Source of the DNA: Inediibacterium massiliense
GTDB taxonomy: Bacteria; Bacillota; Clostridia; Peptostreptococcales; Thermotaleaceae
Reading direction: 5' to 3'
Length of the DNA stretch: 64,000 nt
Assembly: GCF_001282725.1 (NCBI RefSeq)
Contig: NZ_LN876584.1
Location: 187,122-251,121 of the forward strand
Shown here: positions 1 through 64,000 of the stretch, piece by piece
Layout: every line of letters starts with the position of its first letter
How positions within the stretch are numbered: the stretch's first letter is position 1
Made by a program: the position numbers and the translations under genes
Notes under the pieces: model-generated
Databases searched by the model: none
What the model was told of the DNA's origin: nothing
Seen by the model: only the letters and a program-made list of their open reading frames with translations

Positions 1-1754
1 CCTTTTCCCTCTTCACTTTTTATCTTTATATCTCCATCATGAGCTCTTATAATTTGTTGAGCAATAGAAAGACCTAGTCCTGTTCCCCCTAATTCTCTAG
101 ATCTTGCTTTATCTACTCGATAAAATCTTTCAAAGAGTCTTGGAAGATCTTCTGAAGGGATTCCTATTCCATTATCAGAAATTTTTAATATTCCTTGATT
201 ATTTTCTTGGTCTAAAGAAATGTTTATTTCTCCTTTTTCTGGTGTATATTTAATAGAATTACTTAATATATTTAAAATCACCTGCTCTATTTTGTCTGAA
301 TCTACAAAAGCTTTCATTTCCTCATTTTGTGGAAAAAAACTTATATTTTGTTTTTTATTTTTTGCATTAATGCTTATTTTTAAAATAGAATTTTCAATAA
401 TTTTAACCAAGTTGTTTTCCTTTTTATTCCAACTTACTCTTTGATAGTCTAATCTTGAAAGTTGAAGCAAATCTTTCACCAAACGATCCATTCGATCGGC
501 TTCACTTATGACTACATTTAAAAAATATTCTGCTACATTTTTTTGATCTAATGCTCCATCTAATAAAGTTTCTGTATAGCTTTTAATACTCGTAAGTGGC
601 GTCTTTAATTCATGAGATACATTGGCAACAAATTCTTTTCTCATATTATCTAGCTTTTGTCTTTCTGTAATATCTTGTATCACCATAACAATGCCTGTAT
701 TTTCTCCCTTTTCATCTTTAAAGGGAGCATAATTTGCATGAAAAATAGACTCTTTAAAAATGATATTCCTGCTTCCTGTCCAGTCTTTTGAATTTTCTTT
801 AATAAAAGGGAGTGTTAACTCTTTATTAAATTTTCCTATAATTTCATCATAACTTGTGTTTTGTATATTTTCATCTGATAACTCTAGCATCTTCATAGCA
901 GTAGGATTTGCATGCATAATTTTTCCTTCTTGGTTGGTAGCAATAAGTCCATCTGCCATATAACTTAAAATAGTCTCTAATTTACTTTTTTCACTTGAAA
1001 TTTCGGAAAGAGTAGCATTTAATTTTTCTCTTGCATAATTAAACATTTCTGCCAATTGACCAATTTCATCGTCTGATTTTACTTCTACGACTTGATTAAA
1101 ATCTCCCTTAGCCATTCTTGCTGCTTTAATAGTTACATCATTAATAGGCTCTGTAATACTTCTAGCAATCCAAAATCCTAATACAACCGTTATAATGAGC
1201 GCTAAGAGAGTAGCTTTTGTTAAAATCATTTTTGATTTATCTAATGTGTTATAAATATCAGAAAGATCTGCCCGAATATATAAAATACCTTTAATTTCAT
1301 GATTCTCATTTTGTATAGGAAACGCCATATTCTTGGTAATAATTTCTTTAGCATGATTATTAATCGTAATATCTTTCTCTCCTACTTTTCCATTCCTAGA
1401 ATCTGTTAAAAGAGTGTAATCTAATACCTCTAAAGCATTATTATTGGTTCCACTATTTTTGCTTCTTGCTACAATTTTAAACTCTCTATCTACAATAAAT
1501 ATCTCTTCCTTTAATCCTGTGGGCCACTGATCAATATTTTTTTGAATTTCTTCTTTATTCTCATCTAAATCTTCAAATTTTCCTATACTTTGAATCAAAA
1601 CTTCTCTTCTTCCTAAATTTGTAAGATTTTCACTTACCATTCCTAAATGGTATTCTTGGAACTCTTTGATAATAAATACACCTACAATCAGCATAGCAAT
1701 ATAAACAGGTAGAAAGTATATGGCAATGAACTTCCACCTTATACTTTTAAACAT
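1..1754 (-). CDS. walK: WalK-type sensor histidine kinase, 3' end off window
   Basis: Membrane sensor kinase of the essential WalRK cell-wall homeostasis system; 584 residues are visible and only the last few codons are missing. Translating the minus strand gives an N-terminal membrane segment (about 9-30), an extracytoplasmic sensor region (about 30-165), a second membrane segment (about 170-190), HAMP (about 190-240), a PAS domain (about 265-345), the H box SHELKTPLTS with His near residue 381, and an ATPase domain ending with GTGLGLSIAQQIIRAHDG. ATG at 1754 follows AGGAGGGC and begins one base after the walR stop, so the two genes are translationally linked. The TM-sensor-TM-HAMP-PAS-kinase order and the position near purA/dnaB fit WalK rather than PhoR, which is the main alternative. 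Confidence 0.9.
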   Translation of the reverse strand, partial: MFKSIRWKFIAIYFLPVYIAMLIVGVFIIKEFQEYHLGMVSENLTNLGRREVLIQSIGKFEDLDENKEEIQKNIDQWPTGLKEEIFIVDREFKIVARSKNSGTNNNALEVLDYTLLTDSRNGKVGEKDITINNHAKEIITKNMAFPIQNENHEIKGILYIRADLSDIYNTLDKSKMILTKATLLALIITVVLGFWIARSITEPINDVTIKAARMAKGDFNQVVEVKSDDEIGQLAEMFNYAREKLNATLSEISSEKSKLETILSYMADGLIATNQEGKIMHANPTAMKMLELSDENIQNTSYDEIIGKFNKELTLPFIKENSKDWTGSRNIIFKESIFHANYAPFKDEKGENTGIVMVIQDITERQKLDNMRKEFVANVSHELKTPLTSIKSYTETLLDGALDQKNVAEYFLNVVISEADRMDRLVKDLLQLSRLDYQRVSWNKKENNLVKIIENSILKISINAKNKKQNISFFPQNEEMKAFVDSDKIEQVILNILSNSIKYTPEKGEINISLDQENNQGILKISDNGIGIPSEDLPRLFERFYRVDKARSRELGGTGLGLSIAQQIIRAHDGDIKIKSEEGK

Positions 1755-1755
1755 A

Positions 1756-2445
1756 CTATGCCCTCCTGAAGTAGTAACCTACTCCTCTTTTAGTCAATAT
1801 ATATTTGGGATTACTTGAATGATCCTCTACCTTTTCTCTTAATCTTCTTATGGTAACATCCACTGTTCGAATATCTCCATAATATTCATAACCCCATACT
1901 TCTTCTAAAAGCTGTTCTCTTGTAAATACCTGATTTTCTTGTGTGGCAAGATATTTCAAAAGTTCAAATTCTCTTAAAGTAAGCTCTATCACTTCTTCTC
2001 TTTTTTTCACTTCATATTTATTTAAATCTATATTTAAATCTCCTGAAATAATATTATGCATTTTATCATTTGACCCATTATTTTCAATTCGTCTAATATT
2101 GGCTTTGACTCTTGCTAAAAGTTCCCTCATACTAAACGGCTTTGTAATATAATCATCTGCTCCTAGTTCAAGACCTAATACTTTATCTACTTCTTCTTCT
2201 TTTGCTGTAAGCATCAAAATAGGCATATTAAAATTTTCTCTTATCTTCTTACATACTTGAAAACCATCCATTTCAGGAATCATCACATCTAATAAAATTA
2301 AATCCGGTTCTACTTCATAAGTTGTTTTTACTGCATCTTGACCATCAAAGGATACACTTACATCATATCCTTCTTTCTCTAAATTAAATTTTAGTATATC
2401 TGAAATAGATTTTTCATCATCTACAACTAATACTTTCTTACCCAT
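1756..2445 (-). CDS. walR: WalR response regulator (OmpR/PhoB family)
   Basis: DNA-binding response regulator partnered with the downstream kinase. The receiver domain (1-120) has the acidic pair VVDDE, phosphoacceptor Asp in [13 protein letters not shown], the Thr/Ser position MLTAKEE and Lys in DYITKPF. The C-terminal winged helix (about 130-229) has [13 protein letters not shown] and the recognition helix region [16 protein letters not shown], which is nearly diagnostic of WalR/YycF. The open frame extends upstream to 2475, but ATG at 2445 ([11 protein letters not shown]) has a GAGGTGATG Shine-Dalgarno sequence and matches family length (229 residues). In other Firmicutes it controls autolysins; the M23 hydrolase at 4908-6299 is a plausible local target, but no WalR box was identified. 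Confidence 0.95.
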
Positions 2446-2575
2446 CCACTCATCACCTCGACGAAATCTCTTCATTTTTTATTACTATATTATATCATAT
2501 CTATTTAAAAATAACTTTCGTTTCATATATACTACATTTATATTTGACTTAAAAAAATATATAAAAGTTCCATTT

Positions 2576-3355
2576 TTATTCAAAATATTTTTCGATTTTT
2601 TCTCCTTTTCCTAATGCATATAAAATATCATGTAGTCTTTCAAATCCATCTTTTTGAGCCATTGATTTTACGATTTCAAAGGACTCTTTGTATGCCAACG
2701 TTTGATCTAACTCCCCAAAATCATTCGTAAGCTGTTCCATGGTATATTCTTTTCCATCAAAAGATATTCCTTCCCCCCAGCTATATCCTGTTTGAACATA
2801 TTCTTGATAAAGAGCCATTCCTTCTGTAAACCATAAAGGATAATTTCCCTTTGCAATATCATCTACAATCAAATGGGTAAACTCATGGACCATAGGCCCT
2901 TGATTCAGAAAAGTATCTTCTATATCTTGATCTTTAGGCACCCATACCTTTGGAGATAAAATCTGAATGGTCGAAGCTAGATATACTCCCATAGGTGGTT
3001 CTCCCTTTTTTAAAAAAGAATTTTTCATGAGCTTTTCTGGATCCTCGTAAACAATCACTACAGTTTTTTCTTTTGGATAATAAGAAAATGCATTACATAC
3101 TTGATTGTAATGCTCTTCAGAAGCTTTTGCAACTAGGTCAATCACACTTTCATCTTCCAAATCATACCTTATTATAAAATGACTAGTTTCCCTCACTTTA
3201 TAATCTTTTGTTTTAAATAAAATCAATTCCTGTTGTACTTTTTTTAAAGCAGGATAAGCATAAACTTTTAATACATTTCTATATACAATCCCACTACTTA
3301 ATAAAAAAATAATACCTATCAAAATAATAATTTTAACATTCCATCTTGTTTTCAT
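2576..3355 (-). CDS. Membrane-anchored gluzincin-like metalloprotease (peptidase MA-like)
   Basis: Predicted extracellular zinc peptidase held by one N-terminal membrane helix (about 6-26). The catalytic signature is HEFTHLIV followed about 20 residues later by WFTEGMALYQEY, giving the HExxH plus Glu arrangement of gluzincins. The start was set at MKTRWNVK (ATG at 3355) because AAAGGGGG lies 6 bases upstream; an upstream in-frame ATG at 3397 has no ribosome site. At 259 residues it fits the peptidase_MA family seen in clostridia, where substrates are generally unknown. It is transcribed toward walR with a 130-base gap and could belong to the same cell-surface regulon, but that is inference. 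Confidence 0.75.
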   Translation of the reverse strand: MKTRWNVKIIILIGIIFLLSSGIVYRNVLKVYAYPALKKVQQELILFKTKDYKVRETSHFIIRYDLEDESVIDLVAKASEEHYNQVCNAFSYYPKEKTVVIVYEDPEKLMKNSFLKKGEPPMGVYLASTIQILSPKVWVPKDQDIEDTFLNQGPMVHEFTHLIVDDIAKGNYPLWFTEGMALYQEYVQTGYSWGEGISFDGKEYTMEQLTNDFGELDQTLAYKESFEIVKSMAQKDGFERLHDILYALGKGEKIEKYFE

Positions 3356-3514
3356 TTGTATCCCCCTTTCAAAATGGTATGTAAATGGGGCATACAAGTT
3401 TATTATATCACATGATTATGTAAACTTCATTGGAAATTCTAGTCACTTATTGTATGAACATTTCATGAATTTTTAGCATACATTAATATTGAAAATAGAT
3501 AATTTGGAGTGAGC

Positions 3515-4852
3515 ATGATGAAAATGAATGTAAACAAAATAAGATCCCAATTTGTTCATCCCGTCATCGTAGCGAGAATGTCTGCTGGAACAAAAGAATA
3601 TATTCCCGTTATTGTATATAGTAACGGAACTTGTGATCACATAAGAGATTGTATTATTGAAGCAGGTGGAAAAATAAAATACCATATCCCTCTTATTAAT
3701 GCCATTGCAGCAGAAATTCCGGCAAAATCTATTGATCATGTAGCTGCTCACCATATGATTCAGTTTATCAATCAAGATGCAAAAGTTTTTAAGTGTATGG
3801 ATAACGCATCTTTAGCTGCTGCAGGACATAGAGTTCATGATTTAGGATATACCGGAAAAGGAGTAGGTATTGCAATACTCGATACAGGGGTATACCCTCA
3901 TGATGATCTCGTAAAACCAACAAATCGTATTATAGGTTTTAAGGATTTTGTAAACAATAGAAATTATCCTTATGATGACGATGGCCATGGAACACATGTA
4001 GCAGGAATTGCTGCTGGAAGTGGATATGCAAATGAAAAATATACAGGAATAGCTCCTGAGGCAAATATCATAGGAATAAAGGTATTAGATGAAACAGGAA
4101 GTGGATCTACGTCAGATATCTTAGCAGGTGTTCAATGGACTATTGACAACAAAGACAAATACAATATAAAAGTTTTGAATATGTCCTTAGGATCTCCTGC
4201 TGATAAATCATATCAACAAGATCCTCTAGCAAAAGCGGCTGCTGCTGCTGTGAATAGTGGTTTAACAGTCATTACAGCTGCAGGAAATAGTGGTCCTAAT
4301 CCTAGCTCTATTACAAGTCCTGGAAATAGTCCTTCTGTCATAACCGTTGGTGCTGCAGATGATAACAAAACTACTTCTTATGAAGATGATTTTGTTGCTG
4401 ACTTCTCAAGTAGAGGGCCTGCTATTGGTGGTGTTTCAAAACCAGATCTAGTAGCTCCTGGAGTAGATATTATGTCTTTATCTAACAAAGGACACAGTTC
4501 CTATGTGACCCATTCAGGAACTTCTATGGCCTCTCCAATGGTAGCAGGAACTGCTGCTTTAATGTATGAAAAAGATCCAAATTTATCACCTTCACAAGTG
4601 AAACAAAAATTATTAGGAACTGCTGTAAACATTGGAGATACTAGATATGCAGAGGGAGCAGGAATCTTAAATATAAGAGCAGCACTGGATATTCATTCTG
4701 ATGAAGCTGTAAACCCAAACTATGAACAGCCTCAATATAATGAAAAACCACAACCCCGAAGACGTCCTACGAGAAAGTCTAGAAGAAATTTATCTTTTTT
4801 AGAAAATCTACTAGATCCTAGCCTACTTCCTCTATTGCTTCTTTTTTTATAA
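3515..4852 (+). CDS. Subtilisin-like serine protease (S8 family, AprX-like)
   Basis: Serine endopeptidase. The catalytic triad is seen as Asp in GIAILDTGVYPHDD, His in GHGTHVAGIAAG and Ser in SGTSMASPMVAGTAAL; the oxyanion Asn lies in VITAAGNSGP. About 90 N-terminal residues resemble an I9-type propeptide. No signal peptide is visible, so it may be cytoplasmic or released during sporulation, like AprX of Bacillus (similar length, about 440). ATG at 3515 is chosen for GGAG 6 bases upstream; a GTG at 3509 is less well placed. The last about 40 residues are odd: a basic PRRRPTRKSRRN stretch then a leucine-rich end, LLPLLLLFL. It is transcribed convergently to the M23 gene and ends at a shared terminator. 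Confidence 0.9.
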   Translation: MMKMNVNKIRSQFVHPVIVARMSAGTKEYIPVIVYSNGTCDHIRDCIIEAGGKIKYHIPLINAIAAEIPAKSIDHVAAHHMIQFINQDAKVFKCMDNASLAAAGHRVHDLGYTGKGVGIAILDTGVYPHDDLVKPTNRIIGFKDFVNNRNYPYDDDGHGTHVAGIAAGSGYANEKYTGIAPEANIIGIKVLDETGSGSTSDILAGVQWTIDNKDKYNIKVLNMSLGSPADKSYQQDPLAKAAAAAVNSGLTVITAAGNSGPNPSSITSPGNSPSVITVGAADDNKTTSYEDDFVADFSSRGPAIGGVSKPDLVAPGVDIMSLSNKGHSSYVTHSGTSMASPMVAGTAALMYEKDPNLSPSQVKQKLLGTAVNIGDTRYAEGAGILNIRAALDIHSDEAVNPNYEQPQYNEKPQPRRRPTRKSRRNLSFLENLLDPSLLPLLLLFL

Positions 4853-4865
4853 AATCTATCTACTA

Positions 4866-4903
4866 AAAAATTCGCATATTCCTACAGGAACATGCGAATT
4901 TTT
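4866..4903. terminator. Bidirectional rho-independent terminator
   Basis: Twelve-base-pair stem AAAAATTCGCAT / ATGCGAATTTTT around a 14-base loop. It has A and T runs on its two sides, so it serves both the subtilase (+) and the M23 peptidase (-), which converge here. Confidence 0.85.
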
Positions 4904-4907
4904 AAAT

Positions 4908-6299
4908 TTATTTATTTAAATATTTTAATGGATTTACAGGCACACCATTTTTTCTTACTTCAAAATGCAGATGTGGTCCTGTACTTCTTCCAGTATTTCC
5001 GACTTCAGCGATTTTTTGTCCTTTATATACTTTTTGTCCTACTGAAACTAATAATTTACTATTATGTGCATAATAAGTTTGTGTACCACTACCATGCTCT
5101 AAGATAATACATTTTCCATATCCACTTTTCGTTCCTGCAAATACTACTTTTCCTCCATCTGCCGCGGATACAGGAGTTCCTATAGGTGCAGCTAAATCAA
5201 TTCCTGTATGCTTTCTTCCCCATCTATACCCAAAAGGAGATGTTAACCTTCCACGGGTAGGAGTTCCTAATTTTCCAGTAGGTGCAGTAAGTGGGCGTTT
5301 TTTCGTTCCTTTTAATACAATTTGCTTTACAGGTTCTTTTGTAATCTTCTCTTCTAAAATTTTTTTAGATTCTTCCACGCCATTATGACTTATAATTTGA
5401 GCTACTATTTCTTTAATTCCATCTTGTCCCTCTATTTTAATTTTATTTTCTTTTTCATAAAGAGCATTTGTTTCTTCAAATTCAACTTCATAAGGAATTT
5501 TTTCTTGATAGTTTACTTTTTCAATAGTCTTTACAGTTAAAAGAGATTTGGGCACAAGAAGACTTACTTCTTGATCGATTTGTATTTTGTCTGGATTAAT
5601 ATCCGGATTGGCATGAGTCAATTCATCTAAACTTAAGTTATATTTTTTAGCAATAGTCCAAAATGTCTCTCCTTGTTGAACTTTGTGAATCTTCTCTTCC
5701 TCTGTGCCTTGTAATACAAATTTTACTGCATCTTTTTCATCCTTTAATTTTTTTATCTCTATTTTCACTGGTTCTATAGATACTTTTTCTACAAAAGAGA
5801 TCTTTTCAAATTTCTTTTGAGGATCTGCATACATATCTTTGATATCCTCTAATACCTTCTGAGCATTTTGTTTTGAAGATAAAGCAGTAATCACTTTTCC
5901 ATCTGCTTTGATTCCATAAGCATTTACTTTAAAATTAAGAGTTTTTAAAATTTCTTTTTTTATTTTTTCTGGACTTGTAATCTCTTCATCTTTTGCTCTC
6001 ATTTTGTCATAAATAATATCTTCATCAAAGGTAATCTTTGTATGATATTCTTTGTGTAATTTAGATTGTATTTCATCTACTATGTGGGTAAAATCATCTT
6101 TATCTCTTACAATTCCTATTTCATTTCCACCCACTTTTACCATATATGCTTTATTGTAATTATAGGCAAATAAAGAAATTGCTAAAATCACTACGACTAA
6201 AATACCCGTATAAATTTTTCTATTCCCTTGCATATTGAATTTGTTATAATAATCTAATATAATTTTTTTCAATGTCTGGGAGCTCGAATCCGCTTTCAT
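4908..6299 (-). CDS. LysM-G5-M23 family cell-wall endopeptidase
   Basis: Predicted peptidoglycan-acting endopeptidase anchored by one membrane helix (about 28-48, LVVVILAISLFAYNY). After a long juxtamembrane region come a LysM domain (KVQQGETFWTIAKKYNLSLD, about residues 215-265), a G5-like domain (about 270-345) and a C-terminal peptidase_M23 domain with HTGIDLA and HLHFEV zinc ligands (about 365-462). The family cleaves peptide cross-links, and LysM gives glycan binding. Start ATG at 6299 (MKADSSS) has GGGAG/AAGG upstream and skips an unlikely 13-residue extension. A perfect DnaA-box-like nonamer lies just upstream (6317-6325). It may act in sporulation or growth; which cannot be decided here. 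Confidence 0.88.
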   Translation of the reverse strand: MKADSSSQTLKKIILDYYNKFNMQGNRKIYTGILVVVILAISLFAYNYNKAYMVKVGGNEIGIVRDKDDFTHIVDEIQSKLHKEYHTKITFDEDIIYDKMRAKDEEITSPEKIKKEILKTLNFKVNAYGIKADGKVITALSSKQNAQKVLEDIKDMYADPQKKFEKISFVEKVSIEPVKIEIKKLKDEKDAVKFVLQGTEEEKIHKVQQGETFWTIAKKYNLSLDELTHANPDINPDKIQIDQEVSLLVPKSLLTVKTIEKVNYQEKIPYEVEFEETNALYEKENKIKIEGQDGIKEIVAQIISHNGVEESKKILEEKITKEPVKQIVLKGTKKRPLTAPTGKLGTPTRGRLTSPFGYRWGRKHTGIDLAAPIGTPVSAADGGKVVFAGTKSGYGKCIILEHGSGTQTYYAHNSKLLVSVGQKVYKGQKIAEVGNTGRSTGPHLHFEVRKNGVPVNPLKYLNK

Positions 6300-6316
6300 A
6301 CCTTGCTCTCCCTTCC

Positions 6317-6325
6317 TTATCCACA
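6317..6325 (+). promoter_or_regulatory. DnaA-box-like nonamer
   Basis: Perfect TTATCCACA directly upstream of the M23 gene start. Isolated boxes occur by chance in AT-rich DNA, so a role is uncertain; two more perfect copies lie at 17603 and 18194. Confidence 0.3.
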
Positions 6326-6453
6326 GTAATTTATTCAAATTTTATTGAGATTTTTTTAACTGTCATTATCAGCTTTTCTATTATATCATACTTTCAAAAT
6401 GTATCAACCTTAATATGGATTCTTTTTGAATAGTTTATGTATAATAATGGATT

Positions 6454-7959
6454 TTATTCCTTTTCATACCTAAGCCATTTTTTAAATTCCTCCCTTAAGC
6501 TTTGATTAGAAACCTTTTCACATACCCCAATAAAATCTTCTGTATTTGCATTTTTGTACTTATATTTATCAAAATATACTTTCATAGCTTGAAAAAATAT
6601 TTCATCCCCCAATTTTTTTCTTAGTTCCTTTATAAATATAGCTCCTTTATAATAAACTAAAGCTTGATATTCATGAGCATTTTCAAACTTATGAATGCTT
6701 CTACATACTCCATTTTTATGACTAGGATTTCTGCTTTCATAAGCTTGATAGGGTCTAGCAATCAAATCTTTATAAACCTCATTCATTTTTTCTTTTCCAT
6801 ATTTTTTTTCATAATACAAAAGGGTAGAATACTCGGTAAGGGCTTCATCTAGCCAAGGCTCATTCACTTCATCATTTCCTACAATCCCATACCACCATTG
6901 ATGAGCTGCTTCATGAACTACGATATATTCTAATATTTCTTTATACTCTTTTTTATAAATAGATTGATCAATAAAAACTAAGTTAGGATATTCCATTCCT
7001 CCAATAAAAAAGTCAGAAGCCGCCACAGAAAATTGTTTATATGGATATTTTCCATAACATTCACTAAAAATTTTTATAGAATCTTTTGCACAAGATAAAG
7101 CTAAATCTCCAAAAGGATCCTCAAAATAATAAGAAAATACTTTTACCCCATCTATTTCGTCTTCCATAGATTTATAATTTTCACTACCAATCATAGCAAA
7201 ATCTCGTACATTTTTTGCCTCTAACGTCCATCTTGTTTTTCCATCTACTTTCTCTCTTTTTATACACTCTCCTGTATGAGCAAATATATACTCATTAGAA
7301 GTTGAAACTTCTACTCTATAATTAGCTATATCACTATAGAAAGGATCTCCAATAGAATAATAGGGTTCTAAATTCCATCCTTTTTTATCAAATACTGCTA
7401 CAATAGGGTACCAATTTGCAATATTAACTGTATGCTCTCCATATCCAAATCTTCCGTAAGAAGGTGGGATTTTTACAGAGAATTTTATATCAAGCTCTAT
7501 CTTTTCACCGGGTTCTAAGGAATTTTTTAAATTTACTTTTAAAACTGTATCTCCTAACCCCATCACCCCATGATTTAAGGGCTCACTATTTTGTTGGACG
7601 TCTTCAATTTGTATATAACCCTGTTCAAAACCATTAGGATACGCTCGATCCATTTCATTTTTTTCAAAAGGTACTGTATCTTCTTTTTTAAATGTATTAG
7701 GATATAGATGAAAATATAGAGCTTGAAAAGCTGTATTGCTTTGATTGGTATATTTTACTTTCTCATTTCCTGTGATGATTCTTTCGACAGGATCAAAATC
7801 TATCTCCATTTTGTACATTGTTATATTTTTATCATAAGGTATTTTTTTCCCTTGAAAGGTTTCTATGATTTGAAGTTTTGCTCCTATGGCTGCTACTGCC
7901 AAAATACATATAATTACAGTCCATAGAACTATCTTTCTCTTCATGAAAAATCGAATCAC
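6454..7959 (-). CDS. M1-family (aminopeptidase N-like) metallopeptidase, membrane anchored
   Basis: Zinc metallopeptidase with an M1-like beta-sandwich N-terminal half and a catalytic region HEAAHQWWYGIVGNDEVNEPWLDEALTEY (HExxH, 18 residues, Glu), preceded by the substrate-binding GGMEYPN motif (GxMEN-like, final Asn kept). One N-terminal membrane helix (about 8-27) suggests the enzyme faces outside. It is shorter than classic aminopeptidase N (about 500 versus 850 residues) and lacks the ERAP1-like C-terminal domain, as in many Firmicute paralogs. GTG at 7959 is the best start: GGAGGGG lies six bases before it, whereas ATGs at 7974 and 7944 have no good ribosome site. Confidence 0.85.
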   Translation of the reverse strand: MIRFFMKRKIVLWTVIICILAVAAIGAKLQIIETFQGKKIPYDKNITMYKMEIDFDPVERIITGNEKVKYTNQSNTAFQALYFHLYPNTFKKEDTVPFEKNEMDRAYPNGFEQGYIQIEDVQQNSEPLNHGVMGLGDTVLKVNLKNSLEPGEKIELDIKFSVKIPPSYGRFGYGEHTVNIANWYPIVAVFDKKGWNLEPYYSIGDPFYSDIANYRVEVSTSNEYIFAHTGECIKREKVDGKTRWTLEAKNVRDFAMIGSENYKSMEDEIDGVKVFSYYFEDPFGDLALSCAKDSIKIFSECYGKYPYKQFSVAASDFFIGGMEYPNLVFIDQSIYKKEYKEILEYIVVHEAAHQWWYGIVGNDEVNEPWLDEALTEYSTLLYYEKKYGKEKMNEVYKDLIARPYQAYESRNPSHKNGVCRSIHKFENAHEYQALVYYKGAIFIKELRKKLGDEIFFQAMKVYFDKYKYKNANTEDFIGVCEKVSNQSLREEFKKWLRYEKE

Positions 7960-8128
7960 CTTATACCCCTCCATTCTATTAGTCTATATATATCTATATG
8001 TATAGTCTTTTACAATATGTAATTTATTTTTATATCCTAAATTGAATTTAACTCTAGGATAAAATATCCCTTAAAAATAAGTTATGATATAATGTAAATT
8101 AGAGTAATTCAAATGGGAGGGAATACTA

Positions 8129-9160
8129 TTGCTTTTTATACAACAAACAACAGAAATGGATCTGGGAGATACGCCTATTGAAAATATATTTATCAATGAT
8201 TTTATGCCCATGGCAAATGGAACTTATGTAAAAGTATATCTTCTTGGATACAAATATGCTCATGATAAAGATCTATCCCTTTCTATTAATCATCAAACCA
8301 TCGCAAGACACCTAAGTATTCCTTTATCTGATGTTTTAGACGCATGGGATTTTTGGGAACAAAAAGGAATTATAAAAAAGCATTCTTCTGATGATTCTTC
8401 TGAATACAGCATAGAATTTTTAAATTTGAAACAGCTTTATATTGATAACAATTTTAAAGCCATCAATATCTCCACAGAAGATGAAAAACCTAGTATATAC
8501 AGCTGTTCCGCTTCTGATTTAATAGAAGCCAATAAGGTTCCTGAAATTAAGGATATGTTTTATCATATTAATCAAACTATAAGAAGAAGTCTTGTTCCTA
8601 AAGAAATGATGGAAATACTTGAATGGATTTATAATTATAATATGGATCCTGATTTAATTGTAAGAGCTTTTATGTATAGTGTAGAACATAAAAAAATCAA
8701 AAATATAAAATATATTGGTGCCATTATAAGAAACTGGTACGACCAAGGAATTACCAATATGGATAAATTAGATGACTATTTAGAAAAAACAGATCTTCGG
8801 TATACTCAATATAGAAAAATATTTAAAGCATTAGGTTTTCATTTTAGAGAACCTTCAGAAGCTGAAAAAAATACAATCAATCAATGGATTGATGAATGGA
8901 AATTTAATATAGATATTATTTTAAAAGCTTGTGAAAACTCTAAAAAAACTTCTAATCCTAATATCAATTATATACACAGTATTCTTCATGCTTGGAAAAA
9001 TGATAGCGTAAAAAGCATAGAAGATATCAAAAATAAAGAAACAAAAACGCCTATTCCAAAGAAAACAATAAAACCTTCTTCCAATAGATTTCACAATTTT
9101 GAACAAAGAACTTCCAAATACACGAAAGATGAACTTGAAAATCTTTTAAGAAAAAAATAA
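8129..9160 (+). CDS. DnaD-domain primosome protein
   Basis: Replication restart/initiation protein expected to help load the replicative helicase. The N-terminal winged-helix-like part (about 20-100) is followed by two DnaD-type C-terminal domains: PKEMMEILEWIYNYNMDPDLIVRAF and continuing, then PSEAEKNTINQWIDEWKFNIDIILKACE ending with YIHSILHAW, matching the YxxxILxxW ending typical of the family. The start is TTG at 8129 with GGGAGG eight bases upstream. It is followed at 14 bases by a DnaC/DnaI-like ATPase, so the pair likely forms a DnaD-DnaI-type loader for the DnaB helicase encoded at 19206-20537. Confidence 0.88.
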   Translation: MLFIQQTTEMDLGDTPIENIFINDFMPMANGTYVKVYLLGYKYAHDKDLSLSINHQTIARHLSIPLSDVLDAWDFWEQKGIIKKHSSDDSSEYSIEFLNLKQLYIDNNFKAINISTEDEKPSIYSCSASDLIEANKVPEIKDMFYHINQTIRRSLVPKEMMEILEWIYNYNMDPDLIVRAFMYSVEHKKIKNIKYIGAIIRNWYDQGITNMDKLDDYLEKTDLRYTQYRKIFKALGFHFREPSEAEKNTINQWIDEWKFNIDIILKACENSKKTSNPNINYIHSILHAWKNDSVKSIEDIKNKETKTPIPKKTIKPSSNRFHNFEQRTSKYTKDELENLLRKK

Positions 9161-9174
9161 GGTAGGTGTCTATC

Positions 9175-10158
9175 TTGCATGATAAATTTACAAGAGAAAT
9201 CCTTAGAGAATATGAAAAAATTAGAGATGAAGAACATAAAAAATTAGAGCAAAGAAAAAAAGAAGTTTATACAAAAATTCCAAAAATAAAAGAAATAGAT
9301 GATGAAATTTCCAAAACAGGCATACTCGTTGCAAGAGCTATTTTAGAAAATCCCACAAATTATCATCAAGCTGTAGAAAAAATTCATGAAAAAATGGAAT
9401 TTTTGAAACAAGAAAAAGCAATTCTTCTTACAGAGAATAATATTCCAATCCAATATTTTGATATGAATTATACATGTACTCATTGTAAAGATACTGGATT
9501 TGGAGATAACGGTAAAAAGTGTAGTTGTTTTAAACAAAAGTTAATCAACCAAGCTTATCAAATGTCTAACTTAAAAAATATATTAGAAAAAGAAAATTTT
9601 CAATCCTTTGATATTGATCTGTTTTCTAATGAACCTTTTGAAAATCATGAACTCACCCCTAAACAGAATATGCTCCAACTTTTAAATATCTGTGAAGGAT
9701 TTGTCATCAACTTTGATATGGCTTCTCATGAAAATCTTCTTTTTTATGGAACAACAGGACTTGGAAAAACATTTTTGTGTAATTGTATCGCAAAAGCACT
9801 ACTAGATAAAGGAAAAATAGTAGTTTATCAAACCGCTTTTAAAATACTAGAAATATTGGAAAATTATAAATTTAACAAAGACAAATCAGCAAATATAAAA
9901 GAAAGCTATGATCTTTTATTTGACTGTGATTTATTAATTATTGATGATTTAGGAACAGAGCTTACAAATACTTTTACGAATACTGAATTTTTTAATATTA
10001 TCAATAGTAGACTCATTCAAGATAAAAAAATAATTATTTCTACCAATCTATCTCCTATGGAGATTGCCAATACTTATAGCGATCGGGTTTTTTCTAGGAT
10101 TTTCGGTAAATTTACCATCCTTCATTTTTATGGAAGAGACTTAAGATGGGAGAAATAA
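9175..10158 (+). CDS. DnaC/DnaI-like helicase-loader AAA+ ATPase
   Basis: Putative helicase loader. The N-terminal region is coiled and charged (about 1-90), followed by a zinc-finger-like CTHC...CSCF cluster (about 100-120) and an AAA+ core with Walker A GTTGLGKTF, Walker B LLIIDDLG and sensor-like ISTNLSP. This layout matches DnaC-type loaders of Firmicutes (about 330 residues). TTG at 9175 is preferred because AGGTG is spaced seven bases upstream; GTG at 9166 sits on the ribosome site itself. It is co-transcribed with the DnaD-like gene and ends inside a terminator hairpin. Confidence 0.88.
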   Translation: MHDKFTREILREYEKIRDEEHKKLEQRKKEVYTKIPKIKEIDDEISKTGILVARAILENPTNYHQAVEKIHEKMEFLKQEKAILLTENNIPIQYFDMNYTCTHCKDTGFGDNGKKCSCFKQKLINQAYQMSNLKNILEKENFQSFDIDLFSNEPFENHELTPKQNMLQLLNICEGFVINFDMASHENLLFYGTTGLGKTFLCNCIAKALLDKGKIVVYQTAFKILEILENYKFNKDKSANIKESYDLLFDCDLLIIDDLGTELTNTFTNTEFFNIINSRLIQDKKIIISTNLSPMEIANTYSDRVFSRIFGKFTILHFYGRDLRWEK

Positions 10159-10189
10159 TCTTTCATCTTAAGTTTTTTAAAAATTTTTA
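10139..10189 (+). terminator. Rho-independent terminator overlapping loader gene end
   Basis: ACTTAAGATG pairs with CATCTTAAGT (10174-10183), followed by a T run. The left arm lies inside the last codons of the DnaC-like gene. Confidence 0.75.
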
Positions 10190-10218
10190 TTGACATTTTT
10201 TTTAGAATGCTGTATTAT
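10190..10218 (+). promoter_or_regulatory. Sigma-A promoter for tRNA cluster
   Basis: TTGACA (10190-10195), a 17-base spacer and TATTAT (10213-10218) preceded by TG. A near-consensus vegetative promoter, 25 bases before tRNA-Lys. Confidence 0.8.
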
Positions 10219-10242
10219 ATATAATTGTGAATGACAAGAAAT

Positions 10243-10318
10243 GATCCATTAGCTCAGTAGGTAGAGCACTTGACTTTTAATCAAGGTGTCCCGCGTTCGA
10301 GCCGCGGATGGGTCACCA
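10243..10318 (+). tRNA. tRNA-Lys (TTT)
   Basis: Complete cloverleaf with encoded CCA. Acceptor GATCCAT pairs with ATGGGTC, the anticodon loop is CTTTTAA between CTTGA/TCAAG, and the T arm contains GTTCGAG. Anticodon TTT reads lysine codons. First gene of a three-tRNA cluster. Confidence 0.96.
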
Positions 10319-10323
10319 TATTC

Positions 10324-10398
10324 GCTGGTGTGGCTCAACGGTAGAGCAGCTGACTTGTAATCAGCAGGTTGGGGGTTCGATTCCCTTCGCCAGCTCCA
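10324..10398 (+). tRNA. tRNA-Thr (TGT)
   Basis: Acceptor GCTGGTG pairs with CGCCAGC, the anticodon stem GCTGA/TCAGC encloses CTTGTAA (anticodon TGT), and discriminator T and CCA are encoded. It starts six bases after tRNA-Lys and is probably on the same transcript. Confidence 0.96.
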
Positions 10399-10502
10399 TA
10401 AAAAGAAGGAGTGTAAGATAGGAGTTCTTATGCTTCTTTTTGTTTTAATTGACAAATATTACATATTATTGTATTCTATTTTTAGGAAAATATGTAAATT
10501 TT

Positions 10503-10577
10503 GCTAGTGTGGCTCAATGGTAGAGCAGCTGAATCGTAATCAGCCGGTTGGGGGTTCGATTCCCTTCACTAGCTCCA
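10503..10577 (+). tRNA. tRNA-Thr (CGT)
   Basis: Acceptor GCTAGTG pairs perfectly with CACTAGC; the anticodon loop ATCGTAA gives CGT. The body is nearly identical to the preceding tRNA-Thr(TGT), so it looks like a tandem duplication that changed the wobble base and compensated the acceptor stem. It is 105 bases from its sister. Confidence 0.95.
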
Positions 10578-10602
10578 AAAGAAAATATTATATTTGTATA
10601 AC

Positions 10603-10635
10603 AAAAGCCCTTACTATCATTTAAGGGCTTTAAAG
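10603..10635 (+). terminator. Terminator after tRNA cluster
   Basis: AAAGCCCTTA / TTAAGGGCTTT hairpin with a seven-base loop. The downstream tract is AT-rich but only moderately T-rich. Confidence 0.7.
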
Positions 10636-10679
10636 TTTTATAATAAATTCACTCATATCTTTATTCTCTTTTTTGAAAA

Positions 10680-10724
10680 CCTAACCTTGACCTAACCATT
10701 GTTCCTGTATACTTTAGTCAAGGT
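10680..10724 (+). promoter_or_regulatory. Putative response-regulator box and promoter of the secreted-repeat gene
   Basis: Two perfect CCTAACC heptamers (10680-10686, 10691-10697) are separated by TTGA, an 11-base direct-repeat period typical of OmpR-family operators. The TTGAC between them can act as the -35 element for TATACT at 10708-10713 (15-16 base spacer). An eight-base inverted repeat ACCTTGAC / GTCAAGGT (10684-10691, 10717-10724) brackets the -10. The OmpR-type regulator encoded at 11277 is the obvious candidate binder (inference). Confidence 0.55.
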
Positions 10725-10760
10725 AAAAACACCAAATAAAATTTATAGGAGGTTTTCATA

Positions 10761-11186
10761 GTGAAAATGAAAAAAATAGGAGTAGGAATTTTATCAGTAT
10801 GTATGTTGGCAGGAGCAGCTACACCCGCTTTTGCAGCAAATGAAGGAATCAAAAATTTGCCTAATCAATTATTTGCAAATATTCAAACATATGCAGATGG
10901 TCAAATGCCTAAAAAACCAGATCATGCAATTGATTTAAATAAGAAATTTTTAGAAATTACTAAGGTTCCTGGAGGTATTGAAATACATGTAGATGAAGAA
11001 CTATCTGAACAAGCAGACTCAAGCAAAAAAGCTATAAAAATTTCTAAGGTTCCTGGGGGTATTCAAATACATGCTGATAAAAAAATATCTCAACAACCAA
11101 ACTCAAACAAAAAAACTGTAAAAATTACTAAAGCTCCTGGAGGTATTCAGATACATGCTGATGATACACAAATGCTAAATAAATAA
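10761..11186 (+). CDS. Secreted protein with three 28-residue VPGGI repeats
   Basis: I do not recognise this family. It has a clear signal peptide (charged start, hydrophobic core, ATPAFA cleavage site near residue 25). The mature part carries three tandem units of 28 residues around the core ITKVPGGIxIHAD, at about residues 68, 96 and 124; linkers are rich in Lys, Ser and Gln. The repeated His and Asp in each core could bind a metal or cell-wall ligand, but that is speculation. The start is GTG at 10761 with a perfect AGGAGG eight bases upstream. It precedes a two-component system and is preceded by a likely regulator box, so it may be target or sensor partner of that system. Confidence 0.75.
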   Translation: MKMKKIGVGILSVCMLAGAATPAFAANEGIKNLPNQLFANIQTYADGQMPKKPDHAIDLNKKFLEITKVPGGIEIHVDEELSEQADSSKKAIKISKVPGGIQIHADKKISQQPNSNKKTVKITKAPGGIQIHADDTQMLNK

Positions 11187-11224
11187 GAATTTAGAAGAAA
11201 ATAGCCGATAATAATGATCAATAC

Positions 11225-11255
11225 ATAAGCCACATTTAATTTAAGTGTGGCTTAT
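11225..11255 (+). terminator. Intercistronic hairpin before the response regulator
   Basis: Ten-base-pair stem ATAAGCCACA / TGTGGCTTAT followed by ATATTTT, only 10 bases before the regulator's ribosome site. It probably lowers read-through from the secreted-repeat gene into the two-component genes. Confidence 0.6.
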
Positions 11256-11276
11256 ATATTTTGCGAGGTGAATCAT

Positions 11277-11942
11277 TTGAAAATTCTATTAGTAGAGGAC
11301 GAAGTAAAACTTTCGTCAATTTTGCACAAAGGATTAAAAAAACAAGGATTTGTAGTTGATACAGCCTTTGATGGGGAAGAAGCTCTATGCCATTTAGAGA
11401 TCAATTGCTACGACCTTATCATACTTGATCTGAATCTTCCTAAAGTCAGTGGATTTAAAGTACTGAAAACGATAAGGGAAAGTGACAATTTAATAAAAGT
11501 TCTTATATTATCCGCTAAAAACAATATTGAAGATAAGGTTTTGGGACTTGATTTGGGTGCAAATGATTATTTAGAAAAACCCTTTGACTTTCTAGAGCTC
11601 TCTGCAAGAATAAGGAATCTTCTAAGATGGGATTTTACCACATCCGACGAAGTGATCACTTATAAGGATTTAACCATAGATCTAGGAACAAAAACAGTTC
11701 AACAAGATGGTACTTACATTTCTTTAACAAATAAAGAGTTTGGAATACTTGAATATCTAGCTAGAAATAAAGACAGGTATATCTTACCTGAAGAAATCAT
11801 AGAACATGTTTGGGATAGTGACGCTGATTTATTTTCAAACTCATATAAATATCATATTTCTATCCTTAAAAAAAAGCTTAAAACAAAAGATGTAATCGTA
11901 AATATTAGAGGAAAGGGATATAAATTTGGTGGTAGACTATGA
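11277..11942 (+). CDS. OmpR/PhoB-family response regulator
   Basis: Receiver domain (1-118) with LLVEDE, phosphoacceptor in LIILDLNLPKVSG, LSAKNN and YLEKPFD. The winged-helix DNA-binding domain has LTNKEFGILEYLARN and ends with IRGKGYKF. The start is TTG at 11277 because GAGGTG sits six bases before it; the longer reading from GTG 11247 would begin within the hairpin. Its stop overlaps the next gene's start by four bases (ATGA), so regulator and kinase are coupled. It resembles the CusR/ArlR-type subgroup, but the stimulus is not readable from sequence. Confidence 0.9.
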   Translation: MKILLVEDEVKLSSILHKGLKKQGFVVDTAFDGEEALCHLEINCYDLIILDLNLPKVSGFKVLKTIRESDNLIKVLILSAKNNIEDKVLGLDLGANDYLEKPFDFLELSARIRNLLRWDFTTSDEVITYKDLTIDLGTKTVQQDGTYISLTNKEFGILEYLARNKDRYILPEEIIEHVWDSDADLFSNSYKYHISILKKKLKTKDVIVNIRGKGYKFGGRL

Positions 11943-13078
11943 AATCTTTGAAAATAAAAATAACTCTTTTAATTTCTTCTATACTCATAATCACTATGGG
12001 CTTATTGACAGGATATAGTATTTTAAATAGTAACAAGGAGTTTGTTGATCCTTTCATTGAACTTAAAATTCCTAATACGCCTTTAAATCAAGAATTTCTC
12101 AGCAAGGATCATATAAACAATGCCCCTAAAATCCATAATCTTGAAATATCCTATCATATTAGAGACGCTCAGAAGGCCTTTGGTTATAAGCAAATTTTTG
12201 TAATGCTGTTAATAGTTATAGGAGGAATTGTATTAACCTACATGGCTATCTTAAAAACTTTGAAACCTTTGACTTTACTTGATAAAACTGCCTTAAAAAT
12301 AGATGCAAATAATCTTGAAACACAAATTGAACTGCCAAAATCCAAAGATGAAGTTTATTCTCTAACAAATTCATTTAATACGATGCTTGCTAGGCTTAAA
12401 TCTGCCTTTGAAATACAAAAAAATTTTGCACAAAATGCAGCACATGAACTTAAAACTCCTCTTGCTGTTATGAAATCTTCTATACAAGTTTTAGAATTAG
12501 ATGATCATCCAACAATAGAAGATTATAAGGAAAATCTTTCGATTATGAAACAAAGTACAGATGATCTTATTAAAATAGTAAGACAACTTTTGGAGCTTAC
12601 CAATGATGTTGATCTACAAAAACAGGAAATAGATTTAGATAAAATTATTTTTCAATGTCTAAATAGTTATGAACTAAAAATCAAACAAAAATCAATTTCC
12701 ATACATACAGATACTAAAAATATAAGAATATATTCTAATTCTTCTCTACTGAAAATTATTATTTCAAATATACTCTCAAATGCAATAAAATATAATAAAA
12801 TCAAGGGTTCTATAAGCATTGCTACTTATACGAGACATAAAAATGTAATCATTGTTGTTACAGATACAGGAATAGGAATTCCATCCAATAGTCTATCCCA
12901 TATCTTTGAAACCTTCTACAGAGCAGACCCTTCCCGCTCTAAAAATATAGATGGAAATGGCTTAGGATTGTCAATTGTAAAAACTGCATGTGAAAAACTG
13001 GGGGGAGATATCCATATAAATAGTGAGGTAAATCAAGGAACGATGGTAATCATAAAATTTCCAATGAATCACAATTAA
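11939..13078 (+). CDS. Sensor histidine kinase
   Basis: Two membrane helices (about 8-28 and 83-103) bound a short extracellular loop of about 55 residues, too small for a PAS-type sensor. A HAMP domain (about 105-155), an H box NAAHELKTPLAVMKS (His near 169) and an ATPase domain with N box ISNILSNAIKYNK, G1 DTGIGIP, the F-box-like FETFYRADPSRS and G2 GNGLGLSIVK follow. The small sensor suggests it may monitor the membrane or a partner protein; the neighbouring secreted-repeat protein is a candidate (inference). Coupled to the regulator by ATGA overlap. Confidence 0.9.
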   Translation: MKSLKIKITLLISSILIITMGLLTGYSILNSNKEFVDPFIELKIPNTPLNQEFLSKDHINNAPKIHNLEISYHIRDAQKAFGYKQIFVMLLIVIGGIVLTYMAILKTLKPLTLLDKTALKIDANNLETQIELPKSKDEVYSLTNSFNTMLARLKSAFEIQKNFAQNAAHELKTPLAVMKSSIQVLELDDHPTIEDYKENLSIMKQSTDDLIKIVRQLLELTNDVDLQKQEIDLDKIIFQCLNSYELKIKQKSISIHTDTKNIRIYSNSSLLKIIISNILSNAIKYNKIKGSISIATYTRHKNVIIVVTDTGIGIPSNSLSHIFETFYRADPSRSKNIDGNGLGLSIVKTACEKLGGDIHINSEVNQGTMVIIKFPMNHN

Positions 13079-13214
13079 ACTCAAATGACTAGATATGCTT
13101 TAATCGTCCTTATTTTTTGCCTTTTTATTTTTCATCATTAAAATCCATTGAATCATAAATAAAACAAAAGTAATGGACTTATGTCAATATAGTAGACACA
13201 AAAAGTTTAACTAT

Positions 13215-14119
13215 TTATGCTATTCCCAAAGCAGCTTCATATACTGCTTGAGGAGTCATATAACCAATTGAACTATGAATCCTTTTTCTATTGTACCAAG
13301 ATTCAATATATTCAAAGACTGCTCTGCTAGCCATTTTGAAATCATAATATTTATGATGATGTATTTCTTCTTTCTTTAAAACAGAATGAAAAGATTCAAT
13401 ACATGCATTATCATAAGGATTACCCTTACGGCTAAAGGAGTGAATAATACCTTTTTCAGATAAATAATCTTTAAATAGTTGGCTGGTATATTGTGTCCCT
13501 AAATCACTATGAAGAAGAATGCCTTCTGTGTTTTTTACATTTAAACAAGCATTTTTAACTGCTTTTACAGCTAATTCTGCTGTCATGGATTTATCATAAG
13601 CATATCCTATAATCTTTTTGCTATAAATATCCATTACAGAAGCAAGATAAGTCCATCCATCTTTTATTGTATGTATATACGTTATATCTGTACACCATTT
13701 CTGATTGATTGTAGAGCTTTTAAAATCTTGATTCAATATGTTTTCTCGTTCTAAAATATCTACTTTTGAAGAATGATGACGATATTTTTTTACAACAATA
13801 GAATATAGGTTCATAGAAGCCATAAAACGTTGTACTCTCTTAAGACTTGCATAGTGACCTTTGACTTCTAGAATCTTTTGGATCTTAGGGGCTCCATAAC
13901 GTTTTTTGCTTTCTAAGTAAATTGCCTTGATCTTTGTTTTTAAATTTTGAGATTCTAATTGTCTATTTGAAGGTACTCTAAATAGAGCCTTATAGTAGGT
14001 ACTTCTAGAAAACTTTAAGACTTTGCATATAAGTTTTACGGTATATTTTTGTTGATTTGTATTGATAAATTTTATAATTTCATCTACTGTTTTCTTGCGA
14101 ATATGGCGGTAGCTTTTTT
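13215..14119 (-). CDS. IS3-family transposase OrfB (DDE integrase part)
   Basis: Catalytic half of the transposase. There is no suitable start before the OrfA overlap: the frame is open from about 14119 through 13823, where the first ATG lies, and encodes an HTH_21-like segment (VLKFSRSTYYKALFR, KRYGAPKIQ). The rve/DDE core has Asp in WCTDITYI, Asp in LLHSDLGTQYTS and Glu in NPYDNACIESFHS. It is therefore expected as an OrfAB fusion by -1 frameshifting at A-AAA-AAA-G (14113-14120 complement). Confidence 0.88.
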
Positions 14120-14359
14120 TAAGATTTCATTCTCCATTTCAAGCTGGGCAATACGCTTTTTCATTGTTTTATATTCTTTCATAGTCATTGTTTCTTCTTC
14201 TGAAACATTAATAGGAGAAAGAGCTTTAATCCATTTATATATAGTTACAGTTGATACGCCATATTCACGACTTAATTCTATTACCGATGTTCCAGCATTA
14301 TAGAGATCTAAGATTTGTTGCTTAAATTCATCAGAGTATCGAATACCATTTTGGGACAT
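14084..14359 (-). CDS. IS3-family transposase OrfA (helix-turn-helix)
   Basis: DNA-binding subunit with HTH_Tnp_1 motif (YSDEFKQQILDLYNAGTSVIELSREYGVSTVTIYKWIK) and a C-terminal leucine-zipper-like coil (KKRIAQLEMENEILKKA). The frame also permits GTG at 14374; ATG 14359 (MSQNGIRYS) is the conventional start. It overlaps OrfB, and a run of seven A residues near its end is the expected frameshift site. Confidence 0.85.
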   Translation of the reverse strand: MSQNGIRYSDEFKQQILDLYNAGTSVIELSREYGVSTVTIYKWIKALSPINVSEEETMTMKEYKTMKKRIAQLEMENEILKKATAIFARKQ

Positions 14360-14578
14360 TTGTCTAACACGCACCTTTCATATTTAAAAATATTTTATCG
14401 TGTTAAACTTTTCGTGTCCACACTTATATACTAACACCAGTAATTATACATAAAATAAACATTTTGTTTCCCCAAGTTTTTGAGTATTTAGATGAAATAT
14501 CAGATAGTACTCCGTGAAATATCATTCCATATATTAGTCCCACACCAGCTAATATGCTTATAAGTAAATCCATATAAC

Positions 14579-14749
14579 TTAAGATAATATTCGATGCTTT
14601 GTCTTTTTTAGGAAACTAAAATTTAGCATCTCCTTAATACAGTTTACAAGTACTATCAAAACTAAAAAATAATATGCATGAAAATTTCAATGATAATAAT
14701 GCATCAGTTCTTCAAATGCACTATATTGTCTATTTAGATAGAAATTCAT
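14579..14749 (-). pseudogene. Degraded small ORF upstream of the split membrane gene
   Basis: ATG at 14749 with AGAGGAAAGATC upstream opens a frame encoding MNFYLNRQYSAFEELMHYYH, then TGA. The same frame continues through a hydrophobic stretch (AYYFLVLIVLVNCI) to a stop at 14579, six bases before the next gene. It looks like a membrane peptide gene with one nonsense change; it could equally be a true 20-residue ORF. Confidence 0.35.
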
Positions 14750-14903
14750 GATCTTTCCTCTTTTCACAAAATATTTGACAAGCTATATTAAATAAGCACA
14801 ACAGATACTACTATTGGCTTTCTTCTCTTTCAACATTATTTGTAAAATCCTCATATGGTTATATCTCGAGATTTAAAGTTTAACTATTCTCAAAATATAA
14901 AAT

Positions 14904-14925
14904 AAAGCCCCTATTTAGGAGCTTT
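14904..14925 (-). terminator. Terminator of the 170-residue secreted-protein gene
   Basis: AAAGCCCCTA / TAGGAGCTTT hairpin with one mismatch, followed on the minus strand by TTTATTTT. The rest of 14750-15007 shows no gene. Confidence 0.6.
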
Positions 14926-15007
14926 ACTTTGATTTTAGTATCAAACAACTAGATATTTAGATGTCATGCTAATTACTAAGATGATATCATCGTTTTAGTT
15001 AGGCCAA

Positions 15008-15520
15008 CTATTTAATGACAGCAAATGTATATAATCCATCTGTTACCATAGCATCTCGACTCTCAATCTCGATTGTCACTGGATTTTGATGGCCTTCACC
15101 TACTTGTACTAACATAGGAATTTCATAGGATAATTCTGAAGTACGATCTGGATTTGCATTGCATATAGTTACTTCAATGATTCTATCTGTAAGTCTTCTA
15201 ATTTTTAAATCATCGCAAGATCCTTCCATTTGTTCTTGGAAAGTACTATTTTCAAAATAGTAATCTGAAAGCCATTCTGCATTATGTAGTTTCAATCTAA
15301 ATATTTGTCTTGTAGTGCCAAATTCAAGAGGATCCTGTTCTTCAATACGCAATTTAGGTGCTGTAACAGTACTAATAAATTCATAACCCTCTGGAACGAG
15401 TAATACCTTACTAACTGTATTATCAGTTGCCGCATACCCATTCATAGGTAGAACTAAGATCCCTAATGCAAAAACTAATACCGTTAATAATGATAATGTT
15501 TTTTTTACACTTCTATTCAT
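15008..15520 (-). CDS. Secreted protein of unknown function
   Basis: Unrecognised 170-residue exported protein. It has a typical signal peptide: lysines at 5-6, a hydrophobic core (LSLLTVLVFALGILVL) and probable cleavage after GYA near residue 30. The mature part is acidic, rich in beta-prone segments, with two cysteines (SCDD and TICN) that could form a disulfide. GGGGGA lies six bases before the ATG. It stands alone between the IS region and purA with its own terminator. The upstream 277 bases (15521-15797) hold only AT-rich sequence and the purA terminator. Confidence 0.65.
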   Translation of the reverse strand: MNRSVKKTLSLLTVLVFALGILVLPMNGYAATDNTVSKVLLVPEGYEFISTVTAPKLRIEEQDPLEFGTTRQIFRLKLHNAEWLSDYYFENSTFQEQMEGSCDDLKIRRLTDRIIEVTICNANPDRTSELSYEIPMLVQVGEGHQNPVTIEIESRDAMVTDGLYTFAVIK

Positions 15521-15769
15521 TTTAACTCCCCCTTAAATCTAATAATTTTTAAAAATCTACTGCACAAAACTTTGTAATTATTACACGTATTAATCATTAC
15601 ATGAACATTGTTATATCTAGTTGAATGTATGGAATCTATATGTAGTATACTATATGTATATTGAAAAAAATGTATAATATTGTATTATATGTATTTTTTA
15701 TTTAGAGTATTTATATGTATAAGGATAAAAACCGTTACATATAGCATTGATTTTCATTTAAATAAAAAA

Positions 15770-15790
15770 ACAGTGGCTTTTCGCCACTGT
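15770..15790 (-). terminator. purA terminator
   Basis: Perfect ACAGTGGC / GCCACTGT stem with a five-base loop, then seven T residues on the minus strand. Confidence 0.85.
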
Positions 15791-15797
15791 CCATTTT

Positions 15798-17153
<1,356 letters not shown>

Positions 17154-17275
17154 TCAAAATAACGTTATCAAGTCAACAAAATACGAATATTGTTATTTAT
17201 TTATCCGTTTTCATTCGAGTTAAATATATACTAATCATCTATATTATGGCAATATTTATAATATAAAATACAAAA

Positions 17276-17295
17276 GTGCCTAATCCTTTAGGCAC
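17276..17295 (-). terminator. Terminator after the DUF1858 gene
   Basis: GTGCCTAA / TTAGGCAC hairpin followed on the minus strand by TTTTGTATTTT. Confidence 0.75.
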
Positions 17296-17303
17296 CTATA
17301 CAT

Positions 17304-17513
17304 TTATTTTTCGCTTTTTTCAAAATGATCATTTAAATCTTTCATTAAATCATCTAATTTTAATCCATGTACTGCTGCTGCTTCTTCAATGCTTTCCATA
17401 GAAGACGCAGGACATCCTAAGCAATGAAGTCCATGTCTCATAAAAATTGGTGCTGTTTCTCTATCCATTTGTAATACTTGCATAATAATCATATCTTTTG
17501 TTATTTTTGCCAT
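17304..17513 (-). CDS. DUF1858 domain protein
   Basis: Small cytosolic protein (69 residues) of the DUF1858 family, often found next to or fused with hybrid-cluster and redox proteins. The key motif is HGLHCLGCPASSMESIEEAA, whose CxxC pair may bind metal or react in redox chemistry. AGGAGG lies 8-9 bases before the ATG. No partner gene sits beside it here; it is monocistronic with its own terminator. Confidence 0.85.
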   Translation of the reverse strand: MAKITKDMIIMQVLQMDRETAPIFMRHGLHCLGCPASSMESIEEAAAVHGLKLDDLMKDLNDHFEKSEK

Positions 17514-17602
17514 CGTTCATCCTCCTTCTTATATTGTATATCAATTCACTACTCATTATACCATGTTTTCTCAGAAAACAAACATCCTTTGTCCATAGAA
17601 TT

Positions 17603-17632
17603 TTATCCACATATCCACAGAATTATTCCACA
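17603..17632 (+). promoter_or_regulatory. Cluster of DnaA-box-like sites
   Basis: Perfect TTATCCACA (17603-17611) is followed head-to-tail by ATATCCACA (17611-17619) and a degenerate TATTCCACA (17624-17632). A further perfect box lies at 18194-18202 inside the acetyltransferase gene. The cluster could titrate DnaA or regulate nearby genes; binding is not shown. Confidence 0.4.
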
Positions 17633-18252
17633 GACACCATAGTTTTTGTGAAGAATCCTTTAAATTTTTGATAAAATGTCTCTTTTGTATTCTCCATATA
17701 CACATAAGTAATCATTTTCTTCCCATTTCTATCTGTGAATAACTTTTGAAACTGTGTATAAAGTGGATTATAAAATATTTCTGAATATTGATCTTCAAAT
17801 TCATCTAAATCTTCTTTTATTTTTTTAAATCCACAATGTAAATAACAATGGATCGCTCTTTCATTAAACTTAGCCGTTCTTAATACAATACTTTTCATAT
17901 TTAATACCTTAAAATAGTAATCTAAAAACAAAAGAAGAGTTTCTGTTCCATATCCACAATTTATACAATCCGGGTCTAGAACAATTCCTAATTCACTTTT
18001 TTTTCGAATCCATTTTATATCTCTGATAGAAAAATACCCTACTACTCTTCCTTCTTTGTTTTCTATTGTAAAACTTCTTTTTGTGAATTTCTGAGTCTTT
18101 TGCTTATACCACTCATCTCTTTGTCTTTTACTTAACTTGGGAAAATTATAATGAAAAAACAATGGATCTTCATGTTTCCCCCAACACTGCATTTTATCCA
18201 CATCTTCCCTGTCCAAATCTCTGATACATACTTTCTCTCCCCTAAGTCTCAT
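17623..18252 (-). CDS. GNAT-family N-acetyltransferase
   Basis: Predicted acetyl-CoA-dependent transferase of the RimJ/RimL-like GNAT group. Core features are VVGYFSIRDI (beta 4), the acetyl-CoA loop region DCINCGYGTETLLLFLDYYF (a variant of the Q/RxxGxG/A motif) and NERAIHCYLHCGFKKIKE (helix 4/beta 6). Substrate unknown. ATG 18252 is favoured over GTG 18261 because GGGGTGAGG is six bases upstream of it. The C-terminal about 60 residues (LYTQFQKLFTDRNGK...) extend beyond a minimal GNAT domain. Confidence 0.8.
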   Translation of the reverse strand: MRLRGEKVCIRDLDREDVDKMQCWGKHEDPLFFHYNFPKLSKRQRDEWYKQKTQKFTKRSFTIENKEGRVVGYFSIRDIKWIRKKSELGIVLDPDCINCGYGTETLLLFLDYYFKVLNMKSIVLRTAKFNERAIHCYLHCGFKKIKEDLDEFEDQYSEIFYNPLYTQFQKLFTDRNGKKMITYVYMENTKETFYQKFKGFFTKTMVSVE

Positions 18253-18287
18253 CTTCCTCACCCCAAAAACTATATATTGTCATAATT

Positions 18288-18544
18288 ATATTTGATGATA
18301 TAATCATTTCAAACTGAATACAAATTACATTTTAGTAAAGTCATAAAAATAAGGAACCATTATTGAGAATTTATGAAAATATAGAAAAAGTGAGAAAATA
18401 TTTAGCATTACACTGTTTGAGCATAGCGAGTTTGTAATGCTATTTTCGATTTTTTCTTCATATTTTCCGAATTTGAAAATTGGTAACATTTTTTATAACT
18501 TTATCTATAATCTATCTTGATCATATTTAATGATATAATCATTT
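18288..18544. repeat. Palindromic dispersed element, copy A, with flanking direct repeats
   Basis: Element at about 18310-18522 (213 bp). Near its ends are AAAGTCATAAAAAT and the complement-like TTTTTTATAACTTT. The centre can fold through AGCATTACA / TGTAATGCT with TGAGCATAGCGAG between. It sits between 22-base direct repeats (18288-18309 and 18523-18544) identical at 21 positions. Copies B, C and D are at 25.6, 42.3 and 55.8 kb. It fills most of the 420-base space between the acetyltransferase and ferritin-like genes. Confidence 0.8.
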
Positions 18545-18586
18545 TTATGCTTTATAAAAAAAATTTATACTTTCATAAACAACAAA

Positions 18587-18605
18587 AGGCACTTAACTTG
18601 TGCCT
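18587..18605 (-). terminator. Terminator downstream of the ferritin-like gene
   Basis: AGGCAC / GTGCCT hairpin, seven-base loop, followed on the minus strand by TTTTGTTGTTT; about 70 bases after the stop. Confidence 0.6.
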
Positions 18606-18672
18606 CCTGCTGTTAACAAACTATTCTTTTAATAAATTCATAAAATCTCGAACACTTATTGAGCATTTGTTT

Positions 18673-19176
18673 TTATTCATCCATTTCATCCATCAAAGTT
18701 TTAAATTTATATAAATGCTTTACCTCTTCTTTAATAAGTCTTTCTAATACTTTACGAGTCAAATCTACTTTTGTATTTTTAAGAACTGCTTCATAAAATA
18801 AAATAGAATCCTTTTCAGCTTGAAGCCCAATATATAATGCTTCTTTTACAGTATATATATTTTCAATTTTATTTAATGTAATACCATTTACATTAAATAT
18901 AGCCGTTTCACTAATGGCTCTGAGAAAAGCTGTAGTAGCTTCATTATATGCACATTCTTTAATCTCATTATTTTCTAATTTTTCAGCTACTCTATTATGA
19001 ATATTTTCAAAAGTTTTCATATGCTCCAATTCTTCTAATGCTAAATATTTAAACATATTTTTTATTTCTTCATCTTCAAATTTTTCTTGTGCACTTTTAT
19101 AAAAATCATATCCTGCTTCTTCAATACCCTTTGCAATCTTTAGTATTTCTAATTCATTTAAATTCCCAATTGCCAT
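18673..19176 (-). CDS. Ferritin-like (rubrerythrin-domain) di-iron protein
   Basis: Four-helix di-iron protein of the rubrerythrin superfamily. Ligand motifs are EEAGYDFY (about 18), EELEHMKTFE (about 48), QAEKDSILFYE (about 118) and EEVKHLYKF (about 150), the usual Glu and ExxH pattern. No C-terminal rubredoxin domain is present, so it is an erythrin-like or YhjR-type protein rather than full rubrerythrin. A likely role is peroxide or iron handling in an anaerobe. It lies 30 bases after dnaB but with its own ribosome site; it may be read through from the gdpP-rplI-dnaB unit. Confidence 0.85.
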   Translation of the reverse strand: MAIGNLNELEILKIAKGIEEAGYDFYKSAQEKFEDEEIKNMFKYLALEELEHMKTFENIHNRVAEKLENNEIKECAYNEATTAFLRAISETAIFNVNGITLNKIENIYTVKEALYIGLQAEKDSILFYEAVLKNTKVDLTRKVLERLIKEEVKHLYKFKTLMDEMDE

Positions 19177-19205
19177 TCTAGCTTCCTCCTCTATTTACTA
19201 ATATT

Positions 19206-20537
19206 TTATTCTCTAAATTTATCAAGATTCGCAAATTTAGTAAATTGTCCAAGCCAAGCCAACTCTACAGTTCCAGTTGAACCATTACGTTGCTTTGCAA
19301 TAATCACTTCTCCTATATTTTTTTTGTCACTATCTGGATGATAATATTCATCCCTATATAAAAACATAACAATATCTGCATCTTGCTCAATAGCTCCTGA
19401 TTCTCTTAAATCAGAAAGAATAGGTCTATGATCTGCTCTCATCTCTGGAGCCCTTGAAAGCTGAGATAAAGCTACTACAGGACAGTCCATTTCTCGAGCT
19501 AACCCCTTTAACGATCTTGAAATAGTAGAAATCTCTTGTTGTCTACTTTCGTTTTTTCCATCTCCAGACATAAGTTGTAGATAATCTATAAGCACCATAT
19601 CTAATCCTTGTTCTATCTTTAACCTTCTACATTTGGCTTTCATTTCCATGACCGTAATTCCTGGCGTATCATCAATAAAAATCTTAGCCTGTGCCAATGG
19701 TCCCATAGCTTTTGCAAGCCTTGGCCATTCATCTTCATTCAAAGTACCTGTCCGAATCTTTTGAATTTCTATATGAGATTCTGCACTAAGCATACGTTGT
19801 ACAAGCTGTTCCTTTGACATCTCAAGACTAAATACAGCAACAGATGCTTCCCCTTTTATAGCTGCATTTTGTGCAACATTTAACGAAAAAGCTGTCTTTC
19901 CCATACTTGGTCTTGCTGCTACCAAAATAAGATCTGATCTTTGAAGTCCACTTGTTTTTCTATCTATATCTGTAAATCCAGTTGTAAGCCCTGTGATTCC
20001 TCCTTTGTTTTGATAAAGCTGCTCAATTTTATCAAAACTTTCTAAAAGTACTTCTTTAATAGGAGCAAATCCTTCTCTAGATTTATTTTGAGAAATATCG
20101 AATATACTTTTTTCTGCCAGATCCAAAATAGAATTAACTTCTTCTTCGCCTTGATATCCTTTTTCAATAATTTCAGAAGAAGCCTTTATAAGTTTCCTAA
20201 GAATGGACTTTTCCTCTACAATTTTAGCATAGTATTTTACATTGGTAGTCGTAGGAACAGCTGAGGATAAACTTGTTAAATAAGTAATGCCTCCAATATT
20301 CTCTAGAGTTTGTCTTTGTGTTAATTCTTCTGATAATGTAACTAAATCTACAGGCTCATCTCTATTGTATAAAGATAAAATGGCATCAAAAATTTCTTTA
20401 TGGGCTTGTTTATAAAAATCTTCTTCTTTAATAATTTCCGATGTCTCTATAATTGCATCCCGATCTAGGATCATAGATCCTAATACGGATTGTTCTGCAT
20501 CTATATTATGAGGTGGAATTTTACCCAAATATTCCAT
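19206..20537 (-). CDS. dnaB: Replicative DNA helicase DnaB
   Basis: Hexameric replicative helicase. The N-terminal DnaB domain starts PPHNIDAEQSVLGSMILD; the RecA-like C-terminal domain has Walker A ARPSMGKTAF, VAVFSLEMS, Walker B-like MVLIDYLQLMSG and the DNA-binding LSDLRESGAIEQDADIV. 443 residues, usual size, no intein. The ATG at 20537 has AGGAGG; the longer frame to 20555 adds six unlikely residues. It lies downstream of rplI as in most Firmicutes. Its loader candidates are the DnaD/DnaC-like pair at 8129-10158. Confidence 0.97.
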   Translation of the reverse strand: MEYLGKIPPHNIDAEQSVLGSMILDRDAIIETSEIIKEEDFYKQAHKEIFDAILSLYNRDEPVDLVTLSEELTQRQTLENIGGITYLTSLSSAVPTTTNVKYYAKIVEEKSILRKLIKASSEIIEKGYQGEEEVNSILDLAEKSIFDISQNKSREGFAPIKEVLLESFDKIEQLYQNKGGITGLTTGFTDIDRKTSGLQRSDLILVAARPSMGKTAFSLNVAQNAAIKGEASVAVFSLEMSKEQLVQRMLSAESHIEIQKIRTGTLNEDEWPRLAKAMGPLAQAKIFIDDTPGITVMEMKAKCRRLKIEQGLDMVLIDYLQLMSGDGKNESRQQEISTISRSLKGLAREMDCPVVALSQLSRAPEMRADHRPILSDLRESGAIEQDADIVMFLYRDEYYHPDSDKKNIGEVIIAKQRNGSTGTVELAWLGQFTKFANLDKFRE

Positions 20538-20559
20538 ATTACTCCTCCTACTCAAAAAA

Positions 20560-20575
20560 GCCAGCTCCTGCTGGC
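20560..20575 (-). terminator. Hairpin between rplI and dnaB
   Basis: GCCAGC / GCTGGC stem with a four-base loop and six T residues on the minus strand. It lies 23 bases before the dnaB start and overlaps its upstream ribosome-site region, so partial attenuation of dnaB relative to rplI is likely. Confidence 0.7.
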
Positions 20576-20582
20576 CTCTTAT

Positions 20583-21029
20583 TTATGCTTCTTTTACTTC
20601 TACACGCATTTTCCCCGTTACTTCAGGATATACCTTTACTTCTACAAATATTGCTCCTAATGATTTAAGTGGTTGATCTAATTGGATTTTTCTTTTATCT
20701 ATTTTAATCTTATGTTGTTTTTGTAATCCATCAGCAATATCCTTTGAAGTAATAGATCCAAATAACTTTCCACCATCACCAGCTTTGCCTGTTAAAGTCA
20801 CTGTTAATTTTGAAATTTTTTCTGCTAGTGCTTTTGCTTCATCTAGTTCTTCTTGCTTTTTCTTTTCCTCATGAGCCTTTTGCATATTTAAAACCTTTAC
20901 ATTTCCTTGTGTAGCTTCTTTTGCAAGTCCTCTTGGAACAAGATAGTTTCTTGCATGCCCATCACTAGCATTCACTACATCACCTTTTTTTCCTAATCCT
21001 TTTACATCTTTTAATAAAATTACTTTCAT
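20583..21029 (-). CDS. rplI: 50S ribosomal protein L9
   Basis: Large-subunit protein, 148 residues. The N-terminal signature [34 protein letters not shown] region is clear (here ...[21 protein letters not shown]), followed by the long helix and the C-terminal domain with [15 protein letters not shown]. The ATG overlaps the gdpP stop (ATGA), indicating translational coupling in a gdpP-rplI-dnaB operon. Confidence 0.97.
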
Positions 21030-23023
21030 GATTCCTCACCTTCCTCCAAATATTCTTCAATGGCTTTTTCTAACATAGCTGTAGCTTCTTCTACAGTAAT
21101 TCCCATAAGTTGAGTTCCTGCCACTGTTAAGTGGCCTCCTCCTCCAAGTTTTTCAAGTATTAATTGAACACTAATATCTCCAAGGGATCTTCCACTAATA
21201 ATGATTTCGTCATTTTCACGAACACCCAATACAAAAGATGCTGTAATCCCTCTTATATTCAATAACTCATCAGCAGCTTGAGCAACTACTAAAGAGGTGT
21301 TTTCTATTTCTTTGGAACAAATAGACAATGCAATATTTTTTCTTATAGCTTTTGCATTTTTTACTACATCGGCAATAGCCACAAAAGTCTTTAAATCATC
21401 TTGAAATAACTGCCTGACATTTGTTGTATCTGCTCCTACTCTTCTAAGCCAAGAAGCCGCTTCAAATGTTCTTACTCCTGTCTTAAAAGAGAAATTTTTT
21501 GTATCTACACTAATTCCAGCTAATAAAGCTTCCGCTTCTATTTTTTCAATATTTATTTTTTCATCCATATATTGTAATATTTCAGAAACCAACTCACAAG
21601 TAGATGAAGCATAGGGTTCTAGATAAGTAAGTACTGCTTGATCTATAAACTCTGACCCTCGTCTATGATGATCAATTAAAACAATTCTTTGCCCTTTATT
21701 TAAAATCTCTGGACATTGAGTAAAGCTTGGTTTATGGGTATCTACTACAACCAAAAGCGCTTCTTCACTCATTTTACTCATTGCCTCTTCACTTGTAATA
21801 AAATGATAATTTCCTTGTTCTTTGATATGATCCCATAGATTTTTAACTGCTTCGTTCACTCCATCTAAAATAATGTATGCTTCTTTTTCTCTATTTGTGG
21901 CTGCCCTATATACACCTAATGCGGCACCTAGACTATCCATATCTGGAAATTTGTGACCCATAATCACCACAAACTTAGATTGATCTATAAGTTGTCTTAA
22001 AGCATGGGCAATGACCCTTGCTTTTACTTTATTTCTTTTTTCAACAGCCTTTGTTTTTCCTCCATAAAAGTTGAGAGTACTTATCTTTTTTACAACAGCT
22101 TGATCTCCACCTCTACCTAATGCTAAATCCATGGCAGCTTTTGCATATTCATAAAGCTGGCTTAGTGTCTTGCCATTTACTCCTACTCCAATACTTAAAG
22201 TAATGGGAATTTTGTTTCCCATTTGAATTTCTCTCACTTCATCTAAAATAGTAAATTTTTTAGTTTCTAAAATATCTAAGTATTGGTTCTCTACAATCAT
22301 CACATATTGATCCTTTTGATATTGCTTAACAATAGCATTCATCCTAGATCCCCAAATGCTAATTTTTTTGTTAATCTCTGCAACCACTAAAGGTCTATCT
22401 TCTTCTTCTGTATCTTTTAAGACATCATCATAATTATCTACCTGTACAAGCATAACTACAGGTTTTTCTTCATTATATTTTACTTTTAAGTTTTCAAAAT
22501 TGGTATGATCTATAAAGTAGAGCATGATCATATATCTTCCATCATATACTTTAGAGGTTTTTACAATATTATACAATACTTTATAATGTTTTTCTTGTAT
22601 ATCTACTTCAATAATATGATCCTCTTTTTGTTCAAAAATTTCATTCATATGAAGAGAACCAATTAAATCCTCTATACTTTTTTCTAATATATCTTTAGTA
22701 TGAATCATTTCTGAAAATTTGGCATTATACCAGCTAACAGTTCCATCAAATTCAATGACTACTAATGGAATAGGCATATTAAGTACTGCATGCTTTGTAA
22801 CAGAATCCATATTATAAGATAAATCCTCAATATATTTGGTCCATATCTCTTTTCTATTATATTGAATCTTTAAATTATAATAAACAAAATAAATCAGTAA
22901 CAAAACACCTATACTTCCTATGACTAAATTGTAATAAGCAATAATCATAACTAACAAAGTCATAATCCAAAGATGAATTTTTGTATCTGGTATAAATACC
23001 TTGCTAAACCTTTTATTCCCCAT
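21026..23023 (-). CDS. gdpP: Cyclic-di-AMP phosphodiesterase GdpP
   Basis: Membrane-bound enzyme that hydrolyses c-di-AMP. Two N-terminal membrane helices (about 18-50), a PAS-like domain (about 75-155), a degenerate GGDEF domain (about 170-300, not an active cyclase motif) and DHH/DHHA1 domains with [27 protein letters not shown] and the C-terminal [10 protein letters not shown]. 665 residues, normal. The ATG at 23023 has AGGAG eight bases upstream and lies three codons inside an open GTG frame. Expected to influence wall stress, potassium and sporulation through c-di-AMP. Confidence 0.96.
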
Positions 23024-23042
23024 ATAAGGCACTCCTAAAATT

Positions 23043-23996
23043 TTAGTTGCGTGTTTTTAGCTTTCTCAAATCCATAAAGCAATCTATAAAGCCTACGGTT
23101 GCTAATAAAAATATCCCTTTTCCACTAAACAAAATAAGAATATATAACAATATTTTAACAGGTTTGCTCATCTTTAAAGCATGAAAAAAATAACTCATAA
23201 CAGCTATTCCTTGTATAAAGTACACAAGTTGTAAAATCAAGAATACATTTACTACAAGACTTTGATAATTCACAAAGTTAAAATATCTTGTAAGCATAGT
23301 CAGTCCTATAATTAAAAAAGTACCCATTAAAAAGCTCTTTGGAAGTCGCACATATTTTAAAGGAGGCAAAGCTTTTGTCTCATATCCAAGCTTTTTTAAA
23401 ATCTTACAAGTAAGAGTATAGTTTGCAAAAGGAAGTATTGTAGAAGAAATAATAATTGCTCCTGGAATAGTTAACACAAGCATTTGCATACCCATTTCTA
23501 ATGTTTTCTTTAATTGCTCAAGTTGTATCTTTTCCATTCCAACCGTCTCATACATACTCATTTGCATATTCATAGATTGCTCAAAAGCCTCTTTCATCTG
23601 GCTAATCAAATCAATTCCCATAACTTTAGCAGATAATTGAATAGACAAAACCATTCCTATTAAACAAACAAATGTCCCGCCTGCTAAAATTTTTCCTACA
23701 GATGCATCTTTTTTCATAAGATAAGCCATAATGGCAGCAGTTCCTCCCATAAGAATGCTTAAAAATATGGATTCAATGGGTCCTATGAAGCTTCCTGTAA
23801 TCATTGTCCAAATTAAAATGGCTAACCCTATGTAATACATCCCATGTCTTTTTCCTAATATAATAAAAGGAGTAGGAAGAAAAAATATAATAAAAGTCAA
23901 CACAGGGATATAAGTTCCTATAATAGTAAATACACTGATTAATGCGATCAACAAGGATACCTCTACCATAGCCCGTGTCTTATGCTGCATACTCAA
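23043..23996 (-). CDS. DUF2232 membrane protein (YybS-like)
   Basis: Polytopic membrane protein, about eight hydrophobic segments, of the DUF2232/YybS family usually found directly upstream of gdpP, as here (19-base gap). The family resembles ECF-transporter substrate-binding S components, but its substrate is unknown. The start is TTG at 23996 with AGGAG nine bases upstream; the ATG two codons later is too far from that site. A loop at about 125-165 is rich in Met and Gln. Confidence 0.85.
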   Translation of the reverse strand: MSMQHKTRAMVEVSLLIALISVFTIIGTYIPVLTFIIFFLPTPFIILGKRHGMYYIGLAILIWTMITGSFIGPIESIFLSILMGGTAAIMAYLMKKDASVGKILAGGTFVCLIGMVLSIQLSAKVMGIDLISQMKEAFEQSMNMQMSMYETVGMEKIQLEQLKKTLEMGMQMLVLTIPGAIIISSTILPFANYTLTCKILKKLGYETKALPPLKYVRLPKSFLMGTFLIIGLTMLTRYFNFVNYQSLVVNVFLILQLVYFIQGIAVMSYFFHALKMSKPVKILLYILILFSGKGIFLLATVGFIDCFMDLRKLKTRN

Positions 23997-24008
23997 ATAA
24001 TATCACTC

Positions 24009-24332
24009 CTAGCTTCTATTTCTATCTAAATATTGTTTTAAACTAGATAAATCTCCATGCCAGTCTTCTATCTTATGCTTCTCTAATATCCCTAATTTTA
24101 TTTTATCTTCTATACGCATATCTATCCTTGAATAAGAAACGCCTAATCTTCTACCCAAAATATAAGTCACAAAAATAATATTTGCTAGTACATCTACTAA
24201 AGCATCTTGTGATCCCTTTATGCCCCTTACCAATATCTCATAAAGTGATGCAATAGTCATTAACAGCTCACTTTTTAGCCATTCAATGGTTTTTATATTT
24301 CTTGTAATATCTATATTTTCTGGTGGCATCAT
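24009..24332 (-). CDS. MazG-like family protein
   Basis: Small all-helical protein (107 residues) matching the clostridial MazG-like group. It shows a helical core with LYEILVRGIKGSQDALVDVLANIIFVTYILGRRLG, resembling the nucleotide pyrophosphohydrolase fold, though the full EExxE/ExxD metal motif of MazG is not obvious. It probably derives from a nucleotide-hydrolysing enzyme, but activity is uncertain. It sits 12 bases upstream of the yybS-like gene and likely starts that operon; a terminator separates it from rpsR. Confidence 0.7.
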   Translation of the reverse strand: MMPPENIDITRNIKTIEWLKSELLMTIASLYEILVRGIKGSQDALVDVLANIIFVTYILGRRLGVSYSRIDMRIEDKIKLGILEKHKIEDWHGDLSSLKQYLDRNRS

Positions 24333-24456
24333 AAATTTTTCATCCCCCTTTATATATATATTATATCAGATTAAACCTCATTGTATAGATATGGCTCTTT
24401 ATCTTTTATACTCTATTATAATCGTATTTATACAAAAAATTCAAACCTTAAATGCA

Positions 24457-24486
24457 AAAAGAGAAGTGATTCCTCACTTCTCTTTT
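24457..24486 (-). terminator. Terminator of the rpsF-ssb-rpsR operon
   Basis: Strong AAAAGAGAAGTGA / TCACTTCTCTTTT hairpin with a four-base loop, three bases after the rpsR stop. Confidence 0.9.
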
Positions 24487-24488
24487 GA

Positions 24489-24719
24489 TTATTCTGCTGT
24501 ATATGGAAGTAATGCAACTGTTCTTGCTCTTTTGATTGCTACAGTAAGGGCTCTTTGATGTGTTGCACATGTTCCACTGATTCTTCTTGGAAGTATTTTT
24601 CCTCTTTCTGTAACATACTTACCAAGTTTTCTTATATCTTTATAATCAATATGATTTGCTTTGTCTGCACAGAAGCTACATACTCTTTTTTTACGACCTC
24701 TTCTTTTTGGTCTTGCCAT
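24489..24719 (-). CDS. rpsR: 30S ribosomal protein S18
   Basis: 76-residue small-subunit protein with the basic N-terminus [10 protein letters not shown] and the signature [29 protein letters not shown]. It pairs with S6 on the ribosome. The N-terminal CSFCADK keeps a CxxC, while a second CxxC pair is absent. Last gene of the rpsF-ssb-rpsR operon. Confidence 0.97.
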
Positions 24720-24736
24720 TTCATTTCCCTCCTTTT

Positions 24737-25132
24737 CTAGAATGGGATATCATCATCATCTATCTCTTGAAATCCGTCTGGGTCTACTTGTGGAGCATTT
24801 GATCCACCTTGATCGTTTTTATTGCCCCACTCAAGAAATTCTACTCTATCGGCTACAACCTCTGTAGAATATCTTTTTTCGCCAGTTTGTGTTTCATAAT
24901 TATTATTTTGAAGTCTTCCTTGTACGGCTACAAGTCTACCCTTTGCAAGATAATTTGCACAATTTTCACCTGTTTTTCCCCATACAACGATCCTAAAAAA
25001 ATCAGCCATTTTTTCTTGACTAAATGGTCTATCTACTGCTATCGTAAAGGTGGCAATTGCTTTTCCGCTGCCTGCTGTAAATCGAAGCTCCGGATCTTTT
25101 GTAAGTCTTCCAATAAGGATTACTTGATTCAT
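24737..25132 (-). CDS. ssb: Single-stranded DNA-binding protein
   Basis: 131-residue SSB: OB fold starting [19 protein letters not shown], with [30 protein letters not shown], and the acidic protein-interaction tail ending DDDDIPF. The linker is short and Gly/Asn-rich. It lies between rpsF and rpsR, the standard Firmicute order. Confidence 0.97.
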
Positions 25133-25151
25133 GAAAACACCACCTTAAAAT

Positions 25152-25439
25152 TTACTTTTCTTCAAGATTTACGATTAAATGTCTAAGAACAACATCAGAA
25201 ATTCTGAAGTTTCTATCTAACTCTTTAGGTACATCTTTGTCTGCCTTGAAGTTAATGATTATATAGTAGCCTTCGTTTAATTTTTCGATTGGGTAAGCTA
25301 ACTTTCTGTTGCCCCACTCATCTACTTTTTCAATTTCACCATTTTCTTCAATGATGCCTTTGAATTTTTCTACTACTTGATTTCTTTGTTCTTCTTCAAG
25401 ACTTGATTTTAAGATGAACATTACTTCATATTTTCTCAT
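25152..25439 (-). CDS. rpsF: 30S ribosomal protein S6
   Basis: 95-residue ribosomal protein: MRKYEVMFILKSSLEEE N-terminus and RNRKLAYPI-like segment (here WGNRKLAYPIEKLNEGYYII), ending FRISDVVLRHLIV. The ATG has GGGAGGTGG upstream. First gene of its operon, preceded by a structured leader. Confidence 0.97.
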   Translation of the reverse strand: MRKYEVMFILKSSLEEEQRNQVVEKFKGIIEENGEIEKVDEWGNRKLAYPIEKLNEGYYIIINFKADKDVPKELDRNFRISDVVLRHLIVNLEEK

Positions 25440-25444
25440 TATTT

Positions 25445-25500
25445 TCCACCTCCCTATGGACTGATTCGGTCCTGTCTACAGGACAGAGAGTATCATTTCA
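25445..25500 (-). promoter_or_regulatory. Putative S6:S18-binding leader of rpsF mRNA
   Basis: On the minus strand the 5' leader contains hairpin GTCCTGT/ACAGGAC directly followed by CCGAATCAG and GTCC, giving alternative pairing GGAC...GTCC around a CCG-containing loop just before the ribosome site. Autoregulatory rpsF leaders bound by S6:S18 carry a CCG in a loop next to a stem. The match to the consensus is by eye only. Confidence 0.45.
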
Positions 25501-25558
25501 GATTACAATCTCACATCATGGTATTATATCAGTTTATATCATAAATTGCAAGGACAAA

Positions 25559-25698
25559 TAAATATATTATTTATTCTTCAGACTGTTGATAAAGTATATT
25601 ATAGCAAAGTCATAAAAATTAGGAACAATTATTGAAAATTTAGTGACGTTTTTTATGACTTTGTCTACAAGCTAAAGTAAATATATTATTTATTCTTC
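25559..25698. repeat. Palindromic dispersed element, copy B (internally deleted), with perfect 21-bp direct repeats
   Basis: A 98-bp element (25580-25677) starting AGACTGTTGATAAAG and ending CTACAAGCTAAAG. Both arms AAAGTCATAAAAA and TTTTTTATGACTTT are kept, but the central hairpin of copies A, C and D is missing. It is flanked by identical 21-base repeats at 25559-25579 and 25678-25698. The right repeat contains the last codons of the DUF951 gene, so that side is the original target. Confidence 0.85.
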
Positions 25699-25884
25699 TT
25701 TTCTATTTATAATTTTTCTTACTCTTTTTTCAAACTTCACTCTAGGAATCCATACTTGCTTGTCACATCCTACACACCTAATCCTAAAATCCATGCCCGC
25801 TCTCATAATTTCAAACTCATTGCTTCCACAGGGATGATTTTTTTTGACCTGTACCACATCCCCTACTCTTAAATCCATTGGCAT
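25690..25884 (-). CDS. DUF951 family protein
   Basis: 64-residue protein of the DUF951 family, commonly encoded near parB/mscS/ychF in Firmicutes. It has an SH3-like start MDLRVGDVVQVKKNHPCGSNEFEIMR and a CVGC pair. The ATG at 25884 (MPMDLRVG) has AGGGGTG six bases upstream; the longer frame to 25965 overlaps mscS and is unlikely. The role is unknown, perhaps nucleic-acid binding. Its last codons lie inside a direct repeat of element B. Confidence 0.88.
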   Translation of the reverse strand: MPMDLRVGDVVQVKKNHPCGSNEFEIMRAGMDFRIRCVGCDKQVWIPRVKFEKRVRKIINRKEE

Positions 25885-25900
25885 ACAAACACCCCTTGCT

Positions 25901-26764
25901 TTAACTTTTTTGATCAGAAATAACAACTCTCCTTGGATAAGGAATTTCAATTCCTTTTTCATCAAATTTTTCTTTAATTCTTTTTCTTAATTCCCTTTCT
26001 ACAGCCCATTGCTCCATAGGAATAGTTTTTGCAACAATAGAAAGGACTACATCTGACTCACCCAATCTACTTACACCTAATACGTTCGGGCCTTCTACTA
26101 TTTTTTCATTTTCTTTTTTTATCTCTTCACATAAATCCTTTAATACACTTATCGCATGATCAATATTCTGTTCATAAGAAATTCCTACTTCTACTAAGGC
26201 CCTCATATCTCCTCTACATTTATTCGTAACCTTATCAATTGTTCCATTAGGAATAATATGAAGATCTCCATTAAAATCTCTTACTGTAGTTACTCTAAGA
26301 GTCATATCTTCTACAATTCCTGAAAAATTTCCAATTTGTACATAATCCCCAACATGAAATTGATTTTCTAAAAGAATAAAAAATCCTGTAATAATATCTT
26401 TGACCAAGCTTTGAGCTCCAAAGCCTATAGCTAGTCCTCCTATTCCTGCTGCTGCAAGCAATGATGAAATTTTAATTCCTATCATTTCAAGAATAGATGC
26501 AAAGCTAACGAAATAAATAGTATATCGTACAATACTATTTACAATACCTTTTATTGTATTGATCCTTTTTTCTTCTCCCATAATTTTAAATTTGGATCGA
26601 TTATCAAAAAACTTGTCCACAAGCTTTATACAAAATTTTATAGAAATTTCCATAACAATTAAAATTAAAATGATCTTTATAATATTTTCTGTATACTCTC
26701 CTATTTTTTGAGGGTGAGTATATTGATTAAAAATCTTTACGACATGTTCATATATTTTACTCAA
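25901..26764 (-). CDS. Small-conductance mechanosensitive channel (MscS family)
   Basis: Membrane tension-gated channel for osmotic relief, 287 residues. Three membrane segments (about 24-45, 68-88, 92-130), the last with the Gly/Ala-rich pore helix LLAAAGIGGLAIGFGAQSLVKDIITGF. The beta domain contains FHVGDYVQIGNFSGIVEDMTLRVTTVRDFNGDLHIIPNG and an alpha-beta C-terminus follows. YkuT-type length. It is 16 bases upstream of the DUF951 gene, the usual pairing in clostridia. Confidence 0.93.
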   Translation of the reverse strand: MSKIYEHVVKIFNQYTHPQKIGEYTENIIKIILILIVMEISIKFCIKLVDKFFDNRSKFKIMGEEKRINTIKGIVNSIVRYTIYFVSFASILEMIGIKISSLLAAAGIGGLAIGFGAQSLVKDIITGFFILLENQFHVGDYVQIGNFSGIVEDMTLRVTTVRDFNGDLHIIPNGTIDKVTNKCRGDMRALVEVGISYEQNIDHAISVLKDLCEEIKKENEKIVEGPNVLGVSRLGESDVVLSIVAKTIPMEQWAVERELRKRIKEKFDEKGIEIPYPRRVVISDQKS

Positions 26765-26784
26765 GCTTTAGCCTGCTCCTCTCC

Positions 26785-27042
26785 TTACAATTTAGTTATG
26801 ATTTTGTTTTTGCCTCTTTTTTTTATTTTAAATACCTCTACATTCTTTGTGTCTTTTCCTAATTCATTTAATATATCTATTAAATCTTCCTTTGAAAATT
26901 TAATAGATAGGCCACAGCTTGCACTAATCTCTCTTGGTGTTGGAATCGTCTCTACTGAAAAATTTTTCTTTAATTTTATTTCTGTTTGTATAGCATGATG
27001 GGTTGATTCAAAAGAAATCACATAAAATTCTTGACTAAACAT
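26785..27042 (-). CDS. DUF3343 protein (putative Se/S carrier)
   Basis: 85-residue protein of the DUF3343 family, described as a putative selenium/sulfur carrier because it co-occurs with YedF and SelD. It shows TIPTPREISASCGLSIKF, whose conserved Cys could carry the chalcogen. It is adjacent (9 bases) to yedF, so the pair is probably co-translated. Confidence 0.8.
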   Translation of the reverse strand: MFSQEFYVISFESTHHAIQTEIKLKKNFSVETIPTPREISASCGLSIKFSKEDLIDILNELGKDTKNVEVFKIKKRGKNKIITKL

Positions 27043-27051
27043 TCTATTATC

Positions 27052-27639
27052 CTACAAAGTAATTCTATTTTTAGCACTGTGTAGTGTATCCAAAATCGTA
27101 TACATATTGGTTACACTTCCAACTTTTAACTTATCCTTTAAATGAAAATAATCAAGGCAAGTTCCACAAGATAAAATTTCTACACCTTCCTTTTCAAGAA
27201 GGCTTAAATACTCTAATACTTCTGATCCTTCTGTAGTTAATTTTACCCCACCATTTAAAAATAATAAAGTCTTAGGATAGGAGGAGTATTCTGTTAAAGT
27301 ATAGATATATCCCTTCATCAATATCTTTCCCAATTCTTCAGAACCACTTCCTAAAGTATCTTTTTCAAATAATATGACTAGATCTCTCTCTTCTTCTATT
27401 TTACACTCTATATCTTCTATTTTTTCTCCTTTTGTGATATAAATATAAAAATCTTCTTTTTCTTTTTTTACATCTACTTGACAGCTTAAGCTTTCTGCTA
27501 ACTTAGATACATTCTTCATAGCCACTTCATTATCAACTATGGTAACCATGCTTCCTTCCTTCAAGCTATCTAATACCTTTTTTGTTTCAATCACTGGTTT
27601 TGGACAACTCAAACCTCTCGCATCCACTTTATGATTCAT
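27052..27639 (-). CDS. yedF: Sulfurtransferase-like selenium metabolism protein YedF
   Basis: Two-domain protein: an N-terminal TusA/SirA-like domain with DARGLSCPKPVIETKK (the CPxP carrier motif) and a C-terminal DsrE-like domain (about 80-195) with LLFLNGGVKLT and ILSCGTCLDYF. 195 residues, standard for the YedF family. Expected to move activated selenium or sulfur; no SelD, SelA or other Sec machinery is in this window. A class V aminotransferase of the desulfurase type lies at 51938-53086. Confidence 0.88.
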   Translation of the reverse strand: MNHKVDARGLSCPKPVIETKKVLDSLKEGSMVTIVDNEVAMKNVSKLAESLSCQVDVKKEKEDFYIYITKGEKIEDIECKIEEERDLVILFEKDTLGSGSEELGKILMKGYIYTLTEYSSYPKTLLFLNGGVKLTTEGSEVLEYLSLLEKEGVEILSCGTCLDYFHLKDKLKVGSVTNMYTILDTLHSAKNRITL

Positions 27640-27657
27640 ACATATCCCTCCATATTT

Positions 27658-28317
27658 TTAATCCTTTAATAATCCAACAATTGGATTATGGTTGTACAAA
27701 AATTTAACCACCGTAGACTTTTCAAGTCCCTCTTCTAATACGCTTGAGTCTTTCATTGTTGCAAAAGGGGTAAGAATTGTGATGATGATCAATACAATTA
27801 AAAATCCTTTACCTGCCCCTAATAAAGCCCCTAAAGAACGATTGACTTCATTTAAAATGGGAAAAGAAACAACCGTATCTATACAATATCCTATTAAAAA
27901 CCAAAGTAGTTTTACTCCTATAAAAATAATAAAAACACTTAAAAAATTGATAAACATCTTAGCCAGTATATTTGAAGCATTATGATAAGCTAATTCTTGA
28001 GTAGATTCACAAAACTCTTGTAATACTTGTGGAAAATCTAAAATTTGAAATACACTTCTTTGTGCAATAATTCCTCCAGATGAAGCTTGATAAGCATTGG
28101 CACTTTCAAACCTATTATAAACCAAATTTTCCACTTTTGAAAATATAGCTCCATTCTCTATCATGTATTTTGAAACAAAAGGATAATATATCTTTGCTAC
28201 GATTCCGGCTACAATGTAACTAAATGTATGGAAAAATGAAAGCACAAGCCCTCTTCTCCATCCCTTCATTCCTCCAATAAAAAGAATCACTAAAACTGAA
28301 ACATCCATCCAATTCAT
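27658..28317 (-). CDS. CvpA family membrane protein
   Basis: Membrane protein (219 residues) with about four helices and the CvpA/YshB start MNWMDVSVLVILFIGGMKGWRRGLVLSF. CvpA homologues are linked to colicin production in enterobacteria and to sporulation/septum processes in Firmicutes; the molecular role is unclear. It is 10 bases downstream of the DUF5711 gene and probably in one operon with it. Confidence 0.8.
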   Translation of the reverse strand: MNWMDVSVLVILFIGGMKGWRRGLVLSFFHTFSYIVAGIVAKIYYPFVSKYMIENGAIFSKVENLVYNRFESANAYQASSGGIIAQRSVFQILDFPQVLQEFCESTQELAYHNASNILAKMFINFLSVFIIFIGVKLLWFLIGYCIDTVVSFPILNEVNRSLGALLGAGKGFLIVLIIITILTPFATMKDSSVLEEGLEKSTVVKFLYNHNPIVGLLKD

Positions 28318-28327
28318 AAAAATTCTC

Positions 28328-29467
28328 CTACTTTTCTTTTTCTTTATACTTCACCTTTAAAATCTGTACTTTATTTTGAAGAACCAAAATCAATTCATCT
28401 TCTTTAATCATATGTATATCTTGTATATCATTATTGATCTTTTTTTCTATTAATTCTTTTCCTTTTTTAGAAAAATATAAAGTTCGTTCTGTAAACGCAA
28501 TAAAAGAGTTGTTGTAATTATCTATTCCCAATACTTCCCCTTTAATGGGGATATTAGAAAGTTCTTTTCCTTTTATATCTATAACTTCTAAATAATTTGT
28601 ACTTTTCGTATCTATAATAGATTTTTTATGATTGATTAAATAAAAAATACCATATCCTTTTTCATTCCAACTAACTTTTCCAATAGAACTAGGAAGGTCC
28701 TTACTCCAAAGAGGACCATTTGTTTTAGAAAAAGCCATTACTTTTTTTATCCCTACATTAAGTAGATCTCCTGTTTCACTAAAAAATATATTTGTAATCA
28801 CTTGATCTTTATACTTATTTCCACCTAAAAGCTTTCCTTCCTTTGAATAAAGAACTACTTTTGTCTCTAAAGTATTATCTTCTATCCCCATTACAGATAT
28901 ACCAATCCATCCCTCGTTAGATATCGCCATATCTAGTATATTTCCTTGATCGATGATAATTTGACCTTGCTTTTTTCCTTCTGCATCAAATGTATAAATT
29001 TCTGTGTTTTTTTCGTTTTGAGAGTATAAAGCTAAAACTCCATCTTTATTAGATACCATATTTTGAATAGGTTTTTCTAAACTTATACTAAAAACTTTAT
29101 TGCCTTTATCATCAAAAGCTATAATTTCACCTGTTGTTTTATCTGCTAAAAATACATTTTTTTCACTTGTTGTAATAATAGGATTTTTGATAGGCTTATT
29201 GACACTCCATTCTTCTATTCCTTTTAAATTATATTTTTTTAAAACTTTTTGATCATAGATGACCATTCCCTGTACAAATGGATAGATCTTTCTATTTTGA
29301 TCTTCTTTATATTCAATAGTGACAACTTTTTCAAAATCTATTTCTCCATATCCCAAAAGATTTTTTGCTATATGTAACAATTGTGCTCCACCAAATATGA
29401 GAATAGATATAAAAATAATCATAAAAATCCTATAACGAATGGGTCTACGTCTTTTTTTCTTTTGCAT
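28328..29467 (-). CDS. DUF5711 family single-pass membrane protein
   Basis: 379 residues: a basic N-terminus KKKRRRPIRYR, one membrane helix (about 13-30), then a large extracytoplasmic domain of repeated short beta segments (for example GKKQGQIIIDQGNILDMAISNEGWIG and GNKYKDQVITNIFFSETGDLL) resembling a beta-propeller. This fits the DUF5711 family. Function unknown; linkage to CvpA is typical of clostridia. AGGAGG-like sequence precedes the ATG. Confidence 0.75.
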   Translation of the reverse strand: MQKKKRRRPIRYRIFMIIFISILIFGGAQLLHIAKNLLGYGEIDFEKVVTIEYKEDQNRKIYPFVQGMVIYDQKVLKKYNLKGIEEWSVNKPIKNPIITTSEKNVFLADKTTGEIIAFDDKGNKVFSISLEKPIQNMVSNKDGVLALYSQNEKNTEIYTFDAEGKKQGQIIIDQGNILDMAISNEGWIGISVMGIEDNTLETKVVLYSKEGKLLGGNKYKDQVITNIFFSETGDLLNVGIKKVMAFSKTNGPLWSKDLPSSIGKVSWNEKGYGIFYLINHKKSIIDTKSTNYLEVIDIKGKELSNIPIKGEVLGIDNYNNSFIAFTERTLYFSKKGKELIEKKINNDIQDIHMIKEDELILVLQNKVQILKVKYKEKEK

Positions 29468-29533
29468 TCCTACTCCTCCTGGTGTTTTATACTCAATCTT
29501 AATTTTATATTCTCTTAAGTTTTCATAAATCCT

Positions 29534-30568
29534 CTATATCTTATGCCCTATTTTCTTAGACAACGCAATAAATAAAATGAAAAATCCCATATATCCAAAG
29601 AAAGGATATAAAGTATGTACTAACCTTTTGAATCCAAACTGAGATAAGGGAATAGTAATGATACAAAATAAAATACATACAAAAATATGCTTAATCCTTA
29701 TTTTCTGCTCAAGGGTCTGAATCAAAACAAACCCATTGGCAATAGCTGTAGTAAGCATGGCTCCCCAAAGCAAAATCCCATACATAGACTTAGCTTTTGT
29801 ACTCACTAAAGATGCAATAGCCATCATAGGAATTTGTGCATCTTTAATTTGTGTATAACATAAATAAGTCGGTAAAAATAAAAATAAAAGCATACATCCT
29901 AATAATGCTCCTCCTAAAATCCCTCCTCCTAAAGCCACCTTTTTATGACTAAGTAAAGGATACATAGCACTCAATACGACTGCTGCTGATATCATATTAT
30001 AACTTACATATAAAAGAGAAGACGTAATCCAATTTCCGCCTCCCTCATAACCTTCATAAAAAATATTGATAAATCCATTACTCTCTTTAGCTGTAAAAAT
30101 TCCTATACATATAATTCCTATCATCATCAATGGTACAATGACACTATTGACCAATGCAAGACCATTCATACTGAAAATAAAAGTAAAAAAACAAATCATA
30201 CTCATAAATAAGATACCTATTTCTTTTGAATATCCAAAGTATTCTTCAAATAAAGCTCCACTTCCTGCTAACATGACACAATAAAAAGATAAAAGCAGTA
30301 AAGATAAAAACCATTCTATCCCTTTTCCTACAAACTTTCCAAAAAAAGAAATGACAAAATCATGATAAGATGTAATTTTGTATTTATGTACCTGAAGCAA
30401 AACAAAACTTCCAAACAAACTAAATAAAATAGATGTTAGAATCACTCCATACAATCCATTCATTCCATTTCTCGTAAAAAAGTAAACAACTTCCTGCCCT
30501 GATGCAAAACCTGCTCCTATTAAAGTCCCTATATAAATACTTGCAACTTTCAAAACATTTTTTCTCAA
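29534..30568 (-). CDS. YkvI-like membrane transporter
   Basis: About ten hydrophobic helices and the family signature IYIGTLIGAGFASGQEVVYFF at the N-terminus; 344 residues. YkvI-type proteins resemble amino-acid/sodium symporters of the LeuT/APC fold, with unknown substrate. The start is TTG at 30568 with GGGGGAC upstream, giving MRKNVLKVASIY; a longer frame to 30595 includes the ribosome site itself. It is transcribed as the first gene toward DUF5711 and cvpA (66-base gap). Confidence 0.85.
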   Translation of the reverse strand: MRKNVLKVASIYIGTLIGAGFASGQEVVYFFTRNGMNGLYGVILTSILFSLFGSFVLLQVHKYKITSYHDFVISFFGKFVGKGIEWFLSLLLLSFYCVMLAGSGALFEEYFGYSKEIGILFMSMICFFTFIFSMNGLALVNSVIVPLMMIGIICIGIFTAKESNGFINIFYEGYEGGGNWITSSLLYVSYNMISAAVVLSAMYPLLSHKKVALGGGILGGALLGCMLLFLFLPTYLCYTQIKDAQIPMMAIASLVSTKAKSMYGILLWGAMLTTAIANGFVLIQTLEQKIRIKHIFVCILFCIITIPLSQFGFKRLVHTLYPFFGYMGFFILFIALSKKIGHKI

Positions 30569-30951
30569 TCTTAGTCCCCCTTTATATAGTAGCATTTCTA
30601 TTCATATTCTAATGATTTGTATTTTATATACATAAAAGCTTACTCTATTGTATGTGCTTTGGAAGTTGTCTCATGATTTTAAAAATTTTCCATTGTTTTT
30701 AACTTTGAAAATTCTATTATTTTCTAATCTAGTAAAAATAAGTGTTAATTATTTAACTTGTTATTTTTCTAATAATTACCAATTATTTAACATTATGTAA
30801 ATTGTTAATATAGGTTTTCTATTGTTTTTTCAAAGTTGGTTTCGTTTTCCTATTTTTCTATTTTTTCTATTTTCCCTCTTTATTTGTATGGCAAAATATG
30901 TTATACTCAAAGTACAAAGTTAATTTTTTAACAAATTTATGTAGAAAGAAG
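30569..30951. other. AT-rich divergent intergenic region
   Basis: 383 bases between divergent genes. It holds polypyrimidine tracts and two related runs (TTAATTATTTAAC and CAATTATTTAAC), but no RNA gene, convincing promoter pair or longer repeat was recognised. Confidence 0.5.
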
Positions 30952-31074
30952 ATGATCAGCATGTTATTTCGTTTAATCACAATGTGCTTTGTGATCTTAT
31001 TTATAAGATATGTAGCTGCTGTTAATCGAAAGGAAAGAGAAAAGGAAATCAAAAGAAAATATGAAGTGTACTAA
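30952..31074 (+). CDS. Short membrane peptide (40 residues)
   Basis: Frame MISMLFRLITMCFVILFIRY... followed by a highly charged tail rich in Lys, Glu and Arg: one helix with a cytoplasmic charged end, positive-inside consistent. AGAAAGAAG precedes the first ATG; a second ATG three codons in is also possible. A strong terminator follows six bases after the stop, supporting a real short transcript. No family recognised. Confidence 0.5.
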   Translation: MISMLFRLITMCFVILFIRYVAAVNRKEREKEIKRKYEVY

Positions 31075-31079
31075 AGATC

Positions 31080-31109
31080 AAGGCTTCTGGTAAACAGAAG
31101 CCTTTTTTT
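31080..31109 (+). terminator. Strong terminator after the short membrane peptide
   Basis: AAGGCTTCTG / CAGAAGCCTT hairpin with a five-base loop and T7. Confidence 0.9.
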
Positions 31110-31111
31110 GA

Positions 31112-31357
31112 CTATGCATTAAATTGAGATTTGATTTGTTGAATATCATTTTGATTTGCTGGTGCAGCAGGTTGATAATAACCCTTTTGCTCAGCAGTCT
31201 TATAAAGGTTGTATTGGAATGTTTCGCAGTTATTTCTCATTTGTTGAACAGCTTGACGAAACTGAGGATTGGATGCTTGTGTAATTACATTGGCATAACC
31301 TGTAATACTGCTATTGATCATAGACAATACGTCATTTACCATATCTTTTTCTTGCAT
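31112..31357 (-). CDS. Spore coat-like protein (CotF-type)
   Basis: 81 residues, Gln/Asn-rich, with MVNDVLSMINSSITGYANVITQASNPQFRQAVQQMRN, the ferritin-like helical pattern of CotF/COG5577 proteins and a YYQPAAPANQ tail. Likely associated with the spore surface; short for CotF. It is 11 bases downstream of a second, smaller coat-like gene. No sporulation sigma promoter was assigned. Confidence 0.7.
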   Translation of the reverse strand: MQEKDMVNDVLSMINSSITGYANVITQASNPQFRQAVQQMRNNCETFQYNLYKTAEQKGYYQPAAPANQNDIQQIKSQFNA

Positions 31358-31368
31358 TGATTTCCCTC

Positions 31369-31554
31369 CTATTGTAAAAATGATAGTAATTGTTGTTTTG
31401 TGTTTTGTGCATCTTGAGCAGACTTTTGAAACATTTGTTTAATTTGTGGGTCTGTTGCTTGTTGACCATAAGATTGAAGTTTTTGATATGCCGTCTCATG
31501 AGAACCAATAAGGTGTCTAATATTTTGAAGTTCTAATTGATTAAGTTGTGTCAC
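31369..31554 (-). CDS. Small spore coat-like protein
   Basis: 61 residues: QLELQNIRHLIGSHETAYQKL and Gln-rich helices, the pattern of the N-terminal partner of split CotF-like pairs in clostridia. With the next gene it would make a two-helix-pair coat protein; the two could be halves of one ancestral ferritin-like coat protein. Confidence 0.65.
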   Translation of the reverse strand: MTQLNQLELQNIRHLIGSHETAYQKLQSYGQQATDPQIKQMFQKSAQDAQNTKQQLLSFLQ

Positions 31555-31641
31555 TCATAACACTCCCTTCTTTTATTTTCAAATATAGTATCTTAAATTA
31601 AGGGGGCAATTATTCACAAAATACTTTTTTAAAATTTGGAT

Positions 31642-32598
31642 TTAATTTCTTATAATAATATACACCACATATGCTATATAAGATGCAAATAAAACAAACC
31701 CTTCTTTTCTAGATAATTCATATTGGGTCTTAGAAAAAATAAAAAGTAATATCGTACCTACAATCATCAAGATAACATCTGTAAATATTGTCGAGTCAAT
31801 AGCCATAGTAGAAACAGTAGAAGATGCTCCTAGTATAAATACAATATTAAAAATATTACTTCCTATAATATTTCCAACTGCAATATCACTTTGTTTTTTA
31901 ATGGCTGCTGTAATGGATGTAATCATTTCTGGAAGAGAAGTTCCTATAGCTGCAATGGTAAGTCCTACTAATGTCTCACTAAGACCTAGATCTATAGCAA
32001 TTTTTGTACTACTTCTCACTACAAATTCTCCTCCTAAAATAATAGCTCCCAAACCACCTAGACCAATAAATATATTTTTTTTCATACTTCCTATTTGAAT
32101 GTCTTCCTCTGCCTCATTTTTTTCTAAACTATTTGCAGCTACTTCTAGTATGTAATATAAAAATATAATAAAAAAAGATAGTAAAACCAATCCATCTCCT
32201 CTTGTAAGTTGGTTTTTTATATTCATTTGAAACCTTTGATCCATCATCAGTACTAAAAGAAGAATACTAGATAATAAAGTAAAGGGTATTTCTTTTCGGA
32301 TTGTCTCTTTTGCAACAGTGAGGGGACGAATCATGGCTGTAATTCCTAAAATAAAAGTCATATTGATCATATTACTTCCAACTACATTTCCTAGGGAAAT
32401 CCCACTGTTTTGATTTAAAGCTGCTTTAATGCTTACTGCAGCTTCCGGTGAACTAGTTCCAAAAGCGACAATAGTAAGTCCAATAACAATAGGAGAAATT
32501 CTAAGGATTTTTGCCACATTAGAAGCTGCATCTACAAAATAATCTGCTCCTTTAATCAAAAACACAAAACCTAATAACAATAAAATATAAGTCATCAT
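31642..32598 (-). CDS. Calcium/sodium antiporter (CaCA family, YrbG-like)
   Basis: 318-residue cation exchanger with ten membrane helices. The two inverted alpha repeats are clear: GLTIVAFGTSSPEAAVSIKAA with GNVVGSNMINM, and GLTIAAIGTSLPEMITSITAA with GNIIGSNIFNI. The conserved Glu/Ser/Asn ion-binding residues are kept in both. Expected to export Ca2+ in exchange for Na+. Monocistronic. Confidence 0.94.
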   Translation of the reverse strand: MMTYILLLLGFVFLIKGADYFVDAASNVAKILRISPIVIGLTIVAFGTSSPEAAVSIKAALNQNSGISLGNVVGSNMINMTFILGITAMIRPLTVAKETIRKEIPFTLLSSILLLVLMMDQRFQMNIKNQLTRGDGLVLLSFFIIFLYYILEVAANSLEKNEAEEDIQIGSMKKNIFIGLGGLGAIILGGEFVVRSSTKIAIDLGLSETLVGLTIAAIGTSLPEMITSITAAIKKQSDIAVGNIIGSNIFNIVFILGASSTVSTMAIDSTIFTDVILMIVGTILLFIFSKTQYELSRKEGFVLFASYIAYVVYIIIRN

Positions 32599-32777
32599 TC
32601 TACCCCCATTATCTTAAAAAATTCATATTATTAGTTTTACCCTTCCTATGAATATTTATCGAAAAAATATTTTTCAATGCATATCAATTGTATATTATAA
32701 AAAAATTAAATGATCTTTAGTATAGAAAAAATAAAATTTTATGATATTATATAAAGAGCGAAAGGAAGGAGAATCAT

Positions 32778-33491
32778 ATGTTTAAAACTATATATGTAGG
32801 AATTTATATTGTATTATATATGCTTGTTTTATTTCCTAAACTTTGGAAAATTAACAATCTAGAAAAAGAAGGAAAAATAGAAGAAATGAATCATCTTCTT
32901 CACAAAATAGCCTCTAAGTGGGGAAAAGCTACGGTAAATATTACAGGTTCGGAGATTTTAGTATCAGGTCTTGAAAATATTCCAGAAGGTCCTGTATTGT
33001 TTGTTGGAAATCATCAAGGATATTTTGATATTCCTATATTATATTCATCTATTCCAAAGCCTATATCCTTTGTTGCAAAAATAGAGCTTGGAAATATCCC
33101 TGTCTTTGGAGCATGGATGAGAAAACAAAGATGTATCTTTATTGATCGAGAAAACCCAAGACAATCTCTAAAAGCCATTCAAGAAGGAATCAAATCATTA
33201 AAAGGCGGTCATTCTATGGTTATTTTCCCAGAAGGAACAAGAAGTAAAAGTTCTCAAATGAATGAATTTAAAAAGGGAAGTTTAAAAATGGCTACCAAAG
33301 CAAAGGTTCCTATTGTTCCTATCACTATCGATGGTTCTTATAAGATATTAGAAGAAAACAAAAATAGAATCAAAGCATCTCAAGTAAAATTAACAATTTC
33401 AAAACCTATCTATACAGAAAATCTTTCTAAAGAAGAAGAAAATGAATTAAGTGAAAAAATATATAAAATTATTCAAAGTAATTTGAATTAA
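32778..33491 (+). CDS. plsC: 1-acyl-sn-glycerol-3-phosphate acyltransferase
   Basis: Makes phosphatidic acid in phospholipid synthesis. An N-terminal membrane helix (1-20) and the LPLAT motifs NHQGYFD (HX4D), GAWMRKQRCIFIDRE, FPEGTRSKS and VPIVPITIDGS are present. 237 residues, typical. AAGGAGAATC precedes the ATG. It is transcribed convergently to the tailocin operon and shares its terminator. Confidence 0.93.
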   Translation: MFKTIYVGIYIVLYMLVLFPKLWKINNLEKEGKIEEMNHLLHKIASKWGKATVNITGSEILVSGLENIPEGPVLFVGNHQGYFDIPILYSSIPKPISFVAKIELGNIPVFGAWMRKQRCIFIDRENPRQSLKAIQEGIKSLKGGHSMVIFPEGTRSKSSQMNEFKKGSLKMATKAKVPIVPITIDGSYKILEENKNRIKASQVKLTISKPIYTENLSKEEENELSEKIYKIIQSNLN

Positions 33492-33519
33492 AAAAAGCTA
33501 GGACTATCCTAGCTTTTTT
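33491..33519. terminator. Bidirectional terminator, plsC and tailocin operon
   Basis: AAAAAAGCTAGG / CCTAGCTTTTTT hairpin with A and T runs on both sides, between plsC and the 3' end of the lysis genes. Confidence 0.88.
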
Positions 33520-33562
33520 ACAATGTAAAATTTTCTAAAATAAAATAATGAATATCCTTAGC

Positions 33563-33949
33563 CTATCTCATATCCCAATAAGAATATCCTCTACTGTGTG
33601 GATGATCTCGTACATCTAAGTGAGTAAATTTCTTATACACTCCTATTCCTGTAAAACCCATCTTGGTTGCAATCTTTGCAATCTCTTCTGGAGAAAATCC
33701 GTTTACTCTAATATCTACAGCTTTTCCCAATACATGCTGACTTCTTGGAGAACCTCCTACTTTTTTATTATAAGAAGGGGAACGATACCCAGAATTGATG
33801 ATCATAGGTCTTCCTATTTTGTCTCTCATTTCTTGAAGGAGTCTTATAAGTCTGTAATCATATATAACTTCATTTTTTCCTTCTTTACATACAAACTCAG
33901 AGAGTTTGAAATTTTTAGATACATTCATATTTGATACAACATTAAACAT
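33563..33949 (-). CDS. Phage-type M15 D,D-/L,D-peptidase (tailocin lysin)
   Basis: 128-residue peptidase_M15_3 family protein, the kind used as an endolysin catalytic domain. Zinc-site residues are in SGYRSPSYNKKVGGSPRSQHVLGKAVDIRV (His and Asp) and THLDVRDH (His). There is no wall-binding domain or signal peptide, so release requires the adjacent holin. GGAGG seven bases before the ATG overlaps the holin stop area. Last gene of the tailocin operon: it would lyse the producer to free particles. Confidence 0.88.
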   Translation of the reverse strand: MFNVVSNMNVSKNFKLSEFVCKEGKNEVIYDYRLIRLLQEMRDKIGRPMIINSGYRSPSYNKKVGGSPRSQHVLGKAVDIRVNGFSPEEIAKIATKMGFTGIGVYKKFTHLDVRDHPHSRGYSYWDMR

Positions 33950-33951
33950 TT

Positions 33952-34362
33952 TTAGTCCTCCATTTCATTATTTTTTTCTTTCATTTTTTTGAGTACCTTT
34001 ACAATAAAAGCAGGCAAAGGAACTCCTAAGCCTGCAATATTTTCTGTAATGGATATACCTTCATTTGCTATATAAAAATAAATGGTCATGGTTCTAAAGA
34101 CAGGATTTTGTGATGCGACTGCCAAATCTAGCTGATGAGCAAGAATAATGACAATAAAAATAGCCGCCTTTTTAAGCAGCCCCTTGTGTCCCATCTCACT
34201 GGATATTTCTTTGTTTTTATATCCTTTCATTAAACCTGTTATATAATCCATTATAATCAATATTACTAAAATATGAATAATTCTATTCCACTCTCCTATC
34301 AATATGCTCATACCAGTCCCTAAACCTACTATGATCATATTTATACTATTTTTTATATCCAT
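33952..34362 (-). CDS. Phage holin (TcdE/Cph1-like family)
   Basis: About 136 residues with three to four membrane helices, including the family motif IIMDYITGLMKGYKNKEISSEMGHKGLLKKAA, followed by VPLPAFIVKVLKKMKEKNNE with a charged cytoplasmic tail. Forms membrane lesions at the end of particle assembly. ATG 34362 (MDIKNSI) suits AAAGGACG better than ATG 34368. Immediately upstream of the lysin. Confidence 0.9.
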   Translation of the reverse strand: MDIKNSINMIIVGLGTGMSILIGEWNRIIHILVILIIMDYITGLMKGYKNKEISSEMGHKGLLKKAAIFIVIILAHQLDLAVASQNPVFRTMTIYFYIANEGISITENIAGLGVPLPAFIVKVLKKMKEKNNEMED

Positions 34363-34460
34363 TTGCATCGTCCTTTATTAAATTTTTGATGATTCATCTG
34401 GTTGTTAAAAACATTATATTGTTTCTATTTTCTATATGAGGATTACTTCACATAATTTCC

Positions 34461-34610
34461 CTATATCGACTTACTTGTATTAAGAATCTCTTGTTTTTCT
34501 GCTTCTGTAAGTGCTGAATACTCTGAAATAATTTCTTCTGCTGTTCGATTTTCTTCTTTCATTCTTCTAGATATTACTCTAATAAAAATATTTTTTTTCC
34601 AAGTAGACAT
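34461..34610 (-). CDS. XkdX-like small tail-locus protein
   Basis: 49-residue ORF: MSTWKKNIFIRVISRRMKEE, then a helix with EEIISEYSALTEAEKQEIL. Its ATG overlaps the preceding stop by one base (TAATG). Position between fibre genes and holin, size and the final LTEAEKQEI pattern resemble XkdX-type proteins of PBSX-like particles. Function unknown. Confidence 0.6.
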   Translation of the reverse strand: MSTWKKNIFIRVISRRMKEENRTAEEIISEYSALTEAEKQEILNTSKSI

Positions 34611-34870
34611 TACATAGCACCCCCTATAAGACTCGCAATAGCATTTTCAACCTCTATAAGACTCTGTTTTGTTTTTTCAAATTCTGTTAATGGTGATGTT
34701 GATTGTAGTTCAAACTTTTCTTTCGACCACTCTCCATGTTCATATTTTCTCCATAAAAAATCTTCTGACATACTTTCTATCTGTATCATCCTTTTATTTC
34801 TAATTTCTCCACTTAAACATGAGATTCCAATGCAAACACAATTTTCATTTAATTGCGCGTAATAAAACAT
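34610..34870 (-). CDS. Fibre-associated small phage protein
   Basis: 86 residues of the kind often found directly after tail-fibre genes in clostridial phages: MFYYAQLNENCVCIGISCLSG, a WRKYEHGEWSKEKFE segment, and a C-terminal helix. No enzymatic motif. Could assist fibre assembly; this is inference from position. Coupled to the following XkdX-like gene. Confidence 0.6.
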   Translation of the reverse strand: MFYYAQLNENCVCIGISCLSGEIRNKRMIQIESMSEDFLWRKYEHGEWSKEKFELQSTSPLTEFEKTKQSLIEVENAIASLIGGAM

Positions 34871-34889
34871 AATTTATCCTCCTTCATTT

Positions 34890-36182
34890 TTAGATTAAAC
34901 TAACTACTTGCCAATCAAAATCATTTCCATCAGGGTACCTGTCTGTACTTTTAATCATTTCTATTTGAGTATTGCTATTAAATTTATATGCCATATCAAA
35001 TTGTATTGGTGGGATAAAACTTCTCTCTATATTTATAGGAGATATGTTTACCTTTCCATGAGAAGAACGACCATGTTGAACACTTATACCTCTTTTAAAT
35101 TCTAACACACTCCATCCTACAAGTGCATTTCCTGCTTGTGTTCCTTCCAATTCTAATTTATTGTGATAAAGTTTAACATTAATTCCTATTCCTAAATATG
35201 GACTCTTGTCTCTTTTACCACTAATTATTATGAATGATTTTGATAAATCTACTGAAGATATTGGAACAGTTACTCTACTTCTATAAACATAAGTAGAACC
35301 ACTTTGTATATTTTTTAATTCTACACCTCCAATAAAGTTTCCATTAATACCAAAAATATTTACTCCCTGTTTTATATTTTCAGGTCTTAAATTGGATTCT
35401 CCTTTTACTATACCAGAACCATTATGATACCCTTTTGGTATTATTTGATTAAAAGTTGTAGGGTTAATAGTAAATGCATTGTGATTAGGCATAACACCTG
35501 TTTGCTTTTTCCCACCTTGATAAAAAGTTTTTCCATTTAAAACATCATTTGCCCTTGCTGTCGCATCTTTAGAAATGTCTTTTATTTTATTTGCTAATAC
35601 ACTAAATACCTCGCTTCCACTTGCATTTTGTCCCATGCCAGTAATAGCGGTAGCGATTTCTGTTTTTCCATTACTGGCAGATTGAAAAAGTTGATCGTAA
35701 TCATCTTGTGTTAGTATTCTTTTCCACGAACTCCATGAATAATTTCCCCCCCATTGAGGATTTGTTCTTCCATACCGTATAAAAATATCAGAAGTACCAT
35801 AAACAAAAGCTGTTTGTTTTTTTGTTCCAAATTTGTTCCCCTTATCCCTAGTCAGTGTAACAATATAACAAAAACTATTTGGAACTGGAGAGTTTGCATG
35901 CTTTGTTACTATAAAGCTCCTTGTGGTATTATTAGGATCATCATAATCATTACTAAATCTATAGATTGGATTTATGGTATCTGTTTCAAAATAAGTAGCT
36001 ATACCATTTAACTGTTTATCTACACCATTTAATTTTTCTTTTAATTGTTTATTTTCACCTTGGTGCATAATAATTGCATCTTCTACAGTTCTTCCATTTT
36101 TCATAAAAACTACATCAGATTTAGTTTGAGGATAATATACATTTCCATTGTGATCCTCTATTCTTATCTTATTTTCAGCCAT
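34890..36182 (-). CDS. Tail fibre / receptor-binding protein with knob-like domain
   Basis: 430 residues. An N-terminal attachment part (IRIEDHNGNVYYPQT, shared with related fibres), a helical coil (GENKQLKEKLNGVDKQLNG), a pyocin-knob-like module (about 75-155, ending YSWSSWKRILTQDDYDQLF), then a segment common in phage fibres (TARANDVLNGKTFYQGGKKQTG, LPKGYHNG-like IPKGYHNGSGIVKG) and a beta-rich C-terminus. Predicted to set the killing spectrum by binding the target cell surface. Follows the collagen-like gene. Confidence 0.82.
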   Translation of the reverse strand: MAENKIRIEDHNGNVYYPQTKSDVVFMKNGRTVEDAIIMHQGENKQLKEKLNGVDKQLNGIATYFETDTINPIYRFSNDYDDPNNTTRSFIVTKHANSPVPNSFCYIVTLTRDKGNKFGTKKQTAFVYGTSDIFIRYGRTNPQWGGNYSWSSWKRILTQDDYDQLFQSASNGKTEIATAITGMGQNASGSEVFSVLANKIKDISKDATARANDVLNGKTFYQGGKKQTGVMPNHNAFTINPTTFNQIIPKGYHNGSGIVKGESNLRPENIKQGVNIFGINGNFIGGVELKNIQSGSTYVYRSRVTVPISSVDLSKSFIIISGKRDKSPYLGIGINVKLYHNKLELEGTQAGNALVGWSVLEFKRGISVQHGRSSHGKVNISPINIERSFIPPIQFDMAYKFNSNTQIEMIKSTDRYPDGNDFDWQVVSLI

Positions 36183-36194
36183 TTTTCATCCTCC

Positions 36195-36728
36195 TTACAT
36201 CTTTTTAAAAAACAATTTTACTTCTTTTGCATTTGATACAGCTGTGCCAAATTTAACATGATCGCCAGGATTTCCTTTGTCTCCTTTAGGTCCTTGTGGT
36301 CCTCTCTCCCCTGTGGCTCCTTTTGCTCCAGTATCCCCCTTAGGTCCTTGAATGCCTTGATCTCCCTTATCTCCTTTGGGACCTTGTGGTCCTCTCTCCC
36401 CTGTAGCTCCTTTTGCTCCAGTATCCCCCTTCGGTCCTTGAATTCCTTGATCTCCCTTATCTCCTTTGGGGCCTTGTGGTCCTCTCTCTCCTGTGGCTCC
36501 TTTTGCTCCAGTATCCCCCTTAGGTCCTTGATCTCCTTTATCTCCTTTCGGACCTTGTGATCCAGTTGCTCCTTTGGGACCAGTTAACTTGCCAGCATTT
36601 AATTTCTGTTGAAATGTTTCACCATCGTCAAAAGTTACACAATCTGCACCAGTCAAAACATCTACTTCCTCCAAAATCGCCCCTGTCTTTTCATCTAACA
36701 ATTGTACTCTTACTTTACTTTTAGCCAT
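36195..36728 (-). CDS. Collagen-like tail fibre protein
   Basis: 177 residues: an N-terminal phage-like attachment domain (1-48, KVRVQLLDEKTGAILEEVD), then about 105 residues of uninterrupted Gly-X-Y triplets (QGPKGDKGDQGIQGPKGDTG type) predicted to form a triple helix, and a short C-terminal cap. The triplets come as three near-identical 30-residue units (90-bp DNA repeats). Likely a trimeric shaft joining baseplate to the next fibre gene; copy number could change by slippage. Confidence 0.85.
   Translation of the reverse strand: MAKSKVRVQLLDEKTGAILEEVDVLTGADCVTFDDGETFQQKLNAGKLTGPKGATGSQGPKGDKGDQGPKGDTGAKGATGERGPQGPKGDKGDQGIQGPKGDTGAKGATGERGPQGPKGDKGDQGIQGPKGDTGAKGATGERGPQGPKGDKGNPGDHVKFGTAVSNAKEVKLFFKKM
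36281..36571 (-). repeat. 90-bp tandem repeats in the collagen-like gene
   Basis: Units begin at about 36281, 36371 and 36461 with a partial fourth at 36542; copies differ at only a few third positions. Inside the coding region, so repeat loss or gain stays in frame. Confidence 0.85.
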
Positions 36729-36745
36729 TTATATCTCCTCCTATT

Positions 36746-37024
36746 TTATATTTTTTTAATCCCCATGGTGGGACTAACCTTTATATTTTCTACTACTTGT
36801 GTAGGTACTTGATCAGTGATAAAAAAATAAAATGTTCCTTTTTTTCTTTCTCCTACAGGCACATTTTTTTCAGCCACTATTATTTCTGTTTTATCTTCTA
36901 TTTTATTTTGTAGCTCTGTAATTTCATTATCTATTTTATCCATGTTCTCATTGATCACTTTAATATCTGCTGTTTCATGATCTAAAGGTTTTTTTAACTT
37001 TATGTTTCTAGTTAGCTCTGGCAT
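36746..37024 (-). CDS. Small tail protein upstream of the fibre genes
   Basis: 92 residues beginning MPELTRNIKLKKPLDHETAD, with a coiled helix (INENMDKIDNEITELQNKIED) and a beta-rich end. The start resembles the N-terminal tail-attachment region of some phage fibres. ATG 37024 has AAGGTGAT upstream and overlaps the YmfQ-like gene end by 13 bases; the longer frame to 37105 is unlikely. Precise role unknown. Confidence 0.65.
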   Translation of the reverse strand: MPELTRNIKLKKPLDHETADIKVINENMDKIDNEITELQNKIEDKTEIIVAEKNVPVGERKKGTFYFFITDQVPTQVVENIKVSPTMGIKKI

Positions 37025-37560
37025 CCTATCACCTTCCTTGTTCTCACTTCTTTCCAATTCATCTTCTTTACCTTTCCCCAAGTTGTCTGTCTCATTTGTA
37101 ACCATGTAATATAAAGAAATTCATATAATATTTCTAGATGTGCAGGTTTAATTTCTTCAATAGCATTTTTTAAATCCTCTATATTCGGAGGCACTCCATA
37201 AACACTAGTAAATATAATATTGATCCTGCCATCAAAAGTAACCTCCACATCTCCATTTGTATAAGCATCTGCTACTAATTTGATAAGATTTCTATCTACT
37301 TTGCCTGTTCCTCTCCATTTGGACTTTATAGTGCTCCTTCTATCTTCATAGGTTTTATCTCTATCTGTTTGAATTCCAAGCTCTTTTTCATATATATCTA
37401 GTGTCCAAGTAGCTGTCTCTATAAATAATTGTCTTTCTAAATCCTTTAAATCTAATGTGATTTGATCTAATTCTTTTCCTTGTACTTTCATGAGTTCATG
37501 AAATATCTCTGATTTTTGCTCATAAAAGGGTAAATATTTTAACATTCTATTTTTAAGCAA
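37012..37560 (-). CDS. YmfQ-like tail protein (DUF2313)
   Basis: 182 residues of the DUF2313/YmfQ family, which follows baseplate J in Mu-like and PBSX-like phages. Evidence: LKYLPFYEQKSEIFHELMKVQGKELDQ and the DRDKTYEDRRSTIKSKWRGTG segment. Probably part of the baseplate wedge or fibre connector (gpI-like). Overlaps its neighbours on both sides. Confidence 0.85.
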   Translation of the reverse strand: MLKNRMLKYLPFYEQKSEIFHELMKVQGKELDQITLDLKDLERQLFIETATWTLDIYEKELGIQTDRDKTYEDRRSTIKSKWRGTGKVDRNLIKLVADAYTNGDVEVTFDGRINIIFTSVYGVPPNIEDLKNAIEEIKPAHLEILYEFLYITWLQMRQTTWGKVKKMNWKEVRTRKVIGCQS

Positions 37561-38623
37561 TGATAACCCCTCCTAGCACTGGAACTGCCTCTTCATGAAT
37601 CATGATATTTTTCTTTTCATTATTGATAGTCAAATCAGAAAAATCCAGTATCCCTTTTGAATCTAATACAATACTTGCAATCTTATTGTAACTAACCTTG
37701 TTTTCTCTAAAGGCAATTTCTTTTAAATATAATTTTATATTTTCCTCTACATCTTTTTGAATCACTTCTTGTAAAATAGCAGTATCTTTCTCTGTAAGAT
37801 GAAAGGATATATTTAAAAGTACAGGCTCTGCACTTACTACTTTACAAAAGGCTCCAATAGGAGCTTTGCCTTCCCCTAATCCTTTGGATCCAGGATCAAT
37901 ATATTCTTGTACTTCTTTAGCAAGCTCTATATTTGGTTTTTTCTCTTTATCAATAACTACTACCTTTACCGTATTCGGCTGATTATTAGGTAGAGGTATA
38001 ACCCTTGCATCTCCTACTCCTGTTACTTCCTTTGCCCAATTGAGATAATGGTATTTATTTCCTGATGTGGCAGGAGTTCGAATACGCTCATAGTATCTTT
38101 GTAAAAGCTCTTCATCACTTTCTGCATCATAACCATTTGTAAACTCTTTTGGATTTATTACCTTTTTAATACCATTAAGAGTCACAGGAAAATATCTAAT
38201 GGCTTCTGCTGGAACGTTCCCTATGATTCCATATACTTCACACTTTACCCATACCTCTACTTGTCCTTTATCATCTATAGTTTTATCTTCTTGTACGATA
38301 AAATCTACTGTATCACTAGAGACTTTATCATTTATACAAATCTTCGCTCCTTTTTTTCCTATAATTGTTACATAGCCTGTAGCTTGAGTGGCTAGTTTCC
38401 TTTTGATTCCTGTTTTCTCATATACCCTTTGCTCTAATTCTGTTTCTTTTAAGTTTTTGATTTCTAATTTATCTTCTAAATTTTTCATATCCTTTTTCAT
38501 ATACTCTAGCTCAATGGCAACAGGCTTTAGGGCATCATAAAAAAAAGACCCTTCTGATCGATCATAAATATTAGATACATTTTTAATCATTCTATCTTGT
38601 ATCACTTCTTTATCCTCTAGCAT
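37553..38623 (-). CDS. Baseplate J-like protein (XkdT-like)
   Basis: 356-residue baseplate wedge protein: GSFFYDALKPVAIELEYMKKDM at the N-terminus, a central jelly-roll-like region with ATGYVTIIGKKGAKI, the GYDAESDEELLQRYYERIRTPATSGNKYHYLNWA signature of gp47/J proteins, and GVGDARVIPL. Contractile-tail specific, which supports an R-type particle. It overlaps the XkdS-like gene by 14 bases. Confidence 0.92.
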   Translation of the reverse strand: MLEDKEVIQDRMIKNVSNIYDRSEGSFFYDALKPVAIELEYMKKDMKNLEDKLEIKNLKETELEQRVYEKTGIKRKLATQATGYVTIIGKKGAKICINDKVSSDTVDFIVQEDKTIDDKGQVEVWVKCEVYGIIGNVPAEAIRYFPVTLNGIKKVINPKEFTNGYDAESDEELLQRYYERIRTPATSGNKYHYLNWAKEVTGVGDARVIPLPNNQPNTVKVVVIDKEKKPNIELAKEVQEYIDPGSKGLGEGKAPIGAFCKVVSAEPVLLNISFHLTEKDTAILQEVIQKDVEENIKLYLKEIAFRENKVSYNKIASIVLDSKGILDFSDLTINNEKKNIMIHEEAVPVLGGVIIA

Positions 38624-39065
38624 AAGATTTCACCTCCTTATTAAAAGTTTCTTCATTTATTAAATTCACCTTAAAAGATAAATTTATATAAGATGCAACC
38701 TTCTTGATTTCAAAATGATAAACAGAAGCAATCATAGGATGTTTCATAAGAGATTGACTGATTTCTCTTTTTAATTCTGCTTCTATAAAATCCTTTGGAA
38801 GATTTTTTCCTATAATAAGATCTTCTACAATCACGCCATATTCATTTTTATCTTTTCTTTGATAGATTTTATATTTATATTTTTCTGTTCTTAATACTTT
38901 ATCAATCCATCCCTTAATTGCGTCTACACCTAATACCTCTACTAATCTCCCATCCTTTATGACAAACTCCCCTTTATCAAAGTCAAATAAAAAAGACTTA
39001 CCCATCCTTGGCAAATCCTTTGGCTTCTCTTCTTTCATTTTTAAATTTGCTACTTGTGGAAACAT
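38610..39065 (-). CDS. XkdS-like baseplate protein (DUF2634)
   Basis: 151 residues of the DUF2634 family: SFLFDFDKGEFVIKDGRLVEVLGVDAIKGWIDKVLRTEKYKY matches the gp25/XkdS type of small wedge protein. Part of the XkdQ-R-S-T baseplate block; stop and start overlap neighbours. Confidence 0.87.
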   Translation of the reverse strand: MFPQVANLKMKEEKPKDLPRMGKSFLFDFDKGEFVIKDGRLVEVLGVDAIKGWIDKVLRTEKYKYKIYQRKDKNEYGVIVEDLIIGKNLPKDFIEAELKREISQSLMKHPMIASVYHFEIKKVASYINLSFKVNLINEETFNKEVKSYARG

Positions 39066-39478
39066 TACAAACTCACCCCCTTGTCTAGTAGAAAGTAGGT
39101 TTGTTCGTCTGTAGTAGGAATCAATATTACTTGATCTCCTTTTTTCAAGGTATCTGTATATTTGAATGTTCCTTTCATACTGACATTTCCTTCTACATTT
39201 CCATTTACTACTTCATAGGTAGTAGGAACGTTAGATTTTAATGTAATTGATCCACTTTCTCCACTAGTGCTTTCGTCTCCTTTAATCTCAAATTGTCTTT
39301 CATAATCCTCTAAAACATGAGCTCCTATAATCAAATGCTCTTTCGTCAATATAATCTTATCCCCTAAATATACTTGAATATTAGGAGGGGGACTAATGAT
39401 CGTTCCTACTTGTGGCCCCAAGTAAGGTCTATTGTCCCTTTCTTTAAATAAACTTGCCAATTCACTAATTCCATCCAT
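39065..39478 (-). CDS. XkdR-like protein (DUF2577)
   Basis: About 137 residues of the DUF2577 family, MDGISELASLFKERDNRPYLGPQVGTIISPPPN, with an OB-like beta domain and KKGDQVILIPTTDEQTYFLLDKG. ATG 39478 overlaps the XkdQ stop as TAATG and has GGGGGTGATG upstream, so the longer reading to 39562 is rejected. Likely a spike/hub component. Confidence 0.87.
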   Translation of the reverse strand: MDGISELASLFKERDNRPYLGPQVGTIISPPPNIQVYLGDKIILTKEHLIIGAHVLEDYERQFEIKGDESTSGESGSITLKSNVPTTYEVVNGNVEGNVSMKGTFKYTDTLKKGDQVILIPTTDEQTYFLLDKGVSL

Positions 39479-40446
39479 TACATCACCCCCAATCCTAATT
39501 GCATTTTGTGGATTCCATTTTGAACAGTATGGGTTACATCCTTGATTAAATATTTCCCACAAATGCCTGTGACTGGTTCTTGGATTGTAATGGTTCTTCC
39601 TGCCCTTACTTTATCATCACCTAACATTTCTACACTATTTTCTTCAAATATTTTTCCTAATTCCTTTAACATATTGTTTGCAATATTTTTTGCCTGAATC
39701 TTATCCTTTTTTTCTATACTGACTACATCTTGAAGGAGTCCATATTCTCGAATCAACTTTTTATCTCCTTCTGTGATGATCAAATGATCATCTGATATAA
39801 CTTGGATACTATTTTTCATCTCTTCTATAGATCTTTTGCGACTGGGATTAGAAATAGCACTACTTACATCATAAGGCTGTATATTTTGTGCCAATTGAAA
39901 GGTTCCTTGTACCTCTAGCTCTTGTTGTTTTTCTATATACAATTTTCCTGCTCTCATTTCCATCCTATACTTGGTTTGTGTACTTTTATGGGCAATATCT
40001 AAAATATCTTCAATAATTTCACTTACAGCTTTATCATTATATATTTTATGGATAATCGTAGGAATAGGAGCTATAGATCCAATAGAAATGGAGAAATCAT
40101 TTAAAATCGTTTCTATAGCTTTCTTTCCTGTGGTTTTATTAAACTGATAAACGGCTTTACTTTTATTCAAATAAAAAGCACAATCAAAGCAGCTATAATT
40201 GATCTTGCCTCTTCCATTTTTTTCTTCAGATACTACAATTCCTCTACATATTTCATCTTTGTTTTTTAATATTATCAAACTTCCTAGCTGTACTGGATTG
40301 ATTGGAAAATATCGATCATCATTAAAAGCAATATCAAAGTCAAGCTGTTGTCCTAGCTCACTGATATTGCTTCTCCACTGAATATTTCCAACCAAAGGGG
40401 TAATATCTGTCTGTATATTATTTTTTATACTCAATAGCTGATACAT
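39478..40446 (-). CDS. XkdQ-like tail hub protein
   Basis: 322-residue protein of the XkdQ/YqbQ (late control gpD-like) group forming the baseplate hub. It shows NIQWRSNISELGQQLDFDIAF, GSLIILKNKDEICRGIVVSEEK, RAGRTITIQEPVTGICGKYLIKDVTHTV. No peptidoglycan hydrolase domain is fused. Confidence 0.88.
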   Translation of the reverse strand: MYQLLSIKNNIQTDITPLVGNIQWRSNISELGQQLDFDIAFNDDRYFPINPVQLGSLIILKNKDEICRGIVVSEEKNGRGKINYSCFDCAFYLNKSKAVYQFNKTTGKKAIETILNDFSISIGSIAPIPTIIHKIYNDKAVSEIIEDILDIAHKSTQTKYRMEMRAGKLYIEKQQELEVQGTFQLAQNIQPYDVSSAISNPSRKRSIEEMKNSIQVISDDHLIITEGDKKLIREYGLLQDVVSIEKKDKIQAKNIANNMLKELGKIFEENSVEMLGDDKVRAGRTITIQEPVTGICGKYLIKDVTHTVQNGIHKMQLGLGVM

Positions 40447-40447
40447 A

Positions 40448-40876
40448 CTACACCACCTTTTGTTCTAGTTTGATAAATTTAAACTCATTTAGAGTAAGAG
40501 TATAGTAAATATCTCCTGTTCCATCTTGTTGTCCATATTCAAAACTTTCTATTGTACAAGGCATATTCACTAATTCATTAGAAGCATCTGTAATAACCAA
40601 TCGGATAGGTACTCTTCTGCTCTTCCATTCCTCTAGAATTTTTATATATTCCCACCCTTTATATTGTCTATCTCTTAAAAAAGGATAGTCTTTGTTTGGA
40701 AAAAATGACTGGATAGATATACTCTTTAAAGAATCCATACCAATAAGTTTGATTTCTCCTTGATTGATAGTATCAAAAGTTTCATTCTTCATTCCTGACT
40801 GTATCTTAAATTCTTTAGGCAATACAGGAAGTCTAATGACTTGCTCTCGATTATTAATAGAAAGAAATATATCCAT
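40448..40876 (-). CDS. XkdP-like protein lacking LysM
   Basis: 142 residues resembling the N-terminal part of PBSX XkdP: LPVLPKEFKIQSGMKNETFDTINQGEIKLIGMDSLKSISIQSFFP. The C-terminal LysM domain usual in XkdP is absent, so the hub lacks this wall-binding module. ATG 40876 follows GGGAGGTGG; the upstream extension to 40897 is rejected. Confidence 0.82.
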   Translation of the reverse strand: MDIFLSINNREQVIRLPVLPKEFKIQSGMKNETFDTINQGEIKLIGMDSLKSISIQSFFPNKDYPFLRDRQYKGWEYIKILEEWKSRRVPIRLVITDASNELVNMPCTIESFEYGQQDGTGDIYYTLTLNEFKFIKLEQKVV

Positions 40877-40889
40877 ATACCCACCTCCC

Positions 40890-42224
40890 TTATGCATATC
40901 TATAGTTATTTGCCATTGATTGTTTTAATCTTGGAACCAACTCATTTAAAATCTCTGTAGTTGACTTGTTTGTACCGCTAATATTAATAGTGTATTTGTT
41001 TTGGTTTTTAATAGAATGATCTACTCGAGTACCCATGATCTTTGTTCCTCCGTTGGCTACTTTATTAGCTTTTGGAGTAATTTTATTATTCTTATAAAGC
41101 TTATAAACATTGTTTCCAGATACCTTTGTTGATGATTTGATGTGGTTTTTTTGTTGAATTCTACTTTTACTACGTCCTTTATTGGGTAACCTTCTCATCT
41201 TCCCACCATTTTTTCCTGATTTTTTAATGGTAGATAAGGATCTTTTAGGTGCAAAGATATTTTTTACTGTATCTATCATCTTTCCTGTACCCTTATCTAA
41301 TTTTTTTTGTATATGTTTTGGAGCAGCTTCATAAAAAATGCTCCCTGCAAAGTTTACAGCAGAACCTACCGTAGATAATACCGTTCCTACTCCTGGTAAG
41401 ACTTGCGTTGCATCTAAAGCCATATCTGTTGCTGCAAGAGCTGATAAAAATTTACTATCTCCTTTTGCAATAGTCTTAATATTTTCTGCGTATCCTAAAA
41501 CAGGGAAAAATGATTTTTTAAATGTTTTTCCTATACTTAGTAGTTTTGGAAACTTTGTAGATGTTTTGGATAAAATAGTTGTATATTTCCCATGAATCAT
41601 CTCTTTTGTAATCTTACCTAAAGTCTTTGCTTGAGATGTATAATTTTTATTTCTCAATCTCCCAATCATATTTACTGATTTTTCAACTAATATTTTACTT
41701 GTTTTTCCTATCTCATTTTTTAACTTAGTATATCTTCCTGATGCCATCTGTTTTGTAATCTTTGCTATGGTCTTCGCTTGTTTATTCAAATCTTTCCCAC
41801 TAAATTCTCCTATTTTTTTCATTACTTTATAAGACATATCCCCTAATTGATTTTTATATCTACTAGTTACTTTAAAAATTGCCTTTTTACCTACTTCACC
41901 TATTTTGTCCTTTGTATCATCATGAGTTGCTATATTTTTCATATGCTCAGTAAAATCCTGATTTGTGTCATAAAAATTGACTCTCTCTTTTATTTTCTGC
42001 CCTATGTGATCTAAAGAAGGGTCAATATATTTTTTCGCAAGCTGTGATTTCATTTCATTTAGCTTTTTAATAGGCCCTAGATTAGATATTAATTTATCAA
42101 TAGGCTCACTGATAAAATCTGTGATTTCATCTTTTATAAAAGACTTAAATTTTTCTGCTTGTTTTTTGGCAAATTCACCATGATAATTATCGTCAACTCT
42201 CTCAGTTAAGCTTCCATCGCTCAT
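40890..42224 (-). CDS. Tail tape-measure protein
   Basis: 444 residues, mostly helical and lysine-rich, with repeated segments (SRYKNQLGDMSYKVMKKIGE, AKTIAKITKQMASGRYTKLK and AKTLGKITKEMIHGKYTTI), a central hydrophobic region (ALDATQVLPGVGTVLSTVGSAVNFAGS) and a C-terminal KSTTEILNELVPRLKQSMAN typical of tape-measure ends. It is short compared with phage tape measures, predicting a tail of order 60-70 nm by the usual 1.5 angstrom per residue rule. The gene starts 28 bases after the direct repeat of element C. AAAGGTGGTG precedes the ATG. Confidence 0.8.
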   Translation of the reverse strand: MSDGSLTERVDDNYHGEFAKKQAEKFKSFIKDEITDFISEPIDKLISNLGPIKKLNEMKSQLAKKYIDPSLDHIGQKIKERVNFYDTNQDFTEHMKNIATHDDTKDKIGEVGKKAIFKVTSRYKNQLGDMSYKVMKKIGEFSGKDLNKQAKTIAKITKQMASGRYTKLKNEIGKTSKILVEKSVNMIGRLRNKNYTSQAKTLGKITKEMIHGKYTTILSKTSTKFPKLLSIGKTFKKSFFPVLGYAENIKTIAKGDSKFLSALAATDMALDATQVLPGVGTVLSTVGSAVNFAGSIFYEAAPKHIQKKLDKGTGKMIDTVKNIFAPKRSLSTIKKSGKNGGKMRRLPNKGRSKSRIQQKNHIKSSTKVSGNNVYKLYKNNKITPKANKVANGGTKIMGTRVDHSIKNQNKYTINISGTNKSTTEILNELVPRLKQSMANNYRYA

Positions 42225-42252
42225 TCATTCACCACCTTTTTTTTACAAATAA

Positions 42253-42508
42253 AAAAGATCCCTCTATATGATACCTTTCAAATTGTAGTTAAAATGTTTA
42301 ATGACAAAGTCATAAAAATAAGGAACATTTATTGAAAATTTGTGAAAATATAGAATAAGGGAGAAAATTGATAGCATTACACTGTTTGAGCGTAGCGAGT
42401 TTGTAATGCTATTTTCGACCGTTTCTATATATTTTCCAAATTCGAAAATTAGTGACGTTTTTTATGACTTTGCCATAAAATCAAAAGGCACCTATTCAAG
42501 GTACCTTT
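42253..42508. repeat. Palindromic dispersed element, copy C, inside the tailocin operon
   Basis: Element at about 42279-42482 (204 bp) with AAAGTCATAAAAAT and TTTTTTATGACTTT arms and a central hairpin AGCATTACA / TGTAATGCT around TGAGCGTAGCGAG. The flanking direct repeats are degenerate: 42253-42278 and 42483-42508 match at 18 of 26 positions. It lies between the chaperone extension and the tape-measure gene. The right repeat forms AAAGGCACCT / AGGTACCTTT, a terminator-like hairpin. Confidence 0.72.
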
Positions 42509-42686
42509 ATTCTTCTATTTCTCTATTCATCATCTCTTCAATTTCTTCCATTTCCTTTTCATAAAATGCCATCAAAAGAATCAATTCCCCTCTTGGCATA
42601 TTGTAGATCACAGACGGTCTAATTCCTTTGGTTTTCCAAAAATAATAAATCATTTGAGTCAAACCATCTGTGTCAATTAGTTTTTT
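42507..42686 (-). CDS. -1 frameshift extension of the tail assembly chaperone (GT-like)
   Basis: At the end of the upstream chaperone gene the zero-frame codons GTA AAA AAC TAA contain the canonical slippery heptamer A-AAA-AAC (complement of 42680-42686). Slipping back one base enters a 57-codon open frame LIDTDGLTQMIYYFWKTKGI... ending in a Glu-rich tail at 42507, giving a predicted 190-residue fusion. This reproduces the conserved G/GT frameshift organisation of tailed phages just before the tape-measure gene. The extension has an internal ATG but no ribosome site. Confidence 0.8.
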   Translation of the reverse strand, partial: KKLIDTDGLTQMIYYFWKTKGIRPSVIYNMPRGELILLMAFYEKEMEEIEEMMNREIEE

Positions 42687-43078
42687 ACTTCTTCTACAGC
42701 TCCACCATCAAACCCGCTTAATTCTCCAATCATATTGTATAAAGTCAGAAGCTCTCCAGGAAGAAGAAGCTTTCTTACTAAATCCTTTGGTGTATATACA
42801 TGAAATTTATCCATTAATTCCTTTGTTTTAAACCTTGGGTTTTTCACTCCTTCTATAACAGTCATAAGCTGTAATTCCCCAATGTTTATATTTTCTTGAT
42901 TTTCATCCATTGCCATTTCTTGAATTTCCTCCATTTTATCAGGAGTTAATGCTTCCACTTGAAAAATTACTTTTTCTCCTGTCATAGAAGATAACCTTTT
43001 TATTTCTACTTCTTTACTAGGCTTTTTTAATTTCTTTTCATCTAATTGAAGCAACAAATCTAATGTATTCATATTCAT
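42677..43078 (-). CDS. Tail assembly chaperone (XkdN-like)
   Basis: 133 residues, acidic, between tube and tape-measure genes: LLLQLDEKKLKKPSKEVEIKRLSS, FQVEALTPDKMEEIQEMAMDE and ENINIGELQLMTVIEGVKNPRF match the XkdN/TAC-like family. Acts in cytosol to load the tube onto the tape measure. Ends at a slippery site for the GT-like extension. Confidence 0.86.
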   Translation of the reverse strand: MNMNTLDLLLQLDEKKLKKPSKEVEIKRLSSMTGEKVIFQVEALTPDKMEEIQEMAMDENQENINIGELQLMTVIEGVKNPRFKTKELMDKFHVYTPKDLVRKLLLPGELLTLYNMIGELSGFDGGAVEEVKN

Positions 43079-43083
43079 CCTCC

Positions 43084-43530
43084 TTATTCTGGCTGAATCA
43101 TATCAGCAAAATCATAGTCTGTAAATGTAAATGGACATTCTACTTTTCCTAATGCTTTTGTCTCAAAATTCATAAGAGTTAAATCATCAAAGCTTACTTC
43201 TTTGAGTACAACTCTTTCTGATTGACCATTTACTGTATCTGGATCAGCTAATTTTGAAACAATAGTAAACCTTACATCTTTTCCTTTTTTAATCATATCT
43301 CCTAGCTTGATTGCCATCCTAGAGTTTACTTTGTGCATCTTTAGTGTTCCTTTTCCTTCCCATCCTGTAATCTTTGTATCCTTTGCCAAAACGCCACACA
43401 TATTTACATCTTCTTTTTTCAATGTAATCTTTGCCTCAAGTCCTGTTAACTCACTGACCTTATCTCCATCTAACCAAATTTCTCCCCATGTACCATTAAT
43501 CACTCTATTTCCAGCTATTTTATTTGCCAT
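43084..43530 (-). CDS. Tail tube protein (XkdM-like)
   Basis: 148 residues: INGTWGEIWLDGDKVSELTGLEAKITLKKEDVNMCG and GKGTLKMHKVNSRM fit the XkdM tube family that polymerises into the inner tube of contractile tails. It lies 12 bases after the sheath gene, the normal contractile-tail order. Confidence 0.9.
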   Translation of the reverse strand: MANKIAGNRVINGTWGEIWLDGDKVSELTGLEAKITLKKEDVNMCGVLAKDTKITGWEGKGTLKMHKVNSRMAIKLGDMIKKGKDVRFTIVSKLADPDTVNGQSERVVLKEVSFDDLTLMNFETKALGKVECPFTFTDYDFADMIQPE

Positions 43531-43542
43531 ATTGATTCCCCC

Positions 43543-44598
43543 TTACATAAATATTTCCATTGTTAAGTCTTCCATTGCATCTAAAAACTTTACTTTTGCC
43601 TTAATAAATACTTCACTTCCAGTATTGTACTCTTTGATTTCTTGTTCCTTTAATGCTTCTACCTCTACACCTTTTTTCATGAGATATAATCTTTGCCCAA
43701 GCATATCAATCTCGGCCTTGCTATCATAATCTGGGTCTAATACATCTATTCTTTCTAATTCCTCAAAATAAGCATTCAGTGCAGCTAAAAACAATACTTT
43801 ATTATCATAGGAATTTACAACTTTTCCTACATAAGATCCATCAAAAGTATCATGAATATCATCTCTCATCAGATCTACTGCATCTACAATCTTAATTTTC
43901 TTAAATTCTTCACCCTTTGTAGCTGTAGTAGTAGTCAAAGAATTGACTCCCCTGCCTATTTTGATTTTTTCTCCATCATGGATAAGAATTAATTTTCCAG
44001 CATCAATATCTTTATCTGGATTTTCTGATTCTGTAATGCTTTCTAGTTCATTAAGTGCATAATAAGTAGAGCTTCTTGTAAATGGAAGTCCTGCAAGCAC
44101 TCCAGCAATCCTACAAGTATATTGACTTGCGCTATAAGTCATATCTCCTACCTTTATACCTTCTGTTGCAAAATTGATAATTCCTTCATGATCTGCCTCT
44201 ACATTGGGAAGTACTGCTTTAAATGTCTTTTTATTGTTTTGTCTTTGTTCTTTAATCCATGAAACAATATTTTGAACTGCTTCTTGTGAAATATCTGGAA
44301 TAGAAAGATAATTCCACTTTTTATTTTTCAATCTTTTTAAAGCTACTGCATAATCTTCTTCCTTTCCAATTCTTTCAATAATAATTTTGCTAGGTATTCC
44401 CATGAGCGTTTTTTCAATGTAGTCTCTGTTCTCTTTTGTCCAGTTGTCTTTTGCTACTTCATCGATAGATCTATATTCTACTGATTCTAAATCCACTTTA
44501 TCCTCTTTTAAAATAAGTGCTACAATTCCTCTAGCACTTCTTTGAATTGCAGTTGTTCCTTGTGTTTTAAAGTTTATTAATATTTGTGGTAAACCCAT
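43543..44598 (-). CDS. Contractile tail sheath protein (XkdK-like)
   Basis: 351-residue sheath monomer: the N-terminus MGLPQILINFKTQGTTAIQRSARGIVALILKE, a middle SQYTCRIAGVLAGLPFTRSSTYYALNELE, a GVNSLTTT turn and a C-terminal DMLGQRLYLMKKGVEVE region characteristic of XkdK/FI-like sheaths. Its presence shows an R-type (contractile) rather than F-type particle. About 80-90 residues shorter than PBSX XkdK, as in diffocin-like clusters. Confidence 0.92.
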   Translation of the reverse strand: MGLPQILINFKTQGTTAIQRSARGIVALILKEDKVDLESVEYRSIDEVAKDNWTKENRDYIEKTLMGIPSKIIIERIGKEEDYAVALKRLKNKKWNYLSIPDISQEAVQNIVSWIKEQRQNNKKTFKAVLPNVEADHEGIINFATEGIKVGDMTYSASQYTCRIAGVLAGLPFTRSSTYYALNELESITESENPDKDIDAGKLILIHDGEKIKIGRGVNSLTTTTATKGEEFKKIKIVDAVDLMRDDIHDTFDGSYVGKVVNSYDNKVLFLAALNAYFEELERIDVLDPDYDSKAEIDMLGQRLYLMKKGVEVEALKEQEIKEYNTGSEVFIKAKVKFLDAMEDLTMEIFM

Positions 44599-45038
44599 TA
44601 AATCTCCTCCTTTATTCTTAAATCCTTCATCATTTCATAATTTTTATAACCATAGACCTTCATCTGATCTATTGTATCTATAAAAGCTATTTCAAAAGAA
44701 AACACCAATACTTTATCTACCATTTTTACTGTAGTTTCTTGAATAGTAAATTTCCTATCCTCTACTTCTAAAACACAAGAAAAAATATCCTGAAGTTTTT
44801 CTAATATCTCAATATTTTCTTTGATGGTTTGGCTTTTTGAAAAGTACTCAATCTTTATTTTGATTTTTTTATTTTGATGATATCTGCTTTCTAACGTAGT
44901 AGATACAGGTAAAACTTCAATAAAAAATGCAGGTCTATCCAATGATTCTCCCTGCATGGTTTCATAGAAATAACTCGTATCAAAATGACTCTTTAATATT
45001 TTTAATACAGTCTCTTGAATTTTTAATAATGTAATCAT
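44598..45038 (-). CDS. Tail terminator-like protein (DUF6838 type)
   Basis: About 146 residues: an N-terminal helix (LLKIQETVLKILKSHFDTSYFYE), PAFFIEVLPVSTTLESRYHQNKKIKIKIEYF, alpha/beta fold of tail terminators or minor tail proteins encoded before the sheath. The start was set to the ATG at 45038, which overlaps the upstream TGA (TGATG) with AAGGAG five bases before. Caps the sheath/tube end (inference). Confidence 0.7.
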   Translation of the reverse strand: MITLLKIQETVLKILKSHFDTSYFYETMQGESLDRPAFFIEVLPVSTTLESRYHQNKKIKIKIEYFSKSQTIKENIEILEKLQDIFSCVLEVEDRKFTIQETTVKMVDKVLVFSFEIAFIDTIDQMKVYGYKNYEMMKDLRIKEEI

Positions 45039-45367
45039 CATCTCTCCTTCCACAAGCTCCTTCGTTCCATAAGTTTTTCCTCTATTAAATGATTTAATAA
45101 ATGGCTTATCTCCATGAAATCCATTAATGTTTTTTCATTAGAGTCTATAGACTGATTGGTTTCTTTGTGTAGTTCTTTCTCCATTGCTTCTAATTTTTTC
45201 TTAAGTTTTAATACATTTTCTTTATAAGCATCCCTTTGTTGGATCACTTGATTGAGTCTAGTTCTTGGAACAAATTGATTATTATTTAAGAGTATTTTTT
45301 GATTTTTTGTTTTTTCCTTTACTTCTTTGTATAAACTTTCTCCTAGGATTTCCTTTAACTCTTTCAT
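45038..45367 (-). CDS. GP20 scaffold-like protein fragment
   Basis: 109 residues starting MKELKEILGESLYKEVKEKT, with LLNNNQFVPRTRLNQVIQQRDAYKENVLKLKKKLE, which resembles the start of phage minor structural GP20/scaffolding proteins. A capsid scaffold has no obvious use in a head-less cluster, so it is either a relic or recruited to tail assembly. It is the first structural gene after promoter module P2. AGGAG lies nine bases before the ATG. Confidence 0.6.
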   Translation of the reverse strand: MKELKEILGESLYKEVKEKTKNQKILLNNNQFVPRTRLNQVIQQRDAYKENVLKLKKKLEAMEKELHKETNQSIDSNEKTLMDFMEISHLLNHLIEEKLMERRSLWKER

Positions 45368-45429
45368 TAAAATCATCTCCTTTTATTCCTTTACGTGTTT
45401 TACGTGTAACGCCACGATTCATTCTTCTC

Positions 45430-45488
45430 ATTTTAAATTATAATAGATTCATTTTTATTATATCGGCCTAATTTCGGCACTTTTTCGG
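45430..45488 (-). promoter_or_regulatory. Promoter module P2 of the tailocin structural operon
   Basis: A 59-nt block with a 24-nt upstream motif CCGA-A-AAAGTGCC-N8-GCC (complement of 45465-45488), a 20-base gap and ATTATAATTTAAAAT (complement of 45430-45444). Identical architecture to module P1 at 46100-46158. It overlaps the last codons of the regulator gene and points at the scaffold-like gene. No -35 consensus is present, which suggests an activator or alternative sigma. Confidence 0.75.
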
Positions 45489-46001
45489 TATATCCAATGC
45501 AGATATCTCTAATAAAATACTGTTTTTGAGTATTTTATAGATTTTAGTTAAAGCCTCATTTCTTATTTCTCTACATTGTCTTTCTTCTATATTTACTTCA
45601 AAAGTAATATACCTCCAAATTTTCTTATCTACATACTTCATCTTGATAATTTTTTTCTCTAAATCTGTAAGGCTTTCTACTGCATTGTGAATTCTTCTTA
45701 AAAATCTTTCCATATGCCTTTTTTCAAATTCAAGTAAATCAATCATTTCTTCTATTTCTAAATCCTTCAATACCTGTGTCTCTGTTTTAGAAAAAATTTG
45801 ATTGCTCCTTATAAATTCTTCATAATTGATACCCTTTAAACTTAAATATTGCATATCTTTTAAATCTCCGATCTGAAGTTCTATTTCTTTTATTTTTGCT
45901 TCATATTGTTTTAAGTTTTTAAGAGTATTTTCCACTCCCTTCATACTTATTTTTTTGTTACGCTTTTGTATTTTTTCTTTTTCTAAACTTTGTGTATACA
46001 T
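45468..46001 (-). CDS. Sigma-region-4-like activator of the tailocin (Xpf/ArpU-type)
   Basis: 177 residues. The N-terminal two thirds are coiled and charged. The C-terminal part has SLTDLEKKIIKMKYVDKKI and VNIEERQCREIRNEALTKIY, the pattern of sigma-70 region 4.2 helix-turn-helix seen in late-gene activators such as Xpf of PBSX and ArpU. No region 2 is visible, so it probably acts as an activator or partial sigma. It is transcribed toward the tail genes, its 3' end contains promoter module P2, and P1 and an SOS promoter lie upstream. Confidence 0.78.
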   Translation of the reverse strand: MYTQSLEKEKIQKRNKKISMKGVENTLKNLKQYEAKIKEIELQIGDLKDMQYLSLKGINYEEFIRSNQIFSKTETQVLKDLEIEEMIDLLEFEKRHMERFLRRIHNAVESLTDLEKKIIKMKYVDKKIWRYITFEVNIEERQCREIRNEALTKIYKILKNSILLEISALDIPKKCRN

Positions 46002-46063
46002 AAACCTTCACCACCATAAATAGTTTATTTTTTGATATCTGTAATAAAAATACATTTATTGAT

Positions 46064-46093
46064 TTTTATTTAATTTATTGATTTTTTTGTATA
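46064..46093. repeat. Short direct repeat in the regulator leader
   Basis: TTTATTGATTTTT occurs twice in about 30 bases between promoter P1 and the regulator gene. It may be a binding site or simply AT-rich sequence. Confidence 0.35.
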
Positions 46094-46099
46094 TCTCTT

Positions 46100-46158
46100 A
46101 TTTTAAAGTATAATATATATTTTTTACCAATTTAGGCATACTTGTGGCACTTTATCGG
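46100..46158 (-). promoter_or_regulatory. Promoter module P1 upstream of the tailocin regulator
   Basis: Complement of 46135-46158 reads CCGA-T-AAAGTGCC-N8-GCC; 20 bases later comes ATTATACTTTAAAAT (complement of 46100-46114). Total length and internal spacing equal those of P2. Its direction would give a transcript of the regulator gene, implying positive autoregulation if the regulator recognises the motif. Confidence 0.72.
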
Positions 46159-46192
46159 AACTTTTCCTCCAAATATTTTAGATATATAGAAA

Positions 46193-46223
46193 ATTATACC
46201 ACATTTTTTCGAACATGTGTTCG
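46193..46223 (-). promoter_or_regulatory. LexA (SOS) box over an extended -10 promoter
   Basis: CGAACATGTGTTCG at 46210-46223 is a perfect Gram-positive LexA operator (CGAAC-N4-GTTCG). On the minus strand it is followed by TGGTATAAT (extended -10, TATAAT at 46193-46198); the box covers the -35 position. Transcription would pass through P1 into the regulator gene, so tailocin expression should respond to DNA damage. Confidence 0.85.
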
Positions 46224-46240
46224 TTTATTCTAAAAAAATA

Positions 46241-46271
46241 AAACTTAGCTCAAATCAAATGAACTAAGTTT
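46241..46271 (-). terminator. Terminator of the lipoprotein gene
   Basis: AAACTTAG / CTAAGTTT stem, extended by TTCA/TTGA pairing, followed by a T-rich tract on the minus strand. It insulates the SOS promoter from the upstream gene. Confidence 0.75.
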
Positions 46272-46288
46272 TTTTCTTATTTTATTTA

Positions 46289-46882
46289 CTACTTCTTAAA
46301 TTTAAATGTATCTGCCATATACATAACGGCTTCTAATTGTTGATCAAAATCCTTTGAAACATTAATATAATACATCATAGCATATTTGTCTTTTTTATCA
46401 TGATCAAATATATGTAGTTGCATATGTTTTACTTCTACCCCTTGTACAGTAGACGTAACAGTTGTTTTTACTGCTTCTCCATTAGATAAAGTGATTTTTT
46501 CCATTTTTAAATTTTTAAGCATATCTGTATCGTCAGCAGCATCTACTTCTTCTTGTAATTGCTTCATATATTCATCTATATCGGGAAATTTTTCATTAAA
46601 AGTTTGAACACTTACATTAGGTTTGAAATTAGTTTCTGGATCCTGTGTTCCACACATAAATACAGTTATATCATCCATATCTTTATATTTTTCACTTGTC
46701 CATGTAGTTGGATACTTTGTTTCAAAAAATTCATTTGAAAAATCTTGAGTTTCAAATTCTACTTTCATAGGCTCTACTTTTACTTCATTAGATGAAGCTA
46801 CATCCTTTTGTCCACATCCTACTAATAAAAGTATACTACATAAAAAAATACCTATTCCTTTTAAAACTTTACTTTTTTTCAT
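46289..46882 (-). CDS. Lipoprotein of unknown function (PsbP-like fold possible)
   Basis: 197 residues with a type II signal peptide and lipobox LLVGC (Cys23). The mature part FFETKYPTTWTSEKYKDMDDITVFMCG and the end AVMYMADTFKFK resemble the PsbP/Mog1-like group of small lipoproteins found in clostridia. Expected on the outer face of the membrane; ligand unknown. Monocistronic, with its own terminator. Confidence 0.7.
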   Translation of the reverse strand: MKKSKVLKGIGIFLCSILLLVGCGQKDVASSNEVKVEPMKVEFETQDFSNEFFETKYPTTWTSEKYKDMDDITVFMCGTQDPETNFKPNVSVQTFNEKFPDIDEYMKQLQEEVDAADDTDMLKNLKMEKITLSNGEAVKTTVTSTVQGVEVKHMQLHIFDHDKKDKYAMMYYINVSKDFDQQLEAVMYMADTFKFKK

Positions 46883-47021
46883 TAAATAACCTCCATATCT
46901 TTTTATCTATCATGTCATGTACTTTTCATAAATTTTGCACACATTATTCAATTTAACATTTATGTAAAATAATAACCATAGTACTTTTTTACTATTCATT
47001 CTAAGATATGGAAAAATTATT

Positions 47022-47516
47022 TTATTGATTTAATTTCCAAACAAAAAAATTTAAAATCCCTGCAAAAGCCACCCATATGATATATGGAATCAACAAATAT
47101 CCTGCCCATGCATCTAATTTGTAAAATTTTTTAAAAGTAATGAGAATAAGAACCCACAAAACAATCAATTCTACAAACGCAAATCCCCTTAACCCAAGTC
47201 CAAAGAAAAGTATTGGCCAAAAAAAATTAAAAAAGAGTTGTAATCCATAAAAAAACAATGCCTTTTTTACTTTAGGATTTTGAGTCCCTAACATAAAAAT
47301 TCTATAACTTGCTATACCCATTAAAAAATAAAGAATCGTCCATACAATAGGAAAAACCCATCCTGGTGGAGAAAAATCTGGTTTAATCAAGTTTGCATAC
47401 TCCCTATATGTATCTTTTGTCAAAAAAGCACTTAATACCCCTACTAACTCAGGAATCAATATACATACAATCAATGCAAAAATATTTTTTCTTCCTTTTA
47501 CTTTGATCACCTTCAT
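47022..47516 (-). CDS. TspO/MBR family tryptophan-rich sensory protein
   Basis: Five-helix membrane protein (164 residues) of the TspO/peripheral benzodiazepine receptor family. Motifs: IKPDFSPPGWVFPIVWTILYFLMGIASYR and FFNFFWPILFFGLGLRGFAFVELIVLW. Binds tetrapyrroles or cholesterol-like ligands in characterised members. ATG 47516 has AAAGGATTG upstream; a GTG one codon earlier is possible. Confidence 0.92.
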   Translation of the reverse strand: MKVIKVKGRKNIFALIVCILIPELVGVLSAFLTKDTYREYANLIKPDFSPPGWVFPIVWTILYFLMGIASYRIFMLGTQNPKVKKALFFYGLQLFFNFFWPILFFGLGLRGFAFVELIVLWVLILITFKKFYKLDAWAGYLLIPYIIWVAFAGILNFFVWKLNQ

Positions 47517-47661
47517 CACAATCCTTTCTTTTTAAATTTCCAGGGAAATGAACATTTATATATATATTATTAAAATTTTCATTTTTATATACTTTTTTGC
47601 AACCTTTTTCTTTTTAATATACTCTATATAAATAGAACAAAGAAAGGAAACCTTCTATATT

Positions 47662-48201
47662 ATGAAAATAGATGAAAATATATATGTTTCACGACTCAAA
47701 AATGGTGATCCAACAGCTTTAGAAAAATTTATGGATCTTTATGGTACTAAACTTTTTAGAACCATTTATCTTATGGTAAAAGATGAAAAATTAGCAGAAG
47801 ATATTCTTCAAGAAGTTTTTATTACTCTGTTTTATAAAATTCATCAATTTAGAAAAGAATCTTCTCTTTATACTTGGATCTATAAAATCACCATTCATAA
47901 ATGTAATAAATATATGAAAACCTCTTGGTTTCAAAGAGTTTTCCCTACAGATATCATATGGGATCATTTTAAAAACTCACAAGATTTTCAAGACGAATAT
48001 GTAGACAAAGAACATATTCAAAACCTTATTTTTTCTCTTCCTGATCATTATCGTTGTATACTCATTCTTTTTTATTATGAAGATTTTACAATGGAAGAAA
48101 TTCATCAAATTACAGGTGAAAATATAAACACTATAAAAAGCAAACTTCATAGAGGAAGAAAACTGCTTAAAGATTTACTAGAAAAGGAGATGAATTTATG
48201 A
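47662..48201 (+). CDS. ECF-type RNA polymerase sigma factor
   Basis: 179 residues with region 2 (TALEKFMDLYGTKLFRTIYLM, AEDILQEVFITLFYKIHQF, SSLYTWIYKITIHKCNKY) and region 4 (LPDHYRCILILFYYEDFTMEEIHQITGENINTIKSKLHRGRKLL). The linker is short. The ATG lies 21 bases after AAAGGAAACC-like sequence, with weak spacing. The stop overlaps the next gene by four bases, the usual arrangement for sigma/anti-sigma pairs. No target promoter could be identified here. Confidence 0.9.
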   Translation: MKIDENIYVSRLKNGDPTALEKFMDLYGTKLFRTIYLMVKDEKLAEDILQEVFITLFYKIHQFRKESSLYTWIYKITIHKCNKYMKTSWFQRVFPTDIIWDHFKNSQDFQDEYVDKEHIQNLIFSLPDHYRCILILFYYEDFTMEEIHQITGENINTIKSKLHRGRKLLKDLLEKEMNL

Positions 48202-48503
48202 AAATCCATGAAGATGTTGTAAAAAAACTATTTAAAGAAAAATTAGATTCTTCTTTATTTCATATACAAATGAATCCTCATATGAAACAAAATATTTTAA
48301 ACTCTTTACATCCTATAAAAAAACAAAATATATTGCAAAGAATTTTAAATTACGAGATTCGTATTCATCTATCCCCTGCTATTGGATGTATATTGATTTT
48401 TATGATTTTAATAGGCTCTTTTACAGCCCATCAAATCAAGCTGACTCATAAAGAAATTGTTCATGCTCAAATATACCCTGTACTACTTCAAAATAGGAGG
48501 TAA
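48198..48503 (+). CDS. Putative membrane anti-sigma factor
   Basis: 101 residues: a cytoplasmic N-terminal region (about 1-60), one membrane helix (about 62-80, IGCILIFMILIGSFTA) and a short external tail. There is no zinc-binding anti-sigma motif (HxxxCxxC). The role is inferred from its four-base overlap with the ECF sigma gene; sequence alone would not name it. Confidence 0.6.
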   Translation: MKIHEDVVKKLFKEKLDSSLFHIQMNPHMKQNILNSLHPIKKQNILQRILNYEIRIHLSPAIGCILIFMILIGSFTAHQIKLTHKEIVHAQIYPVLLQNRR

Positions 48504-48506
48504 ATC

Positions 48507-50261
48507 ATGAAATATATTACAATCAAAATAAAGCACATATTATGCTTTATAGTCATTTTATTCATAGGTTTTTTAAGCTTTCAAATCTTTTATCCAGATA
48601 TACTTTATGGAATTGGAAAATTATACGATATGAATGAAAACCATGACATAGCCAACGGCTATTATGAAAAAATATTAGAAACAGATCCTTCTAGCCCTTT
48701 AGCTGCTTTTACTACCCATAGAAAATTTTTAAATATATTATCTTCTAAAAATCTTTCTCTTATGACAGATATAGTATACATCGATCATGATTCATCTTGT
48801 AAAAGTGGTTTTAATATTTCAAAAGAAGATTTAAAAAAGATTAATGAACAATATGAAAAAGTTATTCAAAACTGCATCAATCCCAATTTAAAATTAAAAC
48901 TACAATTAGATACAGCTCTTTTAAATTGGTTTGGAGGAGATTATCATAGATCTATAGAAATTCTTAATGCAAAAGATCAAGCAGGTGACCCTGCCCTTTT
49001 AAATTTTCATAAGTTATTTCTATCTTCTATTCATCTTTTGACAGGAGATATTGAAAAAATTCCAACCATAATAGATAAAAATAATTTAGATTCTTATGCT
49101 CCTTTAAAAGATAAAGCATCTTTTATTCTTTCTTATTATCATTTATTAAGGGGAGAAGACTATTCTGTACCTTCCTATGAAATGACTCAATATCTTTCTT
49201 TATCTAATGAATATGAAATTTATGCTAGACTTCTCAATATAGAAGATGCACTACAAAATATTTCATACCAACTCAAAAGAAACTCTACATCTGGAGATGG
49301 ACAAATTTATGGAACATTAACACTAGAAAAACAACCTCTTCCTTATAAAATTTTGCTACTTAAAAGAGAAGATGACACCTCATTTTCTGCATCTTTTGTA
49401 GGTGAAGACTCTATTTCCATGTCCATCACAGACCAAAACGGTAATTTTTCTTTTATAAATATTCCTAAAGGAAAATATAAAATTGCAGCTTATGTTCCTT
49501 GGCCCTTAATTAAAGGGAAAAATTTTTTTACTCCACAGGGAGGCTCTATTCAACTTGAACAAAGTACAAAATATGAGACACATATATCTTTTACTCCAAA
49601 ATTAAATATTAAAAATGTAAAAGTATCTTCCGATCATACAAAGCTTGATTTTGATTTTGATCCTATAGAAAATGCATCTTATTATGTTTTAACAATGGGA
49701 GAAGTGGTTAAGGAAAACAACCAAGAAAATGCCGAATATACTTTTTATTCTGATCCTTTTACACAAAATCACATCTCCATAAATGTAAATGACCATAGAG
49801 AAAGTAGAAGTGGTGGCATGGTTTGGGATGATCAAGGAATTGTTCCTTCTTATGTATGGGGTCCCTTTTATACTGAAGGAAAATACACCTATAAAATTAC
49901 TGCCTATGATCAATATGGAATCATTGGGGATAGCTTTGGTGTATGGTCTAATGAAACATATCCTACCATATGGATTCCTGGATCTCCATTTACAAAAGAA
50001 GACCATTTATTATTCAATCGATCTTATGAAAAAGCCATAAAAGGATACAAAAAGATTTTAGAAACAAATCCGAATGATATTCATGCTCTCAGAGTATTAT
50101 CCGTACTGTATTCCTTTGGTTACAAAGCAGAACCTGAAAATAAAGATATTAAAAATGCTATTATCTATACAGAAAAGTTACACAATCTTCTTCCTCATGA
50201 TAAACGTATCAAAGAAGATCTTCAAGATCTAAGAAATGAATTTAAAAATAATTTAAAATAA
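48507..50261 (+). CDS. Membrane-anchored TPR / beta-sandwich surface protein
   Basis: 584 residues: an N-terminal membrane helix (about 9-27), TPR-like repeats (MNENHDIANGYYEKILETDPSS, and a last one at FNRSYEKAIKGYKKILETNPNDIHAL), a carboxypeptidase-regulatory-like beta domain (about 265-350, ITDQNGNFSFINIPKGKYKIAAYVP) and a fibronectin-III-like segment (NASYYVLTMGEV). Third gene of the ECF operon, so it is likely the target or signal-receiving surface protein. Exact function unknown. Confidence 0.7.
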   Translation: MKYITIKIKHILCFIVILFIGFLSFQIFYPDILYGIGKLYDMNENHDIANGYYEKILETDPSSPLAAFTTHRKFLNILSSKNLSLMTDIVYIDHDSSCKSGFNISKEDLKKINEQYEKVIQNCINPNLKLKLQLDTALLNWFGGDYHRSIEILNAKDQAGDPALLNFHKLFLSSIHLLTGDIEKIPTIIDKNNLDSYAPLKDKASFILSYYHLLRGEDYSVPSYEMTQYLSLSNEYEIYARLLNIEDALQNISYQLKRNSTSGDGQIYGTLTLEKQPLPYKILLLKREDDTSFSASFVGEDSISMSITDQNGNFSFINIPKGKYKIAAYVPWPLIKGKNFFTPQGGSIQLEQSTKYETHISFTPKLNIKNVKVSSDHTKLDFDFDPIENASYYVLTMGEVVKENNQENAEYTFYSDPFTQNHISINVNDHRESRSGGMVWDDQGIVPSYVWGPFYTEGKYTYKITAYDQYGIIGDSFGVWSNETYPTIWIPGSPFTKEDHLLFNRSYEKAIKGYKKILETNPNDIHALRVLSVLYSFGYKAEPENKDIKNAIIYTEKLHNLLPHDKRIKEDLQDLRNEFKNNLK

Positions 50262-50343
50262 GTTTTTATAAAAATTATGAATTTTCCACTCACCTTTAGG
50301 ACAAACTTTGATTATATTACAATAGAGGAGAGTGGAATTTTTT

Positions 50344-50949
50344 ATGGATGCTACAGTCTCTTTACCTCCTAAGTCTATTCATGTAGATACCCCTATGGCA
50401 TCTCATCATTTGCAAAAAGTGCTTACTAAGTATCTAGATGAATATTATACAAATGAATATGGTGATTTGATCATTCTCTGCATAGGAACGGATCGATCTA
50501 CTGGAGATTCATTAGGCCCTTTAATTGGATATAAACTTGAAAAACATTTTAAAAATAAAGAAGGTATTTTTGTTCATGGTACATTAAATGATCCTGTACA
50601 TGCAAAAAATTTAGATACTTCTATAGAGTTTATATATAAGACCTATGATACTCCTTTTATTATAGCTATAGACGCTTCTTTGGGGAGACATGAAAGTATT
50701 GGCCAAGTGACTATAGGATATGGTCCTATCAAGCCAGGAGCAGGGGTAAATAAGGATTTAACTTATATTGGGAATATACACATTACAGGAGTAGTCAATC
50801 TAGGAGGATTTATGGAATATATGGTCCTTCAAAATACAAGGCTGAGTATTGTAATGAATATGGCTGATATGATTTCAGACGGGATTTTGTATAGTATTTG
50901 GCGTCAATTAAGAAAAGTGAAAAAGGAGCAATCTTTTGTTCCCAATTGA
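50344..50949 (+). CDS. yyaC: YyaC-type spore protease (DUF1256)
   Basis: About 201 residues related to the germination protease GPR fold: LIILCIGTDRSTGDSLGPLIGYKL, VHGTLNDPVHAKNL, IAIDASLGRHESIG and VNLGGFMEYMVLQNTRLS. Family members are sporulation-linked putative proteases, normally near the origin beside parB, as here. The start could be ATG 50344 or GTG 50332; neither is ideally spaced from GAGGAG. It ends inside a terminator hairpin. Confidence 0.85.
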   Translation: MDATVSLPPKSIHVDTPMASHHLQKVLTKYLDEYYTNEYGDLIILCIGTDRSTGDSLGPLIGYKLEKHFKNKEGIFVHGTLNDPVHAKNLDTSIEFIYKTYDTPFIIAIDASLGRHESIGQVTIGYGPIKPGAGVNKDLTYIGNIHITGVVNLGGFMEYMVLQNTRLSIVMNMADMISDGILYSIWRQLRKVKKEQSFVPN

Positions 50950-50966
50950 TTTGCTCCTTCTTTTTT
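50923..50966 (+). terminator. Terminator overlapping yyaC end
   Basis: AAGGAGCAA / TTGCTCCTT hairpin with a long loop holding the stop codon, then CTTTTTT. It also faces the convergent UPF0180 gene. Confidence 0.7.
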
Positions 50967-51231
50967 AAAACAATGATTCATAAGCTCTTTTCTCAATAGC
51001 ATAAATGATCTGTTGTATATTTTTATTGGCTACATTAATAATCAGAGCTCCTCGGTCCATATCTATAACATTGTCAAAGTTTTCAAGGTAACTCAAGCTA
51101 CTGTGATTGCTATCATACAAAATAGCATCTACTGCTTTATCATAATTTTCATGTACTACTTCATAACCCCTTGCTTCTAATTCTTTTCCAAGAGGTTTTA
51201 AATTATCTTGTATAGCAATAATCTTTGGCAT
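50965..51231 (-). CDS. UPF0180 (YkuS-like) protein
   Basis: 88 residues, all of family size: MPKIIAIQDNLKPLGKELEARGYEVV, and NVANKNIQQIIYAIEKRAY. Small cytosolic protein of unknown function conserved in sporulating Firmicutes. GGAGG precedes the ATG. Confidence 0.85.
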   Translation of the reverse strand: MPKIIAIQDNLKPLGKELEARGYEVVHENYDKAVDAILYDSNHSSLSYLENFDNVIDMDRGALIINVANKNIQQIIYAIEKRAYESLF

Positions 51232-51294
51232 AAAAACACCTCCTAGCTGTATTATGACTAGAAGGTTTTTTATTTATACTTTATTTTTCAATTT

Positions 51295-51822
51295 TTATAA
51301 AGCTTTCTTCACATATTCATTTAAAGATTGTCTCTTTGCTCGATCGAGTGCTTGAAGTTCTTCCACAGAAAGAGTATGTGATGACTTTCCTTTTTTAATA
51401 GGCTTTCCATAAACTACATTATTATTTCTACTATAAATACTTGTAATTAATATTCCATTGTCTTGTTCATCTAGTAATGCCATAGAAAAACTCAAGCTTC
51501 CGCCTATATCATCAAATGCATTATATTGAATAATTCCAACCTTTTGAATAGCATAAAGAAGTTTTTGTTGTATTTGTTCTATAGAAAGATCTGTATTGTT
51601 CATACGAATATCTAACTGATCAATTTTAGAATAATATTGATGAATAATTTCTTCTATATTTTTCCCTTCTATATTATTTGATAATTTTTCATATTTTTTC
51701 TTGAGTCTAGAGAACTTTCTTCCTTGTATACATACAAGAATTAATAATAATATACTCGTCAGAGCACTATAAAAAACAATGATTTCCATATTTTTGCTTA
51801 TAAACTGAAACATCTGCGCCAT
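51295..51822 (-). CDS. DUF4446 membrane protein
   Basis: About 175 residues: one N-terminal membrane helix (about 14-34), a coiled segment (about 40-85) and the DUF4446 C-terminal core QKVGIIQYNAFDDIGGSLSFSMALLDEQDNGILITSIYSR. Commonly encoded next to parB and the aminotransferase V gene in clostridia. ATG 51822 has AGGAG eight bases upstream; GTG 51831 lies on the ribosome site. Function unknown. Confidence 0.85.
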   Translation of the reverse strand: MAQMFQFISKNMEIIVFYSALTSILLLILVCIQGRKFSRLKKKYEKLSNNIEGKNIEEIIHQYYSKIDQLDIRMNNTDLSIEQIQQKLLYAIQKVGIIQYNAFDDIGGSLSFSMALLDEQDNGILITSIYSRNNNVVYGKPIKKGKSSHTLSVEELQALDRAKRQSLNEYVKKAL

Positions 51823-51883
51823 TTCTTCCACTCCTTTTAAAGTTTCCTGTAAAATATATTATCTCATGGAAATCCAAAAAAAT

Positions 51884-51916
51884 AAATAGTATGTCTAATT
51901 TTAACACATACTATTT
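51884..51916 (-). terminator. Terminator of the aminotransferase gene
   Basis: AAATAGTATGT / ACATACTATTT stem, 11-base loop, followed on the minus strand by ATTTTTTT. Confidence 0.8.
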
Positions 51917-51937
51917 TTAATCCCATATAGAAAATTA

Positions 51938-53086
51938 CTACTTCTCCATTTCTTCACAAATTCTTTCAATTGCCTTAATGGCCTTTTTTATATCTTCTAT
52001 TGTGTTAAAATATCCCATACTAAATCGAACTGTTCCCTGCTCAAAAGTTCCTATTGTTCTATGGGCAACTGGCGCACAATGAAGGCCAGATCGTACTCCT
52101 ATAGAAAAAACTTTATCTAATAAATAACTCACTTCTGAAGAATCTTCTTCTCCTATATTCATAGAAACCACAGCTGCTTGTTTTTTTTCATCCTTTGGCC
52201 CATATATTTTTACTTTCTCTATTTGTTTCAATCCTTCTAACATGCACTTGGTCAAAGATTCTTCATGCTCTCTAATTTTTTCTATTCCTTCTTTTAATAT
52301 AAACTCAACTCCTGCTCCTAATCCAGCAATACCACTTGTATTTGGAGTTCCACTTTCATATCGATCTGGAAGTATATCTGGTTGTGTTAATAGTTCAGAC
52401 TTACTCCCTGTTCCTCCTTCTTTCATTTGTATCAATTCTAGACCTTCTTTGATATACAAAATACCAGTTCCTTGTGGTCCTAATAATCCTTTATGTCCTG
52501 GAGCTGCCAAAAGATCTATATTCATTTTTTGTACATCTATAGGATAGACCCCTGCTGTTTGAGCTGCATCTACTAAAAACAAAATATTAGCTTCTTTTGC
52601 AATTTTACCTACCTCATCAATTGGCATAATGGTTCCGGTTACATTCGATCCATGTGTCATAGCTATAAGCTTTGTATTTTTTTGAATAGCTTTTTTTATA
52701 TCTTTTGGATTGATTTCTCCATTTTGGTTGCATTGCACAATCGTATGTTCTACTCCTATATCTTTAAGGGTCATAATTGGACGAATCATAGAATTATGCT
52801 CCATACTAGTTGTAATCACATGATCTCCTCTTTTTAATATCCCTTTTAAAGCTAGATTTAAAGAATCTGTAGCATTGCATGTGAAAATAATTTGCATAGG
52901 ATTCTCAATATGAAACAATTTGCATAAAAGTTCTCTTGTTCGATAGATGATCCTTCCAGCCTCTAGAGCTAATGCATGGCCAGATCTCCCTGGATTTGCT
53001 CCATATTTTCTCATACATACATCCATAGCTACATATACATCTTCTGGCTTAGGATAAGTTGTTGCTGCATTATCTAAATAAATCAC
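51938..53086 (-). CDS. Cysteine desulfurase-like class V aminotransferase
   Basis: 382-residue PLP enzyme: IYLDNAATTYPKPEDVYVAM, TCNATDSLNLALKG, MTHGSNVTGTIMPI, VDAAQTAGVYPIDV, PLP-lysine in AAPGHKGLLGPQGTG, and the active Cys in SGLHCAPVAHRT. It belongs to the family group with short C-terminus found in Firmicutes (EF2568-type), whose likely product is sulfur or selenium from Cys/SeCys. The start is GTG 53086 with GGGGTG upstream. It may cooperate with YedF/DUF3343, though they are 25 kb apart. Confidence 0.9.
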   Translation of the reverse strand: MIYLDNAATTYPKPEDVYVAMDVCMRKYGANPGRSGHALALEAGRIIYRTRELLCKLFHIENPMQIIFTCNATDSLNLALKGILKRGDHVITTSMEHNSMIRPIMTLKDIGVEHTIVQCNQNGEINPKDIKKAIQKNTKLIAMTHGSNVTGTIMPIDEVGKIAKEANILFLVDAAQTAGVYPIDVQKMNIDLLAAPGHKGLLGPQGTGILYIKEGLELIQMKEGGTGSKSELLTQPDILPDRYESGTPNTSGIAGLGAGVEFILKEGIEKIREHEESLTKCMLEGLKQIEKVKIYGPKDEKKQAAVVSMNIGEEDSSEVSYLLDKVFSIGVRSGLHCAPVAHRTIGTFEQGTVRFSMGYFNTIEDIKKAIKAIERICEEMEK

Positions 53087-53144
53087 CCTCTACACCCCAC
53101 TTTATCAAATCAACCTATAGTACATATATTATGCATACCTTCTT

Positions 53145-53462
53145 TTATATGTGTTGAATGAGTATCCTTACATGATCTACATGAAATATTTTTTTTATAG
53201 TATTTAAATATTCTCTTAAGATAATGGCTCTATAATTTTCACTATGAGTAATCAAAAGCATGTCCTTTTCATGTTTTTTTATTTGAATCAAAGTATTAAA
53301 ATATTTTTCAAAATCCTTTGGATTGATTTCTCTTTTTAATATTTGAAATTCTTCTTCTATAGAAGTATTTTTTAAACGATCCTCCATAGGAGTAAAATCC
53401 TCCATATAAATTTCTTTTGGAATATCTAACATAGATTTCATATAAATCTCTTCATTCATCAT
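53145..53462 (-). CDS. Small DnaA-N-domain-like protein
   Basis: 105 residues. The first 45 are acidic and unstructured; the rest (NPKDFEKYFNTLIQIKKHE, MLLITHSENYRAIILREYL, NTIKKIFHVDHVRILI) follows the helix-beta-helix pattern of DnaA domain I. There is no ATPase or DNA-binding part, so it could interact with DnaA or DnaA partners. The similarity is by eye and moderate. GGGAGATAGG precedes two adjacent ATGs. Confidence 0.45.
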   Translation of the reverse strand: MMNEEIYMKSMLDIPKEIYMEDFTPMEDRLKNTSIEEEFQILKREINPKDFEKYFNTLIQIKKHEKDMLLITHSENYRAIILREYLNTIKKIFHVDHVRILIQHI

Positions 53463-53524
53463 CCTATCTCCCTATCTCTTTTACTCATATTATATCAAAG
53501 ATATAAAAATTTCATTCTTATTTT

Positions 53525-54898
53525 TTATTGATCCGTTCTATGTCTCATTCGCATTTGAGGACTTTTATAAAGAAGCATCATAAACCATGTAGTTAAAATA
53601 ATTCCTTTAATAACACTACTCATACTAATACTCCACCATACTCCATTTAATCCTAATAATTTTTCAGAAGAAATAATCTTTGCTACTGGAACTCTAAGAC
53701 CAGTAAAAACAATTCCTATAACAGATGGAGGAATTGTACGTCCAATTCCATTGAAAGCTCCAGTTGTAGTAATTTCTATACAAATAAACAATTGAGACAA
53801 ACCTAAAATTCTTAAATATTCAACTCCATAATCAATCGCCTCTTTTTCTGGTATAAATACTGAAAATATGGGCTTTGCTCCTAATATTAATAACAACGTT
53901 GCAAAAACTCCTATACATCCTACTATTCCTAGAGCAATAAAATATCCTTTATAAATTCTTTCTCCTTTTCTTGCTCCATAATTTTGGCCTACAAAAGTTC
54001 CAAGAGCTGTTGAGAATCCTCCTGCTGTCATCCAAGAAATAGCTTCAATCTGAGCACCTACCTTTTGAACTGCAATGGGTACAGGCCCCCAATGAGCAAC
54101 AATTCTTGCAATAAACATAGAAAATATAGTAAACAAACCATTTTGAAACCCTACAGGAGATCCTATTTTTATTATTTTTTTCATATAATCCATTTCTGGT
54201 TTCTTAAATAAAGAAAAGTTATTAAATAGTATAAATTTTCCTCTAATATTTAAAATAAAGCTTATAGTTACAATCAATTGAGCACTAATAGTTGCAATAG
54301 CGGCACCCTTTACTCCTAAAGCAGGAATAGGACCTAATCCAAATATTAATAAAGGATCTAATAACATATTTGCAACTAGTCCAATACAATTCATAATAAA
54401 AGGAGTTTTACTATTTCCATAACCATTTAAAATTCCTGTTAATACAGGATTTAAAAAATAAAAAACAAAGCCTAAGGTTACAATCACCAAATAATCAATA
54501 GCTTTTTCAATAACCTCTTGATCTCCTATATTAAAAAAGTCAATAAGTTCGTTTCGAAACAATAAAATAACCGCTCCATATAATATGGCTAACAAAATAA
54601 TCAATTGAATTGTATTTTGAACATATCCTTTTGCACTCTTTATATCCTCTTTTCCTATAGATTGAGCCACTCCTATTTCAGCAGCAGTCTTTGGTATTAA
54701 TATAAATGCCATAGCAAGCCAAGTAAAAAATCCTGCTGTTCCTACAGCTGCTACAGATTTGCTTCCTACCCTTCCAATCCAGATCATATCTGTCATATTG
54801 TAAGCCATTTGAACAAAAGCAGTACCTGTAATGGGGATAGCTAGTTTGATTAAAGCTTTTGAAATACTTCCCTCTGTTAACTTCGTATTTTTCATCAT
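53525..54898 (-). CDS. MATE family efflux transporter
   Basis: 457 residues, 12 membrane helices in two homologous halves. ALIKLAIPITGTAFVQMAYNMTDMIWIGRVGSKSVAAVGTAG at the N-terminus and GAQIEAISWMTAGGFSTALGTFVGQNYGARKGERIYKGY in the second half are typical. Probably exports cationic compounds with Na+ or H+. AGGAG precedes the ATG pair. Confidence 0.93.
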   Translation of the reverse strand: MMKNTKLTEGSISKALIKLAIPITGTAFVQMAYNMTDMIWIGRVGSKSVAAVGTAGFFTWLAMAFILIPKTAAEIGVAQSIGKEDIKSAKGYVQNTIQLIILLAILYGAVILLFRNELIDFFNIGDQEVIEKAIDYLVIVTLGFVFYFLNPVLTGILNGYGNSKTPFIMNCIGLVANMLLDPLLIFGLGPIPALGVKGAAIATISAQLIVTISFILNIRGKFILFNNFSLFKKPEMDYMKKIIKIGSPVGFQNGLFTIFSMFIARIVAHWGPVPIAVQKVGAQIEAISWMTAGGFSTALGTFVGQNYGARKGERIYKGYFIALGIVGCIGVFATLLLILGAKPIFSVFIPEKEAIDYGVEYLRILGLSQLFICIEITTTGAFNGIGRTIPPSVIGIVFTGLRVPVAKIISSEKLLGLNGVWWSISMSSVIKGIILTTWFMMLLYKSPQMRMRHRTDQ

Positions 54899-54959
54899 AA
54901 TATTTTCTCCTTCTATAACTATAAATCTTCATATATATAAAATATGATTGATTGCATCA

Positions 54960-55715
54960 TTATATCATATACCTATTTGTTCTATTTAAAATAGAAAATA
55001 CCATCATTCCTATTATGATTCCATCAATAAATGTAACTATATAAGTCCCTATATAAAAAATATGTATCTGATCCATTAAAGAGATTCTTCCTAATAAAAA
55101 AAGTACAGCTATCATGAAAATAAAACTATAATAAAAAAGTTTTCTCTTTGTACTCCAATAGAAAAGAGAATAATTTTTAAACCTTCTCTTTTGATAGATA
55201 TAAAAAAGAATAATGAAAAATCCTAAAAAAGTACTTCCATGCTGCAGCAATTTATAAACTGGGATAAAATGATTCATTATTACAATATTTTTTGTTAAAA
55301 GCGAAATTTTTTGTACAAAAAATCCTCTGCCATGAGTAAATCCATCCCACAAGACATGAGAAATCATTCCTAATAAAGATGAATATACAAAAATAATATA
55401 TTCATTTATAGAACTTAATCTCCATTTTTCATAAGCAATATAACTATACCAACGATCTAATGGAGTAGGTAAGCTCATGATAAAAGATTTTTTTATCAAC
55501 ATATGAAATAAATAAGCAAAAATAAAGCATAGTGGTAAATTTAAAACAAAAAATCCTAATAAAGAATGACCAATTGTTCTTATTGGTCTAAATTTTAAAA
55601 AATATTCAAAATCTGGAGCCATACTTCCTAAAATCAAAGCTGTTAAATTAAAATACTTTGTATACTTGTCTTTGATAGGTAAAACAATAGCTGGATGTGA
55701 AAAAGTAAATGGCAT
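54960..55715 (-). CDS. DUF4184 membrane protein
   Basis: 251 residues with about seven membrane helices and the family start MPFTFSHPAIVLPIKDK, then GSMAPDFEYFLKFRP and GMISHVLWDGFTHGRGF. Conserved His and Asp in the membrane-edge motifs suggest a metal-dependent hydrolase-like fold, function unknown. It is separated from parB by element D and a terminator-like hairpin. Confidence 0.85.
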   Translation of the reverse strand: MPFTFSHPAIVLPIKDKYTKYFNLTALILGSMAPDFEYFLKFRPIRTIGHSLLGFFVLNLPLCFIFAYLFHMLIKKSFIMSLPTPLDRWYSYIAYEKWRLSSINEYIIFVYSSLLGMISHVLWDGFTHGRGFFVQKISLLTKNIVIMNHFIPVYKLLQHGSTFLGFFIILFYIYQKRRFKNYSLFYWSTKRKLFYYSFIFMIAVLFLLGRISLMDQIHIFYIGTYIVTFIDGIIIGMMVFSILNRTNRYMI

Positions 55716-55751
55716 ATATTACCCCTTTTCTTTTATACTCTGTCAAAAAAC

Positions 55752-55970
55752 AAACCGCTCTATAGCGGTTCCAGACTGTTGACAAACTATATTTTAGCAA
55801 AGTCATAAAAATGAGGAATAATTATTGAGAATTTGTGAAAATATAGAATAAGTGAGAAAATGATTAGCATCACACTGTTTGAGCATAGCGAGTTTGTAAT
55901 GCTATTTTCGATCGTTTCTTTATATTTTCCAAATTTGAAATTACAAGCTAAAACCACTTTATAACAGTTC
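55752..55970. repeat. Palindromic dispersed element, copy D, with flanking direct repeats
   Basis: Element at 55772-55950 (179 bp) starting CAGACTGTTGACAAACTA and ending ACAAGCTA. It has the AAAGTCATAAAAAT arm and a central hairpin around TGAGCATAGCGAG; the right arm is truncated. Flanking repeats 55752-55771 and 55951-55970 match at 16 of 20 positions. The left one is itself a terminator-like hairpin (AACCGCT / AGCGGTT) with T-rich sequence on the minus strand. Confidence 0.78.
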
Positions 55971-56025
55971 TTATTTTATATCAATTTTAACATAATTTTC
56001 TACTTTTATGACCTCTTTTTATGAA

Positions 56026-56041
56026 AGTTTCACATGAAACA
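56026..56041. promoter_or_regulatory. parS-like centromere site
   Basis: AGTTTCACATGAAACA matches the parS consensus TGTTTCACGTGAAACA at 14 of 16 positions and abuts the parB stop codon. Expected nucleation site for ParB spreading and SMC loading. Confidence 0.72.
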
Positions 56042-56914
56042 TCAGCTTACACTTCCCCTTAATACCTCTATTAATCTTTCTAATTCATCCTCGCTATAAT
56101 ATTCAATTTCTATTTTTCCTTTTTTCTTACCCTTTATGATATTTACTTTTGTTCCTAGCCTTTCTTTTAACACATCCTCTATATAAGAAATATGATTATC
56201 TTTTTTTATTTTGGGTTTAGGTTGTTCTTTTTTATTTTCGAGCATCTTTGTAATAATATTTTCTGTTTCTCTTACAGATAAACCATTTTGAATGATTCCT
56301 TCAGCCAATTGCTTTTGTAAATTATGATCTCCTATACGCAGTAAAGCTCTTGCATGTCCACTAGAAATCAATTGATCAATCAACATATTTTGCACTTCTT
56401 CTGTCAGATTTAAAAGTCTTACGGTATTGGCAATATAAGGTCTACTTTTTCCAATGCTACATGATATTTCTTCTTGGGTAACTTTATATTTCTCCATCAA
56501 ATTCTTATATGCAAAAGCTTCTTCTATAGGATTTAAATCCTCCCTTTGAATATTTTCTATTAAAGCAATCTCCATACGTCCCTGTTCATCTATCTCTTTT
56601 ATGATACATGGAATTTCATCTAATTCTGCTTGTTTACAAGCCTTCCATCTTCTTTCTCCTGCTATGATTTCATATCCTTGTCCAATAGGTCTAATAACAA
56701 TAGGTTGAATGACTCCATGATTTTTAATAGATTCTGATAAAGTTTCTAATTTTTCTTTATTAAAATGTTTACGAGGTTGATTTTTATTAGGTCTAATTTT
56801 ATGAATAGAAATCATTTCTATATTTCCTTTATTCTCATTTTGAATATCATCATCTTTTTTGTCTGGAATCAAAGCACTAAGCCCTTTTCCTAAAACATTT
56901 CTTCTTTTAGCCAT
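56042..56914 (-). CDS. parB: Chromosome partitioning protein ParB (Spo0J)
   Basis: 290-residue ParB CTPase/DNA-binding protein: the N-terminal LGKGLSALIP (ParA-stimulating peptide), PNKNQPRKHFN, the CTP-binding GYEIIAGERRWKACKQAE and ALIENIQREDLNPIEEA, a helix-turn-helix (YKVTQEEISCSIGKSRPYIANTVRLLNL) and a C-terminal dimerisation region. Starts one base before the parA stop ends, so they are co-translated. A parS-like site follows directly. Confidence 0.96.
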   Translation of the reverse strand: MAKRRNVLGKGLSALIPDKKDDDIQNENKGNIEMISIHKIRPNKNQPRKHFNKEKLETLSESIKNHGVIQPIVIRPIGQGYEIIAGERRWKACKQAELDEIPCIIKEIDEQGRMEIALIENIQREDLNPIEEAFAYKNLMEKYKVTQEEISCSIGKSRPYIANTVRLLNLTEEVQNMLIDQLISSGHARALLRIGDHNLQKQLAEGIIQNGLSVRETENIITKMLENKKEQPKPKIKKDNHISYIEDVLKERLGTKVNIIKGKKKGKIEIEYYSEDELERLIEVLRGSVS

Positions 56915-57700
56915 CTAGATCACATCCCCTTCTATATCTTCTTCTAAATATAAAAATTCTTCCGCAAACTCTGAATAGGCTTGTGCTCCTTTAGATTTTG
57001 GATCATATTCGATAATAGATAAACCATAGCTTGGAGCTTCTGCAAGTCTTACATTTCTAGGTATCAACGTAGTATATACTTTTCCTTTAAAATATTTTTT
57101 TACTTCATCTACTACTTGTATAGATAGGTTGGTTCTCCCATCAAACATACTTAAAACAACCCCTTGAATTTGAAGATTTGGGTTTAAATTATTCCGTACT
57201 AATTCAATGGTATTCATAAGTTGACTAACTCCTTCTAGGGCATAATATTCACATTGAATGGGAATCATCACGCTATCTACTGCCGTTAATGAGTTAATTG
57301 TTAGAAGCCCCAATGAAGGTGGACAATCTATAAAAATATAATCATATTCATCCTTTACCTTGTTTATGGCATTTTTTAATTTGTTTTCCCTATCTTCCAG
57401 ATAAGTCATTTCAATTTCGGCTCCTGCTAATTGAACACTGGAAGGAATAATGGATAGATTTTCTTTTATATCTTTTATAATACAATCTGTAATATCTATA
57501 TCATGAATTAATAGATCATACATAGTTACATCTACATGATCTTTATCTATTCCTAAACCACTTGTTGTATTTCCTTGAGGATCTATATCTACAACAAGTA
57601 TTTTTTTTCCTTTACTAGCCAAACATGCACTTAAATTTACATTTGTTGTGGTTTTGCCTACACCACCTTTTTGATTAAAAACTGCAATCACTTTTCCCAC
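56915..57700 (-). CDS. parA: Chromosome partitioning ATPase ParA (Soj)
   Basis: About 261 residues: deviant Walker A FNQKGGVGKTTTNVNLS, switch I DIDPQGNTTSGLG, Walker B YDYIFIDCPPSLG, and LIPRNVRLAEAPSYG typical of Soj. It drives origin segregation and regulates DnaA in Firmicutes. GTG 57700 has AGGTGATTAGG upstream and is preferred to GTG 57709. Confidence 0.96.
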   Translation of the reverse strand: MGKVIAVFNQKGGVGKTTTNVNLSACLASKGKKILVVDIDPQGNTTSGLGIDKDHVDVTMYDLLIHDIDITDCIIKDIKENLSIIPSSVQLAGAEIEMTYLEDRENKLKNAINKVKDEYDYIFIDCPPSLGLLTINSLTAVDSVMIPIQCEYYALEGVSQLMNTIELVRNNLNPNLQIQGVVLSMFDGRTNLSIQVVDEVKKYFKGKVYTTLIPRNVRLAEAPSYGLSIIEYDPKSKGAQAYSEFAEEFLYLEEDIEGDVI

Positions 57701-57848
57701 CCTAATCACCTCATCTATTTTTATATTAATATAGACTTCGTTATGGCTTTTATTATTCCTCTATAAAGACTCAGAAAATTCGTTCTAAATCAAAATTTTT
57801 TTCATATAATATATCATGTTTCATTCCTATCTTTAGGAGGGCTTTTAT

Positions 57849-58118
57849 ATGCTTCGGGTTATTATGACTTCTTTTTGGATTGTATTTATTGCAGAATTAG
57901 GAGATAAGACACAACTTCAAACTATGCTTTTAGCTACTCAATCAAAATCTATATTAGGTGTATTCATTGGGGCTTCTTGTGCATTAGTACTAAGTGCTTT
58001 TTTAGGAGTACTGGCAGGATCTTATATTACAAAATTCATTCCTCCACATTATCTTCAATTTGCTGCTGGAATTGCCTTCATCATTATTGGAGTACTCACA
58101 TTATTAGGAAAAGTATAA
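57849..58118 (+). CDS. GDT1/TMEM165-family transporter, half-size
   Basis: 89-residue membrane protein with three helices and a single ELGDKTQLQTMLLA motif of the UPF0016/GDT1 family of Mn2+/Ca2+ transporters. Full-length members have two such repeats, so this copy should work as a dimer, as other bacterial half-size proteins. No partner gene is adjacent. AGGAGGGC precedes the ATG. It is divergent from parA. Confidence 0.88.
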   Translation: MLRVIMTSFWIVFIAELGDKTQLQTMLLATQSKSILGVFIGASCALVLSAFLGVLAGSYITKFIPPHYLQFAAGIAFIIIGVLTLLGKV

Positions 58119-58167
58119 TGTGCAAATCTCTCCAACAAATACATAGCTATATTTTCCTATTTAGACA

Positions 58168-58198
58168 AAAAGCCGCAGGATAAATGCCTGCAGCTTTT
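58168..58198. terminator. Terminator between the GDT1-like gene and noc
   Basis: AAAAGCCGCAGG / CCTGCAGCTTTT stem with one mismatch, with A and T runs on its two sides; serves both convergent genes. Confidence 0.8.
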
Positions 58199-59002
58199 CT
58201 ACTGTTTTTTAGGAATTCTTACAACTACTTCTACATATTCGCCTTTGTCTAATTGTTTATATTCGGCATTTAACCCCGTTTCTTTAATAGCATTATATGC
58301 ATTTTTTAAAGTATTTAAATAAATTCTAAAATTAAAAGCACTTTTCATTCTTTGCTTTGAATTTTCTTCTTTCGGTCTAGTCATTTCTTCTAATATTTCT
58401 GTAATTCTCTTTTCTGTCTTTTTTACATTTAAATCTTTTTCTAGAATTTCTTTCATGACCATAAGCTGAAGCTTTTCATCATGAAGCTTAAGTAATGCTC
58501 TTCCATGTCTTTCTGTTAATCCATTTTCAATAAGCAATTCTTGTATTCTATCTGGAAGTTTCAATATTCTTAATTTATTGGCAATAGTAGATTGATTTTT
58601 TCCCACATTTTTTGCAATTTCTTGTTGAGTCAAATCATGATCTTCCATTAAATGAAGATATCCTTGTGCCTCCTCTATAAAATTTAAATCTTCTCTTTGT
58701 AAATTCTCAATTAACGCCAAAACAGCAGAATCTTCATCGCTCATTTCTGATACAATAGCTGGAATAGTAATTAAATTAGCAAGTTTTGCAGCTCTTAATC
58801 TTCTTTCTCCTGCTACAAGCTCATAACTATCCTCACCTATTTTTCGAACACTGATAGGCTGTAATACTCCATATATTTTTATAGATTCACTCAATTCTTC
58901 GAGATTGCTTTTTTTAAATACTCTTCTAGGTTGATAAGGATTTGGTAATATGGAATCGACCGGAATTTGCAGAACTGCTATGTTTTGATCTTTTATCATC
59001 AC
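58199..59002 (-). CDS. noc: Nucleoid occlusion protein Noc (ParB-like)
   Basis: 267-residue ParB paralogue in the rsmG-noc position where Noc is found in Firmicutes. It shows LPNPYQPRRVFKKSN, YELVAGERRLRAAKLAN, ALIENLQREDLNFIEEAQGY, helix-turn-helix DLTQQEIAKNVGKNQSTIANKLRIL, then HGRALLKL. The N-terminal VLQIPVDSILP lacks the ParA-activating peptide of ParB, which supports Noc. It blocks division over the chromosome in Bacillus; no Noc-binding palindrome was found in this window. Confidence 0.87.
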   Translation of the reverse strand: MMIKDQNIAVLQIPVDSILPNPYQPRRVFKKSNLEELSESIKIYGVLQPISVRKIGEDSYELVAGERRLRAAKLANLITIPAIVSEMSDEDSAVLALIENLQREDLNFIEEAQGYLHLMEDHDLTQQEIAKNVGKNQSTIANKLRILKLPDRIQELLIENGLTERHGRALLKLHDEKLQLMVMKEILEKDLNVKKTEKRITEILEEMTRPKEENSKQRMKSAFNFRIYLNTLKNAYNAIKETGLNAEYKQLDKGEYVEVVVRIPKKQ

Positions 59003-59120
59003 TGATCTTCCCCTTATACAGAACTATTCTAAATTATATTTATTCGTCAAAAATATGATACTTCCTTCCATTTTTTTAAATCTTTTCATAATTTTATTCA
59101 ACAAAATACTTGACAACTCA

Positions 59121-59840
59121 TTATATAAGTGGTTTTTTCGTTGGAGTTCCTGCTTTTCTTGGGTATTTTGTCGAAGTTTCTTTGATCTTTTGTATCACAA
59201 CAACATTATGATGAAGATCAGAGAAAGGAAGAGCTATATCTCTTTTTTCTATAAACTTTCCTCCCAATATTTGAATGGATCTTTGTGCATTTTCCATCTC
59301 CTCTTCAATATTAGGTCCTTTTTGACAAATAAAATATCCTCCAACCCTTACAAATGGTAAACAATATTCGCATAAAATATTTAGTTGGGCTACAGCTCTC
59401 GCTACAGCTACATCATATTTTTCTCTAAAATCTTTATTTTGTCCATAATCCTCTGCTCTTCCATGTTCAAAAGATACATTTTTTAAACCTATGTCATTAC
59501 ATACTGTTTCTAAAAACTTAATTCTTTTATTTAAAGAATCTAATAAAGTTAATTGAACATCCTTATCATAAATATGAATAGGGATACCAGGAAATCCAGC
59601 TCCTGTTCCTACATCTATTATTTTATCACCTTTTTTAATATAAGGAATACTCATACAAGATAAAGAGTCTAAAAAGTGTTTGATCATTACTTCTTGATCT
59701 TCTGTAATAGCCGTTAAATTCACATTTTTATTCCATTCCACTAATAAATCTTTATAAGTTAAAAATTGATTGATTTGCTCTTCATCTAAAGAAAGTCCTA
59801 ATCTCTTAGCTCCTTCTCTTAAAATCTCTTCATTATTCAT
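59121..59840 (-). CDS. rsmG: 16S rRNA (guanine527-N7)-methyltransferase RsmG
   Basis: 239 residues: the Rossmann SAM site [33 protein letters not shown], and [22 protein letters not shown]. Modifies G527 of 16S rRNA; loss gives low-level streptomycin resistance in other bacteria. ATG 59840 is preceded by GAGGTG; it overlaps the mnmG stop by eight bases. Classic mnmE-mnmG-rsmG order. Confidence 0.96.
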
Positions 59841-61725
59841 TTTTTTCACCTCTTCTTCTTTGCTGTTCTAAATAAATTAAAAGAACAGAAATATCAGCAG
59901 GAGATACTCCAGATATACGAGATGCTTGTCCTACTGAAAGAGGTTTGATGGAATCTAGCTTTTGTCTTGCCTCTATTCTTAATCCATCTATTTTACTATA
60001 ATCTATATGGGCACTTAATTTTTTCATTTCAAGCTTTTTAAATTGTTCTATTTGTTTTAATTGTTTTTCAATATATCCTTCATACTTAATTTGTATTTCA
60101 CATTGCTCTATTACTTCAATAGGAAGATCCTTTCGATTTTGATCTACTTCTTCTAAAATATTATAAGTAATCTGAGGTCTTTTTAATAAATCATATAAAG
60201 AAATACCATTTTTTAGAGGTGCCTCATTTATATTTTCAAGTAAATCATTAATTTGAGAAGGTTTTATATTTGTTTCTTTTAATCTTTTCATTTCTTGTTC
60301 TATTTTTTCTTTTTTATTTAAAAATTTATTCCATCTCTCTTCTGTCACAAGTCCTATCTCATAACCTTTTTGTGTAAGTCTTAAATCTGCATTATCTTGT
60401 CTAAGTACAAGTCTATACTCTGAACGAGAAGTCATCATTCTATAAGGTTCATTGGTTCCTTTTGTTACTAAATCATCAATTAAAACGCCTATATAAGCCT
60501 CCGAACGATCCAATATAAAAGGGTCCTTGCCCTCCATTTTAAGGGCTGCATTCATTCCTGCCATAAGTCCTTGTGCAGCTGCTTCTTCATATCCTGAACT
60601 TCCATTAAATTGTCCTGCTGAAAACAATCCTTCAATATCTTTGCATTCTAGTGTTAAATTTAATTGCAAAGGATCTATACAATCATATTCAATAGCATAA
60701 GCAGGTCTCATAATTTTTACATTTTCAAGTCCTAAAATACTTCTATAAAACTTTAATTGTACATCTTCTGGAAGACTTGTAGACATTCCTTGTACATACA
60801 TCTCATTTGTATACAAACCTTCTGGTTCAATAAAAAGCTGATGCCTTTTTTTATCTGCAAATCTAACGACTTTATCTTCTATAGAAGGACAATATCTAGG
60901 TCCTGTTCCTTCAATATCTCCTCCATACATGGCCGATCTATGAATATTTTCTTTAATAATTTCGTGAGTATTTTCATTTGTATATGTAAGCCAACAAGGA
61001 ACTTGTTCTTTTTCTAAAGAATCATTCATAAAAGAAAATGGAACAATTCTTTCATCTCCAGGCTGCTTCTCCATTTTAGAAAAATCTAACGTTTTTTGAT
61101 CTACTCTTGCAGGTGTTCCTGTTTTAAATCTTCTCATATGAAGTCCAATATTTTTTAAGCTTTGAGTAAGCTTTTTAGAAGGAGCCAATCCATTAGGTCC
61201 ACTTTCATAATTTACCCCTCCTATAAATATTTTGCCTCCTAAATAAGTACCTGTAGCTAAAATAACAGTTTTTGCATAATATACAGATCCAGTACTCGTG
61301 ACTACACCTTTTACCTTTTGATCCTCTACAAGAATTTCAATAACTTCACCTTGTTTTAAATCTAAATTAGGTTCATTTTCTAATACTTTTTTCATTTCCA
61401 TATGATAAAGCTGTTTGTCTGCTTGAGCTCTTAGGGAATGAACAGCAGGTCCTTTTGCAGTATTAAGCATTCTACTTTGTATAAATGCTTTATCAATAAT
61501 AATACCCATCTCTCCTCCTAATGCATCAATTTCTCTTACTAGATGTCCTTTTCCTGTACCTCCTATAGAAGGGTTACATGGAAGCATAGCTATAGAATCT
61601 AAATTGATTGACAATAATAAAGTACTATATCCCATTCTAGCTGTAGCTAAAGCAGCTTCACAACCTGCATGTCCAGCTCCAATAACGATTGTATCAAAAT
61701 TTCCTGCATCAAATTTTTCAAACAT
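59833..61725 (-). CDS. mnmG: tRNA uridine-5-carboxymethylaminomethyl modification enzyme MnmG
   Basis: 630-residue FAD protein (GidA): FAD site [37 protein letters not shown], the [21 protein letters not shown] motif and a C-terminal helical MnmE-binding domain. Together with MnmE it installs the cmnm group at wobble uridine. It begins 12 bases after the mnmE stop. Confidence 0.97.
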
Positions 61726-61737
61726 ATATTTTTCCTC

Positions 61738-63117
61738 CTACTTTCCTAAACAAAAATTAGAAAATATTGTATCGAGTACATCTTCTCCTACTGTATCCCC
61801 TGTAATCTCTCCTAAATATTCCCACGTATTTTTGATATCTACCTCTATAAAATCTAATGCAAGTCCATGATCAATAGCTTTAATCCCTTCTTTGATGCTT
61901 TCTTTGGCTCTCTCTAAAGCATTTTGATGTCTTACATTTGTAACAAAAGAAGCTTCTCCTTGTTTGACTTCTCCCCCATAAACCATATCTACAATCGTAT
62001 CTTCTAATTCCTCCATACCTTCTCCTGATAAAACGGACAATTTAATTATTTTTTTATTTGGAAGTATTTTTTGTATTTCATCTTTCGTAAAAATCTCAGG
62101 AAGATCTATTTTATTGAGTATTACGATAGCTTGTCTATTAGAAAGATATTTCATAATTTCTTGATCTTCATCTGTTAAAGGCTCTGAAGCATTTAAAACA
62201 AATATAATTAAATCTGCTTTATTAAAAAATTCTTTACTTCTTTCTACTCCTATTTTTTCTACTACATCTTCTGTCTCACGAATTCCAGCTGTATCTATAA
62301 TTTTGAGAGGAATTCCTTTGATACTGATATATTCTTCAATCACATCTCTTGTAGTTCCTGGTACATCTGTTACGATTGCCCTTGATTCTTTTAAAAGAGC
62401 ATTCATAAGGGATGATTTGCCTACATTGGGCTTTCCTATAATAACAGTACTTAATCCGTCTTTTAGTATTCTTCCTGTGTGAGCACTTTCTAAAAGTTTA
62501 TGAATATCCTTATAAATATGCTCAGCTTTTTCTTTTAATTCATGATAAGTAATTTCTTCAATATCTTCATCTGGGAAATCAATATTTACCGTAATATGAG
62601 CCATCATCTCTAATATATCATTACGAATTTTTTTGACTTCTTTTGATAAAGATCCTTCTAATTGGTCTAAGGCTACATCAAAGCTCTTATCTGTTTTTGC
62701 GCTAATTAAATCCATTACTGCCTCTGCTTGTGATAAGTCAATTCTTCCATTTAGAAAAGCCCTCTTTGTAAATTCACCAGGCTCTGCCATCCTTGCTCCA
62801 TTTCTTAATACCATTTCTAATATTTTTTTGACAGGAACAATTCCTCCATGACAATCTATTTCTGCTATATCTTCAGCCGTATAAGTAAAAGGGGCCTTCA
62901 TATAGGTAACCAAAACTTCATCAATCACATGTTTTGTACTAGGATCTATTATTTTTCCATGAGTTAATCTTCTGGATGAATACTCTTTTATAGATTTTCC
63001 TTTTGTAGGAATAAATATTTGATCTAATATTTTTATAGAATCTGGTCCACTTAATCTTACAATCCCAATACCAGCTTCTCCTGGTGCAGTAGCAATAGCT
63101 GCGATTGTATCACTCAT
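61738..63117 (-). CDS. mnmE: tRNA modification GTPase MnmE (TrmE)
   Basis: 459 residues: an N-terminal tetrahydrofolate-binding domain (DTIAAIATAPGEAGIGIVRLSG), helical domain, and G domain with G1 GKPNVGKSSL, DVPGTTRDV, DTAGIRETED and NKID. The C-terminal CLGK (CxGK catalytic cysteine) is intact. K+-dependent GTPase partner of MnmG. Confidence 0.97.
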   Translation of the reverse strand: MSDTIAAIATAPGEAGIGIVRLSGPDSIKILDQIFIPTKGKSIKEYSSRRLTHGKIIDPSTKHVIDEVLVTYMKAPFTYTAEDIAEIDCHGGIVPVKKILEMVLRNGARMAEPGEFTKRAFLNGRIDLSQAEAVMDLISAKTDKSFDVALDQLEGSLSKEVKKIRNDILEMMAHITVNIDFPDEDIEEITYHELKEKAEHIYKDIHKLLESAHTGRILKDGLSTVIIGKPNVGKSSLMNALLKESRAIVTDVPGTTRDVIEEYISIKGIPLKIIDTAGIRETEDVVEKIGVERSKEFFNKADLIIFVLNASEPLTDEDQEIMKYLSNRQAIVILNKIDLPEIFTKDEIQKILPNKKIIKLSVLSGEGMEELEDTIVDMVYGGEVKQGEASFVTNVRHQNALERAKESIKEGIKAIDHGLALDFIEVDIKNTWEYLGEITGDTVGEDVLDTIFSNFCLGK

Positions 63118-63262
63118 CTTCTCACCTCTTTATCAAAATCAATATCTATTTTATATCAAAAATTCTCATCTTGCTACGATAACTATTCCATTATATGAAA
63201 AAATTTTTTTTACTTCTATAATAGTATGCCTCATAAATTCAATGAAATTACAAAACAACAAT

Positions 63263-63289
63263 AAAACCCAGTAATACCTACTGGGTTTT
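63263..63289 (-). terminator. Terminator after jag
   Basis: AAAACCCAGTA / TACTGGGTTTT stem, five-base loop. It separates yidC-jag from the mnmE operon. Confidence 0.85.
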
Positions 63290-63294
63290 TACAC

Positions 63295-63912
63295 TTATTT
63301 TGCTGCAATAACAACCTTCCTAAAAGGTTCTTCTCCTTCGCTTTTTGTATATACATAAGGATGATTTTGAAGGGTAGAATGAATAATTCTTCTTTCATAT
63401 GGGTTCATAGGTTCAAGTCTAATGTCTTTTCTTTTAATCTTTACTTGATTAGCAAGCTTATTGGCAAGTCTGATTAATGTTTGCTCCCTTTTTTTCCTAT
63501 ATCCTTCTGTATCTACCACTACTCTTATGTAGTCATCTCGATCTTTATTGACTACTAAACTGACTAAATATTGAAGGGAATCTAGAGTTTGTCCTCTTCG
63601 TCCAATTAAGATTCCCATATCATTTCCTATAATCTCTACTTCTAATTGATCCCCATTTTGTTTTGTGTTACATTTTGCTTCTATATTCATATCTTTAAAT
63701 ATACTTTTTAAAAATTCTATTGCTTTATCTCCTGGAGAATCTATAATCATTACTTTTACTTTTGCTGGTTTTGTTCCAAAAAAACCTAAAATGCCTCTGC
63801 TTGGTTCTTCTAGTACTTGAATTTCTACTTGATCACGTGCAACTTTTAATTCGTCGAGGGCATTTTTCACAGCTTCTTCTACAGTTTTTCCTGCCTTCTC
63901 TGTGAATTTCAT
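63295..63912 (-). CDS. jag: Jag/KhpB RNA-binding protein
   Basis: 205 residues with the three Jag parts: N-terminal Jag domain (KFTEKAGKTVEEAVKNALDEL, VLEEPSRGILGFFGTKPAKV), a type II KH domain with GNDMGILIGRRGQTLDSLQYLVSLVVN, and an R3H domain (LEPMNPYERRIIHSTLQNHPYVYTKSEGEEPFRKVVI). Binds small RNAs with KhpA and influences cell elongation and sporulation elsewhere. It begins one base after the yidC stop. Confidence 0.95.
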   Translation of the reverse strand: MKFTEKAGKTVEEAVKNALDELKVARDQVEIQVLEEPSRGILGFFGTKPAKVKVMIIDSPGDKAIEFLKSIFKDMNIEAKCNTKQNGDQLEVEIIGNDMGILIGRRGQTLDSLQYLVSLVVNKDRDDYIRVVVDTEGYRKKREQTLIRLANKLANQVKIKRKDIRLEPMNPYERRIIHSTLQNHPYVYTKSEGEEPFRKVVIAAK

Positions 63913-63913
63913 G

Positions 63914-64000
63914 TTATTTTAATTCCTCCTTAGTTTTTGCAGCTTTTGGCATTAAAACTTGCTGAACTATTTGGAATACATTACTTACTACCCAATATAA
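63914..64000 (-). CDS. yidC: YidC membrane insertase, 3' end only
   Basis: The last 28 codons read LYWVVSNVFQIVQQVLMPKA..., the conserved end of the final membrane helix and the charged tail of YidC/OxaI (SpoIIIJ). The gene continues beyond the right edge. Located next to jag, as in almost all Firmicutes. Confidence 0.9.
   Translation of the reverse strand, partial: LYWVVSNVFQIVQQVLMPKAAKTKEELK

Follow-up and report, generated by a model that had tools for sequence, protein, structure and literature searches.

Analysis of a 64,000-nucleotide stretch of DNA (the window) showed that positions 33563-46001 of the minus strand hold a 12.4-kb unit which is, with a probability of about 0.86, a domesticated, headless R-type tailocin of diffocin type; its genes were read directly, and from them we infer the steps from induction to killing. 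Its genes specify the tail parts (collar, sheath, tube and a short tape measure), the baseplate (tube-end protein, hub, spike, sheath initiator and both wedge proteins), fibres, a chaperone whose partner is read by frameshift, a holin and an M15 lysin (Table 1). A preliminary description had placed its named parts, intact, in one minus-strand unit with its own regulator and terminator and had read them as a headless contractile particle; family matches bore out the former, and gene content together with matches to solved diffocin proteins bore out the latter. The evidence consists of gene content, homology, selection, conservation of promoters and frameshift, and cassette architecture. The first reading did not include the scaffold relic, frameshift, promoter circuit or baseplate cassette replacement, nor that the tape measure is short and the hub has no hydrolase.

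Table 1. Features of the tailocin locus, in order of transcription (positions in the window)
Feature	Position	Strand	Evidence
LexA-type box CGAACACATGTTCG	46210-46223	-	only exact CGAAC-N4-GTTCG site in genome
-10 TATAAT of SOS-controlled promoter (predicted)	46193-46198	-	sequence
Activated promoter motif, activator gene (autoregulation)	46107-46158	-	motif conservation
RinA-like transcriptional activator, 177 aa	45468-46001	-	phrog_36 E 1.4e-20; TIGR01636 weak
Activated promoter motif, structural operon	45437-45488	-	motif conservation
Truncated capsid-scaffolding protein relic, 112 aa	45038-45376	-	N-terminal part of Phage_scaffold PF06810
Tail terminator/collar	44598-45053	-	PF20765; diffocin CD1362 E 5.8e-10
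Sheath	43543-44598	-	PF04984 + PF17482; diffocin CD1363 E 1.2e-80
Tube	43084-43530	-	PF09393; diffocin CD1364 E 1.9e-41
Tail assembly chaperone N part (TAC-N, XkdN-like)	42677-43078	-	PF08890 E 1.4e-26
A AAA AAC slippery heptamer directly 5' of TAC-N stop	42680-42686	-	present in 10/11 loci
Chaperone partner (TAC-C), 56 codons, -1 frameshift	42507-42677	-	phrog_2722; dN/dS 0.07
Terminator-like hairpin 3' of chaperone partner	42483-42508	-	sequence
168-bp palindromic element between chaperone and tape measure genes	42305-42472		high-copy
Tape measure candidate, 444 aa	40890-42224	-	position; C-terminus conserved in relatives; helix-rich; length scaling
Tube-end protein	40448-40897	-	diffocin CD1367 E 4.8e-22
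Hub, 322 aa	39478-40446	-	PF24032; aligns to diffocin CD1368 residues 7-309 of 581
Spike (DUF2577), 138 aa	39065-39481	-	PF10844; fold match to diffocin
Sheath initiator	38610-39065	-	PF10934; diffocin CD1370 E 1.7e-8
Baseplate J/Tri2 wedge, J2 type	37553-38623	-	PF04865 E 7e-65; diffocin CD1371 E 6e-38
Gp48/Tri1 wedge, second-cassette type	37012-37560	-	PF10076 E 1.6e-31; diffocin CD1372 E 1.7e-14
Small fibre-linked protein, XkdV-like N-terminus, 92 aa	36746-37024	-	ORF list; relatives
Collagen-like (GXY) fibre segment, 177 aa	36195-36728	-	PF01391 E 1e-19; 54% to G006
Tail fibre/receptor-binding candidate, 430 aa	34890-36182	-	PHROG tail-fibre match E 8e-8
86-aa ORF, possible fibre accessory	34610-34870	-	relatives in other tailocin loci; 55% in G009 contig 2
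Small ORF, 49 aa	34461-34610	-	no family match
Holin, 138 aa	33952-34368	-	PF05105 E 4e-37
M15 peptidase lysin, 128 aa	33563-33949	-	PF08291 E 6.7e-26; dN/dS 0.16
Terminator-like hairpin + T run, 3' of lysin gene	about 33489-33519	-	read from sequence; common to convergent plsC

Setting, maintenance and composition of the unit

The locus is origin-proximal and is flanked on one side by jag-mnmE-mnmG-rsmG-noc-parA-parB and on the other by ssb-gdpP-rplI-dnaB-purA (gene names read from the ORFs; family search covered some of the flanks), in agreement with its earlier placement between conserved genes. Comparison with relatives showed that the same chromosomal site is occupied in Anaerophilus nitritogenes (sequenced strain MJB2) and in two genomes of the genus Marinisporobacter (three other genomes from two genera), as conserved placement would have it. 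In comparison with A. nitritogenes, each of the 16 tailocin genes tested had a dN/dS within 0.07-0.36, the same range as the flanking core genes; this purifying selection upholds the view that the unit is maintained and not decaying. Synonymous divergence of most structural genes was lower than that of the flanks. Between the two Anaerophilus species, one of which is the window strain, the core is 83-98% identical and the tape measure 70%, the fibre genes differ, and the 430-aa tail fibre was not found in A. nitritogenes. Vertical inheritance, as first proposed, is favoured by the identical site in three genomes of two genera, but some horizontal exchange is likely because fibre genes have been exchanged and structural synonymous divergence lies below that of the flanks.

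The chaperone named in the preliminary description is present, but not as a single gene: a -1 frameshift connects its two ORFs, and the TAC-C reading frame is also open in relatives. The palindromic element that follows has at least 42 matches in its own genome, occupies an identical insertion site in A. nitritogenes and showed no match to a known RNA family in Rfam. Both this element and the terminator-like hairpin 3' of the chaperone partner lie inside the operon, and they were counted against a working tailocin.

The tape measure candidate had no match in Pfam, PHROGs, NCBIfam or PDB, and its assignment rests on position and length because no homologue was found in these databases. At 444 residues it is about half as long as that of diffocin (817 residues), and a tail length of about 75 nm is predicted from it. 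The hub lacks the hydrolase half of CD1368 (lytic transglycosylase and NlpC/P60 endopeptidase domains), and wall penetration must therefore work otherwise. The spike gave no sequence match to CD1369; the best PDB match of its AF2 model (low confidence, mean pLDDT 54.7) was diffocin 8v3w chain C (107 aa, E 3.7e-4), and the spike is accepted with caution as the counterpart of this baseplate chain. Family searches of the 49-aa ORF (Pfam, PHROGs) gave no match, and no immunity gene was identified for the tailocin.

A slowly decaying, cryptic remnant of a prophage, with structural genes intact by chance and no functional particle, would account for the truncated scaffold relic as a loss from a phage ancestor, for the repeat element and hairpin within the operon and for a cassette content smaller than in relatives. 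However, dN/dS does not exceed 0.36 in any of the 16 genes, including those downstream of the palindromic element, this element stands at the same spot in both Anaerophilus species, the promoters and the frameshift site are conserved, and the same site is occupied across genera, making such decay very improbable.

Control circuit and proposed mode of action

The LexA-type box is conserved in four related genomes (G001, G006, G007 and G010) and lies at a similar distance 5' of TATAAT in five genomes; three GAAC-N4-GTTY boxes are found upstream of the genome's own lexA. The RinA-like activator had no relative among 50,697 phage records. The activated-promoter motif occurs at exactly two sites in the genome, both at the tailocin locus, and the motif with its pattern reversed occurs nowhere in the genome. 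Across seven tailocin loci, 13 sites were found, compared with none in shuffled sequence. The LexA-type boxes and the promoter point to SOS (LexA) control, and DNA damage is probably what triggers the tailocin as a weapon against rival bacteria. The bacteriocin role claimed previously is consistent with these findings and is strengthened by the LexA box, while the killing itself is a step that we infer.

In the proposed mechanism, DNA damage would inactivate LexA and free the promoter at about 46193-46223, and the RinA-like activator thus made would drive its own second promoter and the structural operon. The products would build a contractile tail bearing two fibres, one collagen-like and the other variable and receptor-binding, and the holin and M15 lysin would open the producing cell and set the particles free. 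On attachment to a related cell, the sheath would contract and drive the tube through the envelope, and that cell would die by depolarisation. Particle formation, induction, release, killing and particle length are predictions from the gene set.

A contractile injection system serving effector delivery or another role (signalling, intracellular action), instead of killing by puncture, would be compatible with a hub without hydrolases, and some contractile particles do carry effectors; effector cargo is established for the eCIS families. Against this, neither an effector-like gene nor the AAA+ ATPase gene typical of eCIS (Afp/PVC/MAC type) was found among the unit's ORFs, a holin-lysin release cassette and SOS control are bacteriocin-like, and the fibres vary between close species. 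We consider such a role very improbable.

Baseplate cassettes, scaffold relic and head genes

In six related genomes, a single tail operon holds two complete cassettes, each of baseplate J, Gp48 and fibre, and the relatives include J1-only, J2-only and dual-cassette loci. Geosporobacter ferrireducens has dual cassettes. The window has the second-type cassette only, standing in the position of the first. Its baseplate J falls within the J2 clade of the tree (support 100/98), and its Gp48 is 63% identical to copy 2 of G006, compared with 40% to copy 1. The junction has left a scar, in which the last codons of the sheath initiator cross the Shine-Dalgarno region and the start of J2. The first wedge-plus-fibre cassette was probably lost in the Anaerophilus lineage and the second retained, directly joined to the sheath initiator.

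Tentatively, and at somewhat under even odds, we propose that these loci combine one chassis with two alternative, self-sufficient baseplates for two target classes and with a scaffold that has a new tail-assembly job. The whole baseplate rim, not the fibre alone, would then be swapped, in at least six genomes; J2 would suffice in Anaerophilus and J1 in other relatives. The natural set of J1-only, J2-only and dual relatives makes it possible to test whether replacing the whole wedge along with its fibre redirects a contractile particle to another target.

With all ORFs accounted for, no terminase, portal, major capsid or integrase gene was found in the unit, as stated in the preliminary description, but a scaffold relic is present. 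It matched PF06810 weakly (E 0.0012, below cut-off), the best E value in the set aligned with full-length relatives was 4.7e-29, and its dN/dS was 0.12. The scaffolding protein is full length in several headless relatives and may there have taken on a new role in assembling the tail; the function of a capsid-scaffold gene retained in headless loci is a second testable question.

A genome search for head genes (PF03354, PF04860 and PF05133) found terminase and portal genes at two places on contig C14. That at 1043-1046 kb belongs to a distinct prophage, which has tail genes of its own but no sheath; that at about 683-685 kb consists of a terminase and a portal fragment (191 aa), after which come ORFs of a transposon and a group II intron. 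The head genes found, which had been named as a possible objection if they belonged to the same unit, all lie in other elements. A helper prophage supplying heads was rejected, the loci being unrelated or broken. That the tail module is completed with heads of another prophage, as a helper-dependent phage or gene-transfer agent, is suggested by these terminase and portal genes but is hardly credible, given the nature of both loci, an activator's promoter motif confined to the tailocin and a unit without portal or head-tail connector.

Comparison with known systems

Detailed knowledge of Gram-positive R-type tailocins comes mainly from C. difficile; the present tailocin adds a compact example from environmental anaerobes that has been kept largely by vertical descent, whose control circuit can be read from the sequence and whose tail is predicted to be about half the length. 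Protein comparison with diffocin (Clostridioides difficile, CD1362-CD1372 plus fibres) showed that eight window proteins match solved diffocin proteins by sequence (CD1362-1364, 1367-1368 and 1370-1372) and a ninth, the spike, by fold, and counterparts from collar to Tri1 stand in the same order. The unit has a CD1363/CD1364-like sheath and tube, a full baseplate (spike by fold only) and holin-lysin genes. Diffocin is headless and SOS-induced (PMC11329794, PMC6088184); the window unit is likewise headless and has a LexA box. It differs in its shorter tape measure, its hub without hydrolases (hub hydrolases being specific to diffocin and not general to tailocins), its second-type wedge/fibre cassette, its truncated scaffold relic and its size of 12.4 kb. 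Because the hub covers no more than residues 7-309 of the 581 in CD1368, the unit was classed as a diffocin-type tailocin and not as diffocin.

The tube matches XkdM of PBSX (Bacillus subtilis) at E 2.9e-20, in line with the PBSX organisation recognised earlier; the chaperone is XkdN-type, and XkdP, XkdQ, XkdS and XkdT have related components in the window. Both are phage-derived particles that do not propagate, that of the window being known from its genes. PBSX, which has portal and capsid genes, forms heads and packages host DNA in them, whereas the window unit has no head genes and does not belong with PBSX-type defective phages.

The C. beijerinckii tailocins and clostocin O likewise come from clostridia, are contractile and carry a holin and lysin, but their loci are about 38-46 kb, with an integrase or resolvase and with capsid genes reportedly retained (PMC10538166). 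The window unit lacks integrase and capsid genes. We take PDB 9g8s and 9gb2 to be the tail of an S-layer-penetrating C. difficile phage, whose sheath initiator, J and Gp48 match the window at least as well as those of diffocin and whose XkdQ-related hub chain (316 aa) is short like the window hub. This tail has been solved (PMC11948020), and it belongs, unlike the window unit, to a complete phage.

In the papers covered by a literature search, no duplicated baseplate wedge was found in a tailocin, only multiple, exchanged or inverted fibres. Carotovoricin and the pseudomonad tailocins combine one tail with alternative specificity parts (PMC13195805, PMC10598620), their fibre genes being multiplied, exchanged or inverted. 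In the dual-cassette relatives of the window, by contrast, duplication extends to the wedge proteins J and Gp48 as well as the fibres.

Gene content and head-related sequences

Family searches showed that the unit is a continuous, operon-like series encoding, from 5′ to 3′, a RinA-like activator, a short scaffold-like protein, a tail terminator/collar, sheath, tube, XkdN-type chaperone, tape measure candidate, tube-end protein, YqbQ-type hub, DUF2577 spike, sheath initiator, baseplate J, Gp48, three fibre-related genes, two small ORFs, a holin and an M15 lysin, which, adjoining the holin, looks like a release enzyme. Comparison with the proteins of the solved structures of diffocin, the R-type tailocin of Clostridioides difficile, matched the collar, sheath, tube and tube tail to CD1362, CD1363, CD1364 and CD1367, respectively, and the hub, sheath initiator and two wedge proteins to CD1368, CD1370, CD1371 and CD1372. 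A sequence search of the spike against these structures gave no match; a low-confidence spike model from nine relatives had a diffocin baseplate chain (107 residues) as its sole PDB match below E 0.001. The collagen-like GXY fibre contains a near-perfect 90-nt repeat unit and is likely to differ in length between strains.

The ORFs of the unit include none for a terminase, a portal, a major capsid protein or an integrase. The preliminary description had excluded such genes, and this holds except for one head-related relic, an ORF corresponding to the N-terminal part of Phage_scaffold (PF06810). Headless loci retain this capsid-scaffolding protein, C-terminally truncated in Anaerophilus and in the Marinisporobacter genus and full-length (169-178 residues) in Geosporobacter, Anaerosolibacter, Anaerovirgula and one more genome; within the aligned set, the top match to PF06810 has E 4.7e-29. 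Inspection by eye of the ORFs around the Geosporobacter and Anaerosolibacter units showed no head genes.

Head genes were also sought elsewhere in the genome, which has only one sheath gene. Two loci were found on the stretch C14. One is a prophage that has TerL/portal genes and a tape measure and tail genes of its own but no sheath; the other is a remnant in which ORFs of transposase and group II intron type come after a second terminase and a 191-residue portal fragment. The tailocin promoter motif is absent from both. The intron-type ORFs of the remnant encode a group II intron reverse transcriptase.

Coordinates of the features (window positions unless a stretch or locus is named)
Feature	Location	Remark
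Tailocin unit	33563-46001 (-)	
Scaffold relic	45038-45376 (-)	
Collagen-like fibre	36195-36728	
Palindromic element, ~168 bp	42305-42472	between chaperone partner and tape measure gene
TATAAT	46193-46198	
LexA-type box	46210-46223	
Most structural genes with lower dS than flanking core genes	37012-45053	
Transposase-like ORF	13215-13823	DDE/rve type by eye
Full-length capsid-scaffolding protein	L033:14029-14562, L035:14436-14963, L097:16133-16639, L099:4228-4755	four genomes
Sheathless prophage, TerL/portal	C14 1043-1046 kb	own genome
Second terminase and portal fragment	C14 ~683-685 kb	own genome
Prophage remnant	L103:8851-14892 (C14 ~683-689 kb)	own genome
ORFs upstream of dual-cassette tailocin	L099:14-3530	G042

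Chromosomal site and selection

The sole congener available for comparison, Anaerophilus nitritogenes, carries a matching unit at the identical site, between a TspO-TPR-yyaC block and plsC. Two genomes from a different genus within the family, G006 and G007 (the latter a Marinisporobacter sp.), also carry the unit at this yyaC-plsC site, so that its placement is conserved in these relatives. Two further genomes of the Marinisporobacter genus have no tailocin there, the site being occupied by a transposon, an intron or other genes. Across the family, this origin-proximal interval varies in content (L054, L055, L056, L057, L058, L061): it may hold a tailocin, transposons and introns, genes for peptide maturation and ABC genes, aro genes or just one gene.

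Between the window and A. nitritogenes, dN/dS was 0.07-0.36 in all 16 tailocin genes tested and 0.05-0.34 in flanking genes. Together with the diffocin matches and the lack of head genes in the unit, these purifying values bear out the main point of the preliminary description, and the unit is, judging by its sequence, a maintained headless R-type tailocin of the diffocin type. dS was 0.13-0.31 in most structural genes (0.39-0.45 in collar, tape measure and activator) compared with 0.29-0.54 in the flanks, a difference that hints at exchange of genes between lineages at the locus but could also reflect strong constraint on codons. The fibre genes are not common to the two genomes, except for the first 42 residues of a small fibre-linked protein.

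Expression signals and the palindromic element

A LexA-type box, CGAACACATGTTCG, precedes TATAAT, and the box with similar spacing is conserved in G001, G006, G007 and Geosporobacter. No other exact CGAAC-N4-GTTCG site occurs in the genome; since one such site is about the chance expectation, the box gains its weight from where it lies and from its conservation. Three GAAC-N4-GTTY boxes precede the genome's own lexA. A second motif, CCGAAAAAGTGCCGNAAGTATGCC-N22-TATACT, lies ahead of the activator gene and ahead of the structural genes, its only two sites in the genome; seven tailocin loci contain 13 sites, versus none in shuffled sequence. The simplest reading is that SOS would trigger the activator, which would boost its own gene and drive the structural operon, presumably by binding at the second motif.

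The chaperone gene ends in GTA AAA AAC TAA. In 10 of 11 loci the heptamer A AAA AAC immediately precedes the stop, and an open -1 frame there encodes a chaperone partner that most of them conserve. The partner has no start codon at its beginning and a dN/dS of 0.07 against A. nitritogenes; the sequence indicates that the two are joined by the standard tail-chaperone frameshift.

The palindromic element gave 186 first-look candidates in the genome; the 42 matches listed comprise 40 scored copies (89-100% identity) and two weak opposite-strand self-matches. The copies number about 40 or more, at roughly 92% identity. Several are bordered by terminator-like hairpin halves, and an Rfam search with the element returned no family; it may be a MITE-like repeat or one associated with terminators. 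A. nitritogenes has it at the matching spot, where G006 and G007 have a hairpin only. Because the genes beyond it remain under selection, it seems to leave the operon unsilenced.

Baseplate cassettes and comparison with diffocin

Two cassettes of J (Tri2), Gp48 (Tri1) and fibre genes, within 4-13 kb, were found in G006, G007, Geosporobacter (G010), Anaerosolibacter (G003), Anaerovirgula (L064) and G042. In G006, G007 and G042 the second type (J2) is the downstream one; the other three have it upstream, behind the activator. Two J-Gp48 sets are also present in a further genome, L072, but its second J is not part of the J2 clade. The window J shares 68% identity with the second J of G006 and was placed with the J2 proteins in a seven-member clade (support 100/98); for the window Gp48 the identity is 63% to copy 2 versus 40% to copy 1. 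This J2-type protein occupies the J1 position, immediately behind the sheath initiator. Sequence upstream of the junction corresponds to the initiator-J1 side and sequence downstream to the J2 side, the two meeting at a common Shine-Dalgarno block, AGGAGGTGAA, and the leader and start of J2 now supply the final codons of the initiator. This is the pattern that deletion of the first cassette via a short shared sequence would be expected to leave.

Strong J2 matches occurred in nine genomes: the six dual ones, the Anaerophilus pair, and one (G067) ended by a contig boundary. Because only J2 occurs in the Anaerophilus pair and only J1 in other relatives, either set seems sufficient by itself, and dual-cassette loci would encode alternative baseplates. 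Upstream of the G042 tailocin, ORFs that by eye resemble the baseplate and fibre genes of a non-contractile phage are perhaps a third specificity module. The tailocin literature searched reports multiple or inverted fibres, and duplicated wedge sets were not found in it, which is weak evidence of novelty.

Several features of the unit are absent from the descriptions of diffocin in the literature consulted. The diffocin tape measure, of 817 residues, spans 138.8 nm and 32 sheath rings (PMC11329794); by extrapolation, the 444-residue tape measure candidate of the window would give about 75 nm and 17 rings, and those of relatives 66-102 nm. The window hub aligns only with the hub half of CD1368, implying that, whereas CD1368 carries a lytic transglycosylase and an endopeptidase, the window hub lacks both.

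Follow-up and report, generated by a model that had tools for sequence, protein, structure and literature searches.

A LexA-switched late activator with predicted positive feedback would drive a headless tailocin operon in Inediibacterium massiliense

Because tailocin production kills the producer, the holder of the switch decides whether such an element is a phage or a weapon of its host. Which switch, then, governs the tail operon found in the window, i.e. the whole stretch of 64,000 nucleotides of I. massiliense analysed here? The reading that we favour from the sequence, with a probability of roughly 0.87, is that a late activator switched by LexA, with feedback, drives a headless tailocin operon, and that host LexA is the only visible switch.

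The operon extends on the minus strand from 45376 down to 33563 (Table 1). It carries the genes of an R-type tailocin, i.e. contractile sheath, tube, baseplate and fibre, together with a lysis cassette. No match to a capsid, portal or terminase was found in the operon, nor did head-gene profiles give any. By its gene content the locus is a headless R-type tailocin.

Table 1. Features of the tailocin locus, in positions of the window.
Feature	Position	Strand	Remark
Intrinsic terminator, 13 pairs	46240..46272	-	2 terminator-like sites found vs shuffle mean 0.1
LexA operator CGAACATGTGTTCG	46210..46223	.	10/10 consensus arm positions; kept in relatives
P0 extended -10 (TGG-TATAAT)	46193..46201	-	TATAAT 46193-46198, TGn 46199-46201; segment TGGTATAATTTTCTAT
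P1 activator site CCGATAAAGTGCCACAAGTATGCC	46135..46158	-	putative; precedes regulator gene; two half-sites one helical turn apart
P1 -10 (TATACT)	46107..46112	-	22 nt from activator site
Late-gene activator, 177 aa, PHROG 36	45468..46001	-	C-terminal sigma-region-4-like HTH
P2 activator site CCGAAAAAGTGCCGAAATTAGGCC	45465..45488	-	putative; overlaps 3' end of regulator gene, faces tail operon
P2 -10 (TATAAT)	45437..45442	-	22 nt from activator site
Coiled-coil protein, first gene of tail operon	45038..45376	-	weak scaffold-like match
Tail terminator	44598..45053	-	PF20765, E 2e-23
Contractile tail sheath (phrog_1480)	43543..44598	-	E 2e-141
Tail tube	43084..43530	-	profile match
XkdN-like tail assembly chaperone	42677..43078	-	profile match
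Probable short tape measure	40890..42224	-	by position only; no family match
Tail protein (phrog_400)	39478..40446	-	profile match
Baseplate genes (phrog_120, phrog_6, phrog_521)	37012..39065	-	profile match
Tail fibre segment	36195..36728	-	profile match
Holin	33952..34368	-	profile match
Endolysin	33563..33949	-	profile match

An earlier note on this DNA had claimed an exact Firmicute SOS operator over the -35 region of an extended -10 promoter facing the regulator gene. The 14-mer is indeed present, both arms perfect, and the geometry on the minus strand bears the claim out. Read toward the regulator, the sequence runs CGAACACATGTTCG-AAAAAATG-TGG-TATAAT, with eight bases (N8) between operator and TGG. 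In the 64,000-nt window the operator thus lies about 11 nt from TATAAT, on its upstream side, and therefore overlaps the -35 position of this promoter (P0), which points at the 177-aa regulator gene. The predicted P0 start is near 46186. The leader to the ATG at 46001 would measure about 185 nt, close to the 190 bases of the note, and traverses P1 as the note had it. The terminator insulates P0 from the upstream lipoprotein gene.

By itself the box is not surprising: CGAACN4GTTCG occurs once in the 3.5 Mb genome (the tailocin box), about 0.7 being expected by base composition, and the backwards control pattern occurs three times. GAACN4GTTC, with 19 occurrences vs 21 for the backwards control, is no commoner. 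The significance of the tailocin box comes from its position and its conservation. Most of the 19 occurrences are intragenic and one is within a terminator-like repeat; the promoter-placed ones that could be assigned in the whole genome belong to lexA (2), recA (1) and the tailocin regulator (1). Exact boxes at recA and lexA are what the note had proposed to look for. In addition lexA has CGAACAGACGTTTG covering its own -35 region, and the uvrB box, CGAACAAATGTTTG, differs from GAACN4GTTC by one mismatch. The note would have abandoned its claim for want of a LexA gene; the genome encodes a full-length LexA (251 bits), which aligns with solved LexA structures and displays the motifs of an autocleaving LexA (Ala-Gly, Ser and Lys), and it also encodes RecA. 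The sequence marks of a LexA (SOS) regulon of Bacillota are found, i.e. an operator over the promoter, full-length LexA and RecA, and the same operator class at core SOS genes. Among the boxes of lexA, recA, uvrB and the tailocin, only that of the tailocin has both its CGAAC and GTTCG arms intact; by analogy, this suggests tight repression and late release.

The same genome holds two genes encoding a LexA DNA-binding domain alone (C14:976115, L003, and C14:139689, L004). A LexA-like box, CGAACGTACGTTTT, overlies the promoter of the former. Proteins of this kind might occupy SOS operators in competition with LexA, and would not be cleaved.

Five more genomes of the family, including Anaerophilus nitritogenes, a Marinisporobacter MAG and Geosporobacter ferrireducens, encode close homologues of the regulator, with 63-93% identity. 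Upstream of four of the five there is a GAACN4GTTC, at -219 to -221 from the ATG in three cases and at -466 in Geosporobacter. In these four relatives the box stands 9-11 nt ahead of a TATAAT, itself preceded by TGG. The extended -10 segment TGGTATAATTTTCTAT is identical at 16/16 positions in three relatives. In the two more distant leaders that can still be aligned the segment shows these 16/16 identities and the box is kept at 12/14 positions, with GAAC and GTTC of both arms intact; the remainder is 46-52% identical. This conservation of box and -10 across diverged leaders is, among what can be read from sequence, the strongest evidence for an operator. In the fifth genome, G003 (L083), a close relative of the regulator has P1-type sites and no LexA box; LexA input is therefore not universal in the clade.

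The regulator matches phrog_36 'transcriptional regulator' (E 1e-20) and phrog_248 'transcriptional activator' in profile searches, and so belongs with the ArpU/RinA/Ltr-like phage late activators. With 21.8 bits for a cut-off of 31.9 (TIGR01636) it was not filed as RinA, and it is also below the cut-off for a full ECF sigma factor. A profile built from 30 family members matches sigma factors (best E 3e-6), and region 4 is the part matched every time. In the structure model (30-sequence alignment, pLDDT 81) a helical domain comes after a long coiled coil. This C-terminal domain fits the -35-binding domains of sigma factors at about 0.9-1.6 A over 57-65 residues, and it is also similar to phage proteins annotated as 'sigma-70 region 4'. 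Foldseek returned no PDB entry at E <0.001 for the model; the structural evidence used is this local fit of the C-terminus to region 4, alongside the independent profile search. A first model, built on six closely related sequences, was of low quality (pLDDT 59.5) and was left out of the structure search. A SigN-like factor would have regions 2 and 4. As the region-4-like part alone was found, the regulator is not a whole sigma factor; on the model, it should be an activator standing in at the -35 region.

Where would it act? P1 and P2 have CCGAWAAAGTGCCRMAAKTAKGCC in common, i.e. two half-sites one helical turn apart. In a search of the whole genome allowing two mismatches, the putative site AAGTGCCNNAANTANGCC is exact at P1 and P2 alone, and there is no other match with at most one mismatch. 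The spacing from site to -10 is 22 nt in each case checked. P1 is retained in relatives, Geosporobacter having two copies.

From the operator, the promoter, lexA and recA, the domain type of the regulator, the sites, their spacing and conservation, all of them seen in the sequence, we infer a circuit that runs from LexA binding through induction by damage and activation by the regulator to feedback and lysis, as follows. In the undamaged cell LexA would occupy the operator over the -35 region of P0, and the late activator would not be made. Upon damage RecA would trigger LexA self-cleavage and P0 would fire from its extended -10, giving a transcript that carries the roughly 185-nt leader with P1, and the regulator. 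The latter would bind the two half-sites, which at both P1 and P2 reach to about -35, and recruit the main RNA polymerase. P2 would serve the genes for structure and lysis; since P1 is located downstream of P0 and ahead of the regulator gene, positive feedback would follow. The two-step switch through P1 and P2 that the note had proposed finds support in the sequence, but the note had overlooked this feedback, P1 preceding the regulator itself.

We compared 101 sheath loci, i.e. the window and 100 others. Head genes identify 63 of them as prophages, and the activator was found in 42 of these. An operator lies within 600 bp of the activator in none of these 42 prophages and in 7 of the 23 headless loci with an activator (Fisher 3.5e-4, on counts that are not independent because related genomes, close relatives included, share ancestry). 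The chance expectation is 0.003 per locus. Five of the seven belong to the family of the window and two to another family (genus g90, L094 and L098); by genus, the operator is present in 4/11. Thirteen headless loci from four genera, among them the Clostridioides diffocins (with the CD1363 protein as sheath), show a different arrangement: an XRE repressor gene is divergent to the activator, in most cases accompanied by a gene for an ImmA/IrrE-type peptidase, and the activator has no box. The modules were called with Pfam HTH_3 and Peptidase_M78, the Clostridioides ImmA-like gene being below the cut-off. Activator box and XRE module occur together in 0/23 headless loci, and 3/23 have neither. 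Counted by genus, this mutual exclusion is suggestive. The LexA-SOS reading of the regulator is supported, but the note had missed that the LexA operator takes the place of the divergent phage-type repressor of related tailocins.

GAACN4GTTC is not enriched overall in sheath loci (11 vs 18 for the control). The box of L131 and the pair of L158 are away from the activator, and those of L107, L128, L138, L156 and L166 are within coding sequence. In L088 (G067) a box precedes the phrog_36 gene by 429 nt, but at the promoter of a divergent gene for a LexA DNA-binding domain; it was therefore dropped and 8/24 became 7/23. That gene, a 68-aa ORF limited to this domain, is about 14 kb upstream of the sheath. 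In G077 (C78 and C77; L045, L085) and G042 (C46, C52) activator and sheath are on separate contigs, so the activator promoter is not tied to the operon there.

The box of the window could be read otherwise. It might be a chance match or a small terminator, leaving P0 unregulated: the base composition alone would give nearly one such palindrome in the genome, and a terminator search lists the palindrome, which has T's after it on the plus strand, among terminator-like sites. However, the palindrome is conserved together with the -10 where leaders have diverged, its position relative to the -10 is fixed in relatives, and a separate 13-pair terminator stands just upstream on the minus strand. We regard this reading as highly improbable. 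It is also very unlikely that SOS acts mainly via a phage-type XRE/ImmA module elsewhere in the genome, with LexA in a secondary role. Although that design is found in Clostridioides diffocins and other relatives, and a phage-type module in the Listeria monocin (PMC6872733), the interval from the upstream chromosomal genes to the regulator is free of XRE/ImmA genes, in the window as well as in the remaining LexA-type loci; the window lacks the divergent repressor gene that a design controlled by PrtR or XRE/ImmA would have at the activator.

A last reading, unlikely in our opinion, would have the operator bound chiefly by a non-cleavable protein limited to the LexA DNA-binding domain, or by another LexA-like repressor, so that the operon would not simply be an SOS gene. 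The two such genes of this genome, one with a box at its promoter, and the similar gene of L088 speak for it. Against it, full-length LexA is present, the lexA and recA boxes are of the same class as the tailocin box, and the box is conserved in family members.

The logic of this circuit is already known. On pBS32 of Bacillus subtilis the gene of SigN (ZpdN) is preceded by a LexA-repressed SigA promoter and then by a self-activated promoter (PMC6751061). Common to both systems, by prediction in the tailocin case, are a LexA-repressed promoter, a self-activated promoter between it and the gene, and a positive feedback. The outcome with SigN is lethal after mitomycin C (PMC6751061), and presumably so for the tailocin. 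But SigN is a whole ECF-like sigma factor, as shown by in vitro transcription, whereas the tailocin regulator would act with a region-4-like domain, and the target here is a tailocin operon. Because the SigN logic is known and searches of the open-access literature turned up no tailocin activator described as having a LexA operator, what is new is limited to a variant: LexA at a tailocin activator is a new version of this circuit.

Other elements offer partial likenesses. Of the tailocin designs on record, those of R-pyocins (PMC10598620) and of the Listeria monocin (PMC6872733) rely on dedicated repressors. The diffocins of Clostridioides difficile (sheath CD1363, PDB 8v3t) are SOS-induced (PMC6088184), and share with our locus the R-type, the sheath family and a phrog_36 activator heading the operon; their regulator is nevertheless transcribed divergently from genes for an XRE repressor and an ImmA-like protein, and has no LexA box. 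The in silico LexA regulon of C. difficile names no diffocin gene in the part of that report available (PMC4234289). The Listeria monocin is likewise a headless tail element and SOS-induced, through protease cleavage of a cI-like repressor with the MpaR metalloprotease (PMC6872733), but no cI-like/MpaR module is seen in the window. In R-pyocins the activator PrtN is held down by the SOS-cleaved PrtR (reviewed in PMC10598620). A tailocin-operon activator under an SOS-cleaved repressor is also predicted here, with host LexA in place of PrtR, a dedicated repressor encoded by the locus. Lastly, LexA controls antirepressors in Gifsy prophages (PMC3121763) and, in the accessible portion of the report on phage GIL01, acts at the lysogenic promoter (PMC4551915). 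As far as these texts extend, host LexA is in both a direct switch of a phage-derived element, but its target is an antirepressor or the lysogenic promoter and not a tailocin late activator.

Was the switch exchanged more than once? The g90 loci and the Clostridioides diffocins have common neighbours (a foldase-like gene and a gene for a 138/139-aa membrane protein) and the common gene order activator, terminator, sheath. In Clostridioides the membrane gene is separated from the activator by the XRE and ImmA-like genes, neither of which is present in g90. The g90 box, CGAACAAGTGTTCT or CGAACAGATGTTCT, is just downstream of the -10, a placement unlike that in the family of the window. A tree of the sheaths places the LexA-type loci in different, supported clades, with three label changes or more. 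The different box positions and the separate clades suggest more than one origin, or more than one retention, of LexA control.

Boxes also occur beside XRE repressors. In L114, at -1625 relative to the sheath, a perfect CGAACATGCGTTCG separates the TATAAT of an ImmA-type peptidase gene from its ribosome site; the gene adjoins an XRE repressor, and in this single case LexA control of an antirepressor protease is possible. In L134, at -2652, AGAACATATGTTCG is placed after GGTATAAT and before the start of a 47-aa ORF (MDLNGIFAIKINGEVVYKNNFLKTNTKK...) that has an XRE gene as neighbour. This ORF, also a single case, is a candidate for a LexA-controlled small antirepressor, by analogy with those of Gifsy phages (PMC3121763). 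Both loci suggest an intermediate wiring.

We lean, with some reserve, towards the view that host LexA replaced the phage-type repressor in clostridial R-tailocins at least twice, i.e. in the family of the window and in a second genus with the diffocin site, wiring the weapon directly into the host SOS regulon, and that elsewhere it seemingly became attached one step earlier, to the ImmA gene of L114 or the 47-aa ORF by the XRE repressor of L134. Direct LexA control of the activator, combined with loss of the phage repressor, would be the sign of a domesticated weapon. With one site available both with and without the repressor module, the matched loci would allow a phage-type switch to be compared with LexA for the threshold at which a lethal SOS output is set off, its timing and its leakiness.

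The operon itself can also be rearranged: in L083 and L086 (G003 and G010) the activator is followed by an XkdT-like baseplate gene and fibres, and the sheath lies 5.7-7.6 kb downstream.
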